DNA from: Owenia fusiformis
Taxonomy: Eukaryota > Annelida > Polychaeta > Sabellida > Oweniidae
DNA length: 64,000 nt
Assembly (NCBI GenBank): GCA_903813345.2
Contig: CAIIXF020000007.1
Coordinates: 4,407,730-4,471,729 of the forward strand
Direction: 5' to 3'
The notes below the pieces were generated by a model that was given only the letters and a program-made list of their open reading frames with translations, had not been told where the DNA came from and did no database searches. Of this stretch, positions 1 to 64,000 are shown piece after piece (position 1 is the first letter of the stretch; each line of letters starts with the position of its first letter). A program made the position numbers and the translations under genes.

Positions 1-420
1 CAGTTTAGTCAGTCCCAGATGCATTCAGATTAGACAGGTCCCCCTACTTGCTGCATCTCCCTTGAGCCCCCCCCCCCCCATGTTAAACAGGGGCAATGGG
101 TCTGAATCACATGTTTGATCCCCTACATAATCAAGTCTAAAATGTGACCTTTGAAGCCAACATCCTAAATCCAAAAATGAGAAAGACCATTGAAATTTAA
201 AAAAGCCATGGCAAAGATAAGACCAGAGAGAGAGATGATGTCTTTATTTAGAGAAATTAGCATACAATTGCTAGGCAACAGAAGTCCAACATAATTATGT
301 GTAAATGTAAAGGTTAACACATCGTCCTTCTAATAACAAAATACCAAAGGACCTGGACTCTCTTCTTTGATCAGCATTGTAAATATTTAATAATATTTTT
401 CTAGCAAGTTCAAATTTTCT
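1..420. other. Left edge, no gene; poly-C and repeat fragment
   Basis: A fragment ending in TTCAGATTAGACAGGT (bases 20-40) belongs to the dispersed inverted-repeat family described at 1267. A poly-C run sits at 66-79. Nothing else is recognised. Confidence 0.5.
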
Positions 421-1050
421 CCATTCAAGGATGAGACACTTATCAAGGTACATTGATTTGAAGGTTCTGATTATGAGGCACTTATTTAAGTAGACTGATT
501 TGAAGGTACTGATTTTACCCTTATAAGAAAGACTGTTTTCGAAGGTACTGATTTTGATGAACTTATTTAGGTAGTCTGTTTTAAGGGTACTGATTTTGAT
601 GCACTAAATAAGGTAGACTGATTTAAAGGTACTGGTTTTGAAGCACTTATTAAAGTAGACTGATTTGAAGGTTCTGATTTTGATGCACTAAATAAGGTAG
701 ACTGAATTGAAGGTACTGATTTTGATGCACTTAATAAGGTAGACTGATTTGAAGGTACTGATTTTGTTGCACTTATTAAGGTAAACTGCTTTGAAGGTTC
801 TGATTTTGATGCACCTAATAAGGTAGACAGATTCCGAGGTACTGATTTTGAAGCTCTTATCAAGGGAGACTGATTTGAAGGTACTGATTTTGATGCACTT
901 ATTTAAGTAAGCTGATTTGAAGGTATTGATTTTGAAGCACTTATTAAGGTAAACAGCATTGAAGGTACCAATTTTGATGCACTTATAAGGAATACTGATA
1001 TGAAGGTACCAATTTTGATGCACTTAATAAGGTAGACTGATTATGAGGTT
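420..1050. repeat. Minisatellite, 42-bp unit, about 15 degenerate copies
   Basis: Units read GGTAGACTGATTTGAAGGTA then CTGATTTTGATGCACTTAAT with a two-base join. A step of 42 (14 codons) keeps antisense frames open and produces spurious Ser/Lys-rich frames. Copies diverge by several bases, so the array is old. Confidence 0.9.
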
Positions 1051-1266
1051 TTAATGATGACACATTCATTACACTGTACCGGAAGATTCTGATGATGCTA
1101 AACTACTTAGGGAAAATGAAAATGCTCTTAATATGACCAAGAAATGCAAATGAGCCTGTTCAAGATGGATCAAGTGTTTTACCTAATGATATAGGAAGCC
1201 ATCAAACAATGTCATTGTCTGCATACATACATTCTTATACTCATTACATCCGCCTATTTTCAAACT

Positions 1267-1453
1267 ACAGTACAACCTGTATATATGAACACCTCTAGAA
1301 TTCAAACCCCTCTCAATGTGAATGCCTTTTTCAGTCCTGATTTTTTTATCTGTCATATGTCTATGTTCAAAAATTTGAAATGTGAACATCTGCCAATCCG
1401 AACACTTTTGGCTTGTCCCCGTGGCATTTAGATTAGACAGGTTTTATATGTGT
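1267..1453. repeat. Dispersed inverted-repeat element (ACAGTAAAACCTGT family)
   Basis: It begins ACAGTACAACCTGTATATAT and ends AGATTAGACAGGTTTTATA, with interior GAACACC and CCGAACACTTTTGG segments. Other copies occur at 4162, 26735, 28351, 46107 and 48218. The short imperfect terminal inverted repeats and lack of coding suggest a MITE-like element. Confidence 0.6.
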
Positions 1454-2039
1454 TCGCTTCCAAAGTCGTTCATACAGGATATTCAGTCAGAGTATTTCTG
1501 ATCAGGTTTCCCCAACCCTGAGGCAAAGAGGCAAGTTGAGAGGCAAAGAGGCAAGTTGTAATTCATACAGTCTGAATATGGCAAAATGATGTATGTAATA
1601 TGATGCTGACAAGATCGTATTAACCCAAAATGTCATTCTTGGTCCAAGGGTATTTCAAGGCTTTCCATATATAGCTGCTATTACAGTGAATCCCGATCTT
1701 GAAGGATGCAAAAGTGTAAATGGTCTTTCATGGGTGTTTTAACATGAAATAAATGCCAAGTCGAGACATAACATTCTGTGCTTTAATTCCGATTATGCTG
1801 CTGGATTGTGATTGACCAATTTTGATTAAGTTAGGCTTGATCAAAGGATTAACTGTTATTCAAAGAGTGAAGATGAAGCTCTCTTGCTAATGAAAGACCA
1901 GACAGATGAACAGAAGGATGGACAGACAGACAAGTACATAATTGAGGTGGGGAATGATTCAGTATAATAAGCTTTGATCAGAAAAAATAAAGTATACATT
2001 TTTAAAAGAACATTTAGTATAACGGGTTCAGAATTTTGG

Positions 2040-4150
2040 GAGAACAGTCCATTCTCTAGCCATTCTAGCTACTGATCTGTAGTCTCTCAAAAGAACCAAC
2101 CAATCAATCGACACTAGCGATAATACGTGCACATCCTCAAGCAACTCAGGTAAAATATTTCAGAAAGTCCAATTTAAGAATCTCCAATATATTACAAGGA
2201 CTCCTTCCAGTGTCTAAAAATGATAATCACATGAGATCCGCAACACAGAGCTTCACTATGAAAAGTACCAAAAAGCATTGAGAAAATACCAAAACGGTAA
2301 GAACAGATCTGGATATTTTTATGTTGGCTATAGGATTAATGGTCAGACAGAATAGAAAGGTCCTAATTAATTCAATTCAGCATGTAGATGTATCTTCCAT
2401 TAGTCTAATAGAATAAATCCTAAATGCTTCACTAATGAAATTAGGCATTTTTCTATGGTTCTATGTAATGAAATTAACTGGAATAATTAGTGATAACATT
2501 ACCTCCGCATGCTCAAATGAATGGAATAATTTTCTAGGTTAAAATACAAGATTGTAAATTTCACCCCGGAATAGCCTGACAATGGTAAAGTCAGATACCG
2601 TTGTCAGTTGTCATAAATGGCGGACATAACCGTCGCTCTTTCTCTTACTTTCTCATAATTTGTTCAATTTATGTGGCAGTGTTTTTATGGTATATTGTGG
2701 TATTATCATCTATTTTTTGTTAATCTAGAACACTGAGGAAGCAATCTCTTCGAACAAAAATCTTGACAAAATTTTTATTACAGTTAAATTTTTCCTTTTT
2801 CTAATTTTTTTAGATTATACAATCAAATGTAGAAGTTATTGAAGATTTAAGATGTACAGACAGGCTAATTCATTAGCATTGAAAAAGAGGATATAGACTG
2901 AAGAGAGCAATAATTTTCATAACTCTTACATTTTTAGAAACTTCTCAACTTGACTGTACCCCTTTCAACTTCCCCTTCAAATCCCTTTCAACTTCCTTTG
3001 ATTAAATCATTCAAACTATGCTCTTCAAAAAATATGAGTATCTGATCCTAATCTATTACAAAAATGATAATAATTACAATGATTGAAATATACATAATTA
3101 AAACAAGGATGAACACTGAAAGGATAATACGTTAATAATTGAACCCTGCACAGACAGGTAACTTCAGTTTCCCGACCCCAAATGACGTCAAATGTATATA
3201 ACCATTGTATCAAGGAGAAAAGCAAGTGATTGCAAGGAGACCATTTTTCTTGACGAGACAATCTAACGAAGGCTTACTATTTATTAGTTAGTTGCTATAG
3301 TAACACACGCTAATCCTGGTAGAAAGCTATCACATCAGATTACTGTTTTTTAAAAGATAAACGTCAAAGGAAGAAATACCTGATGCTTCTAATCAGCAAG
3401 ATTACAACTACATCCTAACATGTTTAACAATAACTATTTTTCAAATGGTATACCTTTTTACTTTTTTTATATAATACTTTTTGAGGGTAAGGATTTCTCT
3501 ACAGTTTTATATGAAAAAATGATTAAAATTTGACAAAATTATTATGATTAAGTCATAGAGGTACTGTCATCTAGCAAACAAAACAATAGAATATCAGAAA
3601 CTACAGAAACCATAAAAGAGTTGATACTTTTACATGGAAATTTTTCAAAATTCAAGATTTTGCAAATCTGTATGTGATCTGTGAAAATGAAAAACTGGGA
3701 GCAATATCAATTATGCACACAAGTTAATTAATGACACATGATTTATATATGACACCAGTATATTATATACCACATCAGAATATTATATAAGATACAAGTA
3801 AATGAAACGACATAATCATTTAGTCATTAGTCATTATACATGACCCATAATTCTATGTATGACACCATCAAGGGTAACCCACGGCTCAACAAATATTTTA
3901 CAAAAACAAATATTCATACATATTTTCAAAAGAAATCAATGGTCTAATATAGTATTTTATCCCAATTGGCTGGCAATTAATTTGCTTCTTAGTCTATCTC
4001 TTGTTTATCTCTTGTTTTTCTATCCCAGCCATGCCCTTGCCACCTGTGGTACTAATTATACATATGGAAGTATTATGAGAGACATCATCCTAACAATCAA
4101 GATTGCACACCTGTATACATGTACACCTGTAGAGATCTCCCAAGAACATA
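2040..4150. other. Non-coding AT-rich stretch, nothing recognised
   Basis: No exon signature, RNA gene or clear repeat was found. It probably lies within the CELF gene, in an intron. Confidence 0.4.
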
Positions 4151-4161
4151 CTAATTAGTAC

Positions 4162-4430
4162 TACAGTAAAACTTCTCTTACAGGCCAAAATTGTTCCTTC
4201 TACATAGGTGTTTCATACTGAGAGGGTTCACTAGCAAGTCTATAGAAAAACCTTTGAAAACTGTTCCATATAGAGAGGTATTCCTTACAGAGGGTTCATT
4301 TACATGTAAGTCAATGGGATTTGTTTTTGAAAACTGTTCAATGTAAAGAGGTGTTTTTTACCTAGAGGTGATCTATGGACAGAAAGGTTCCTTACATAGC
4401 AGAAGTGTTCAATCAGACAGGTTTGACTAC
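4162..4430. repeat. Dispersed inverted-repeat element (ACAGTAAAACCTGT family)
   Basis: It starts ACAGTAAAACTTCTCTTACA and ends TCAGACAGGTTTGACTA. The interior repeats AGAGGTGTTT-type segments and shares TGTAAGTCAATGGGA with the copy near 26900. Confidence 0.6.
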
Positions 4431-4449
4431 TTTATAATTATAATTAATA

Positions 4450-5960
4450 GTGTCACAGCGATGATTCAGTTCCCTAGAATCTTCTTTTGACCACATGCTG
4501 AGGTGCTAACAGTCAATACTCAACAGCAATAATGATAAAAATAATAAATCCTGCTCTACCTACACATACAGTTCCACCTACACATACTAAAGACAAGACA
4601 CATGACGGTGATCTCCGCAGCATCAGAGCAACCAGCCACTGCACTCTGTTTGAAACCTGGACATTTCATACCACCCTGTTAAAAATCTATTTGCACATTG
4701 CTAAAAACTGGTAAAAATGGGTATATAGATATTTTGTCCAAACCAGGTAATATTTGGATCAAGCATTGAGTTGAGCACTGGGAGGTGTGGTGACATTATT
4801 TTTGACAAGCTGTACATGCCTATTCAATTTCTTACTAATTCTACTGCATAATCTCTCTCAGTTAGAAATAAGACTACAATAAAATGTTCACAATATTACT
4901 GTATCCAAATCTTATGAGAGTAAATACATATGCTGAAGTAGAATATACCTGTAATATGTATTTCTCAGACTACTACATTTCTGCGAAACAATTCTACATG
5001 CAACAACTTTTCTTAGAAACACCTGCTACCATAAATATGATACACTAATGGAGTTGAAAAAATGCATAGTATAAGACAATCAAATCAATTGAAAGACTGT
5101 GCAGTTTCTTCTATAGTAAGAAAAACTTCTGAAATGGTATAATCAAACAGTTTTGCATTAAATCTCTATAACCTCTCTAAATATATATATTCTCAGATAC
5201 CCCTCAAGAGATAATGAAAAAATACATAAGAGCATGATGTAAGACTTATTTTGAAAAGTCTTAATTTTAGATAAATATTTGATACTAAGGAGCCTACTGA
5301 CAAGAATATAATGATCAGGATGTTGGCTGAAACAATCATATTCTGAGAATAATCATGTGTCAAAGAAATCTGATTCTTGCCACAATATCATCAGCTGGTG
5401 ACTTTCACCATTCATAAGAAAAATAATTACAATTCTCTATATAAATTTACAAAGCAATAAGCCATGGATAACACACATGATAGTCTATGAATATAATACT
5501 GGAACAAGACTAATGAAAAAGTAATCTTATACCTGATTTTCAACGATATTCATGTACATATATATAGTAACCATACGAGAAATTCTAACGAGCTGGTTCA
5601 GATTCTCTCTGTTGCCATAGCAACTTATTAAACAGATGACAGTCCCACATGGTTCATCTTTGGCAATATCTTACTTAGAATCACACCTGAGCCTCAGGTA
5701 AGTTTTGTGAAATAAAAATATTTCTATTCTGATTAAATCCATCTAACCCTTATTAGAGGGACTACTCTCTTCAATAGATAACAGAGGCTATATGGATGCC
5801 ATAATAAAAAATAATGAAAATAATTAAAATATTTTTTATTTCTATCATTTATCAAGTTGATATAAATGATTGTGAATCTTATACATCAATATTATTATTG
5901 ACCTCACAAGCATATGATTAAATACATCTACTACAAACAAGAAAAAAACACCTAGTTGAA
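4450..5960. other. Non-coding AT-rich stretch, nothing recognised
   Basis: Only short open frames without family resemblance were seen. Probably CELF intron. Confidence 0.4.
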
Positions 5961-5964
5961 ATTT

Positions 5965-6240
5965 AAGAAAATTGTAGACCAACAATGGTATCAAAACTGA
6001 AGACCAACAGTAGTGACAATGCTGACATTCTCCCTGAGGACCAACAATGGTGCCAAAGCTGACACTTTCCTTAGAGACCAATAATGGTACCAGTCAAAGC
6101 TGACATTTTCCCAGGAGACCAACAAAGGTGGAAAAGCCGTCACTCTTCTTCGAGACCTACAATGGTATCGAAGCTGAAATTCTACCTGGAGACCAACAAT
6201 GGTGTCAATGGTGACTTAATCCCTGAAGTGAAATTATCCC
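5965..6240. repeat. Degenerate tandem repeat, about 42-45 bp unit
   Basis: Six or so copies of GAGACCAACAATGGT, then CAAAGCTGACATTT-like sequence. Open frames over it are a by-product of the period. Confidence 0.75.
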
Positions 6241-6249
6241 CATTTTTTT

Positions 6250-7960
6250 TAATCAGGTTGAATAATAACAGGAAGAAATGCATAACCTCGGAACAAGAAC
6301 CCATAATAAATAAATAGCGATAATATCATACTTAACACATTTTCCACCATGATGAATAAGAAATTGGATCAACTACCTATACCTAGAGAAAATCATCATA
6401 ATTATTATGCCCTATCATCATATCAACTTACCTTTAATTTTGATTGCAGGTACATGCCTGTTATTTCCATATGGCACTATTTATATGTAGACTATTGTTA
6501 CTTTTACGTAATTTCTTATATATAGTATATTTTTACACAATTTCCAACCAATAATCTTATCAATTTTAAAGATCCATCTCGCCTATTTCATAAATGATAT
6601 AACAATGATTTGATTGTATTTTCTTGAATATGTAAAATGAAAATAAATTGATGAATCTTTTCAATAAACAGAAGACAGTTTATGATAAATGATCAATACT
6701 ACAGGATATTTGCATATTTACACCATAACAAGATGTGTGATCATCAGACCATGTCTACTTGTAATAAAAAAAAATAGGAAAACCTATAAAAAAAAGTCAG
6801 TCAATGTATTATACTGACCCTTGACCATGAAATTGTAATTTAAACCAACTTTTTATTGTTCAAGCTATATTTTATATACCTAACTGATATCTCTGATTTG
6901 TTGAAACAGAGTGCATATATGAGGCCATGACCTAGTCTCATTAGGCTCCAATTAATCTGCACTTCAATTTGAATATATCTTAAATACAGAAAATGCTTTC
7001 GGAATATAAATGGGGAAAAAGAGGAAATTCCAAGAAATATTTCTTCAAAACCATAAGGGTGAATACTATAGGTGTCGGAGGGAGGTTAAAAGTGGAAAAA
7101 ATGATAGAAGTCGCTTTTACTTCACAAAATCCTGCAATTGTTGACCTTTTGAGTGATCAAATTATTCTAACTTCACTCATACAATATTTACAAATCTGTA
7201 AAATAAATAAATAAACAATTGAACTGGTTATACAATAAAAATTTCACTTTTACATGATGTTAAGTCAATAGTATGATTAATGCCAATTAATTAATTTTGT
7301 CAACTAACAACACAATGTCAAATCTGCATAATAAAATTTCAGATAAATCAAGGGTAAAAATACATATATACATAATCTTACTATAATTACAAACACATCA
7401 ATATTTCCAGTCTTTTCTATCCCATCATTAAGACAATTGATTTACCAATAAATATTATGCAAAAGCTGAAAATTATTTTATGCTTGGAAGCCAGCTTTAA
7501 TCTTTGGGTTATCTTCAAATAGATTGTCATTCAATGAACCATGAAATTATGCTCAAGACCAAGGCTTTCTAACTACTATCCTGGAATTGTCTTCAAATTC
7601 AATATACTCATGGGATTTAGCTGTATTTTAACTGCTCCAAATTCAAAATCACAAATTCTGAAGATAATAGGGAGGTCTCAATGCAAACAAATAAATAAAT
7701 AAAAATACAAGATTATTTTCCTGTCAGATTTTAAGTAAATTTTATGATGTGTTTAATAGTATCTTTAGTAGTATCTGGATTCTCTCTGAATAAGGAGTTT
7801 TCATAGAACTTGCATCTGTTTTGGGACTCCATAAATTTTTATTTGTCTAATTCAAGGTCTGCCGTAATACTCACTAAATCCACCCCCGGGGCAAAAAATC
7901 TTCAGTTTCTCAGATTAAGCTTTGTCAAATGCCTTTACACCTCAAAGCATAAAAGGAAAC
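6250..7960. other. Non-coding AT-rich stretch, nothing recognised
   Basis: No exon, RNA or strong repeat seen. Probably CELF intron. Confidence 0.4.
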
Positions 7961-7964
7961 TCCT

Positions 7965-8110
7965 GCCCAGAATATTAAGGACACCCAAGAACATTAAGGA
8001 AATACCAGAGTATTAAGGAAACCCAAGAGTATTATGGAAACCCAAGAGTATTATGGAAACCCAAGAGTATTATGGAAGCCCAAGAGTATTAACGATATAA
8101 CAGAGTATGA
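7965..8110. repeat. Short tandem repeat, about 20 bp unit
   Basis: About seven copies of AAACCCAAGAGTATTATGG, best preserved at 8018-8090 and degraded at the ends. Confidence 0.85.
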
Positions 8111-8477
8111 ACCTATGAAAGTATTAAGGAACTTCACCAAAGATACTTGAGCATTATGGTTATAACATAATAGGCTTGCATCAAGTCCCTGGGTTTCTCC
8201 TGTCTATTAACATGCTTAATTTTTGTTGTTGAGACAATACTCCATGTCTTTATCAACACTTTTAAGTAGCTGATAATAATTTCATATTTAAACTCCAATA
8301 AAAGCTATATATTAGAAAAATAAGGTCTTATTACAATTAAAATTATAAATCAACTGTTTTAGTCAGAGTGGGTATGGATAATGGGGACATTCAGGGTTAG
8401 TAAGGAGAACCAAGATACCTTATGCTTGACTGAGTTCATGGTTGATTTATAATATGTAGATGATTAAATTCACTTAC

Positions 8478-8560
8478 CCCGGGCAAAGTTTTCTGTTCGT
8501 GAAGGGATTGTTGAGCTTTTATCGCACTGTCTCGATTACAGTAGGTTAAAAAGGCGCAGC
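8478..8560 (-). CDS. CELF3-6-like gene, second visible coding exon (rest of RRM1)
   Basis: An 83-nt exon with TTTCAG acceptor and GTAAGTG donor. It enters in phase 1 and leaves in phase 0. Joined to the exon at 9189-9390 it continues RRM1 with [18 protein letters not shown] then [10 protein letters not shown]. This includes the RNP1 core (G-C-A-F-L-T-Y) and matches the CELF family segment that ends in LHEQKTLPG. The following family segment (MNRPIQVKP in vertebrate CELF4) was not found in the 8.4 kb further along the minus strand, so the next exon is probably left of the window. Confidence 0.9.
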
Positions 8561-9188
8561 CTGAAATGGTGAAAAACATAAAACATCGACATTACTACAC
8601 TGTACTGTACATGGACCACAATCATCAAATCACTCTACTGACGGAATACAGAAATAAATTAATCAGACGATTTAACATGCACAAAGTCCTAAACACAATG
8701 TTGGCTGATTATTTATGGGAGGACTTCAGTTCCATCGGGAGTTCTCGAAGCAGGAAATGAAAATTCACCACCAATATGGAACAATTACTTCAGTCTCAAG
8801 TCGAAGTAAACTGTATATATATACACATAAAACCGTGCTAAAAATTTGAAATCCTTTCTCAAAAATCAGACTTCTAGGCATTTTTATACAATACTGTGAA
8901 ATATTAATTTTATGACTTTTTATTTTATTTCTAGCTCATTCCAACTTTAGGTACTCTTAAACAATTTTTACGTTTTAAAACATATCCATCAAAGCTATGT
9001 ATTGCAATGATTGAAAAGATGGTTGAATTTTACTAAAATGGAATTAAAACTGCTAACTCAACATTTTACATAAAAACAGTTTGTAAATTGAATATGAAAT
9101 AAACCAATGAATAAATAAATTATAGTACAAAACTAGCATAAAATAATAGCATTATTATGTGAACAATACATGCAATAATTCTGCCAAC

Positions 9189-9390
9189 CTTTATGCATTC
9201 CAGTAAACCTATCCTTAAGAACGGTCAACTCGTATATCTGGCCATACTCTTCAAAAAGAGGTCTTAAGTCCTTTTCTTCTAAATTCCTAGGGATTTGTCC
9301 AACAAAGAGTTTGATAGCATCTTGGTCTTTCATAGGGATAGTTTGTGAAAATCCATTGTGGTCCAAACCATTCTGTAGGGTTGCGATCAT
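9189..9390 (-). CDS. CELF3-6-like RNA-binding protein, first visible coding exon (start of RRM1)
   Basis: The exon encodes an N-terminus with S-Q-T-I-P-M-K-D followed by [13 protein letters not shown] and [15 protein letters not shown]. This is the start of RRM1 in the CELF/Bruno family. The T-I-P-M-K-D lead-in resembles vertebrate CELF4 more than CELF1/2. RNP2 is K-L-F-V-G-Q-I. CELF proteins bind U/G-rich RNA and control splicing, stability and translation. The chosen ATG is at 9390. A TTTTTTAG acceptor just upstream (exon would begin at 9409) leaves the frame open, so an upstream coding or 5'-UTR exon is possible. The donor GTTGGC at 9188 splits the Gly codon in phase 1 and joins the exon at 8478-8560. 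The two exons are about 0.6 kb apart. Transcription runs leftward, away from the CPEB1-like gene. Confidence 0.92.
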
Positions 9391-9409
9391 TTTTGAACAG
9401 GTTGCTTTT

Positions 9410-12120
9410 CTAAAAAATTCCTGCCTGTTCCCTTCTGTGCCGTATTACTACCCACAAGCCTTGTCACAAGAGTCAATGCAATCCCAGAATACACTGAGTA
9501 CCAGAAAACTCATTTGACATCATTTGTAGCCATTGATTAGTAGAGCCAATATATGCCTACGTATATAATTAACACATTCAGAAGCTGGCATAAACAGATA
9601 GAAGGTGCCCTATTGATTTCTGGAGATTCCAAGACTCCAGAGGCAAATTAACTTTTTATTAGAAGCATGCAATAAAAGATGGGGTACTTGCATTGACAGT
9701 GTTCTTGCATGGTTTGTAAAATCTTGAACAGCTATGTAATACCTGAACGTTCTTTTCTTAAGATATGATGTCCAAATAAAGTTAATATATTTTTCTCAAT
9801 GACAATGTACATTATTCAAAATAGGCTTGGACAGTCATAGTATGCAACTACGATGTTTTTCTAAATATGGCTCTCAGACTAATAAAATTGATAAATTAGT
9901 TTCTTCATTGCAAACACACATAATTATATTCTGTATTTTAAAATGATATGATTTGGTCACGTTTTATGCTTGACTACAGGATTTAATCAAACTTAACATT
10001 AATTAAAATAACAGTTTCTTAAAGGGTGACGCATATCGTTTAGCAAATCGAACGCTCGTTTCTGGTGTTGCTCACCGTTTAGTATAAAAGGCCCGATCCC
10101 GGAATAATACTCAAGGGTTCACAGGCTCGAGGTCGTTGTGTCAACACCTCTAACTGTTATATAGCATAAGTATATTATAGATCGTCACACATTTATAAAA
10201 GGGTGATTTTTATTTTGACAAATCAATTCCACATTTATGGGTGAAGTTTCAGGATCTTCTATTTGTGTATAATAAGGAAAAATTGGCATCTAAATTTCCC
10301 CATAACGTAATAGCACACAGCTTGGCATATGCAATATCCTACAAATGAAACAAAGCAAGGCAAACCGGTTTCTAATACAAGAATTTATATTGGCTGTTGT
10401 ACATGTATTATTTGAACGCAATCACTCTTTGGATAACGTTTTCAAAATCATTATAAACGGATTACTTTATCTCAAAGACAATTTCAATAAACTGGATTTT
10501 ACAGAACTCCCCTTATTTCTTAAAAATGGACTGATCCAGTTGATTCGCCTGGAGCCGCCATATTGTTTTTATACGGGATGCTAATCGGAACCCTTTAACA
10601 TAATTTTAACGATATAGTTCAATTCTGCCATCTATATTAACAGTCAAGCACATATACAATTTTATTAGTTTCCACAGCCTTCAATAGATAATCCAACAAA
10701 AAATCAAATGTAAATCGAATCATTGGATTTCAATATCCTAGATGCGAGTAGAAATAATCTTGATTTACGTCATTACAAATTCACATTTCAGTTAATCTGA
10801 TGTCATATTTGGAATCTACTTGTAAAATTACATCTAGAAATGTGGATTTGAAAAGAGTTTATCAACTTTGAAAATTTAATTTTCTTTGAAAATGTGACTT
10901 CTAGGTCGGGGAGATTCCCCATAGACCCCATGTTGTAAAACCACAAAAAGTGAAATATCTTTTCTTGTGTTGGGCAGATAATATTTTCTTTTACTGGACA
11001 TGTTCTAATTTGTATAACTATCACATTCATACGGGTAATATAAAAAGTGAACCACTAAAACTGATGAATATTCAAGTTTAAGGGAATTTTGTAATACCCT
11101 GCAATGTTATTTCCCCCGAATCAGCCACCTGGTGGCGAAACTGGTAACTACCTACTCGCATCTGAGTAATTGAATGCCCATGAATTCACATTGTGGAACA
11201 TCTCCCTCAGCACTTCATAAGAGACTTATTTTGTTCACATTGCAATACCTGCCCACTTCATTAATCGTTCGTAAGTCTATGCAGGAACCACATGTAGAAT
11301 TTTATGACTAATATGCCATGACGTTATGTCAAAATGTACCATGGGGACCACAATTTTCTTGATTTTTGCTCCAGGAGAAGCTCCCACCCAGGCCAAAAAT
11401 CTTTTCAAACTCATGCAGTGATGCACCATTCTCAGCACTCTTTGCATGTTTTTTAGACAAAACTGTCAAAATGCTCCCCTTGATTCTGGAAAAGTACACC
11501 ACCCCCCCCCCCCCCCCTTTGGTAAAAGCTGTCTATGGGCGAGGCATTAGACTATTGGAAAGATAAAAAGTAGACTTATCAAAAGGATAGGGGACTATAA
11601 TTATTGTAAGCGGTATTAAGTATTAAAACAAAAGGTGCTTCCAGACAAAAAGTACCTTGTCAGTATGTTTTCTTACCTATTACTTTCACAGCCATTTTTG
11701 TTGGTTCAGCAGCTACTCACTTTTAATTGGGAGAGGCTATTACTGTCATTCAGGTGATAAAGGATATTATTGACCCATAATAAATTTACAGAATTATTCA
11801 AAATATCAAGAATAGGGCAGTATATGATACTCACTACTGTAAATAAAAATATTTACAGATTAGGAATTTGTAATACGTTTGTTATGTCCTCAAAATGGAT
11901 AAAATAATATATTAGTTTCCAGACATGTAACGTACCACCCCTCTAAAATAAACCTGCTCAAAGACGTCAATGTAACATGTGGAAAGAGTTGACAACAAGA
12001 AGAAGAGTGACAGTCCAAAACAAAACATTCTACATTTGACACTATTCTTATGCTAATATATATAACAAACAATCCAATTATCGTCTGCTTCATTATAAGG
12101 TAAGCCACTCCCATTCAAAA
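9410..12120. other. CELF/CPEB1 divergent intergenic region
   Basis: It holds no confident gene. It contains a TATAAAAG at 10087 on the plus strand, a poly-C run near 11503 and short unmatched frames. It must contain 5' exons or promoters of one or both neighbours if the inferred starts are right. Confidence 0.4.
10087..10094 (+). promoter_or_regulatory. Isolated TATA-box-like sequence
   Basis: TATAAAAG within a short CG-containing stretch (10020-10150). It points rightward, towards CPEB1, but lies 2.2 kb from the inferred start exon. No linked transcript feature is visible. Confidence 0.15.
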
Positions 12121-12283
12121 ATTTATATTTGACCGCAAGTAGACGTTGACAGAAAGCAGCTAGAGACGGCAAGCTTTAGACAAGAAAAAAATTTCGAGCT
12201 AAAAACTTTTAAATTGAATTTGTCTTTCCTGCTTGAAACTGATACAATTTTCAACACATAGTTATTCCTATTCACCCTGAGTA

Positions 12284-12292
12284 ATGCCTGGG
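12284..12292 (+). CDS. CPEB1: Inferred CPEB1-like start exon (Met-Pro-Gly)
   Basis: ATGCCTGGG is followed directly by the strong donor GTAAGT and ends in phase 0, which the exon at 17581 requires. The preceding 170 bases (about 12121-12283) would be 5' UTR. No homology can be tested on three residues. Support rests on donor strength, phase and position between CELF and the first secure exon. A different or additional start exon is possible. Confidence 0.4.
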
Positions 12293-15200
12293 GTAAGTAA
12301 ACATGTTTGGCTATACTTCTTTCATGCTCAAAGTAGTAAATGTACTTTCATGCATGACTGATTTTGCATTCCATGTATCCCATTATTTATATTGATCAAC
12401 ATAACATCATTCATAACATAACATTATTGTATTTGATAATGATTGAATTGACTGTAGTATTTATCATTTATTGGGATCTGTTGCAATGGTGGATATGCAC
12501 TGGCGGTTCTAGAAGCTAACGAGGGACCCACATTTCAAATTTGAAAAAACAATGTGTGGAAATTTTTTTTGGGCCCTTTATTCAAAAATTGGGCCCACGT
12601 TTTGAATATGTTAGGCCAATTTTTCGATTATTTGGCCTAAAAAGACCCAATAAGGCCAAGTAATGCCCAAAAAGGCCCACTAATTGAGGCCCTACAACAT
12701 TTTTGCGCCTAACATTTATTTTGGGCTCAAAATTTTGTCTGGGCCCCATGCCCCCCCTCTCCCTAGATCAGCCAGTGATATGGGCTTCCAAAAAATTGAT
12801 GCCAAAATTTGCCCCTTCCCACATAAACTGGGCAACAGAAGAACTAATACAAAGTGCTATTATTTTTATTTATTTTAGGTGCAGTGGTACTTACAGAAAA
12901 TGACAAAACAGGAAGTGACAAAATATGTGGCATTTTTAGACATTTTTTTGAACAAAGATAACAGAGTTCTGTTTCAACCCCCAGTCAATTGAAGTAGTTC
13001 CACAGGGGCGGATCTGGGAACCAACAAGGGGGGGGGCCCAAACTTGTGGTCTGAGAAAAAAACGTCCGCGCTTGCACGGAAAAAAATTTTGGGCCCCAAA
13101 AACCCAAAAGTGGGCCCAAATTTTGAAATTTTGAGGCCCATTTTCTTCAAAATTTGGCCTAAAATTAAAAAACAAGGCCTTAGAAGGCCAATTTAAGACC
13201 TAAAAGGCCTACTTTTTGGGGCCTCAGAGCCTTTTTTGGCTCAAAATTTTTTTTGGGCACAATTTTTTTTTTCTGGGCCCACCCAAGGGGGGGGCCCGGG
13301 CCCCTGGGCCCCCCCCCCTAGATCCGCCAGTGTTCCACATATCATTTACAGGACCAGGATCGTATATTTCAGATAGTTATGTATAATGTGCAGTAAAGCT
13401 GTGACCTTTTGTAATTTAGGGAGTTTCAGCCATGTTAATTTTTCCGAAAATAACATGGCGGAGAAGCATCAAAATATAAGAGGGCACAGCTATGATAGCT
13501 AAACTACAAAACAAACCAAAATATACAAAAGTTAGGACATGTATAAATGTTTCTATTTTTACATATACTGCTTCAATATGGTCCTTTGATTGCTTATTTT
13601 TTAAATTCAAAGTAGTTACTAACAATTAAAATTTCACTGTAATATATTGCTCTAAATGATACAATCTTTGAAAATTTGATATAGCGATCTATTTTCCTTT
13701 TTATGATCGCCATTTTTGTTTCAGACAATTTTCTAAAATTTCAAAGATTATATTATTTAGAGCAATATATTGAGCACATTTTCTGAAAAATTCAAAAGAT
13801 TCTGTTCAGGGACCTTTCCTATGCACCTACTTTTAGATATTTTTCAGTGACCTTTTCAGAAGGCTGAAAAAGTGATTTCATCATGTTTAGGGTCATTCTT
13901 TCTGACCATGGCCATTGCGATCCTGGTCATGTAAATGATATGTGGAACTAGTTTAAGGTGCCATGGAAGTTAACAGTGAATGACAAAAATAAAAAATGAC
14001 AAAACCATGCTGGATTTTGAAATATTTTTGAACCAAGATAACAGAGTTCTGTTTGGACCTCCAGTCAGTTTAACCAAGGGAAAAACCAATACCCGGTGAT
14101 TTCAGCGGGAAGTGGCGTTTCGTTCAGTGGATGAGCTGCGCGCGCACGCATAAATGTGATTATCCAATATTATTTAGGGGAGGGCTATTTGAACTAGTTT
14201 TTGGTCTCAGGCGCGACCCAGGGCTGTTGTCTTAAGGACATTTCATTGAAAATGAGCCATTCGGCTGATAATTGGTAAGAGTTTGCGATCTTATAATGTA
14301 TAACTGATACTCAGACACATATTTTGACACGATTCTGTTGGAAATAAGCTTTGAACCGAGAGATATTCACGAATGATATGCACATTTTTGATTGTGCCAT
14401 TGCTTTTCCATTGCACAATCCATGTATTGATAGAAGTAACATTAATAATGCAGATTGTTTTACCTTCAATACATGGCAGACACTACATATCGGTCTATTA
14501 AATACCAGTTTGTGCCTTAAATAGTTTCATATTTCCATCCACGGCCTGGAGCCTGGGTGTGGTTGTCTCTTATTTGTCAGGCTTATTTTTATGCTTGTGA
14601 ATTTGTGGGGCTGGTAGGGCCACCAATCCCCTGGCCCCGTCCATACTTTATTCTACTTCCCACCTTTACTCGAGTCTCCATAGCCAATTACCGGAGTTCC
14701 AGAGGGCTTGGAAGAAGATAACTGTGCCACCAGGTACCTCTGGGGGTCAAGATTGGATTAGACATTTGAAGTAAGACTGATCTATGACTGTTGCACGAAC
14801 CCCCAACCCCCGGGCCCCAACCTAGCATACTTCCGGGCATACCTCACTTACGAATCAGCAAGGGGGTAATATAAAGGTCGGGGGTAAAGTAAGTATCATC
14901 TGAGACTAACATAAAAGGGGGCGTTGCAGAATTTAACATGATGCAAACTCGACATTATAACTCATACTGTAACATTTTCACCTCGCTGAAAAACAATAGG
15001 AATTATTTTTCTTGCCAATCAATCATGAATCACAATCAAAATTTCAGAATGATCAATCAGGGCGGCAATGGTCCAAATCAAGTTATAACATTATACAGGA
15101 TGTCCCAAAAAAAGGAAACCAGCAATAGATTGCTTATTTCTCAAATATGAATAATGATATGAAAATTTCACAGCTACCATCTGATAGATTATGATGTCCT

Positions 15201-18200
15201 CTTTCTTATGATACCAAAGTTGTCTATTTTCCTTCACGGATGACTGAGCTATAAGGGATTTAAGTGACCATGTCAGAAATGAGTTTGTACCACTTTCAGC
15301 CAAGTCAATTTCACCATCATAACAAAGTGATAAGTAACAACAAACATAAGGATATCACTCTTTTACTCATTTATTCCAATTAAAATTACACATATCATAT
15401 TTAACACCCCTTTTAAATCCCAATGTCCATTTAAAGTTGTTTTAACCCCAGTGTCCTTCAACATGACCCCCATTCCTTTCAATGCAAATGTCTCCCCATG
15501 ATCTCCTAGCATGTACTGCATCCCCGATGATGTCTCTCTGTCCCCTTAAATCCTTCACTGCTGCGACAATCCTGGCCCTTAGATCATCAACGTCTCTTGG
15601 TGGTGTTGTGAAGACTTTACCCTTAAGATAACCCCAAAGGAAGAAGTCGCAGGGTGTCAGGTCTGGGGATCTTGGTGGCCACTCAATCTCGTGGTTCAAG
15701 GCAATCACTCTTCTGTTGAACAGCGCCCTTAATCTGTCCCAAACAATAATCCGACGATGAGGAGGAGCACTACGAATACTCTTTGATCTTGGGTCAGCTG
15801 CATGAACTTGCTATGTTGAATGCTTGTTTAGAAATGTGTATTTCGAATAGGACATGGTCTTGCAAAGCCATTTTAATCCCTCATTGTTCAGCCATTCATG
15901 ACAGAAAAAGTGGCACAAACCAATTTCTGACATGGTCACTTAAATCTCTTAGAACTCAGTCATCCGTGAAGAAAAATAAACACCTTTGGTATCATAAGAA
16001 AAAGGACATCATAACCTATCAGATGGTAGCTGTGAAATTTTCCTATTATTATTCATATTTGAGAAATAAGCAATCTATTGCTGGTTTCCTTTTTTTGGGA
16101 CACACTCTATGATATTCAGCAAGAAGTCCGGTAAAACTATAGAATATTTAAACATCAAAGCTGAAAGTTAAAAGCTATTCTGTCTGCAAAAGAACGTTTA
16201 CATTTGGCACAATAACACACTGCTGAGGCTTTGAAATCTAGGATTCCCCAGGAAAATATGACGTCATACTAATTAGCATAAGGAATTCCCTATTGGTCTG
16301 GGTCGAGCCTTGTTCGAAAACACAATCCATAAATACATGCTAATTTCTAAGGAGATAGGAAGTGTATAACGTGTTTATCGATTTTTTTTAAAGATTTAAT
16401 CAATTATCAAATTGTTTAAGTGGATAAAGTGGTCACACTTGCTTCAATTCATAGCGTAATCAACGGATAGAAACTGACCGAATTCCCGATATCCTACCCC
16501 GTATTACTGTAGGCTATAAGCACAGTGACCTACAGAGGGCGCTATCACAAACAAGTACTGCACGAACTGATAAATTCCCCGGTATTGTAACGCCCTTGGT
16601 TTAACTAGTTCCACATATCATTTACATAACCAGGAACACAAAGGAAATGGTTAGAATGACCATAAACATGATGAAATAACCTTTTCAGCCCTCTGAAAAT
16701 GTGACTGAAAAATAGCTAAGAGTAGGTGCTCAGGAAAGGTCACTGCACAGAATCTTTTGACTTTTTCAGAAAATGTGCTCAATATATTGCTCTAAATGAT
16801 ACAATTTAAAAAAATTGATAGCATTGTTAGAAAAAGAAAAAAAATGAAAAAAACTGAATTGAAAATTGATCTATTTTCCTTTTTACTACAGCCATTATTG
16901 TTTCAGACAATTTTTTAAAATTTCAAAGATTGTAAAAATTTTCAAAATCCAGCAGGGTTTTGTCATTTTTTGTTTTGTCATTTCCTGTTAACTTCCATGG
17001 CACCTTAACTGACTGGAGGTCAAAACAGAACTCTGATATCTTGGTTCAAAAAATGTTTGAAATCCAGCATGGCTTTGGCAATTCCTGTTTTGTTATTTCC
17101 TGTTTACTACCAAGGCACCTTAATTTTTGACCGAATTTTAAAGAAATAGAAGGGGAAATGAGCCTTAAATCAAAAAGACAAGCAGAGAAATTTCTATCTG
17201 ATATTTAGGACCACTGGCCTGTGCATCCAGGGTTATGTACTTGGCTAGACCTAAAGTTGGACCCACTTGCTATGATCTCCTCAGCATCTTCTTTCGTTCT
17301 TCAAGTTCTCAGAAGTTCAAATCAAGATTTGAGATTTTATCTTCAATGACCTTATCAGGACTTGTTTCAAAATATTTTTTCAAATCATCTACAGAGTTCT
17401 CAGAAATTCAAATCTGACTTCAGTTTGAACTCGTAATATTGTGAGCAACTAGGTGGTGACATTTTGTCATGTTAATGCCTTGTTTAAACTTGGGGTAGGA
17501 ATTTCCCCAAAAATTCCATTCCCTCCCTTTCTTTGCCCCTGATTTTACAATACATATACAGCAGTTCATTATTTTCACAGTTGAACCATCTTGGACGAGA
17601 GTTGCCAACAATCCAAGAAGAGAGTACCTTCATACAGCCACAGGTGCCGCAGCCTCAGTTTGACTATAACATTTTCCCTAGCAACCCGTACCAGCAACAG
17701 GGTCAGGTGATTAACCCAGCCTTTAATGCTAACTATGGCAACAATATTGAACTCCTGAAGAAGATAAATCAGATGCTTGATAATTCTCTGGACCTGAACA
17801 ACTTGACAGGACTTGCTCTACCAACAGAACAACAGCTTAAAGGTGAGAAAATGTTGCACATGCCATTGATGTATGTAAAGTTTAAATCACACCTATTGGT
17901 TAGCCAATAAGAGTCAGGGAAGTGGTCTTTCATGAATTTTACTCAATGTGATTGTCAGTAGTGGTCAGATCTTGGTATAAGGAAGAAACACTTGAATTAG
18001 ACATGTGTGCTACAATTTGACATTTATTATGAAGAAAATTCTCAGAAGGGAAATACCCATACAGATGTTATGACCCCAGATGTTCTCAAACATCTTAAAC
18101 AAATGTTGATGTTATGTCAGATATACATTACCCTGCGTGCAGAGTCTAGTTAAACTACACTCTGCCTACCATCTACCATATTACAGTTTAGTAGCCCCGC

Positions 18201-21200
18201 CCCCACGACGGGTACCGGTAACAGTTTGGGTAATAAATCACTTCTGACCTACGCGCTGACCTTCTTCCACCAATCAGCGAGCTTGAAGAAACATACGCCA
18301 AATGCGTTCTAATTAAATATGCGCGTGTCATTGGTCAATTCCGGGCTCAACGATGACGTCAGAAGAATGACCATATATAGAACGTCGGTCAAATTTGGCC
18401 GACGAACACTGATTGGCGCGGTGAGTTCACAGGTTTATTTTAGTTTGAAAGAGTGAAGACGAAGCTCTCTATTAAGAAGTGAAGTCAAACGAATGCAAAG
18501 GGTAGATATACATGTAGTTAGTTATATAAACAGTTATAGGCAGATAACAATTAAAATGTGTTTTACCTGCCACTGAAATCTATAGATAAAAGTGAAACTA
18601 GTTTTTTTGTATATTATTAACATTGGTAACCACATACCCTGGGAGAGATGTATAATATCTAAACCCTCTGTATAACTTTCTTAAACCATTGTGTGCGATA
18701 GTATGATAGCAAACAAGAATGCAGGAATATATAATGTATGGAATACATCTGTTATAAACCATTGTGTACGATAGTATGATAGCAAACAAGAATGCAGGAA
18801 TATATAATGTATGGAATACATCTGTTATAAACCATTGTGTACGATAGTATGATAGCAAACAAGAATGCAGGAATATATAATGTATGGAATACATCTGTTA
18901 TAAACCATTGTGTGCGATAGTATGATAGCAAACAAGAATGCAGGAATATATAATGTATGGAATACATCTGTTATAAACCATTGTGTACGATAGTATGATA
19001 GCAAACAAGAATGCAGGAATATATAATGTATGGAATACATCTGTTATAAACCATTGTGTGCGATAGTATGATAGCAAACAAGAATGCAGGAATATATAAT
19101 GTATGGAATACATCTGTTATAAACCATTGTGTACGATAGTATGATAGCAAACAAGAATGCAGGAATATATAATGTATGGAATACATCTGTTATAAACCAT
19201 TGTGTACGATAGTATGATAGCAAACAAGAATGCAGGAATATATAATGTATGGAATACATCTGTTATAAACCATTGTGTACGATAGTATGATAGCAAACAA
19301 GAATGCAGGAATATATAATGTATGGAATACATCTGTTATAAACCATTGTGTGCGATAGTATGATAGCAAACAAGAATGCAGGAATATATAATGTATGGAA
19401 TACATCTGTTATAAACCATTGTGTACGATAGTATGATAGCAAACAAGAATGCAGGAATATATAATGTATGGAATACATCTGTTATAAACCATTGTGTGCG
19501 ATAGTATGATAGCAAACAAGAATGCAGGAATATATAATGTATGGAATACATCTGTTATAAACCATTGTGTACGATAGTATGATAGCAAACAAGAATGCAG
19601 GAATATATAATGTATGGAATACATCTGTTATAAACCATTGTGTGCGATAGTATGATAGCAAACAAGAATGCAGGAATATATAATGTATGGAATACATCTG
19701 TTATAAACCATTGTGTGCGATAGTATGATAGCAAACAAGAATGCAGGAATATATAATGTATGGAATGCATCTGTTATATACCATTGTTTTTGGATCCAGG
19801 GTTTATTCATCAGGAAATATGTGTATCTCCCTTGGGCCTCTTCTCACCTTCAATTGTAACTGATGCTTCCCTCCTCACCTCCAATAAGTTTAAAAAGACA
19901 TAAGATTTCTGTAAATTTTCAAAATGTATTCTAGAAATTATCATTTACAGTTTATTATGAGCTTATTCAGAACATTAATGTATCATGATACTGCCTAAGT
20001 TGAAACATATAGCAAGGGCAGTCATATTTATAATGGTATGATTAAATTCAATCTTACGCTTATGAATCAAATTAAAATCAATAATTAACTTGTAGTGCTG
20101 TCCCCAGCTCCGATTTCGGTGATCGGCTAGTAAAAAAGGTTTGAGAGTATCATTTTGTTCCAGACACTCTCTAGAGTAAACTATCCTAACTTGAGTAAAA
20201 ATGTGTGGTAAGTAAATTCGCTATGGGCAGTTAAAGAGGCGCCATCTATTCATTTTAAAACAGGGGGTAGGGGTATAAAATAATTTTTAACACATCTTAA
20301 TAGTAAAATGACATTGAAATACTAATAAAATCTTATCAAAAACATTATTTACAATCAGTATGAATTTTTTTGTGTGAATTAGGGTGAAAATAAGGGCATA
20401 TTTTGAAATTCACTACAGGGGCGCCACCTATTTTCATACTTCTACCACATGTAATAACTTATTTTAGATTCGTTAAGGTACGAAATGTACTGAAAAAATT
20501 CATTCTGAAGGACCTATATATGTTCATACCACATACTTAAAATTGGATCAATAGCTTATGTACTGGCGGAGAAAAATATTATTGAAATATAAAATTTTGG
20601 CATCATGCAGGATAGGGGTGACCATATCTCACATGATTAACTTCCAAAATATGGAGCATATGTATCTCAAATGTACTCAAAATGGTGTATGTACTCTTGC
20701 TTTGTCATAATATTACTAATAAGAAGTAGAAAAATGATTGTACATTTTAAAAAATATTAATTCTCATTTTGGCTTCTGACGTCCCAAGGGTGACCATATC
20801 TCACCTTAATAACTTCCAAAATATGGAGCATATGTATCTCAAATGTACTCAAAATGGTGTATGTACTCTTGCTTTGTCATAATATTACTAATAAGAAGTA
20901 GAAAAATGATTGTACATTTTAAAAAATATTGATTCTCATTTTGGCTTCTGACGTCCCAGGGGTGACCATATCTCACCTTAATAACTTCCAAAATATGGAG
21001 CTTATGTATCTCAAATGTACTCAAAATGGTGTATGTACTCTTGATTTGTCATAATATTACTAATAAGAAGTAGAAAAATGATTGTACATTTTAGAAAATA
21101 TTGATTCTCATTTTGGCTTCTGACGTCCCAGGGGTGACCATATCTCACCTTAATAACTTCCAAAATATGGAGCATATGTATCTCAAATGTACTAAAAATG

Positions 21201-24200
21201 GTGAATGTACTCTTGCTTTGTCATAATATTACTAATAAGAAGTAAAAAAAAATAATTGAACATTTAGAATAATATTGATTCTCATTTTGGCTTCTGACGT
21301 CCCAGGGGTGACCATATCTCACCTTAATAACTTCCAAAATATGGAGCATATGTATCTCAAATGTACTCAAAAAGGTGTATGTACTCTTGCTTTTTTATCA
21401 TAATATTACTAATAAGAAGTAGATAATGATTATACATTTCAAAAATTTTAATTTTAGCTTCTTACGTTCCTGGGTAATCATATCGCACCATATAATAATA
21501 ATAACTAGACTTTGGAAATTGAACAAGTTCAATTTCAGACTCCAGATTTAGACTTTAAGCTGAGTCATCCACAATAAGCAGAGTCATCCAGAATAAGCCA
21601 AGTCATCCAGAATAAGCCGAGTCATCCAGCATAAGCTGAGTCATCCAGAATAAGCAGGTGGATGGCTGGACTGATGGATGAATGGATGGATTGATAGGAG
21701 GAAGGATAGGACAGAATAGGAAGGAAGGATAGGATATAATAGGAAGAAAGGATAGGATAGTATAGGGTATGAAGGATAGAATAGGATACGATAGAATCCG
21801 AAGAAAAATAAGATAGGACAGAATAGGAAGGATAGGATAGGATAGGAAGGATAGGAAAGAAGGATAGGATTGGATAGGATAGGTGGGATGGATATAGCCG
21901 AGTATTCCAGAATAAGCCAAGTCATCCAGAATAAGCTGAGTCATCCAGAATAAGCCGAGTCATCCATAATAAGCCGATGGATGGATGGATTGATGGATTA
22001 ATGGATGAATGGATGGATTGATAGGATAGGAAGGATAGGACAGAATAGGGAGGAAGGATAGGATAGTATAGGATAGGATAGGAAGGATAGAATAGTATAC
22101 GATAGAATCCGAAGAAAGAATAAGATAGGACAGAATAGGAAGGATGGGATAGGATAGGAAGGAAGGATAGGATAGGAAGGATAGGAAAGAAGGATAGAAT
22201 TGGATAGGATAGGTGGGATGGATATTATAGTCGATTCATCCAAAATAGCCAAGTCATCCAGAATAGGCGGAGTCATCCACAATAAGCTGAGTCATCCAGA
22301 ATAAGCCGATGGATGGATGGATTGATGGATGAATGGATGAATTCATAGGATAGGACAGAATAGGAAGAAAGGATATGATAGTATAGGATAGGATAGGATA
22401 GGAAGGATAGAATAGGATATGATAGAATCCGAAGAAAGAATAAGATAGGACAGAATAGGAAGGATGGGATAGGAAGGAAGGAAGGAAGGATAGGAAAGAA
22501 GGATAGGATTGAATAGGATAGGTGGGATGGATATAGCCGAGTCGTCCAGAATAAGCCAAGTCGTCCAGTCCTATCCCTCTTTCCTATCCTTCTTATCCTA
22601 TCCTTCCTTCCTATCCTATCCTTCCTTCCAGAATAGGAAGGAAGGATAGGATAGAATAGGAAGAAACGATAGGATAGTATAGGATAGGAAGGAAGGATAG
22701 GATAGGAAGGATAGGAAAGAAGGATAGGATTGGATATACGATAGGATATAGGATATATATAGAATAGGAAGGAAGGATAGGATAGGAAGGAAAGGATAGG
22801 AAGGAAGGATATGATCAGACAGGATAGGAAGGAAGGATGGATGATTTTTTCTATATTTTCTTCGCTACTCTTGACTTTCTATAAGGATATAATCAGATCG
22901 ATTTTTCTCGAAATTTCAAAACGCCATAACTTTTGAACCGGAAGTCGAATTGAAATTTGGTTTGCAGATTCGGATTCCTGAGTAAATTCTACCCTTAATT
23001 CATAACTCAGATGTTAAATTTGGATAACTTTTTATTTTGACCTATTTTCTGGACGCCATATTTCAAAATCTGTAAGCGTAATCAAAAATCTAATGTCATA
23101 TCTTTGCTTTGGCTTTTTCTAAGCTACATGATGAAAAAAAGATTTAGGAGTTACGATAAACAACGACGAAGATAAATGACAGAATGTTGAAAATGTAAGA
23201 TTTAACCTAGTTCTTGACCTTTGACCTAGATAAAAATTTGACCCAATTTCCGAGAAACTATATCTAGGACCTAAATGGACCATATATAAGACTTGACTCA
23301 ATATCTTCTAGTTAACGAGAAAACTGGGAAAGAATAATAAACAAAGAATAATAATAAAGAATACTGACGAAAACAATAGACTCCAGATTTACATCTGGAG
23401 TCTAATAACTTCTAAGATACTGTATGTAACATATAATCCTCATCCTGTCTTTTTCATATTACTAATGAAATGTAGAAAAATGTAGCATTTTTTTTATAAA
23501 TTTTAATTTTAGCCTCTGGTGTCCCAGGGGCTATCTCACCTTGATAACTCTCACGATATGCAACATATGCATCTCAAATGTGTGCTCAAAATGGTATAAA
23601 TATAGTCTTGTTTTGTCATATTTATTGAGAATAATAAAATCAACAGTTCAGAATCAATGGATTTTGACTGTCTCCTCTACAGCTACATATAATTCAGGGC
23701 AAATAATATCTGCTTTCAAATATTTGCATCTGCTCCCCAAACACCCTTTACAAGTACAATGGATGAGATTATTCCCTTGCATACCTTGGATCCAACATCT
23801 TTTGTAATCCATACAGGAATCCTTTTAGCCTGTCAATAGTGGGAGTACTTTACTCCATTCATGAAGTAATGGCAACTGCTAATGTAAGGTGTTAATATGT
23901 TATACTGTGGCCTGCAATATATGCACCTTGGATTATACACTGAATTAAGGGATTTTGAGTATGTAAAATACGGGAAAAGGAGCTCTTTGTAATGATAAAT
24001 CTTTCTAGCCACATTAACATTCACTAGTTTGCATGTTTGTCATACAACATACATTGATTGTAATGAAATATTAATCTATGATTGTGATGTCCCACACTTC
24101 TAGGGTCCCAAAGAAGAGCTTAGCTTTTGGAACAATTGCATTATTCTTGGCACGGTAGGCCATACAGTGAATACAACTGTTGAGATTGGGCAATAACAAT

Positions 24201-27200
24201 ATAGCACAACATGACATGCAAACTAGAGAATGTCAATCAGGATTAGAAGCGACTTATCGCCCTTGTAATTTAGCAGTGGGACAGTTTGGTGTATGTTTGG
24301 GCATAAATGCGCCTTTTAGGCCTAATTTTTCAGGATATTTTCAAAATTTGGGGTCAGATTTGGGGTTAAGGGGCCAATTTTGGTAAATGAAGCTAGGCTA
24401 CTCACACTACTGATAGGCTACCAGTATACAAAAGATGTTGCATCCAAGGCATGCAAAAGACTTATCGTCCATTGTTCCTGTAATATAAGGAGTGTTTGGG
24501 GAGAAGATGCAAATATTTGAAAGTAGATCTTAATGTCTCTGGACTATATGTAGCTGAAGCCTGCAGGGGAGACAGTCCAATCCATAAATTCTGAACTTCT
24601 GATTTCATGAATCTCAATAAATATGACAAAACAAGACTATATTTATACCATTTTGGGCACGCATTTGAGATGCATATGTTGCATATCGTGAGAGTTATAT
24701 CAAGGTGAGATATAGTTGCCCCTGGGATGTCAGATTCGGATGCTAAAATGAAAATTTCAATTCAAAAAAGGTCTAATAATTTTTTCTACATCTCATGAAT
24801 AATATTATGACAAAGCAAGACCATATGCCCCATTTTTGGTATATTTGAGTTGTATATGTTACATAATTTTAGAAGTTATTGAGGGATGTCAGAAGCTAAA
24901 ATTAAAATTTTTTGAATGTATAATCTTCTTATTAGTATAATATTATGACAAAGCAAGAGTACATACACCATTTTGAGTACATTTGAGATACATATGCTCC
25001 ATATTTTGGAAGTTATTAAGGTGAGATATGGTCAGACCTGGGACGTCAGAAGCCAAATTGAGAATTAATATTTTTTAAAAATGTGCAATCATTTTCCTAC
25101 ATCTTATTAGTAATATTATGACAAGACACGACTATATACACCATTTTGAGTACATTTGAGATACATATGTTACATATTTTGGAAGTTATTAAGGTGAGAT
25201 ATGGTCAGTGGTCATCCCTGGAACGTCGGAAGCTAAAATGAAGATTAATATTTTTAAAATGTACAATTATTTCTCTACATCTTATAAGTAATATTATGAC
25301 AAAGCAAGACTATATACACCATTTTGAGCACATTTGAGATACATATGCTCCATATTTTGAAAGTTATTAAGGTGAGATATGGTCACCCCTGGAACGTCAG
25401 AAGCCAAAATGAGAATTAATATTTTTTAAATTGTACAATCATTTTTCTACTTCTTATTAGTAATATTATGACAAAGCAAGAGTACATACACCATTTTGAG
25501 TATATTTGAGATACAAATGCTCAATATTTTGGAAGTTATTAAGGTGAGATATGGTCACCCCTGGAACGTCAGAAGCCAAAATGAGAATTAATATTTTTTA
25601 AAATGTACAATCATTTTTCTACTTCTTATTAGTAATATTATGACATAGCAAGAGTACATACACCATTTTGAGCACAATTGAGATACATATGCTCCATATT
25701 TTGGAAGTTATTAAGGTGAGATATGGTCACCCCTGGGACGTCAGAAGCCAAAATGAGAATTAATATTTTTTAAAATTGTACAATCATTTTTCTACTTCTT
25801 ATTAGTAATATTATGACAAAGCAAGAGTACATGCACCATCTTGAGTACATTTGAGATACATATGCTCCATATTTTGGAAGTTAATCATGTGAGATATGGT
25901 CACCCCTATCCTGCATGATGCCACAATTTTAAATTTCAAGAATTTTTTTCTCCCCAGGTACGAAAGCTATTGATCCAATTTTAAGTATGTGGTATGAACA
26001 TATATAGGTCCTTCAGAATGAATTTTTTCAGTACATTTCGTACCTTAACGAATCTAAAATAAGTTATTACACGTGGTAGAAGTATGAAAATAGGTGGCGC
26101 CCCTGTAGTGAATTTCAAAATATGCCCTTATTTTCACCCTAATTCACACAAAAAAATTCATACTGATTGTAAATAATGTTTTTGATAAGATTTTATTAGT
26201 ATTTCAATGTCATTTTACTATTAAGATGTGTTAAAAATTATTTTATACCCCTACCCCCTGTTTTAAAATGAATAGATGGCGCCTCTTTAACTGCCCATAG
26301 CGAATTTACTTACCACACATTTTTACTCAAGTTAGGATAATTTACTCTAGAGAGTGTCTGGAACAAAATGATACCCTCAAACCTTTTTTACTAGCCGATC
26401 ACCGAAATCGGAGCTGGGAACAGCACTATTGTGTGAGAACATTAATGACAATTAAGCATCAATTGTAGCTTGGCTAAAAACAGTTATTTACTTGTTTCAC
26501 ATTAAAGGTAGGTACCCTTTATTTACAATGTAGAACTCAGAACTGAGAAGACTCTGAGAAGAATCACTGCATGATAGAGGTTTTCTCTCTATTGGTGTTT
26601 ACGAATCCAACGGAGATGTTTTCAAGGGTCAAAATGAAGAAAAAGAAGTTTTGTTCTGGAAACTAGTTCACTGTAAAAAGTGATGTTTACTAATATTTTA
26701 AAAGGGTTGATCACTTGAGAGAGGGATGTTCATTAGAGGAGATTGAAGTTTTCAAACTTCATTGTGTTCACTGGAGCACTTCAGTTTGAACAAATCCTCA
26801 AAAGAGAAATGAAATAAAATCTATCTCCTCTGAACACCTTGACTGGCCAAAAGGATTTGAATCAGCTGGTCTTCACATACAAGGTTTTCTCAACATGTAA
26901 GTCAATGGGAGATAATGAACTTTGGACCAAGAAAGTGTTCATATTGAGAGGTGTTCAGATTAGAAAGGTGTTTGGTTTTACTGTATTGAAACTTCAGGCA
27001 AATATGCATTAAAAAAAGGTTGTGTTTTGCAGAGGCGTAGCGTGGGTATTTTGTGAGAGTACGCCACGAGTGAGCGAAGTGAACGAGTTCGAGGGGGGTT
27101 TGGGGGGGGGTTCTCCCCCAAGAAAATTTTAAAATGAGATTGCATTTGAAGCGTCCTGGGTCGGTTTGAAATACGAAATTCCGACTTAATCTGGACCAAT

Positions 27201-30200
27201 TCAAAATGTAAATTATTAGTCATTTTTATCCAATATTTTATGATTACATGAACCCGTTTTAAAATAATGGCAAGATCATTTTTCTCTCAAATTTGAGAGT
27301 ACGCAATGGCGTTTTTTGCGTATATGACGCTACGCCATTGGTTTTGTGTTTGTAGATCTAGGAGTCATGCCTGCCCAGGCTGCTATGCCAATGTCCGCAG
27401 CTGAGATGATGTTCCAGAATGGACTGCAACAAGGGGGGATAGACAATTACTGTAACAGCTACGCAACACCTGGCTCTTCCAATAACTTTTCTAACCCAAC
27501 CAACTTCAACACGACTCTTTATAACACAGGTAAGTTCTACTTGTGGAGTCAAAGGTAATAACGGTTATGGTGACATCTTTATTTAAAACCGCTACTTTGA
27601 CATATTTGGGATTAAAGAGTCAATCATGGTATAAATTGGTCAAGGTCATTCAAAAGTGGCCACTTCAGAGATATGTAGTCAGAATATATTCTCCCGAAAA
27701 CATTTGGGTATACATGTATGTCCCTGTGTATATGTCTAAATCAATGAGATTCATGATTGACCGCATTCATGATTGCTTACAACCATAAATACATTGTAAA
27801 AGTTTTCAGTGTAACATAGTCCCTTGGGAAATGCACCTATTTCCCTTGAGATAAACCATGGGCTTTCAACTAGATTGAAAGCCCATGGATAAAATGTGTA
27901 TCCCAAACCTCCCAGTACATCCTAGAGAGTACATCACCCTTATAAGTTTTATAACACATCAAAAATGTAACACACAGACATCTGCATGGATTGTTAATCA
28001 AAAAATGAAAAATGGGTTTTGTTGTTTTTAGGTGCTGTGCAACCAGCTTTTTCAACATTGAATCCTGGGGCTGTGAACTTCACATCACAACAGAATATGC
28101 CCCACATGAACCCACCCCCTTTACCTCCCCTGCCTTCAGTCCAAAAACAACAGAACTTTATTCCTGGAGCAATATCTAATAGGGCCTTGGAGGAACTGTC
28201 CGCGGATTCCCCACAGAAATCTGGATACAGAGCCATACAAAAAGCTGAACAGAAAATTAGGTGAGCCTCTCCGGTTTTGTTGGAATTCCTGACAAATGGC
28301 AATAAAAGAATAAAAAAAACTAGAGAGCTATTTGAAATTGAAAATTTAAATACAGTAAAACCTGTGTAAAGTGAACACCTATGGAGCCACAAAAATGTGT
28401 TCACTGTAGGTAGGTATTCACGACAGAGCAGCAATTTTATACAGAAGTCAGTGGAGTATGTGTTAGGAGGTGTTCACTAGACACAGGTGTTTACGAAAGA
28501 GAGGTGTTCACTCAGTGTTTTCTAAAACAACGATTTAATTTAATTAATTTGTACATTTCGGGCCATACAGTCCGTTATGTCCCCTGACCGTGTTACCACA
28601 AGTGCTGCAACACCTTGGCTTAGCTCCTTGCGTTTCTATATCACTATTAGTATCCATTATACGGTTCTTCAAAAACTTCTTCAAAAAGCTTTACTCAACT
28701 ATGACTACGTGTAAATCGAATGAACATAGGCATGCGCTAATAATCAGTTATAGTAAGATAATAAAGATGTCGCGATGCAATTAAAAACTATTTACTTTGT
28801 AAATAATCAATAGAATTTATAGAGTTATGTTGATTTTGATAAGGTAATTATCTTGATGAATATATCATTGTTATATGGTTTGAGCAAATGTTTTTCTGAA
28901 CTTTCATAATTAACATTTGAATATTTTTTCTTATACATGTATTTTATTCTTCATTTCTAGTGAATTTGGAGGGCTCACATCAACTTATGGTGTCTATGAC
29001 CACACAACGTACGATAGATCTCAGCTTGGCGATAAGCAGCTCAATGATTACAGTAGCTCCCTCTATACACATAATGCAGGCAATTGTAATACAGGTCGTT
29101 ACATCACTCGCAGTCCCTCCCCACTTAGTGATTCTGATACAAGTGCTATTAGTATGGCCAGTGCAAGTACTGCCAGTGGGGGGATGCCCCATACAGAGAA
29201 TGGGCCTGACTCAACTTTACAGCTAACTGATTTAATGGTAAGAATTTGCATACATTTGTGACTTATGTAAGTATATGCTACATCATCTGACATCCTTAAT
29301 GTATTTAAAATATCAATACACTAAACATGTACTGCACAAACTTTTTATTAGACTCCAGATTGAAAATCTGGAGTCTATTGTTTTTGCCTGTTTTCTTTAT
29401 TATTAGACTCCAGATGAAATCTGGAGTCTATTGTTTTCGTCAGTTTTCTTCTTATTATTATTATTCTTCTTCTTATTATTCTAACTCAGTTTTCTCAATA
29501 ACCATAAGGTCTTCAGTAAAGTCAATCATTTGGTCAATTTAGGTTCAGTATCTAGTTCTCTGGAAATTGGGTCAAATTTTTATCTAGGTCAAAGGTCAAG
29601 AACTAGGTCAAATCCAGTACTTTGTCACTTTTTTCGATTTTCTCGGTCATCCTTCAATATTTTTGATCCGGGTTTTTTTCATTGTGTTCCTTATAAAAAA
29701 GTAGGAAACCTAGGGTCGATTTAGTTTTTTGATATCTCAAACCGATTTCGAGATATCAGTGTCCGAAAACGAGGTCCAAAAAAAAGTTCTCCGAATCAAA
29801 TGTCCAGGATATTAGTCTTATAGGAAATTTTCTCAGAATTCGGAATCTGAAAACGAAATTTCGATCCGACTTCCAGTTCGGAAGTTATGGCGTTTTGAAA
29901 ACTCAAAAATCGCTAAATTTGGTGCCCATGTTAAGTCAATGGGAAAGAATATTTTTTTGAAGTGAAAAATACGGAATAAAGACTGAGTTAAGCTTCATAT
30001 AATCAAAGCCTTTAAAAGAAGGAGACCTCAAAAGCCATCTAGCTTCAAAATTTGGACACCGAAATGGCTAGGTCAAAATCTAGGTCAAATTCATATGTTT
30101 TCCTTATTTTTTCGATTCTGACACTACACTTTAATTATATTCTTCGAAATTGTGTATACTTGTAGCCAAGAATATGCTAATAGTGTTAGCCTTTTGCCGT

Positions 30201-33200
30201 CAGAAAGTATTTTGATCCATTTTTGAGATATGGTGTCCGAAAAGTAGGTCAAAATAAAAAGTTCTCCAAATTTAATATACGAGTTATGAATTATGGGTAG
30301 AATTCTGTCAGGAATCCGGATCTGCAAACCAAATTTCGATCCGACTTCCGGTTCGGAAGTTATGGCGTGTCCGAAAAGTAGGTCAAAATAAAAAATCTCC
30401 AAATTTAACGTATGAGTTATGAATTAGGGGCAGAATTTTGTCAGGAATCCGAATCTGCAAACCAAATTTCCGGTTCGGAAGTTATAGCGTTTTGAAATTT
30501 CGAGAAAAATCGATCTGATGGTATCCTGATAGAAAGTCAAGAGTAGAGAAGAAAATATTGAAAAATTCATCCATCCTTCCTATCTCATCCTATCCTATCC
30601 TTCCTTCATATTTTTTCCTTCCTATCCTTCCTATCCTATCCTTTCTTCCTATTCTATCCTATCCTTCTTTCTTATTCTATCCCATCGTTCTTTCCTATTC
30701 TATCCTATCCTACCTTCCTATTTTATTTATCCATCTCTTTCTAGATGACTCAGCTTATTCTGGATGACTCGGCTTATTCTGGATGACTCGGCTAAAAAAA
30801 GTCTAGATCTGGAGTCTGAAATTGAACTTCGTTCAATTTCCAAAATCTAGTTATTATTAGACTCCAGATTGAAAATCTGGAGTCTATTGCTTTTGCCAGT
30901 TTTCTTTATTATTATTATTATTATTATTATTTTTCTTTCTTTTTTCTTCCTCCTCACCAAATTTCTCGTCAACTATAACAGCTTACTTAATCCAACTTAC
31001 ATGGTTAACTAAAGACTGAAACCGGCTTTCTGGGAAATTAGGTCAAATTTTTATCTAGGTCAAAGGTCAAGAACTAGGTCAAATCTTACATTTTCAACAT
31101 TCTTCATCATATCTTCGTCAATATTCTTCGTAACTCCTTCATCTTTTTTTCATCGTGTAGCTTAGAAAAAGGGGAATCAAAGATATGACATCAGAATTTT
31201 GATTACTCTTACCGATTTTGAGATACGGCGTCCGAAATGTAGGTCACGCCTAAACATGCTCCAAATCGAATGTGTGAGCTATGAAAAAGATGTAGAATTT
31301 TCTCAGGAATCCAAATCTGCAAACCAAATTTGGATCGGACTTCCGGTTCGGAAGTTATGGCGTTTTGAAAGCTCAAAAATCGCTAAATTTGGTGCCTATG
31401 TTAAGTCAATGGGAAAAAAGACTTTTTCGAAGTGTAAAATACAGGATATTGACTGAGTACAGCTTAACATAATGAATGCTTATAAAAGAAGGGGACCTCA
31501 AAAGCTACATAGCTTCAAAATTTGGACACCAAAATGCCTAGGTCAAAATCAAGGTCAAATTCATAGTTTTTCCTTATTTTTACGATTCTGACACTACACT
31601 TTAATAATTTACTTCAAAATTTTGTATACATGTAGCAAAGAGTGTGCTAATAGTGTTAGCCTCTTGCCGTCAGAAAGTATTTTGACCCACTTTTGAGATA
31701 TGGTGTCCGAAAGTAGGTCAAAATAAAAAGTTCTCCAGATTCAACGTATGAGTTATGAATTAAGGGTAGAATCTTCTCAGGAATCCGAATCTGCAAACCA
31801 AATTTCGATCCGACTACCGGTTCGGAAGTTATGGCGTGTCCAAAAAGTAGGTCAAAATAAAAAAAATTCCAAATTTAACGTATGAGTTATGAATTAGGGG
31901 TAGAATTTTGTCAGGAATCCAAATCTGCAAACCAAATTACGATCCGACTTCCGGTTCGAAAGTTATGGGGTTTTGAAAGCTCAAAAATCGCTAAATTTGG
32001 TGCCCCATGTTATGTCAATGAGAAAAAGGATTTTTTTGAAGTGTAAAATACCAGATAAAGACTGAGTACAGCTTAATATTCTGAAAGCCTATAAAAGGAG
32101 GGGACCTCGAAGGCTATCTAGCTTTAAAATTTGGACGCAAAAATGCCTTGGTCAAAATATAGGTCAAATTCATAGTTTTTCCTTATTTTTGCGATTCTGA
32201 CATTACACTTTAAGGATTTGCTTCAAAATTTTGTATACAGGTAGCAAAGAGTGTGCTTATAGTGTTAGCCTTCTGCCGTCAGAAAGTTTTTTGACCCACT
32301 TTTGAGATATGGTGTCCGAAATGTAGGTCAAAATAAAAAATTATCCAAATTTAACGTATGAGTTATGAATTAGGGGTAGAATTTTCTCAGGAATCAGAAT
32401 CTTTAAACCAAATTTCGATCTAACTTCTGGTTAGATAGTTATAGCGGTTTGAAGTCTCGAAAAGTCGATATGATGATATCCCCATGTTAAGCTAATAGAG
32501 TCGAAGATAGCCTTCTTAAAAGTTGTCTAAATGTCTATATTCTAGCTGACTCAGCTTATTCTGAATGACTCAGCTTACAAGTTCTGGATGACTCAGCTTA
32601 AAAAAAATGTGAAATCTGGAGTCTTAAATTGAACTTGTTCAATTTACATGTCTAGTTATTATTATTTTTCTTCCTCCTCACCAAATTTCTCGTCAACTAT
32701 AACAGCTTACTTAATCCAACTTACATGGTTAACTAAAGACTGAAACCGGCTTTCTGGGAAATTAGGTCAAATTTTTATCTAGGTCAAAGGTCAAGAACTA
32801 GGTCAAATCCAGTACTTTGTCACTTTTTCCCATTATCTCGGTCGTCCTTCAATATTTTTGATCCTGGTTTTTTTCATTGTGTTCCTCATAAAAAAGTAGA
32901 AAACCTAGGGTCGATTTAGTTTTTTGGTATCTCAAACCGATTTCGAGATATCAGTGTCCGAAAACAATGTCCAGGATATCAGTCTTATAGGAAATTTTAT
33001 CAGGATTCTGAATCTGAAAACCAAATTTCGATCTGACTTCCGGTTCAGAAGTTATGGCGTTTTGAAAATTCAAAAATCGCTAAATTTGGTGCCCCATGTT
33101 AATTCAATGGGAAAAAATATTTTTTTGAAGTGTAAAATACGAGATATAGACTAAGCACAGCTAAACATAATGGAAGCCCATAAAAGAAAGGGACCACAAG

Positions 33201-36200
33201 ACCTTCTTTTCATAAAAATTTGGGCACCAAAATGCCTAGGTCAAAATCTAGGTCAAATTCAAAGTTTTTCCTTATTTTTGCGATTCTGACACTACAGATT
33301 AATTATATTCTTCGAAATTTTGTATACATGTAGCCAAGAGTGTGCTAATAGTGTTAGCCTTTTGCCGTCAGAAAGTATTTTGACCCACTTTTGAGACATG
33401 GTGTCCGAAATGTAGGTCAAACTAAAAAGTTCTCCAAATTTAACGTATGAGTTATGAATTAAGGGTAGAATTTTCTCAGGAATCCAAATCTGCAAACCAA
33501 ATATCAATCCGACTTTTGGTTTGGAATTTATGTCGTTTTGAAAGCTCAAAAATCGCTAAATTTGGTGCCCCATGTTATGGCAATGGGAAAAAATATTTTT
33601 TTGAAGTGTAAAATACGAGATAAAGACTGAGTACAGCTTCACATAATGAAAGCCTATAAAAGAAAGGGACCTCAAAAGCTAGCTAGCTTCACAATTTGGT
33701 CACCAAAATGCCTAGATCAAAATCTAGGTCAAATTTATAGTTTTAACTTATTTTTGCGATTCTGACACTACACTTAAATTATTTGCTTCAAAATTTTGTA
33801 TACAGGTAGCAAAGAGTGTGCTAATAGTGTTAGCCTTTTTGCCGTCAGAAAGTATTTTGACCCACTTTTGAGATATAGTGTCCGAAAAGGAGGTCAACAT
33901 GAAAGTTTCTCCAAATTTAACGTATGAGTTATGAATTAAGGGTAGAATTTTCTCAGGAATCCAAATCTGCAAATCAAATTTCAATGGCGTTTTGAAAAAT
34001 TAAAAAATTGGTATTTTGATATCCCATGTTATGTCAATTATCTTTGTCACTATTCGTCGTTATTCCTTTATCTTTTTTTCATCATGTAGCTTAAAGACAG
34101 TCCTTTCATTATTGTAACTGTCTTTTTTGATTACTCTTACCGATTTTGACGAATGGCGTCCGGAAAGTAGGTCAACATAAAAAGTTTTCAAAATTTAATG
34201 TATGAGTTATGACACAAACGTAGAATTTTCTCAGAAATTCGAATCTGCAAACCAAATTTCGACCCAAATTCTGGTTAGATAGTTATAGCTGTTTGAAGTC
34301 TCGAAAAGTCGATATTATGATATCCCCATGTTAAGCCAATGTAGACGAAGATAAGCTACTTAGGAGTTGTCTAAATGTCTGTATTCTAGATGACTCAGCT
34401 TATTCTGAATGGCTCAGCTAACAGTATTTTGGATGACTCAGCTTAAAAAAAGTTTTAAATCTGGAGTCTTAAATTGAACTTGTTCAATTTACATGTCTAG
34501 TTATTATTTTTCTTTATAGGTCCATTAAAGAAATCGCAATCATCAAATTACAAAATTATTTATTTTGTTTTGAATTAAGTTCCTGTCCATTCCATATAGG
34601 AAAGTAATTTCAACCAGTTGATCTGAATCAACCACAAGTGGTGAAATATTGTTATAAGTCTCCAACTTTTTCGTGGATGGTATTTGGCATTTTGTGGTCT
34701 GCATCTGTAACAAATGGCAGGTGGTGACATTTTGCATGTTAATGTTTATGTTCTTTTGTAGAACTGCCTCAATATCAACCCAAACATGCTGTACCAACCA
34801 ACAACAATATCCCCACTACCCTCCCCAGCTATGCCTCACAACCAACCATCTGCCCCACTACCCCAAGCCAACCAACAGTGCAACACCACAATGCAACATC
34901 ACAACCAACAACCTCAACCAACCCAGAATGACCTGGTACGTGCTGTACAGATGCAGAGTGAGATACTACGCAGGTCTCATATGGTACGTGAGGAAGCTGC
35001 CCAGGCTAATGACAACACTGACAATAAAGCGAGTGGCATTAATTCCCTGTTCTGTACAAATTCCCAGGATCCCTATTCCATCGAACGAGCAGCCAAGCTT
35101 TATAGGAATGCTGCAGGTAGGTCATTTGTTAACAATTCTGACATTTTTGTAGTATTGAATCATTGTCATGCAACGAGCAATCTGATCCATTTTGTGACTC
35201 ACTTTCTGCAACCTAGTTTCTGTTTTGTGAAATGACCTCTATTGTTGTTTTTCATTCATATTAAAACTCAATTGATCATGTATCATCAAAATCTGTTAAA
35301 AATGACATATTTAATGGTTTTACACCTTCACAAAAAAAACTGAAAACAAAAAGGTGTTTTTCTTCACAGGTAAATATAGATATAGAATGTAAAAATTGTT
35401 AGTACCTATTCTTGAATAATTGGTAATTATATAAACATAACAATATTCATCATGCAGATCAACCAGAAGTAATCCCAATCCTTTTTGTGTAAATGTATGT
35501 ATATTTCTAGCTGTGTATGAAGCTACTTGTACATGGAGTGGCCAGTTACCCCCTAAGGCCTACAAGAACCCCACATACTCATGTAAAGTTTTCTTAGGGG
35601 GCGTTCCCTGGGACATCACTGAGAGTAAGTTCATCTTAGAGTCATTCTTTTACAGCTGGGGGGGACGGGGTCTTATTGTTAAAAAGACCCAGAAATGTAA
35701 GGTATAAGAGACACTATCATTTACTCCAAAGTTAAAAGTTTTGATTCTGGTTAAAGTTGTCTAACTTAAGTCTGTCTAAATGGACAAAAATGATTTCCTT
35801 TTCTAGCCATGAAATGCCTCTTGCAACCCCTTTACATATAATGTAATGTGTCTCCCAGATTCTGTTGATAATTGCACAATGCATTTAAAAATAGAGTTGT
35901 ATTTTACAGCTGCACTGAGCAATATCTTCAAAGTGTTTGGACCAATGAGGATTGAGTGGCCAGAGAAGGACCATAAACATCCCAGGAACCCTCCTAAAGG
36001 TGAGCATAACATGTTTTTTTATTTGAAAAAGGGCCATATTATCATTGTCTTGTGCTGATGGGTGTGATGATGTGTGGGCAGGCACCACATGAATCAATTT
36101 TTGTCATCAAAATTCCAGGAAAACTCCTAACCTGTTCATTCAACTAGTTTATGTTTAGTTTTCTATTGGTGCCCCCTTTATGGAAGTCTGCATGCTGGAT

Positions 36201-39200
36201 GTAATCTTATTAAACACTTGATTTTTATCACTCTTTGACACTTGCTCTTACTACTTATTAATTACAATTCAACTTAAAGCAGATATGAAATGGTATTTTT
36301 AACCTAAAGGAATCAATATAATTTTTTGATAAATGTATTTGGACATGTTTTCTCATCAGTAGTGCGAAAACTATTTCACTCTAACGATCGTTATAGCTGC
36401 TTTAATAAGCAATATTCGAATTGGTTGTGACGTTATTGGCCCCCACGTGATCTCTCACTGGTCCCCACGTGGCCCATAACGTCATAATGCCAAACTGTTT
36501 TGTTTTGGTTTACACTACAATCCTATGGTTGCCGTGACGTCGTGATTACTAAGGTACCAATAAACCAAAGCTATATTTTGTATATGACGTTACTTATCAC
36601 GTGGGGGCCAATTTGATTGATCAGTTAGTTTTATTTCGTTATTTATGACCGTTAGCAGTTATCTAACATTTATTTCATAATGGCTATCGCAAGAACTCTG
36701 CGTTGGGCTTACAATGGAGAAAACCGCATTTTTGTAGCTGCAAGTTGAGAAAAGCTATTTCAGTTGTGCTTTAATATTGAATAAATGGTACAATGAGAAA
36801 CAAAGCAAGTTTTTGAAATTCCACATATGGGACAATTGAATGAGTCGAATAGGATTGCAAATGAACCACCAGTGTGTTGACACACAGATTCAAACACAGA
36901 CTGAGAGATGATTCCAATAGCCCTCCCTCCCAACCTCTCACATTACCAATAAACCATCTATGATTACTGTAATTTAATCCTCTATTGTAATTTAAACTAC
37001 CTAGAATGCCTATTAGGCGATTGGTAGTAGATATTTTGTGTATTTTTTGATTATGAAGGAAATAAATAATATGCTAAAAAAAAAATAAAATAGCTACATC
37101 ATGTGCTCCAATAACTAGTTAGAGTTGCATCGTGGATGTATGTATGAGACAACTACATAGTACTATTAACTCATATGTTCCAGGTTACGTGTACATTCTA
37201 TTTGACTCTGAGAAGTCTGTGAAAGCTTTGCTCCAGGGCTGTACACATGACTTCAGTAATGGTGGGGAGTACTACTTCAAGATCTCAAGTAGACGCATGA
37301 GATGCAAGGAGGTTAGCAAGGAGTTACAATCCCTCATTAGTATTCAATGATTACTGACATATTTGCCACTTAAGTGTAAAGAATTTTAATGTGTGAAATT
37401 GATAATGAAATCCAAGGAGTGAATTCTTAGACATTAACTCCATAAGGAGTGACAAAGGATATAGGTACCTACTACCTATGTTGAGGGTAACTTTGCAAAA
37501 TAGTTAGTTTTACCATCATATTTGCTTATCTATGCATTTCCTTCCCTCCTCTGCCCTTTTCCTACAAAATCCACAAGTTCTAACTTGTGTAATCAAGTTC
37601 TAAATCAAGTTCAAGGGTGGCTTTTTTTCATGATATAATTTGATTCCAGGTTCAAGTGATACCCTGGGTATTGACAGACAGTAACTTTGTGCGCCAGCCC
37701 TCCCAGAGACTTGACCCGAACAAGACTGTGTTTGTTGGAGCCTTACATGGAATGATGAATGCAGAGGGTTTGGCCCATTGTATGAACGATCTATTTGGCA
37801 ATGTCGTCTATGCAGGGATTGACACAGACAAGCATAAGTATCCAATTGGTAAGCTAAAAACTATTCCAATATCTGCCGAGAGGCAAGATTTTAGAAAGGC
37901 TTAAATGAATTGGAAGGCTTAACTGCCACCCAAACTCCAAACTCTGTAGTTAAATTTTCTACCTCATTTCTGAAAATTTGAAATATGTGAGGTTCATTGA
38001 AATAATTATCATTTTTAATGAGCTATTGATGATGTGACTTTAACATTAAATGTGTATATAAATCTGTTGTCTTTGTGTTCAATAGCAGTGGAATGATAAC
38101 TGAACTATCAAATCCCAGCCTGAAATGCTCACCAGCGTATTAATTTTCAAAATGCATTCATTAAGTCATTTTATAGTAAATGAAATAAGAAATGACAAAA
38201 ACATTGACAGTGTTAATAATGTATTGTTGGAAAATATTAAAGTTTAAATCTGATAACTCTTCCTCATACCCTTTCTAATAGTAACATCCACTAGCCTTGA
38301 GTTTGAGAGTATTTCTTATCTGGCTTGTGCTAAAAGCATTTGATCATATACATATATTTCAGGTTCAGGACGCGTAACATTCAGCACACATAAAAGCTTC
38401 ATGAAAGCTGTCACATCTGCCTTCATAGAGATAAAGTCGCCAAAGTTCACCAAAAAGGTAGGTTTGTTTTTGATCTGTGTTGTTATTTTTAAACATGACC
38501 ACTCAACATTGATGAAATTCAGATATTTTTCATGTTTCTCTTTTGATAAAATTTTTTTTTCTGATTTTTTTTAACAATTGTATTTTAAAGGTATTTTAAA
38601 CAACTCGAATATATACAAAAAAACTCAAATATGTCATGGAAATAAATTCCAGTTCCAAGTTAATTTGCCAACAAAATTTGAAATATTTTTTTAGAAGTAC
38701 ATGTATTTAACTTACAATTAAATGCTATATCAACTATTTTCGTTTACCTTGATTGTCTCCCACTTAAGCCATTCTCATATCAACTGTACATGTATGTTCC
38801 ACTTCAGGTTCAGATTGATCCTTACCTGGAAGATTCCCTCTGCAACACATGCAACATGACACAGGTCCCTTTACAGTCATTCTCATATCAACTGTACACG
38901 TATGTTCCACTTCAGGTTCAGATTGATCCTTACCTGGAAGATTCCCTCTGCAACACATGCAACATGACACAGGTCCCTTAACAGTCATTCTCATATCAAC
39001 TTTATGTTCCACTTCAGGTTCAGATTGATCCTTACCTGGAAGATTCCCTCTGCAACACATGCAACATGACACAGGTCCCTTAACAGTCATTCTCATATGA
39101 ACTTTATGTTCCACTTCAGGTTCAGATTGATCCTTACCTGGAAGATTCCCTCTGCAACACATGCAACATGACACAGGTCCCTTTACAGTCATTCTCATAT

Positions 39201-39434
39201 CAACTTTATGTTTCACTTCAGGTTCAGATTGATCCTTACCTGGAAGATTCCCTCTGCAACACATGCAACATGACGCAGGGCCCATTCTTCTGCCGAGATT
39301 CCAACTGTTTCCGCTACTTCTGCCGATCATGTTGGCAGTGGCAACACTCGCTAGACTCGCTACGTCATCACAAGCCTCTAATGCGAAACAGCAAGACGAA
39401 CCCAAACCCTACCTCAACTGTTGGGCTTCTATAA
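12284..39434 (+). CDS. CPEB1: CPEB1-like cytoplasmic polyadenylation element-binding protein (whole gene span)
   Basis: Exons: 12284-12292 (inferred start), 17581-17842, 27356-27529, 28032-28260, 28961-29237, 34762-35116, 35511-35624, 35910-35999, 37184-37311, 37650-37848, 38363-38457, 39222-39434. Splice phases agree at every join and the sum is 2145 nt (714 aa; human CPEB1 is 566). Order of parts: an N-terminal helix motif ([18 protein letters not shown]) like that of vertebrate CPEB1; a Ser-rich stretch with [11 protein letters not shown]; an Asn/Gln/Pro-rich segment; D-P-Y-S-I-E-R-A-A leading into RRM1 ([13 protein letters not shown]); RRM2 ([17 protein letters not shown]); and the Cys/His zinc-binding ZZ tail. 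The family binds U-rich CPE elements in 3' UTRs and represses or activates translation by controlling poly(A) length in oocytes and neurons. CPEB1 rather than CPEB2-4 is chosen from the N-terminal motif and linker. The extra length lies in the low-complexity N-terminal half and introns are transposon-rich. Confidence 0.93.
12484..12778. mobile_element. C/G-run MITE with CACTGGCGG-type ends
   Basis: It starts GCACTGGCGGTTCTAGA and ends CCTAGATCAGCCAGTG, an imperfect inverted repeat. The interior is GGCCC and AAAATT runs. It is related to the element at 13005-13331. No clear target duplication was found. Confidence 0.6.
12870..14080. mobile_element. TIR repeat composite (GTTCCACATATCATTTAC family), left copy
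   Basis: The core runs from about 12993 to 13953. The left end reads AGTTCCACA, is interrupted by a MITE, and continues TATCATTTACAGGACCAGGA. The right end reads TCCTGGTCATGTAAATGATA then TGTGGAACTAGT. Inside are inverted segments AATATATTGCTCTAAATGAT (13641) and its complement near 13771. The flanks carry AACAGAGTTCTGTTT and TGACAAAAC segments also found at 16980-17110. A second, partial copy is at 16605-17130. Confidence 0.65.
13005..13331. mobile_element. hAT-type MITE nested in the TIR repeat, 8-bp target duplication
   Basis: The 8-bp direct repeat GTTCCACA lies at 12997-13004 and 13332-13339. The ends are GGGGCGGATC and GATCCGCCAGT. The same site is uninterrupted (TAGTTCCACATATC) at 16606 and, reversed, at 13934-13952. 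An 8-bp duplication is typical of hAT transposons. Confidence 0.75.
15096..16107 (-). mobile_element. Tc1/mariner-type transposon remnant with about 200-bp TIRs
   Basis: The ends are CAGGATGTCCCAAAAAAAGG and CCTTTTTTTGGGACACACTC, flanked by TA on both sides. The inverted match runs inward for about 200 bases (15096-15305 against 15895-16107). The minus-strand interior at 15442-15708 encodes [19 protein letters not shown], the C-terminal DDE signature region of mariner/Tc1-like transposases. The N-terminal two thirds are missing, so this is an internally deleted, non-autonomous copy. Confidence 0.85.
15442..15708 (-). pseudogene. Mariner-type transposase C-terminal fragment
   Basis: The only recognisable piece is [23 protein letters not shown] followed by [11 protein letters not shown]. 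It lacks the DNA-binding domain and the upstream catalytic aspartates, so it cannot be active. Confidence 0.8.
16605..17130. repeat. TIR repeat composite, partial inverted copy
   Basis: It begins AACTAGTTCCACATATCATT and carries the same AAATGTGCTCAATATATTGC, TAACTTCCATGGCACC and GACTGGAGGTCAAAACAGA segments as 12870-14080, arranged in the opposite sense. It is separated from that copy by the mariner-containing block. Confidence 0.65.
17235..17480. repeat. Degenerate repeat shared with 43080-43800
   Basis: TTCTCAGAAGTTCAAATC, AAATCATCTACAGAGTTCTC and GTGGTGACATTTTG match the tandem block at 43.1-43.8 kb. It sits about 100 bases before CPEB1 exon 2. Confidence 0.55.
17581..17842 (+). CDS. CPEB1: CPEB1-like exon 2 (N-terminal helix motif)
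   Basis: Acceptor TTTTCACAG and donor GTGAGA; phase 0 in, phase 1 out. It encodes a Gln/Pro/Asn-rich stretch (Q-P-Q-V-P-Q-P-Q-F and N-P-Y-Q-Q-Q-G) and then [17 protein letters not shown]. The last part aligns with the N-terminal R-R-I-N-A-I-L-D-N-S-L-D segment of vertebrate CPEB1 and is the best single marker that this is a CPEB1-class protein. Confidence 0.9.
17843..18170 (+). other. CPEB1 intron 2 start, nothing recognised
   Basis: AT-rich intronic sequence after the exon 2 donor. No RNA gene or clear repeat. Confidence 0.4.
18180..18430 (+). promoter_or_regulatory. Promoter-like segment within CPEB1 intron 2
   Basis: A CG-rich island in AT-rich sequence. In order it carries CCCCGCCCCC (18195), CCAATCAGCG (18270), CATTGGTCAATT (about 18329), the CRE core TGACGTCA (18354), CATATATAG (18371), and a GATTGGCGCG that runs into GTGAGTTC (18421), a good donor. 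Together these look like a TATA/CCAAT/CRE promoter with a short first exon. A nearby motif (GTGAAGACGAAGCTCTCT) also occurs, with one change, at 1867, so the block may instead be part of a mobile element. Confidence 0.4.
18690..19784. repeat. 73-bp satellite, 15 nearly identical copies
   Basis: The unit is about GCGATAGTATGATAGCAAAC, then AAGAATGCAGGAATATATAA, TGTATGGAATACATCTGTTA and TAAACCATTGTGT. Copies differ almost only at one base (GTGTGCG or GTGTACG). All antisense frames are open, which yields overlapping 71-residue phantom frames. It lies inside CPEB1 intron 2. Confidence 0.97.
20093..26428. mobile_element. Foldback-type transposon with ~2-kb arms of 172-bp tandem units
   Basis: The left end TAGTGCTGTCCCCAGCTCCG mirrors the right end CGGAGCTGGGAACAGCACTA, with TTG beside each end as a possible 3-bp duplication. 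About 500 bases of unique arm (20093-20600 against 25920-26428) are almost identical inverted. Next come about 6 left and 7 right tandem units of about 172 bp, starting near 20617, 20789, 20961, 21133 and 21307. The inverted match resumes at 23520-23807 against 24427-24720. The loop is about 23808-24426. No transposase is seen. Confidence 0.85.
21505..23405 (-). mobile_element. Helentron-like non-autonomous element inserted in the foldback left arm
   Basis: In minus orientation it starts with the palindrome TAGACTCCAGAT/ATCTGGAGTCTA. It carries GGTCAAGAACTAGGT-type sequence, a large GGATA-type microsatellite block (21660-22850) and GGATGACTCGGCTTATTCT units. It ends with the hairpin AAATTGAAC-TTGTTCAATTT and CTAG. 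It splits a 172-bp foldback unit at an AATAA site. Confidence 0.75.
26735..26985. repeat. Dispersed inverted-repeat element (ACAGTAAAACCTGT family)
   Basis: The right end reads GGTGTTCAGATTAGAAAGG then TTTTACTGTA. The interior shares TGTAAGTCAATGGGAGATAA with other copies. The left boundary is uncertain. Confidence 0.5.
27033..27340. mobile_element. MITE with GGCGTAGCGT-type ends, directly before CPEB1 exon 3
   Basis: The left end AGAGGCGTAGCGTGGG mirrors the right end GACGCTACGCCATTGG. The interior holds a G-run and C-run pair (GGGGGGGTTCTCCCCC) and GAGAGTACGC twice. It ends about 15 bases before the exon 3 acceptor. Confidence 0.65.
27356..27529 (+). CDS. CPEB1: CPEB1-like exon 3 (Met/Ala/Asn-rich linker)
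   Basis: Acceptor TTTGTAG and donor GTAAGT; phase 1 at both ends, 174 nt, so it could be skipped without a frameshift. It encodes Ala/Met-rich then Asn/Ser/Thr-rich low-complexity sequence. A MITE ends about 15 bases before the acceptor. No catalytic or binding motif is visible. Confidence 0.82.
27530..28031 (+). other. CPEB1 intron 3, nothing recognised
   Basis: AT-rich intron. A short inverted pair (ATGGGCTTTCAA and TTGAAAGCCCAT) near 27850-27890 forms a hairpin. Confidence 0.4.
28032..28260 (+). CDS. CPEB1: CPEB1-like exon 4 (Pro-rich linker)
   Basis: Acceptor TTTTTAG and donor GTGAGC; phase 1 in, phase 2 out. It encodes a linker with P-P-P-L-P-P-L-P and then a charged segment ([13 protein letters not shown]). 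The phases fit exons 3 and 5. An antisense frame is also open but has no match to any family. Confidence 0.85.
28351..28515. repeat. Dispersed inverted-repeat element (ACAGTAAAACCTGT family)
   Basis: It starts TACAGTAAAACCTGTGTAAA, with GTGAACACC and GAGGTGTTCACT segments. The right end is degraded. It lies in CPEB1 intron 4. Confidence 0.55.
28961..29237 (+). CDS. CPEB1: CPEB1-like exon 5 (Ser-rich phospho-regulatory region)
   Basis: Acceptor TTTCTAG and donor GTAAGA; phase 2 in, phase 0 out. It encodes a Tyr/Asp/Thr-rich part and then [16 protein letters not shown]. That block matches the vertebrate CPEB1 stretch S-R-S-S-S-P-S-D-S-D-T-S, which lies just after the Aurora/CDK-regulated LDSR site. 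The SP dipeptides are candidate proline-directed kinase sites. A clear L-D-S-R motif is absent; R-Y-I-T-R occupies its place. Confidence 0.88.
29349..30850 (+). mobile_element. Helentron-like unit 1 (with an extra 5' terminus)
   Basis: Two copies of the terminal palindrome (TTAGACTCCAGAT, then ATCTGGAGTCTATTG) stand 55 bases apart. The body has repeated TTCGGAAGTTATGGCGT, a TATCC microsatellite (30580-30720) and GGATGACTCGGCTTATTCT units. It ends AAATTGAAC-TTC-GTTCAATTT and CTAG at 30847-30850. Confidence 0.75.
30851..32655 (+). mobile_element. Helentron-like unit 2
   Basis: It starts TTATTATTAGACTCCAGATT immediately after unit 1 and ends with hairpin AAATTGAAC-TTGTTCAATTT and CTAG at 32652-32655. 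It lacks the large microsatellite. It contains two or three internal repeats of the TCCGGTTCGGAAGTTATGG block. Confidence 0.75.
32656..34500 (+). mobile_element. Helentron-like unit 3 (no 5' palindrome)
   Basis: It follows unit 2 directly after CTAG with TTATTATTATTTTTC. It shares CCTCCTCACCAAATTTCTCG with unit 2 and ends in the same hairpin and CTAG at 34497-34500. The 5' palindrome is missing at the junction. Confidence 0.72.
34762..35116 (+). CDS. CPEB1: CPEB1-like exon 6 (Asn/Gln/Pro-rich, pre-RRM linker)
   Basis: Acceptor TTTTGTAG and donor GTAGGT; phase 0 in, phase 1 out. The first half is rich in Gln, Asn, Pro and His (for example [13 protein letters not shown]). The second half has [16 protein letters not shown], matching D-P-F-S-I-E-R-E-A-R-L-H-R-Q-A-A in vertebrate CPEB1 immediately before RRM1. 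The exon lies about 260 bases after the last Helentron-like unit in the preceding intron. Confidence 0.9.
35117..35510 (+). other. CPEB1 intron 6, nothing recognised
   Basis: A short AT-rich intron between the phase-1 donor at 35117 and the exon 7 acceptor. No repeat or RNA gene recognised. Confidence 0.4.
35511..35624 (+). CDS. CPEB1: CPEB1-like exon 7 (start of RRM1)
   Basis: Acceptor ATTTCTAG and donor GTAAGT; phase 1 at both ends. It encodes [12 protein letters not shown], then [22 protein letters not shown]2 of RRM1 is V-F-L-G-G-V. The segment is nearly identical to vertebrate CPEB1. Confidence 0.96.
35910..35999 (+). CDS. CPEB1: CPEB1-like exon 8 (RRM1 middle)
   Basis: Acceptor TTTTACAG and donor GTGAGC; 90 nt, phase 1 at both ends. 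It encodes [14 protein letters not shown] then K-H-P-R-N-P-P-K-G, matching the W-P-G-K-D-G-K-H-P-R-C-P-P-K-G segment of vertebrate CPEB1. Confidence 0.95.
36274..36773. mobile_element. Candidate MITE with TTAA target site
   Basis: TTAA precedes AGCAGATATGAAATGG and follows CTATTTCAGTTGTGCT; the two ends are an imperfect inverted repeat. The interior has CACGTG-centred inverted segments (CCCCCACGTGATC, TCACGTGGGGGCC) and several TGACGT motifs. A TTAA duplication is typical of piggyBac- and Kolobok-type elements. Confidence 0.5.
37184..37311 (+). CDS. CPEB1: CPEB1-like exon 9 (RRM1 RNP1 and end)
   Basis: Acceptor TGTTCCAG and donor GTTAGC; phase 1 in, phase 0 out. It encodes [13 protein letters not shown] (RNP1 of RRM1) and [15 protein letters not shown], both family signatures. 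Confidence 0.95.
37650..37848 (+). CDS. CPEB1: CPEB1-like exon 10 (RRM2 first part)
   Basis: Acceptor ATTCCAG and donor GTAAGC; phase 0 in, phase 1 out. It encodes [25 protein letters not shown] (RNP2 of RRM2) and [14 protein letters not shown]. This is the most conserved block of the family. Confidence 0.97.
37849..38362 (+). other. CPEB1 intron 10, nothing recognised
   Basis: AT-rich intron with normal splice ends. No repeat identified. Confidence 0.4.
38363..38457 (+). CDS. CPEB1: CPEB1-like exon 11 (RRM2 end)
   Basis: Acceptor ATTTCAG and donor GTAGGT; phase 1 in, phase 0 out. It encodes G-S-G-R-V-T-F (RNP1 of RRM2) and [14 protein letters not shown]. Its phase-0 donor is compatible with any of the five downstream copies of the exon 12 acceptor. 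Confidence 0.95.
38774..39277 (+). repeat. Five tandem copies of the CPEB1 exon 12 acceptor plus first 57 exon bases
   Basis: Copies of the exon start lie at 38808, 38916, 39018, 39120 and 39222, with steps of 108, 102, 102 and 102 bases, all multiples of three. Each has the tract TTCCACTTCAG (TTTCACTTCAG in copy 5) and then the 19-codon [19 protein letters not shown]. By eye the 57 exon bases are identical in copies 1-4; copy 5 has one silent change (GACGCAG). The spacers differ slightly (CAACTGTAC, CAACTTTATG, GAACTTTATG), which argues against a simple assembly stutter. Copy 1 reads into copy 2, which ends at a TAA, as does copy 3. Copy 4 is open into the real exon. Confidence 0.93.
39222..39434 (+). 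CDS. CPEB1: CPEB1-like exon 12 (ZZ zinc-binding tail, stop)
   Basis: This is the fifth and only complete copy of the repeated acceptor/exon unit. It encodes [16 protein letters not shown], then [17 protein letters not shown] and [11 protein letters not shown]. The Cys and His residues are those of the CPEB C-terminal ZZ domain, which binds two zinc ions. The frame ends with TAA at 39432-39434 after 70 codons. Confidence 0.95.
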
Positions 39435-40140
39435 TTACAAGACAAGAGACTCTTCTAATGGGACTCTGTAACTATGGGACATATTTATCTATGGGATTTC
39501 AGTTACTATAGCTACTATAGGTCCGTTGAGAAAATGTGAGTTGTTATCGAGGCAAGTTCTGTCTTGACATATAAATATGATTTCTGATTTCAAGTGGAAA
39601 GATGGTTATGTTACTTTGCTAGCTGTCTCAAAATATTCTTGATTTTAAAAAGTTGTATGTAAAATGTTAGAAATGCAGGGAAATTATTTAAAATGGCTTT
39701 ATTTGTCTGATTTCTATGTCATGTAGACATCAGTTGGTGTTTTCTATTCTACAGTTATCAAGTAATATGAGTTTTGAGAATTAACTCAAAATTTTGTGAA
39801 AAGAATATGATCTGTGACATAATGCTTATTTGTTGACATGAAAGCTTATTTGTTGACACCGTTGCTTCTTTATTGACATCAAAGCTTATTTGTTGACACC
39901 ATAAATCATTTGTTGACATCAGTAGGTTGTTGACCATGAAACTTATGTTTATTTCATACTCATAGAAACCATTATAAGAAAGCTAAAAGTATTCATAAAC
40001 CAAATATTAAAAAAAGAAACAAAAAAATGTATTTTTAGTTGTGAATAGCGCCACAAATTGTCGGACGCTTATATTATTTACGCAACAGAGCCCTGCTGGT
40101 TTATGACTTAATAGCAGACAAAATCTGTCTCTAAAGTATA

Positions 40141-40150
40141 TTTTAATAAA
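40141..40150 (+). promoter_or_regulatory. Candidate poly(A) signal overlapping a CPE-like motif
   Basis: TTTTAATAAA contains TTTTAAT, a CPE variant, overlapping AATAAA. It lies about 710 bases after the CPEB1 stop codon. Use as the actual cleavage signal is inferred. Confidence 0.35.
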
Positions 40151-42123
40151 AAAAATTCAGTGTACTGTATTTAATATGAATCTAAACTGATGGGGTGCTC
40201 AAAATATAGGCACTCTTGCTCAACTTTAAAATCTGAACATACACATGCATGGGTGTGTATATTTTGAACACCCTGTAGGTGAAATTGTTGATTATGAGTG
40301 ATTTATAGTTTATATGCTACATTAAAATGTAGGCGATTTTAAACATGTATATTTCCATATGTGGAAAGTTTAGTTAACATATTTCTAACCCAGTTTTAAC
40401 TAATATTCTTGTACACTGTGTGCTTAAAGTTAATTAATTCAATTAAATCCACGTCAGTGTTAAATATATGATCCGTCTCTGAAATATAACATTTTCATAA
40501 GACACTGGGTTTTTAAAAATATTTTCAAATTGACATTTTTACAAAGATCAAATCTCAAATTGAATGAAAATCCTGATCTTCAATCATGTTTTATAAGGAA
40601 AATAATTTTTATATGGGAATAAGGTTGAAGCTATGTAATACATAAATGACTTACTGAGGCACCCCCCCCCCCCTTCCTTTCATCCATATGTGTTTTGAAG
40701 GGGGTAGGGAGGGTACATGTCACTTCAGAAATTGCTTCAAAATGATCTATACAAGGTTCTGGTATAATCTGGTTAAGTAAAATGGATTGTATGGAAATCT
40801 ATGCAAATTCATCGCTTATTCTAACTTTTAAAAACCTGAATAATTTTTTAAGTATATTATGGTACGTAACCTTTGTTTATACATGTACATTAATGGAAGA
40901 GATGGCAGATTGGTACTCTTTTAGTTATTTCTAAAAAACATTTGTTTCATTTTGGTCTCACCATTTTAAATCGGACTTGAAATAGTGCTACTTTTATCCT
41001 CTGATTTTTATTCTGTATTTGTGAGGCACCCATTGAGAAATACACACAAAGTTGAACTACAACTACCCCCATTGGGAGCCCCATAGAGATCAAGTCTCCT
41101 TGGTTGATGCTATAGTTTGGGGCAATGAGTACAAGGGTACTTTTATTTTACAGCATGATAAACTGAACATCATTTTAATAGAGAAAAGTAGAAAAGAATA
41201 ATTTGAGCTTGAAGATGAAAAAGACAAAACAACAAAAAGACAAAACAACAATAGCGCTATCTAACATGTTTTCTCAGAATTATCGACACTTCAAAAATCA
41301 TGTCAAAGATTTTTTATCATCGTTTCGTACCTCTAATCTTCTCGCTCATCATTTCTTACTGTGGTTTGGTTTTATACTCTGTGGCATGAATCAAGTTTTA
41401 CTCTCAAGTTAACGATTATTTTAGACCTCCATGTTTCCCCAATAGGTGTCACTGTGCTATCTCTTCTCAAGGTCATTTTTTATTTGTTGATCATTTACGT
41501 TAATTCCTTTTTAACACCAAGTATATTATAACCTGTGGATATTTATACCTGATTTTGTATTATTATATTTATCTAATCTGTAACAGGTTACGCTAACTAA
41601 TGGTTTTGTACTAGTGTGGTTTTAACCCTGGAACTCTATTTATAAACGACATTCCAAATGATTTTGATATTGTACAATTATTTGACATTCTACAATTATT
41701 TGATTGACAATTATATGACACATCTTGAAAAGAACAGTGTTCATTTATCATCATTTATATTTAACAGTGCTGTTCACAACAATGGGCAGATTAAATTTGA
41801 TGTAATGAAAAAAATTTAAATGTATGTATTGTATTATTGCGGATGAGTACATTGAATATGTACATGCAGTTCAGAAACACTATTTGAGAATGGTACATTC
41901 ATCTAAGAGTTTTGTACAGTAACCCCAGTCTTAGTGAATGCTGCTGCTGTCATTTCAAAAACTTTTTGTAGAAATAATAATGTAATGTTATCTTATAATG
42001 TATGGTGGTTATTCAGGGTTTCCATAATAACTTGTTACCATTTTGAGAAGGCTGCTTGTTATTATCAGAAAAACTCATATTGTTGAAAGAAACTGTTCAC
42101 TGTGTTAATAAGGTACTTGTAGC

Positions 42124-42180
42124 AGCTGATTTCAAAGAAGAACAGCTGATTTCAAAGAAGAACAGCTGATTTCAAGGAGA
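42124..42180. repeat. Three 20-bp units with an E-box
   Basis: AACAGCTGATTTCAAAGAAG occurs about three times in a row. Each copy contains CAGCTG. Confidence 0.8.
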
Positions 42181-43079
42181 AACAGCTGCTTCTATAAAGT
42201 ATAAAAAGCTGATTTTGAGGGAGAACAGCTACCTCCATTTAGGCAGATGCTTCAACCATCCAAAACTGCACCTGATGACCTTTGACAACAACTATGCACG
42301 TCCATGGACTATGATTAACGGAAAAATTCTGTATTTAAGTTTTCATGCAATTTAACATGCCAACGAAGTAATTCATAATTTATGCATTTCTAACAAAATG
42401 TAAAAATGTTATTTTTGTTAAAACTATATTCCATTTTTGTAGTGTTGTAAATGTATCATTGAAACTTGCCTAAATATAGCACTAAAAGATTCTGTGATCT
42501 GAATCTTTCAGTTTGATACTTAGGGTTTGAGAAATGTGTTTTAACTGCTGGGTCTGCAATTAATGGAGAGCCTGGGCTGATTACGTAAGGTCTAAATGAA
42601 TAGACAACTTTGAGCAAGGAGTGCAACTTCTAGATCTAGTACACATTTACCCTTAACAAACTTTTGGCAGGTCACATTATACAGAACGTATAGCTCAGAC
42701 AAATTTCAAAGCTCCAGTGAATATGTCTGTGAGTGTGTACTATCATCTACAATAGACTATTTCTTTCTATCAGTTTAGGCTCACTCCAGGTTCAGTTCAT
42801 ATACAATTGACTGAATGTTGTATGACTCGCAAATTAAGTTCGGAATCTCAGGTAATTAACTATATATTGTTTTTTAAAATGATTGCATAATTTTGGGTTG
42901 ATTTTTGATATATTTTCATATGTTAATTTCATGTTTCTAACTAATAAATCTTAATTATATAATGTTGGTAAATCTGAATTTTGTTATTACTAGTTGCATT
43001 ATATATTCTGAATCATATCTTAAATGTGACCTTGACCTTAATGAACGGTAATATTGACCTTGTCCCATCAAGGCTTGTT

Positions 43080-43800
43080 ATGTCACCACCAAAAAGTGTT
43101 GACATATTGTTATGGTCTCCTTTTTTGTGACAGCAGTTGGTGGTTGGTGTCTGTAACAAATTCTTGACTTGCAATAACTTAACAAATATTGTTTAGACGG
43201 ACTTCATTTTTTTTCAAAATCATTGACAAGTTTTCAAAAATTCAAATCTGATTTTGGATTTAGATTTGACCTTCATTGGCCTTTTCAAGGTCAAAAAAGG
43301 TTTACGATTGGCGGGTGGCGTCTGTAACAAATTCTTACAACTTCCAATAGCATAACAAATACTGTTTAGACAGACTTCAATTTTTTTCAAAATCTTTTTT
43401 TTCAAAAAAAGTTTTCAGAAGTTCAAAGCTGGTTTAAGATTTGACCTTCAATGACCTTAAGTAGGTCAAAAAGGTTTTTTCAACTTGCTTCAAATTGATC
43501 ATTTTTTCAAAATCATCTACAAGTTTTCAGAAGTTCAAATCTGACTAGATTTGAGATTTGACCTTTAATGACCTTCTCAAGGTCAAAAAGGTATTTTCAA
43601 CATGCTTCAAATTGACCAATTTTTTTATAAATCATCTGCAACTTCTCAGAAATTCAAATCTGACTTGAGATTTGACCTTCAATGATTGTCTCAAGTTAAA
43701 AAAGGTATTTAGATTAAAAAAGGTATTTTTTCAACTTGCTTCAAATTGATTAAACCTTTTCTTCAAAATCATCTACGAGTTCTCAAAGATGATTAGATAG
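43080..43800. repeat. Degenerate tandem repeat block (GACCTTCAATGACCT family)
   Basis: It repeats GTCTGTAACAAATTCTT, TTTGACCTTCAATGACCTT, AAGGTCAAAAAGG and CAACTTGCTTCAAATTGA at irregular 100-180 base steps. It is related to 17235-17480. Confidence 0.65.
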
Positions 43801-43914
43801 AAATAGATAGGTAAAAGTAAAACGAAATCATAGATAAAATGTTATTATCAATTTCATTTTGGATCTTCATTTTGATTACACACAATCATGACTGATTCTG
43901 ACCTGAGTATCTAA

Positions 43915-43986
43915 GGTTCTATGGTGTAATGGTTAGCACTCTGGACTTTGAATCCAGCGATCCGAGTTCAAATCTCGGTAGAACCT
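43915..43986 (+). tRNA. tRNA-Gln (anticodon TTG)
   Basis: 72 bases fold as a standard cloverleaf. The acceptor stem is GGTTCTA with TAGAACC. The anticodon arm is CTGGA-CTTTGAA-TCCAG, giving TTG. The T arm is CCGAG-TTCAAAT-CTCGG and the discriminator is T. There is no intron. No T-run follows closely; the first TTTT is about 25 bases downstream, so termination may be weak. Confidence 0.93.
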
Positions 43987-44240
43987 ATCTTTATGATCAA
44001 TATCAATAATTTTCTAAATTATCTAATCTAAATTAATAGCAATGGTATATTGTTTTAAAGGGTCTTATTTAGTAAACAAAGTAAACTGTAGAGCACTACC
44101 ATGTTCAGGAGTCAAGAAGCATCAGTAATTGGTTCATTTTCCAATTTTGACTCAGAAACAAGTTAAATCTTTTTGGCATTTTCATGACAAAAAAATGTTC
44201 ACAATGCAGATAAATGAATAATAAAGTGAAACAAAATAGT

Positions 44241-44312
44241 AGGTTCTACCGAGATTTGAACTCGGATCGCTGGATTCAAAGTCCAGAGTGCTAACCATTA
44301 CACCATAGAACC
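44241..44312 (-). tRNA. tRNA-Gln (anticodon TTG), inverted copy
   Basis: The reverse complement is identical by eye to the tRNA at 43915-43986. The two genes converge with about 254 bases between them. A TTTT terminator follows on the minus strand. Confidence 0.93.
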
Positions 44313-44617
44313 TTGGTTGTCTACACAGATAATTCAGCATGATTTGTAACAAAATTAATGATAAAATATTGGAAATCTATAAACTTGAAAGAAAATAGCT
44401 TGATTTGTTTTCAAACTTATTTATCAATTCTATTCATGTTGATTTGTCTAACATGCTTTGCCTTTGTTAGCCTGACAGAGATTGATATAAATGCACCAAC
44501 ACATAAAATGATAAAAACAACAATTGTTGCTAAAATGAAAATAACCAACTACAGATGACATTGAACGATTCACATATGTATGAATAAAATACTGAAATAT
44601 GATTGCCAAAAATATTT

Positions 44618-44689
44618 AGGTTCTACCGAGATTTGAACTCGGATCGCAGGATTCAGAGTCCTGAGTGCTAACCATTACACCATAGAACC
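44618..44689 (-). tRNA. tRNA-Gln (anticodon CTG)
   Basis: It has the same body as the two neighbouring tRNA-Gln genes, but the anticodon arm reads CAGGA-CTCTGAA-TCCTG, giving CTG. A stem pair is swapped in a compensated way (T-A to A-T). A TTTTT run follows on the minus strand. Confidence 0.93.
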
Positions 44690-44793
44690 ATTAATGACAA
44701 GATTAAACACAATCTAAGATACGAAGTAGTGGTGAATACTGATTATAATCACATTTGTTGAAAGCCCATGAAATCATATAATAATCTAATGTA

Positions 44794-45030
44794 CAGTTGG
44801 GGACAAAAATAAATGACAGGTCGATTTTCGATCACCATTTCCTAATTATGGTGGTCTGAAAGCCCATAATTTCCAATATTGTCTAGATACATATCCCTTA
44901 AAATTTGTATATTTTACATTTTGTATAATCTCATCCACTGATTTATGGCCTCTTGTAAATTCTCTTATTTTTAACATGGGAAATCCTCACTTCAGCAAAT
45001 CCACCTGTCATTTATTTATGTCCCCAACTG
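44794..45030. mobile_element. Mariner-type MITE with 28-bp TIRs
   Basis: CAGTTGGGGACAAAAATAAA TGACAGGT at the left mirrors ACCTGTCA TTTATTTATGTCCCCAACTG at the right with one mismatch. TA flanks both ends. It is 237 bp with no coding capacity. Confidence 0.85.
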
Positions 45031-45689
45031 TACAATAAATTATTACAGTATTTCTTTAATCACTTTGATTGTGATAATAAATAAGATAAATAATGTGTGC
45101 TTTTGTGAATTTTTGTCATAGTCACTTAAATAATTCTGTTGAGCCAGAAACATATATGTCTCTGGTTGAGCCAAAAAATTATTTATAAACCTTATTTACA
45201 TTTTCAAAACTTTTTTCAATGTTAAAAGTTTTCATATTGCCACCTTAAATATTTAAATTCAATTTATCACATACACTTAATAAGAAATATATTAGTATAT
45301 CATTTTTTTAAATTTATTTTCTTATAAAAAATAGAATAACAATATTGTTGTCCTAGATATTTCATCTTCTATACATGCCAAGATGGCACAATTATTGCTC
45401 CATATGTACTTTGAAGTGTCATTTGGTTTAGAAATGTACAATATTGTACAACTCCACTATACCTTGCATTTGGTGTTTATAAGCAACCCATTTAGCTTAT
45501 TAGTAATGATTATGTATTTGTTTTTATTTGTCTGTTCCTTATTAATGGTTTATTGGTTGAATGTTAGATGTTACTAAGGCACTTTCAAAAATATACTAAA
45601 CAATACAATCAGACAAACAAAGTATCTTATGCATTTCTAGCTGTTAGGTATACTAGAGTGTGTACAGTTCACCTTAATCAATCTTAATC

Positions 45690-45846
45690 TATACACTCCC
45701 CACAAAAACTTTGGCAACACCGCTTTTCAATCCTCTGTATGTTTGGAATTATTCTTTCATTAAATAAAGTTATGAAATCTGTGACAAAATTGATCAAATC
45801 ACAAACCATAAACAATCAAATAGAAAGTTTTGGAGGTGAGTGTATG
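45690..45846. mobile_element. Small Tc1/mariner-type MITE
   Basis: The left end TATACACTCCCCACAAAAAC mirrors the right end GAAAGTTTTGGAGGTGAGTG then TA. The inverted repeats are imperfect and the length is about 157 bp. Confidence 0.6.
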
Positions 45847-46106
45847 TAATACTTTAAAAAGTACAGATAGACTAAGAGCATTGATTCAAAGTTACACCAC
45901 CAAATTATGAATTAAAGTTGAACCAATGCCTTGCGAAATCAACCCTGAACCAGCCATAAAAAGTGTGTTTTTTATCTTTAGGCTTAATTGAAATTGATTC
46001 ATATCACCGAGCTTTTTCTAGTATTCATAAATAAATTATGCTAATTATATTTCTACAGGCTGTTTCTAGAATCCTATATTAAACATCATGAATCTAGAAA
46101 TCAATA

Positions 46107-46471
46107 TACAGTAAAACCTGTCTAATATAAATGCCTCTAAGAATGGTACAAAGTGTTTGGATTGGCAGGAAATATGAATCAATGGGAGATAACAAATTGG
46201 TACAAAGTAAAAGTGTTCAAATTGAGAGATGTTCAAATATGAAAGTTGTTCAAATTGAGAGATGTTCAAATAAGAGAGGTTTTCAAATATGAAAGCTGAT
46301 AAAATTGAGAGATGTTCAAATATGAAAGTTGTTCAAATTGAGAGATGTTCAAATAAGAGAGGTTTTCAAATATGAAAGCTGATAAAATTGAGAGATGTTC
46401 AAATATGAGAGGTGTTCAAATTGAGAGATGTAGAAATAAGAGAGGTGTTCAGATAAACAGGTTTTACTGTA
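46107..46471. repeat. Dispersed inverted-repeat element, best-preserved copy
   Basis: TACAGTAAAACCTGTCTAAT at the left mirrors AACAGGTTTTACTGTA at the right. Inside is a tandem block of GTTCAAATTGAGAGAT and GTTCAAATATGAAAG. Confidence 0.75.
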
Positions 46472-47050
46472 CTGCAAACAAATTACACACTGACCTAGCA
46501 TCTATTTTCCATCAAAAATTAAATCATACATCTAACTAACATCAGATTGAGCAAATCATACAAAAAGTGTACATGAGGTCACATTATAATTCTGTTGCAT
46601 CTCATTATTTAAATGCAAGGTTATTACTGTATATGGCTTACCATATATGCAATGCATGAATGCAACACAAATCTTTACATTTTAAGTTCTATTGAAGATG
46701 TTTGTGTTGATTTGCTTTAAGCACATGTTTCAGATATGTGACAAATACTGATAATGAGACATCTGTGCTAAAACACATAATCACAATTATAAAAAAGTAA
46801 ATATATAATACATGAAACATGTTACATAATGTACAATTAATTAAATACCAAATCAAATTATAATACAATTTACATATTATGCAACAGACATATTCTTATT
46901 GATGATCAAAATGGAAAAAAATTAATAACAATCACTGTACAACTGAGTTGATGGCATTCACAATGTAAAATCAAAATAATATGACACATTTCAATCATGA
47001 GCTGGCAGGTTATTATAGAAATATCTCTAAATTGTTTCTAATTCATACAT

Positions 47051-47472
47051 CACTGGTGATCCACTCGATTACGCTGGTTACCAAAACGGTTCGTTTTGGT
47101 AACAAAATGTCGGAACATCGAAGGTACGATTTTTCTCGTTTCCTTATTTTATACTTTGTAGGCAGAATTCCCACAACATTTTTTAACACAAACGTGTATC
47201 AGTATCATATGTTTAAGAAATTGTACATATTTGCGAACAAATAGTCCAGAAGACAACAGAATCGTCGATTTACTTCCTCACTTAAGTTACATAAACGGTT
47301 TGGGTTAAAAGTGCAGATCTTAACTGTTTTTCGAAAAACCGTTTATGTAACTTAAGTGAGGAAGTAAATCGACGATTATGTTGTCTTCTTAGCTATTTTT
47401 TCGCAAACATGTACATCTTCTAAAACATACGATTTGTTTTGGTAACCAGCGTAATCGAGTGGATCACCAGTG
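47051..47472. mobile_element. Palindromic foldback MITE, 5-bp target duplication
   Basis: The ends CACTGGTGATCCACTCGATT and AATCGAGTGGATCACCAGTG are perfect inverted repeats that extend to TACGCTGGTTACCAAAAC. The centre is a second long inverted pair (GTCGATTTACTTCCTCACTT and complement, about 47266-47385). TACAT flanks both ends (47046-47050, 47473-47477). Confidence 0.85.
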
Positions 47473-47848
47473 TACATGAAATATCATTTGTAGGTAAAAC
47501 TATTTTATAATATACACATAGAATTATTTCTATGTCTTTCTGTATTCTGTAATAGAGTCCGGAAAACGTTTAAAAAAACCAGCTGTTTCAAGGTACCTTT
47601 GAAATCCAAAACAAGTGACGGCAAAATGAATCAAGAAATTGATGACTGTTATGCTGCAGAGTTAAATTGCTTCATCATGTAGCATTTCGACAAAGGGCTT
47701 CCCAAAAAAGCATTCTGTGCCTGTTTAACACTAAATATTGCTTCCGCGTTAAGCTTTTTTTTGTCAAAATGCTTTACAAAGCAATTAAACCTGCTTGATA
47801 AAAGGTACCATTGACAAGTTATAACATCATTCAACAGTACCTACTACC

Positions 47849-48092
47849 CTAAGCTGCTTTTTTCTTAGCTGCTTTTTGCTCTATAAACAGTTTCAAAAGT
47901 CCTAGACTGGAGGATATTGACCCAAAGACACCTGTCTGTGTAGCATTGAAGGTACCAGACCATAGGAAACCTTCTGGGAGCCAATTAACTGCACACATCA
48001 AATCTGCGAGGTTGATTGCAATGGTTAAGAATTCACCCTGAGCTTGTTTGCGGATATTAGCCATCTCACTTTTGTAAGTTTGTTCATACTCA
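47849..48092 (-). CDS. PEX11G: PEX11-gamma-like, exon 4 (C-terminal)
   Basis: Acceptor TATTTCAG and stop TAG at 47849-47851. It encodes T-I-A-I-N-L-A-D-L-M-C-A-V-N-W-L-P-E-G-F-L-W-S, matching the vertebrate PEX11G C-terminal segment L-S-N-L-A-D-L-A-N-A-V-H-W-L-P-R-G-V-L-W-A. It then gives a hydrophobic G-S-I-S-S-S-L-G-L-L stretch and ends K-A-A-K-K-K-A-A. The basic tail would face the cytosol if the topology is as in other PEX11 proteins. Confidence 0.93.
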
Positions 48093-48217
48093 CTGAAATA
48101 AATATAATTTGTCATTCATTATAAAAAGTAAAACTAATTTTTACATCCAGGACACTGTAATTTGAAATATAAATATACATTATATAGCAATAAGTGGAAC
48201 TAATTTCATCAACATGA

Positions 48218-48383
48218 ACAGTGAAAACAGTCTAATCAAAACACCCCTGGGACAAGCCAAAAGTGTTTGGTTCAGTAGGTGTTCAATGAGAGAAAATATA
48301 TTTGGGACTGTGCGCACTGAGACAAAGTGTTCACATTGAGAGGTGTTCAGATTAAAGAGGTGTTTGGATATACAGGTTTCACA
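48218..48383. repeat. Dispersed inverted-repeat element within PEX11G intron 3
   Basis: ACAGTGAAAACAGTCTAATC at the left and GATATACAGGTTTCAC at the right, with TTCACATTGAGAGGTGTTCA inside. Same family as 46107. Confidence 0.6.
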
Positions 48384-48478
48384 ATTTATGCTCATCAAGT
48401 TGCTGCAAAAATTATAACCATATATGACTTCCATATTCCATCATTAAACAATCCACTCTATTTTGGGTATAGACTCAC

Positions 48479-48553
48479 CTAGAAGCTTCCAGTTTTCTCT
48501 GTTTCTTCATATGACCTATCTTCCCTTGTAGTCTTGCCAGCAGCCGTAAACTC
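48479..48553 (-). CDS. PEX11G: PEX11-gamma-like, exon 3
   Basis: A 75-nt exon with ATTACAG acceptor and GTGAGT donor, phase 2 at both ends. It encodes S-L-R-L-L-A-R-L-Q-G-K-I-G-H-M-K-K-Q-R-K-L-E-A, a basic amphipathic stretch matching the S-L-W-M-L-L-K-L-R-Q-R-L-R region of vertebrate PEX11G. It is too short and too internal to be found as an ATG-started frame. Confidence 0.87.
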   Translation of the reverse strand, partial: EFTAAGKTTREDRSYEETEKTGSF

Positions 48554-48938
48554 CTGTAATGCATATGTATATGTGTCATGAAAACCCTGTCTTATTGTGA
48601 CATATAGTACTAAAGTCAAAAACAGAGTGTTGAGGGAAAGATTCATTTTTATTAATGTATTTATAATCATAGTAGTCAGTTACATAAATCAGAAGTTGTC
48701 CAAGTAGCATCCTCAAGTGCTAGTCACCACAAGGGCATTATAAGGAATGGAATTACGTTTTTCAGGCAAAATGTTGAAAAAAGTATTTAACCAACACCAT
48801 ATAATGTAAAGTGTTTGAGTTAAGGTTACTGCTCTATATGTTTTGTGTGCCATTAATATTGAGTTAATGCTTTTTAAATATTGATGTTGAATCAAAAAAT
48901 CTGGATTTATGATAAAACGATATCTGTATGAATTTTAC

Positions 48939-49120
48939 CTTAAAATGCCAATGACTAGAGAGCATCCCCATAAGGCAGTGCCAGCCTGCCACCATTTTGA
49001 TGAGTCTTTCACATTTATGAGACCAGCGTCAGCTGCCCAAGCTATATGCTCTACGGGGAAGTAAGCCTGGCCAGATATTAACCCTAGCACACTCAGAATT
49101 CTAATAATTGGGTCTTTCTC
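48939..49120 (-). CDS. PEX11G: PEX11-gamma-like, exon 2
   Basis: Acceptor ATTGCAG and donor GTAAAA; phase 0 in, phase 2 out. It encodes I-I-R-I-L-S-V-L-G-L-I-S-G-Q-A-Y-F-P-V-E-H-I-A-W-A-A-D-A, matching the Y-Y-P-C-E-H-V-A-W-A-A-D-A signature of PEX11G. A second membrane-prone stretch follows (A-L-W-G-C-S-L-V-I-G-I-L). Confidence 0.95.
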
Positions 49121-50324
49121 CTGCAATAAAAATGGCTTTTAAGGTACAACCCAAAATATTAGAATTTCAAGATATCTACAGAGCATTTCTATTTTCTATA
49201 TTCATCAAAACCCGAGACTAACATTATCTTTCTATCTAGTACACTATATGTATCAATACACAGCTGTATGCATATGACAACCACCATCAGCATCAACTTA
49301 TTTCACCAGCTATGTTTAGTCTACACAAAATAGTGATTAATCATTCCATATTAATAACATAAATCTAAAACATAAACATAATTGGGGTTTTCACCTGGAT
49401 TGAATCTAATTTATCTTAAAGGTTCGATCAATTTTCATTTGATTCTCTTAAAAGATTAATATCATGGTCATTGTCTGGAACTAATTGTGCCTGGATGGTT
49501 GAGATAATTGATTTGGGATTTCAAAGCAGGTGAATTTCTGAAGTGAACTGTACTTTACATGAAAGGGTAAGAAGAGCTCTATTGTTTGAACCTATCTCTC
49601 TTATCTCTTATCATCTCTCGCTGGTCCCCCCCCCCCCCCAGCTGGTATCTCTTCATAAGCATGAATGAGGATCAAATACAGTACTGAATGCAAAACCGTT
49701 TACTAATATATTATTTGATGCTTATGTTTCGAGTTGGATATATTAGACACTCTCTTCTTTCACCGATGCCTTCACTAGTCATCTTCACTTACACCAGGGT
49801 CACGTGTAAATAAGAGATGTGAGTAAATGAATAGGCTATAGAATTAATTATGGGCTTGAAATGATTTTAGTGCGAGATTATGGAGACATACATTTTTCAA
49901 CATCATAATAAATTGAGAACTGTGTATTAATACTCAATATACTGTATTAATGTCTTTGTCACTAAAGACCACCAGCGGATTTAGACGGGGGCGTGGGGGG
50001 GCGCATGTCCCCCCTAAAAAGTCGGAAAATTTGTGTTTTGCCTCATCGCTTTTTACCAAATTTGACTGTTCGCTCACTTTTATAATCACAGGCCCCCCCT
50101 AACACAAAATCCTGGATACACCCTTGAAGACTTATTCTGTGACCCAGATAGTGACCTCAAAAAGCTAAGCTATTTAGCAAAGAGGAATGCGGGTGTAATA
50201 TACCAGTACATGTACATGCATGCTTTATTCCTTGTACTTTCAAGAGATCCGATGATTGAATCAATTAGGTCATTATTCCGTTCAATACATTAATCTGCAA
50301 TCTTCATATTCTAAAACATCTTAC
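49121..50324 (-). other. PEX11G intron 1
   Basis: AT-rich, with a poly-C run at 49627-49639 and a small C/G-run MITE at 49971-50127. No exon is missing, since phases and family length are satisfied. Confidence 0.5.
49971..50127. mobile_element. Small C/G-run MITE
   Basis: ACCAGCGGATTTAGACGGGG at the left weakly mirrors AAAATCCTGGATACACCCTT at the right, with G-runs and C-runs inside. Of the same style as the element at 13005. Confidence 0.45.
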
Positions 50325-50558
50325 ATGTTTTCCTAGTCCATATGAAAGAGAGTAACCTAACATGGGCAGATCATCAAACAGTCTCAAGATCACTCTAGCT
50401 TTGCTGAACTGAGCACAAATTCCTCGGATTGTAGCTTCATTTTCTGGATTCCTCGTACCAGCGATTACATGTAAAACATAACTAGTAGTTCTAATGAACT
50501 TATCCCTCCCCCTGTACGTTCCCAGTAGAGTTATAATGTCCTCCATCGCGACATACAA
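50325..50558 (-). CDS. PEX11G: PEX11-gamma-like peroxisomal membrane protein, exon 1 (start)
   Basis: The encoded start M-Y-V-A-M-E-D-I-I-T-L-L-G-T-Y-R-G-R-D-K-F-I-R matches S-Y-R-G-R-D-R-L-I-R of vertebrate PEX11G, and A-R-V-I-L-R-L-F-D-D-L-P-M matches T-I-L-R-L-F-D-D-L-A-M. The donor GTAAGA is in phase 0. The four exons total 735 nt (244 aa), close to the vertebrate 241. PEX11 proteins are peroxisomal membrane proteins that bend and elongate the membrane before fission and so control peroxisome number. Either Met1 or Met5 could be the start. The gene is intact by eye and all phases agree. Nothing around it suggests functional linkage to its neighbours. Confidence 0.94.
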
Positions 50559-50559
50559 G

Positions 50560-52950
50560 CCTAAATAGAACTAGTTCAAAGTGCAGTTTTGTGTTTACAA
50601 GTTCATCGTTTGACCCCTGACCTGCTGTAAAGAAGTCGAAGCTCCGTGGGTCAAAAATGAGTGATATTGAAGCAAAAACGTGAATACGGATTTCTTTTAG
50701 CGAAAAATATGAAGCTGTATATTAGTTAAAAGACGTGAGTTATTGTTATTAGCAGGCATAGATATATTTAAAGCAAAATCATTCTATATAGCACAATGAT
50801 TGTCGCAAATACAAGGCACTTGCTTTGACATTTTGAAAAACTCTGAATAAACAATAATGCACATTCAATTTTGACCCACGGAGATTCGATTGAAAAATTA
50901 CTCTCATCACTATTCTCCCCAAAATATGGATTTGGGAAGTTGTTACAGGCTGCATTGTAAAAAATCCAAAGGAGACTTTCAGTTACCAAACTTATGGAGG
51001 GAGTGTATAGTAAAACATTTGCTGATTTAAAAATTAAACTTTTACTGTAATATTTGAAATAAAACAACATGTCATAAAAATAATGGTAATAAATCATATG
51101 TTCAAACTTTGAAAGGGGACGATAATATTAAAATACTATAGCAAAAGTACCATTGACCTTTGAAGTTGAGTTGACCCAAAGTGAGATACTGACTTTGCAT
51201 GACCTGATGTTGGGCATTTCCAAAGTAACCGCAAAATATATTCATTATGAAAATTATTTTACACCCTTGACCTCTCTGATTTGAGCTTAATATTTAATTT
51301 TGGCTTAAATTTGTACAACTTCCAAAATGTAAACCATGACCTCAAAAGAGTATTTTTAAAACACAACAAGAACAAATCAATCACTTCAACTTTGGCATTA
51401 GTTTAACAATTTAACAAAAAGTTTATTGTACATCACAATTTATTTATTCTTACTTCATCAAGAAATTTACAACAATTTTAGTTTTATCTGTGTATGGCAG
51501 GGATCATTTGATATATAAATATTTGCCAAAATACCTTTTATAAAACATAAACTGAATCTTAACTCTTTAACAATTAGATTGTTCTTTGATATAGCTGTAT
51601 CCAATTAAACATTTTCTGCCTATAAGTACATTCACTTTACATTCCTAATATGAAATGACGAGAAAGCTTCAAATGAGACCATTAAGACTGTTAAATAAAG
51701 CTTTAAAAATATAAAATTAGTGGCCACTCAAAGAGGAAATTCAAATAATTTTGAAGTTTACCTTGAATAATGTCAGTGATTATATTTATGCTTACATTGC
51801 TAATACAATTTAACCCTAATGAATTTTTTTTAAATCTACAAACAGGTGGAGGGGAGGGGTTACTGGTCTACCATATATCAAGTCTTTTATTTTACCTCGA
51901 CAGAAATATTTGTGTAAGGAATACATAATTTAGTCAAATACCTTTTGTTTTAGACAAACTCCCTCCCAAAAATGAAAAATAATGATGTTTTCAGACAATC
52001 CCTAATTCTATTTCTCATTATGTTAAATGCTTTAGTATTTGAAAATTGAGCAGAAAATATAAAATTTAATGTGATAAAAGGGTGTCACCCGAAGCCTAAA
52101 ATAAAATGACTAAAACAGCAACATAGCCATGCATTTGTCTATGTCTCAATGTGACAAAAACATCGTTTTTCTTAAATGAATTAAAAAATAAAGAGCCACT
52201 CACAAATTTCAAAGTAACAATTGACAATCCATGCAAGATGTGTACTCTACAAGAGCTTCTTAAAGTAATTCAATGATGGTATGTTTTTTTACATATGCCC
52301 CTCCTTAGGTTTATTTCTCATCTAAACCTATTTCATCCCTACTCCTACAACCTATTTGTACACAGACAGAAATGTATTTATTGATGGACTCTTGTCATGG
52401 GTCATAATATAGCACCATGCGATGTGGACTCCTCCTTTGGAAGAAACTTTAAGTATGATTTCTATGGTAACTTGAGAACAGAAGATGTTGGAAGCAATGC
52501 TAATGTATCATCTAAAATTCAAATTTCATTTTCCGAAAAAGAATTGAGATATCTGATCATTTAAGATGCTGAATTGTCCAATGAAAAACATTACATTCAC
52601 TTTTTCATTTTTTGTCAAATAACCTAAAAATCAAAGAACTGTTGGACTTTTTATGTAGAAAATAAGCATTATTAACATGGAATAAAAAGATCAAAAAACA
52701 ACTTGTACAACTGTGACAGTATCTAAACCTTACTCTCAACTTGCCTCAATCCCTTAATTCTACTTTCTTTAAGGTAGGCCTAGTCCAATAAATTATTTGG
52801 ATCTTTAACTTTAACCATTTAGGTTTACATGGTCATGTGTAACACATTAAAAGTTACCTCTACATTAGGATACCCTTAAGTTGTCACATCGCATTATCCC
52901 TATCAATAACTAATTGATCGGTGTCAAACAAGATATTACCTTTGTACATC
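50560..52950. other. Intergenic, nothing recognised
   Basis: AT-rich, with only unmatched short frames. The right part (from about 52.3 kb) may be 3' UTR of the minus-strand orphan gene; AATAAA on the minus strand occurs near 52311. Confidence 0.4.
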
Positions 52951-52953
52951 ATA

Positions 52954-53348
52954 TTATTTTTTGGTTTTAAACTTTGAGGAAAACCATTGTCTTAAGCTCC
53001 GTAATTTTCCAGTTTGTTTTAATTGTTTAGTTGATTGTATGGCTGTTTCTCCACCATCATAATGCTTTGCATTATTCTCATGATCCTTTTTATTTTTTAC
53101 TTTGTTGTTATTAACTCCGGACAAATCTCCATCTATCCTATCAACAACTGAACGTTTCTTCTTGTTGCTACTGTAACCAAAATCATAATCATCATCATAC
53201 AGATCATCCAATAATTCAAATCGTCGAGTCCTTGATTCTAAAGTTGCATCGACTTCATCAAATGTGTGTTCACTGACTGGTAGCCATGGCTTATTACTGA
53301 TTGTCTTGTCCTCCATTATGTTAGCACAACCAGTCTCAACCAAAATGT
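52954..53348 (-). CDS. Unrecognised protein, last exon of a probable two-exon gene
   Basis: The open frame gives 131 residues ending in Q-W-F-S-S-K-F-K-T-K-K and TAA. It starts with I-L-V-E-T-G-C-A-N-I-M-E-D-K, has an acidic Tyr-rich centre (L-L-D-D-L-Y-D-D-D-Y-D-F-G-Y), and then a Lys/Asn-rich region that looks disordered. No signal peptide, membrane segment or known domain is visible. The acceptor (GTGTTTTCTGTGGAG) is in phase 1, which fits the donor at 56455. I do not recognise the family. It could be a taxon-restricted protein or the end of a longer gene. Codon usage is ordinary for the region. Confidence 0.45.
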
Positions 53349-54289
53349 CTCCACAGAAAACACAATTTTAGACTTTAATGTATATTCTTTATATACAGTA
53401 TTCAGTTTCCTTGTAAAACAGATTATACTGTATATCCAGGTATATCCTCATAATAATCACATGAGATAATGAACATTTCATTTCCTTTTCCTCCAGTGTC
53501 ACCTTAATGGTGTCACCTTAATGAGTCAGTGTGCCATGCAATTCCATACAAATCCAATAATCCATGTGACTTCTCATCAAGAGGAAGTCGAGGAAACCTT
53601 TAGCTTTTAACCTTTATCTGAATTTTGTTTACAATTGGATGAATCACTGAGTGTGGTAAGTCCATTAGTACATCAAGGAAACCAAAACTTTGTAATATTT
53701 GTCTATATAGTTATACAAGAGTATTTATATTCAGCTGTATATATCCTATATAGATGCAATTATCCGATGACTAGTGAGGTTTCAGGTACATAACAGCAAG
53801 ATATAGAAATAGCATATTTGGGAAGTGGGAGATAACATTTATTTCCACTGTAAATCCTCCTCTTCACTTAGGTCCTTTTATGAGCACTTCCATATATGTA
53901 CATGACAGTATGTAAATAATTGATAAGGATGATACAATTCCACAATTGTTAGATCATCACGGTATATGTATAATTACTATCAACATCAACCAGTCCCTCA
54001 AGAAGCCATAAATGTAGTTTGCAATTGTACTGCTTTATTAATACCACTTTCTGATATCAAAACATTTCACTATTGATCAGTTGTCATCACAAGCTTATTC
54101 AATAAAGGAAAAATATTCCACTTGAAGATGAAGAATTCTATACCATTCCTTCATGTTATTTCACCAATACTGCTTATGAATCCTAGCTAATAACTTAATA
54201 CCCTGTTCCAAACAAAAGTCAAATTCCTGTCTGGCATATGCACGAGCTTTTCCTCAATTGCTTTCTGCTTAGTCTTTGTTGTTCATTGC

Positions 54290-54570
54290 TGCTATTCACT
54301 GCTCATGTTTGTAATTTATTGTTCATGCTTGTTATTCACTGCTCAGATTATGTTATTCACTGTTAAGTTTTTGTTTTTCACTGCTCATGCCTTGTTATTC
54401 ACTGCTCAGTTTTTGATATCCAGTGCTCAAGGTTTGTTATTCATCACTCAGTTTTTGTCATTCACTGTTCATGCTTATTATTCACTGCTCGTTTTTGATA
54501 TTCAGTTTTCAGGTTTTGTTATTGGCTCTTAGTTTTTATAAGTCACTTCTTAGTTCTTTTTGTTATTCAC
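54290..54570. repeat. Degenerate tandem repeat, about 25-30 bp unit
   Basis: About ten copies of TTGTTATTCACTGCTCA with variable spacers. A translated frame over it is an artefact of the repeat. Confidence 0.8.
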
Positions 54571-54874
54571 TGCCCAGTCACCTTCTGTCCGTCTAGTTCA
54601 ATCTGGAAAATAAATCTGCAGTCCATCATTTCTGCATGAACTCAGTAAGTGTGTATTGGTAATACAAATAGCATAATAATTGCAATGATGGTACTTCTAC
54701 ATGCAAGTGGTGTAGTGTTGGGAATTAGCCAGGTAAACATCAACAAATTGCATATATTACTTTCCTAAATGTAGACAGTTGCAAATTAACTATAGGGGAT
54801 GTACAAGATAAGTGCATAAGGAGTACTTGAAGCTTGGCAGACCAATCAAGTTTACTTACCTCTAGAATTAAAAT

Positions 54875-55275
54875 AAGTTAAGTGAACACCTTTTTCTTGA
54901 TAACATATATATTTGGGAACATCTCTCTGGTACACCCAATTTTCTTGTGAACATATAAATTTGTGAACACCTCTCTAGTAAACCCATTTTTCTTGCAAAC
55001 ATATATTGTTGTGATCACCTCTTTAGTAAGCACCTTTTTCTTATGAACATAGATATTTGTGAACACCTCTCGAGTACACACAATTTCTTGTGAACACCTT
55101 TTACCTTTTACTTGTTAATTCATCCATGTTGTGAACATCTCTGCTAAACACATTTCTTGTGAAAATATCAATTGGTGAACACCTCTCTTGTAAACATGAA
55201 CATATTTATTTATAAGCGCCTCTATTGTACACACATTTCTTTTATGAACACATTTATTTGTGAACACCTCACTTC
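54875..55275. repeat. Degenerate tandem repeat, about 57-bp unit (GTGAACACCTCT)
   Basis: About seven units with TTTGTGAACACCTCTCTAGT and TTTTTCTTGTGAACATAT. The words resemble the interior of the ACAGTAAAACCTGT family, so the array may derive from one copy. Confidence 0.75.
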
Positions 55276-56455
55276 TCACCAGTACAGCCTATGAACACTC
55301 AATTTCAACTGAAATGATCCATAAGACATTGATTTCAAAGTACACAAAATTGAACTTGATCATGAATAAATATTTCAACATGTGTTACTTAATGCTCATC
55401 GATATTAATGTTAGCCAAAGGATAAAGCTAATATCACCTTAAATATCCCCCTCCCTTTTCTAATTCACTAAAAATGTCTGACTTCAGGCTTTCAAATTCA
55501 ATAGCTCCTTCTTACCCAGATTCGCAGAGGAAATTAATTTTGAGCTCTTTCAAAATGATTTATAAGGTATACTTGGTACGAGTGAACATTTGGCACTTTC
55601 TCATACATTGGTTCGTCAAATATTTCAAGGCTATGTAATACATCAGTAATAAAATATTTACTGAGCATCAAGAGTTGTCCTTATTAAGTCAATAGTCCAT
55701 GGTCCATAAAAATATTTCACTTTCAGTTGAAGATAAATTTACTTTGTGAGCATTGAATCTTAATGAGCTAAAAGGAATGGACTGTGCATTATCGTTTGAA
55801 TACAATATATTTCAATGTACTTAGTTAACTGTAATTGAACTCCATTCAAGCCTTGGTTTTTTCCTTGCTGGGATTTAACCAACTGAATTGTTAGTTAAAC
55901 TTCCTGAGTCCTGTTTGATAAACCTTAAGTGACCAGTATGAATTCATGTTAAAATGTTCATGATGAATGTATCTTGTAATAATGGCTTGAATACATTAGA
56001 GCAAGCCACAGTTGTTCAATAAGAGATAACTGAGTGGAATCAGAATGGAATAAAGTAAACATGTGTGAGTCAATATTCAAAATTGTAGAATCACAAGAAA
56101 ATCTGAAACTTCATTCAAATATTATTAAGTTTAACAGAAACAATCAATGAAAGTTTTGATAAATCAAATGTGTATCTATTAATCCTGTCAAGGCAGCCAA
56201 TTTGTGAAAGTGATGAAGCAATTAAATATTACAAAATATTTATCTGTTACCATAGGAACAACAGTTTGCTAATAAGCTGAATCCTTAATTTGTGCAAGGA
56301 CGTCTATCTAGACCTAGATCTAGATTTGTGCCATGTCTTATCTTCTACAATATATTATAAGAACAGAATTCCTTTGACTGCTGTGAAGCTTGATTTGATC
56401 GAAATTGCAGTACTTTAATTTGATGAAAACTAAATATATGGAATTCAACACTTAC

Positions 56456-56486
56456 CATCTTGATTCTGACCAGTAGCACTGTACAT
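56456..56486 (-). CDS. Candidate start exon of the unrecognised two-exon gene
   Basis: ATG followed by 10 codons (M-Y-S-A-T-G-Q-N-Q-D) runs into a strong GTAAGTG donor in phase 1. Joining to 53348 restores an Asp codon and gives a 141-residue frame. The intron would be 3.1 kb. Support is donor strength and phase only (a one-in-three chance match), so further exons may lie between. Confidence 0.3.
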
Positions 56487-56489
56487 CTT

Positions 56490-59130
56490 AATGAATTTGT
56501 ACATGTAGGCTTTTTTTAATCAACCAATTTTTAATTTTGAAATATTTTCACAGGAGAGATGATTTGTTCAAAGCACATCCTTTAACATTTGGAGAGAAAT
56601 GAAATATGTTCTGTTAAGTTTTAGTTTGGAATAATTTATACTTTTCAAAACTTTTCAAATTGTAGGTCATAGATTTGCCAATTAGCATTTCTTTTTTAAT
56701 ATGATGGCATTATGTTAGAAAAAATGTTTGAAACAAACCAAAAATAATCAGAGTCCATTTAGTATTTAGGTTACAATTATATATTTCCCTATAGCCAATG
56801 AACTTAAACATGCATAAAACATAATAAAGATCAGTTCTTATAAAGTTCTTTTAAATAGACAGAGAAAAACATAACATACCTCTCTAACCTTACATGACAT
56901 AGTATTACACCAAAATCACATGATTATGAGGTAACTTTGTGCTATAGAATATGTTGATAGTTTTACAAATAAACTATATCAACAGCTCAATACAACAATA
57001 CAAAGCTTCTGATAGAACAGAAAATTACAAATGATAGTGTTAACAGCATAATAAAAATGAAAATTACCTGATACTGACCATTACTCCCTCAAACGCAGAA
57101 ATCTTGAAATGTAGATATATACATTGGCATAGTTTTATTGAACTTTCACTGTTACATGAGCAAACAAGCACTCGATGAGGTTATCCTAGACTTGTTCTAT
57201 TTTTATTGTTGTTTTGCGTATTTTCCAAACATACCAGTTATGTTAACTGGAGAATCAAAATATCACAATATGTGTCACAAGTTTCATTTTGCGTAACTCT
57301 GATTTAATGCCATATTTATGTTTTTACATCAGAATGATATCAACTTTTCACCAGGTAGGTGTCTTCTATGTGCATAACACAACATTGCGTATGAACATAA
57401 AAACAATATAAATTTCATCAACTAAATCTAATGCCAATCTCATGGATTCCTCTAAAAAAATGAGTCAGTTAGTTTCAAGATGGCTAATGTTTCAAGTCAT
57501 GCATTTTATCCACCTTTTCTCTCAAAATCTTGAACGAACCTATTCATTTTTTAACATTTCTCTAGAATTAAGGGTATGACCTACATGACTGTTGACTTTA
57601 TTCCTTGGAAATTCCCCTCCTTTCTGCTTCGCATTGAATTTCAAAACATGGCTACCATGATATTCACTCAACTGAAGGTGTTGTGTTCTCCACACAGAAG
57701 ACCCCCTAATATGAAGCATCACTTCAGCCCACATAGAGCACCTGGAGAACTTGTTATCTATTACAGTTCAAAAGTTCTGCAATTATCTCACCAAATATAG
57801 ATAAATAAATTAATTGCTCAAATTATTAATTGATTTGACAATATTTTAGGTCTACTTTGAAGGTCGGCAAAGTCAACACTGGCTATGTCCATTACCTTAA
57901 TTACCTCTACCCTTTCAAATATCCTACAAAGTAGGATGAAGTAGTAATTCACCAGGAGGGATCTGATATGGGGAATATCACAAGGATGACATCAATATTT
58001 CCCAAGGGAACACAGTGACCAAGGGAAATATAGATATCATCCAAGGGATAAAACAATTATTAAAGTCCATGCTTTAAACTAATAACAAATATAGTGTATA
58101 TTATAGTGCAAATTGTTATTAACATCTTTATGTTTTGGAATCTAGCAAAAATACATGCATGACACTGGCTTTGATCGTTTATGAAAATTATATATCATAA
58201 AATCATGACTATCATAGTTAAACAGAAGGTTTGCTGTTTTTGTAAGGTCTTTATGACCCAATTGATAAGTCTATGACAAACTATAAACAACCAAAAATAT
58301 AGAATTTTAAATTCTATTTATTGTGGCTTATTAGACCATAATATTCTGAACAGAAAAGTTTTACATGTATTTAGCTTTTACAAAAAACTGAAAACATTGA
58401 AGTACAAGAAATATGTACCAATACAACATAATAAACAATATTTAAACTCCTTCTCCTTAGAAAGAATTTGTTGTCAGACACTTGGTGCAAGAACTTAATT
58501 CATGTTCCCTAAGTTATAAATAAAAATATATATAAATCTTTTATGCAGAAATACTTCAAAGTAAACATTAAACTCTGAATTGAAATATATCTTTAAAACA
58601 ATAAATATGAAGAGTTAATCATTTTTGGGTCTATAGGGGTCGGCACTTTTATAAAAAATGATTTTGGCAAGAGATGTAAATATTTCCCCATTTAACATAC
58701 AGTGAAACCTATCTATAGCCAATATATGACCTCATAGTTATCATTTCAAGTATCTTTGTACTGCACTGAAATACTAAAACAAATAATGTTGAAAGGTAAC
58801 CATGAGAAATCTTTCCATAGTAGTCTATATCCAATATATGACCTCATAGTTATCATTTCAAGTATGATGTCATTACATAACTTCACTAGATGCTTTGTTT
58901 ATAGCAACCATATTAGGCCGTGTTGTCACAGATGAACAGTTGTCAGGCACCTTGCTTCATAACAACAACACTATTGTGATGTCATAGAACACAATCATTA
59001 TTACTTGGCAATTCTGTTTCTAGGGCTAGAATCAACAAAACAACAGAAAAACAATATCAAAGACAATGTGATATATTGAAGAGGATCTGAAAAGTTATAC
59101 TTTATAAAATATCTATAAGAGAAAAATGGT
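56490..59130. other. Intergenic, no confident gene
   Basis: A less AT-rich segment at 57570-57760 has open frames on both strands (minus: Q-L-S-E-Y-H-G-S-H-V-L-K-F; plus: F-I-P-W-K-F-P-S-F-L-L-R). I recognise neither. A direct repeat of CCAATATATGACCTCATAGT occurs at 58719 and 58831. Confidence 0.35.
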
Positions 59131-59136
59131 AAGCAA

Positions 59137-59993
59137 TAGAGAGATTTCGCACATAAGTGAAAGTACAACTTATACGTATAATTTAAAGGGTCATGTCGAA
59201 CTATTATATTTACTAAAATCAATTTTAAATTGTACTTAATGGAACATAACTATTTCCGTTAAAGAAAAGCTCCATCAACTAGAGACTGTGAATGCACTGT
59301 CATCTGCACGTGTAGATTATGCACATTATAATTAAATGCTTGCTTCCGTGTCCTTGTAGTTGTAGTGTATTATAAACACGATCCTTTAAAGTGAGTCATG
59401 ATTCTTTAAAGTGAGTCATTACATAAACAAGTTGATTATTTCAATGTTTTCATGATCAGTATAAGTTCAATGAACTTACAAAACGGTATATTTACGTAGA
59501 TGATAACGTATACAGTTGGATCTCCGTATAAAGATTTGCCTAAATGTGTGTGGAACAATTGACCGCAAGCATTTTTAAAAATTAATTGGCTGAGTGGTAA
59601 CAGTATCCAATCAAATACTTTAACCATCAATTTGAAACACCAATCAAACCAGTAGGTTCTAGCAATTCCTGGAAACGACCCATTCAGTAGCTCAACAAAT
59701 GACATACAGGGTGTTCCATAACGAGCATCTCCAAAAAGTCAATTTGAGAAGAGATGGGTCTAAAACATATGTACTATATATGAGCCTATTTTATTCTAGA
59801 CAAACACATTTGGATTAACTAAACATGCTACCATTCAAGAAAGTACAAATGGCATCCCTTTGACCTGTATTTATTACAGTCCGAGAAGATCTTTCCTGAC
59901 GAAATGCCCACATTATGAAACACCTTGTACGTTTACCTATAAGTATAAGTATACGTTATAAGTTGTACTTTCACTAGGTGCGAAATCTCTCTA
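59137..59993. mobile_element. TIR element with TA ends enclosing a second MITE
   Basis: TAGAGAGATTTCGCACATAA, then GTGAAAGTACAACTTATACG, at the left mirrors the right end CGTTATAAGTTGTACTTTCA, then GTGCGAAATCTCTCTA. The inverted repeats are about 45 bp. No transposase recognised. Confidence 0.7.
59707..59927. mobile_element. Mariner-type MITE nested in the 59137 element
   Basis: CAGGGTGTTCCATAA at the left mirrors TTATGAAACACCTTG at the right; TA flanks both ends. Length is about 221 bp. Confidence 0.7.
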
Positions 59994-59999
59994 ATATGT

Positions 60000-61140
60000 A
60001 CTTTGGAAATCATTAGAGATGACGAAATTCTGGAACAGAAGTACTGTAGCAAGATCAGACTTTTCATTGACCCAGACGAAATTGTGATAAAAATTGAAAA
60101 ATCACTCATGTTACTGAAATGAATGCTCTTGCCCTAGTTGATAGACTTTTCTGAAAAATGGGATAAACACCTAGAAGCTCTTAGAAAGACTGCCACATGG
60201 AGACTATTTTGCCTTTGTACAATTCAGAGAGATGAAGAAATTCTAGAACTGAAGTAACACATGGATAAGCTTTTTCATTGACCCTAAAGAATTTGCACTT
60301 GAGAAATTGAAAAAATCACTTCCGTTATCAAGATGAACCCTATATACAGTATACTAGTTGAATGACACGACATAGACTTCTATACATTTGGAAAATGGGA
60401 TTTATTCTCTTGTTCTGTTCTATATAGTTAAAATAAATTGTTCTTTAAGCCATGGGCTTTTAACTGGTAATTGAAAGCCCATGTTAAAGCCAATTTTGCA
60501 AAGTTCCAAAAGTACAGGTTGGTATGTCAAATTGCAAAAGTAGGTCAAATTACCAATATATCATGGCTAAGTATAAGTTATATCCAACGTACATGAGTAA
60601 ATTGAACATGATCAATAGAATTAGCTCCTCATGAAATCAGTGTATTGGTGACATTGCGAAAGTTTGCCTAAAATATAGAAATAATTGAAATTCAACTATT
60701 TGCAAAATCATACAGTACCCAGAGAAAAGTGTAAAAAGAAGCTGAAATGAACACTGATATTTTTCAACCCAAGTTGCAACATACACTATAACACTGTAAA
60801 ATATGCAGGCTGAAATAGTCAAAAATGTGATACTTCATCTAAAAAGGCTGTAAATAACCCCCATAAAATGTAGTTTTTGTTTAATTGAAAATTGTTTATG
60901 AATGAATGGATAGACAGACAGACAAATGGTCAATTAGATTCCATTGGTCCACCGTGTGAGCCAAATAACTGCCCCAGGTTATCCATATTGCTGATATTTA
61001 GGTATTACATCGGATCCCAAAGATCCTAAAATCTGAAGTTGCTTCCTCGTGTCCTGTACATGTATACATACAGAAACTTCATACTGCTATAATGGTGTAT
61101 TCTGGTAAGTCATATATCGACAACTACTAATACATGGTGG
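60000..61140. other. Intergenic, nothing recognised
   Basis: Two diverged copies of a TTGACCC, AATTTG, AAAAATCACTT segment (about 60060 and 60270) suggest an old duplication. A hairpin ATGGGCTTT and AAAGCCCAT lies near 60454-60485. Confidence 0.4.
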
Positions 61141-61164
61141 CAGCAAATTCCGATAGATCAAAAA

Positions 61165-61252
61165 ATTTGTGATAGATCTCCGAGAACTGATTCAGAGGTT
61201 GAGTCGTCATGTCATCTAATATAACAAAAACCGCGTACTGCTATGCTGTATA
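61165..61252 (-). pseudogene. Decayed duplicate of the BTB gene C-terminal coding end
   Basis: GATAGATCTCC, TTCAGAGGTTGAGT, ACAAAAACCGC and CTATGCTGTA match, in order, the functional end at 61316-61395 at roughly 75% by eye. It lies in the gene's 3' flank and has no conserved frame. Confidence 0.6.
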
Positions 61253-61331
61253 AGCCATAAATACATGTGCATTTCCAAATACAAATACAGTTTCTTATAG
61301 ATGAAAGTAAAATCTGATAGATCTCCATGGA

Positions 61332-61744
61332 CTAGTTCAGAAGTTGAGTTTTCACGTCTTCTATACAAAAACTGCAAGCTGCAATGCTGTACTGCTGACA
61401 TTTTTGGCAGTAAATTTGAGCGTAAGGATTATTCTGACAGTTTTTATTCAGCTCCAAAATCATATTTTCCATCAGATAAATCTTATCACGTTTAATCTGC
61501 TCAATGCTCGACTTATCAATCAAGCCAAAATATTCACTTTCTTCGATGTTTTTCAACGCTAAATGTTTTGCTAAATCTAGGCACCTTGTTTGGAGATCAT
61601 TTAGGGAGAAAGTCTCTGCTAGGTATAAATATTCCATTGCATTGTCGTGGCTTGCTGACTCTGTGAGAAATTGTTCGCATTCTGCCTTTATAAACTTTAT
61701 CTGGTACTCATCAGCAAGTTTCACCATATGACGCACATTGTCAG
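61332..61744 (-). CDS. BTB/POZ domain protein, exon 3 (helical linker, Cys-rich end)
   Basis: Acceptor TTTTATAG in phase 1; stop TAG at 61332-61334. It encodes V-K-L-A-D-E-Y-Q-I-K-F-I-K-A-E-C-E-Q-F-L, the usual end of a BTB fold, and then a helical BACK-like segment (Y-L-Y-L-A-E-T-F-S-L-N-D-L-Q). The C-terminus holds Y-C-Q-K-C-Q-Q-Y-S-I-A-A-C-S-F-C, two CxxC pairs that could bind zinc. No Kelch repeats or MATH domain are seen. Confidence 0.85.
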
Positions 61745-62360
61745 CTATAAAAACATATACATGTTCAGTAAATTAGGAAACATATCATATAGAGTCTCAA
61801 CATTCCAGTTATAACTATGTATTGTATATAGTCACTTTTACAAGGCTTACAAGGTGATATGAGCAACAAAATTTACCTCATAATATGATAAAGGCAGTGT
61901 CTCATTAAATCAAATCAATGCCATAAATTTGATAGTCAGTGACTCGGTGTAATTGTATATGTGTTTATTCTCTAAACATAGTTTTATTTTAAAAAGTCTG
62001 CAGAGTTCTTACACCATGGCCTAATTAAGAAATATAAACCGAAGAGCAGGGGTAATATTGTCGAATACAGCACGCAAGGCTAGGCACAAACGTTTTCGAA
62101 AGCTTTTGTGCCTAGCCCTAAGGGGTGTAATCGACAATATTACACCTGCTCTGAGGTCTATATTACGATTGGAACATGAAAACTCACCAAAATGTTTCGA
62201 ATATTCGTTATGATTCTGGTGAAATATTGACTTTGTTCACAGTTTATAGATGGCGTGACTACAGTCATGTTCGAATGACAATTAAAGTTTAGAGGTTAAA
62301 GCACATTAGTACTACATTTGTATTTCTAGTACCTGATAGGATAGTATACATATAATGTAC
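61745..62360 (-). other. BTB gene intron 2 with a hairpin element
   Basis: Apart from the inverted repeat at 62044-62153 nothing is recognised. Confidence 0.5.
62044..62153. repeat. Perfect-looking inverted repeat hairpin
   Basis: GAGCAGGGGTAATATTGTCG mirrors CGACAATATTACACCTGCTC. Inside, GGCTAGGCACAAA mirrors TTTGTGCCTAGCC around CGTTTTCGAAAGC. It is probably a tiny MITE. Confidence 0.8.
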
Positions 62361-62460
62361 CTGATATAGACTGTTTACAGGGTGGGTATATGTAGCATAG
62401 CAGATCTAGTACTTCATCATATTCTTTGCCAGGGAGGGGGATCTGCTTTGCACCTTTCTC
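62361..62460 (-). CDS. BTB/POZ domain protein, exon 2
   Basis: A 100-nt exon with CTATAG acceptor and GTACAT donor; phase 0 in, phase 1 out. It encodes E-K-G-A-K-Q-I-P-L-P-G-K-E-Y-D-E-V-L-D-L-L, the central strand and helix of the BTB fold, then C-Y-I-Y-P-P. Its phases join exons 1 and 3 exactly. Confidence 0.85.
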
Positions 62461-62881
62461 CTATAGAGAAAACACACAGTATAATTAAAAATTGCATCAT
62501 TCGATGGGCTTGCAATGGTGAGAAATGTAATATTTTGATGACAAAAAGCTGATTTCTCTTAAATGAGGCAAAAGTACAGATGGAAGCAGTGTAAATTACA
62601 AGTGGGGATCCCTATAAAAGATATAAACATAAGTTCAGATGATAGATAGGCAGTTTTCATTGGTCAGAAAATTGTTGAAAAATGAACAGACAGATGGATG
62701 GGTGAGTGCTTCCATAGGCTAAACATGTGAGTCAAAAAAGTGTTATTTGTATATAATGACAGAAAAGATAAAGTATATTATTATAAGTAGTTTATTAAAT
62801 TATAGAGACAATAAATGACCTTTTATTCACAAAAGATGACTCCAACCAGCCATGATACAGATAGTGTTACTTATACATTAC
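62461..62881 (-). other. BTB gene intron 1
   Basis: AT-rich, with no repeat or RNA recognised. Normal GT-AG ends. Confidence 0.5.
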
Positions 62882-63142
62882 CTGAAAATCAGAGCTGAAC
62901 ATTGCTTTGAAAACTGGCGACCACTGCATGAGAACAGCTCTATGGGCGTGCAAACATCTCTCTCCGATGCACAGAATAATATCACTTAGGTTATGAGGTT
63001 GACCAAAGTCAGGCATCAATTCTGAGAATTCAGGAGAACTTTTGTTGGATTTTATTGGAAGAGTAAACTTGTTAAGAATATCTTCTTCTGACTTGACATT
63101 GAATGGCTGTAGTTTGAAGTCTCCATCCCCTTTCTCAGCCAT
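62882..63142 (-). CDS. BTB/POZ domain protein, exon 1 (BTB start)
   Basis: The chosen ATG (63142) has a good context (AAGATGG) and begins M-A-E-K-G-D-G-D-F. The BTB domain starts at N-L-S-D-I-I-L-C-I-G-E-R-C-L-H-A-H-R-A-V-L and runs to F-K-A-M-F-S-S-D-F-Q. The donor GTAATG is in phase 0. The three exons give 257 aa. BTB domains dimerise and often link substrates to Cullin-3 ubiquitin ligase; the actual role here is unknown. An acceptor at 63198 (GCAG) opens this exon and the frame stays open upstream of the ATG, so a longer N-terminus from an exon beyond 63.2 kb is possible. Confidence 0.85.
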
Positions 63143-63199
63143 CTTCCCTATATATTCAGTATATTGTATGCCTAGTATCAAAGGATCAATCGAGAGCCT

Positions 63200-64000
63200 G
63201 CAAAATGACATGCATATCAGTTATCGAATCATACTCCCCATTAGACAATCAAATCTAAATTCATAATCAGCAATCTAAAAGACTCATGCTGATCTAAAAT
63301 ATCTTGATCACTTTTTGTAAAAGTGAAAAAGTGGTGTTTGAATTTGAATTTCGGACTCATTGTCAACCTTCAAGACCGGGCTTATTCAAGGATTTGTTAA
63401 TACCTGGCACCTGGCACTAACATGTGATGTCCGAGTGAAACTCCCCAAATTACAAAGTACATGTATAGGGGCATATGGGGCATTGTGAAGACTCTATAGA
63501 CAGTGACAATGCTCCAGATTTTCGGTGAGAAATTTTACAGCACAGGCTCAGGAAGAAGATTTAAATCCCCTCCCAGTCACAGTATAATGTAAAAAATGCT
63601 GTATTTTTTCTAAGTAATATCCAGTTACTCGAGTCTCTAGCTTACAGCTAGACGTAACTTCATTGATTTCGTATGTACTGTGCTACACGCACCTACACGC
63701 ACCTAGAATTCATTTTTAATAAATGTTATAAATATTTCTAAGAATATTAATCATATTTAGGATGAAGCGTTGCTTGTCTGGATTTAGATATTTTAAAATT
63801 TCATTTCGGAGTTTGACACATGGTGGAATTTTCTCGCTGTAGCTAAAAATGGCTTCCGGTTCTGGACGTGAATTCAATATTTGAAATTTCTATTACACTC
63901 ATCTTATTAAGAGTTCATATCGCATAATAACCCTTATTATCGGATTCCAGCTGTTAGTAGTATTAATTTGAATAAATTAAAACTGAGTAGTACAGCTGAG
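63200..64000. other. Right edge, upstream of the BTB gene
   Basis: It may hold the BTB promoter and a 5' exon. A plus-strand ATGGCTTCCGGTTCTGGACG at 63849 has a good start context, but the frame stops after 11 codons unless spliced. Not called. Confidence 0.3.

Follow-up and report, generated by a model that had tools for sequence, protein, structure and literature searches.

Five tandem copies of a splice acceptor in the CPEB1 gene of the annelid Owenia fusiformis: a probable boundary-spanning minisatellite

The CPEB1 gene and its acceptor array

The window, that is, the whole 64,000-nucleotide stretch of Owenia fusiformis DNA analysed here (C7:4407730-4471729), holds a gene whose traced exons are listed in Table 1 together with the repeat array that is the subject of this study. 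When the joined protein was searched against Pfam, it matched CEBP1_N (68.9 bits), RRM_7 (114.6 bits) and CEBP_ZZ (102.3 bits), all above cut-off, and the nearest solved structure to its tail was the ZZ domain of CPEB1 (PDB 2m13, E 4e-30). Judged by this set of domains, the gene is CPEB1 (Orb1). The second RRM gave no separate match in the Pfam search of the joined protein; we take the exon that precedes the array (ending in SPKFTKK) to encode the end of this domain.

Table 1. Features of the CPEB1 locus (positions in the window; each copy begins with the first exon base after its acceptor)
Feature	Positions	Strand	Remarks
CPEB1 gene as traced, 11 coding exons	17581..39434	+	joined: one open frame, 711 residues; N-terminal exon(s) outside the trace
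CPEB1 exon before array (...SPKFTKK)	38363..38457	+	donor AAG/GTAGGT at 38458, phase 0
Whole tandem array	38793..39283	+	TRF: period 102, 4.8 copies, 96% matches, score 886
Copy 1	38808..38864	+	57 exon-like bases 3' of acceptor TTCCACTTCAG; score 7.7; probable intronic decoy
Copy 2	38916..38972	+	57 exon-like bases, then spacer with in-frame TAA; acceptor score 6.1
Copy 3	39018..39074	+	57 exon-like bases, then spacer with in-frame TAA; acceptor score 7.7
Copy 4	39120..39176	+	57 exon-like bases; acceptor use would add 34 residues in frame; score 7.7
Copy 5 and remainder of true terminal coding exon	39222..39434	+	ZZ domain; stop 39432-39434; acceptor score 7.8; Pfam CEBP_ZZ, PDB 2m13

At the last exon of CPEB1, the intron end plus the first 57 exon bases stand in five tandem copies, whose acceptors are set apart by steps of 108, 102, 102 and 102 bases, all divisible by three. 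These copies, acceptors and steps had been proposed in a sequence-only reading of the same DNA and were recovered both from the sequence and by TRF, whose score of 886 places the array far beyond chance expectation. When the assembly (498.3 Mb in 525 contigs) was searched with the array, it was found once (1 match). The motif CACTTCAG is kept at all five acceptors, with scores of 6.1-7.8. In the alignment, the 57 exon bases show 0 variable sites among copies 1-4 and the spacers differ, as had been claimed; copy 5 departs from the others in its exon part by a single, synonymous change (ACA to ACG). The spacers measure 51, 45, 45 and 45 bases, and a count by hand puts the differences between them at four substitutions and one 6-base indel. 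As two of the four carry an in-frame TAA, not every extra copy has been preserved as coding sequence.

A CEBP_ZZ profile search of the genome returned, above cut-off, five matches at the C7 array and one at a separate gene on C5, which is presumably of the CPEB2-4 type. The ZZ exon of this paralogue begins at the same place and in the same frame as that of CPEB1, and no repeat was seen in the 3.2 kb around it. Since exon start and frame are shared and the paralogue lacks the repeat, the CPEB1 intron seems to be old, with the array as an apparently derived insertion in it. Other tandem repeats lie within the CPEB1 gene span. Two 172-base arrays in one of its introns (20614-21445 and 24925-25907) are mutual reverse complements, with 92% identity over 832 bases, and a 73-base array (18682-19787) comprises 15 copies at 98%; the 73-base period leads to recurring 72-codon open stretches in every minus-strand frame, which are meaningless.

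The donor at 38458 scores 8.8 when omitted from its own matrix, and the joined reading frame bears out its phase. Spliced to acceptor 5, it gives the normal CPEB1 C-terminus (Pfam CEBP_ZZ, 102 bits; PDB 2m13, CPEB1, E 4e-30). Acceptor 4 would keep the frame and insert 34 extra residues, translation from acceptors 2 and 3 would stop at a TAA after VP, and from acceptor 1 one spacer would be read through before the TAA of copy 2 is met. Gene, domain, coordinates and predicted products of the sequence-only reading, including a CPEB lacking most of the ZZ domain from acceptors 1-3, thus agree with the translations and the CEBP_ZZ and 2m13 matches.

No sequence feature singles out copies 1-4 as non-functional: their acceptor scores (6.1-7.7) resemble that of copy 5 (7.8) and those of the ten other CPEB1 acceptors (0.6-12.2). 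A second AG lies six bases 3' of each acceptor (CTTCAG/GTTCAG, 38808-39227) and scores 7.3-8.7, compared with 6.1-7.8 for the first; its use could delete residues V-Q in frame. Signs of selection on the array appear weak. Among copies 1-4, variation at 0 of 57 exon sites stands against four substitutions and one indel in the 45 of the spacer, for which Fisher's test, applied post hoc to few sites, gives p 0.015 (0.035 without the indel); with copy 5 counted, the values become 0.085 and, without the indel, 0.17. The exon invariance in copies 1-4 could reflect constraint.

Similar arrays elsewhere in the Owenia genome

Minisatellites that span an intron/exon boundary have been described and named "mirages" in amphioxus, where they occur in Adh3, globin, troponin C and PGBD5 (PMC3087553, PMC3902484). 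In Owenia, four suspicious places taken from lists of family matches were examined, and two of the four turned out to be mirages.

The first lies on the minus strand of C7:38702900-38705100, in a piece of coding sequence that matches TFIID subunit 5 (TAF5) in the PDB across all 46 residues (E 3.1e-34) and that gave no match in an NCBIfam search. Here the repeat is on the donor side: six GTAAGT donors, from 38704037 to 38703567, follow each other in five steps of exactly 94 bases, with 1 mismatch across the six 89-base exon pieces. The exon continues without a break into the first copy, and the other copies lie beyond it, in presumed intron. About 570 bases upstream of this mirage there is also a 150-base tandem array of 2.7 copies, which occupies the first 404 bases of the reverse-complemented C7:38702900-38705100.

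The second is an acceptor-side mirage in an APBA/Mint gene (PDB 1u3b, E 1.9e-25) on the minus strand of C10:6941700-6942800. Its two acceptors, 6942205 and 6942047, are 158 bases apart, each of the two copies consists of the intron end and about 98 exon bases, and the last copy is contiguous with the exon. Because TAF5 and APBA carry the same structure, the array type is a recurring class and not a speciality of CPEB1. Besides, the periods of 94 and 158 are not multiples of three, and for this reason the frame-keeping of the CPEB1 steps is best taken as coincidence, a one-in-three event for the 102-base period and another for the 6-base indel.

Two mirages is a lower bound, derived from the coordinate lists of nine Pfam family searches that were judged by eye. 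Together, these searches gave 847 matches (38, 138, 62, 150, 51, 153, 22, 91 and 142) at E-value limits from 1e-6 to 0.01; mostly only the best candidates were scored, and the Ras family was assessed among the matches listed (153 in total). WD40 and mitochondrial carrier genes contain natural repeats, so that short steps in them were set aside except in TAF5. The remaining two suspicious places were rejected. A kinase pair 178 bases apart (C10:2256400-2257800), which we take to be GSK3-like, is not an array; it consists of two diverged complete exons, each with an acceptor and a donor, which are possibly mutually exclusive. At a Ras pair on C7, no exon was found to be repeated; its locus has only a short 45-base array elsewhere. 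Tandem arrays as such are dense in this genome: 18 sampled 10-kb stretches contained 11 non-overlapping ones with a period of at least 50 and at least 2.5 copies.

The Forkhead matches bear on where the window lies. Owenia Fox genes are confined to chromosomes 1, 2, 3, 5, 6, 7, 8, 11 and 12, with foxQ2 genes in tandem on 5 and 7 (PMC9539403). With the contigs taken in the text order of the chromosome names (1, 10, 11, 12, 2 and so on), C2, C7 and C12 should lack Forkhead matches, and C8 and C10 should carry clusters. The 38 matches agree throughout: these three contigs have none, each of the other nine among C1-C12 has some, and putative foxQ2 clusters comprise four matches within about 16 kb on C8 and three within about 20 kb on C10. 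The window therefore very probably belongs to chromosome 4.

Interpretation of the CPEB1 array

We consider it highly probable that the CPEB1 array is a boundary-spanning minisatellite, a mirage, and that copies 1-4 are near-neutral intronic decoys, as judged from the sequence. The tandem unit crosses the intron/exon boundary, the extra copies carry splice signals of their own, and copy 5 (39222-39434) is contiguous with the remainder of the true exon. Such an array would form by repeated duplication of a 102-base segment that takes in the final ~45 bases of the intron and the 57 bases with which the exon opens. Duplication over a splice site would leave one edge copy, the last for acceptors and the first for donors, joined to the remaining exon, which allows arrays of this kind to originate and endure while the gene survives. 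Later growth and homogenisation may have proceeded via unequal exchange or slippage, as in other minisatellites; the identity of copies 1-4 across 57 bases, beside a copy 5 with private changes, is consistent with homogenisation, on few sites.

In such an arrangement, the spliceosome would join 38458 mainly to 39222, and copies 1-4 would leave with the intron and at most leak a little truncated or extended CPEB1. Some leakage is plausible, because acceptors 1-4 score near that of copy 5 and acceptor 1 is nearest to the donor, and the 34-residue extension from acceptor 4 could be translated as a minor coding use.

With five near-identical acceptors in CPEB1 and six identical donors in TAF5, the two genes offer natural tests of splice-site choice, which we regard as the main use of the CPEB1 array. 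For a normal protein to be made, CPEB1 has to use the acceptor most distant from its donor, and TAF5 the donor most distant from its acceptor; the whole array then exits with the intron. Exon definition means that splice sites pair across the exon, and it would select the edge copy in both genes; if the nearest site across the intron were chosen, the edge copy would not be taken. Boundary-spanning arrays may also mislead gene predictors.

On the other hand, the five acceptors might form a regulated bank, in which CPEB1 loses most of its ZZ domain through acceptors 1-3, gains the extension through acceptor 4 and is made in full through acceptor 5; this corresponds to the natural switch between full, extended and truncated CPEB put forward in the sequence-only reading. 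The scores of all five acceptors fall among those of the real CPEB1 acceptors, every step is a multiple of three, and copies 1-4 do not vary in their exon part. Besides, exon-junction-dependent decay spares mRNAs whose stop is in the last coding exon, and the truncated forms from acceptors 1-3, which stop there, would probably escape it. However, unrelated genes, TAF5 and APBA, carry the same structure with frame-breaking periods of 94 and 158, and a TAA stands in two of the four CPEB1 spacers. The predicted RNA fold of 38750-39300 is unremarkable (z -0.38, with 34 of 100 shuffled sequences folding at least as well), and an inverted-repeat search of 38363-39434 (seed 8, length at least 10) gave one short palindrome and no arms joining the intron to the copies. 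The accounts of the amphioxus arrays, moreover, report that these spare regular splicing (PMC3087553, PMC3902484). We therefore regard the switch as unsupported and a functional reading of the array as unlikely, the regulated bank itself being improbable. It seems more doubtful still that a working bank of acceptors, tuned by copy number, sets the share of ZZ-less and extended CPEB1; if true, the amount of active CPEB1 made by an oocyte or neuron would be set by allele length.

There is, further, a slim chance that the array is an assembly artefact and that the real locus holds a single copy or a different number of copies. One amphioxus array appears misassembled in the draft genome, according to the report on it (PMC3087553), and the Owenia assembly holds a single copy of the locus, so that a second allele would go unseen. 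Yet the copies are distinguished by substitutions and a 6-base indel, and an array of about 0.5 kb is short against the PacBio read N50 of more than 25 kb given for the published Owenia assembly (PMC9977687). Copy number may differ between alleles.

It is very improbable that copies 1-4 are cassette exons of 57 bases (19 residues) with the donor CAG/GTCCCT, which would add half zinc knuckles in frame. Their length of 57 is a multiple of three, and a GT lies directly 3' of copies 1-4 (38865, 38973, 39075 and 39177), though not of copy 5. Against this, the putative donor scores 3.0, less than any of the ten real CPEB1 donors (3.8-10.7) in a small matrix built from these ten only, and of the GTs in the window 16% score at least as high; introns between copies would, moreover, measure just 45-51 bases. 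A usable donor of its own was thus not found for each CPEB1 copy, a weak test given the small matrix.

Early intron gain, in which the AG/GT that opens one copy would act as donor to the acceptor of a subsequent copy and so create new introns, is scarcely credible: every copy does start with AG/GT, and related routes have been proposed for amphioxus mirages (PMC3087553) and for tandem genomic duplication generally (PMC3443670), but CAG/GTTCAG has a donor score of 0.7, which 37% of window GTs reach, and an old intron has apparently been lengthened, no intron that newly interrupts a once continuous exon being seen in CPEB1, whose exon start and frame the C5 paralogue shares.

Comparison with known systems

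The mirage reading of the CPEB1 array touches on three known systems. Tandem duplicated, mutually exclusive exons likewise consist of repeated exon-like sequence with acceptors of its own, whereas CPEB1 copies 1-4 amount to pieces of an exon that lack a credible donor; the diverged, complete kinase exons on C10 illustrate the other arrangement. The AGGT model of intron gain by tandem genomic duplication shares with the Owenia case that duplication makes extra AG/GT sites, as that model is set out in PMC3443670; in Owenia CPEB1, by contrast, it is an existing intron that lengthens, and no new intron is seen in the sequence.

The closest relatives are the amphioxus mirages, which are likewise tandem repeats over an intron/exon boundary and, in the accounts available, lie on either exon side: BflGb6 has an acceptor-side layout like that of CPEB1, and BflGb9 has the repeat on the opposite side of the exon (PMC3087553). 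Their units are given as 10-160 bases, and many copies are described as retaining splice signals (PMC3087553, PMC3902484). As for their effects, Adh3 data and globin RT-PCR are reported to suggest regular splicing, although the same source considers that the copies could serve as cryptic sites for alternative transcripts and proposes their recruitment as exons (PMC3087553). Aberrant mRNAs are reportedly not produced from the mirages of Adh and troponin C, and for the PGBD5 repeats, a less perfect case, normal splicing is suggested by analogy (PMC3902484). A limited search of the open-access literature found mirages in amphioxus only, and a search in the same literature for Owenia together with CPEB retrieved nothing.

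The Owenia arrays differ from those of amphioxus in phylum and in the genes concerned, and also in that regular splicing and allele length variation are reported for amphioxus, whereas the Owenia case is described here from the genome sequence. In summary, the kind of array is already known from amphioxus; new here is a mirage in an annelid, with two sister cases in the same genome. Besides amphioxus, an annelid thus has mirages too, and they are found at either end of exons.
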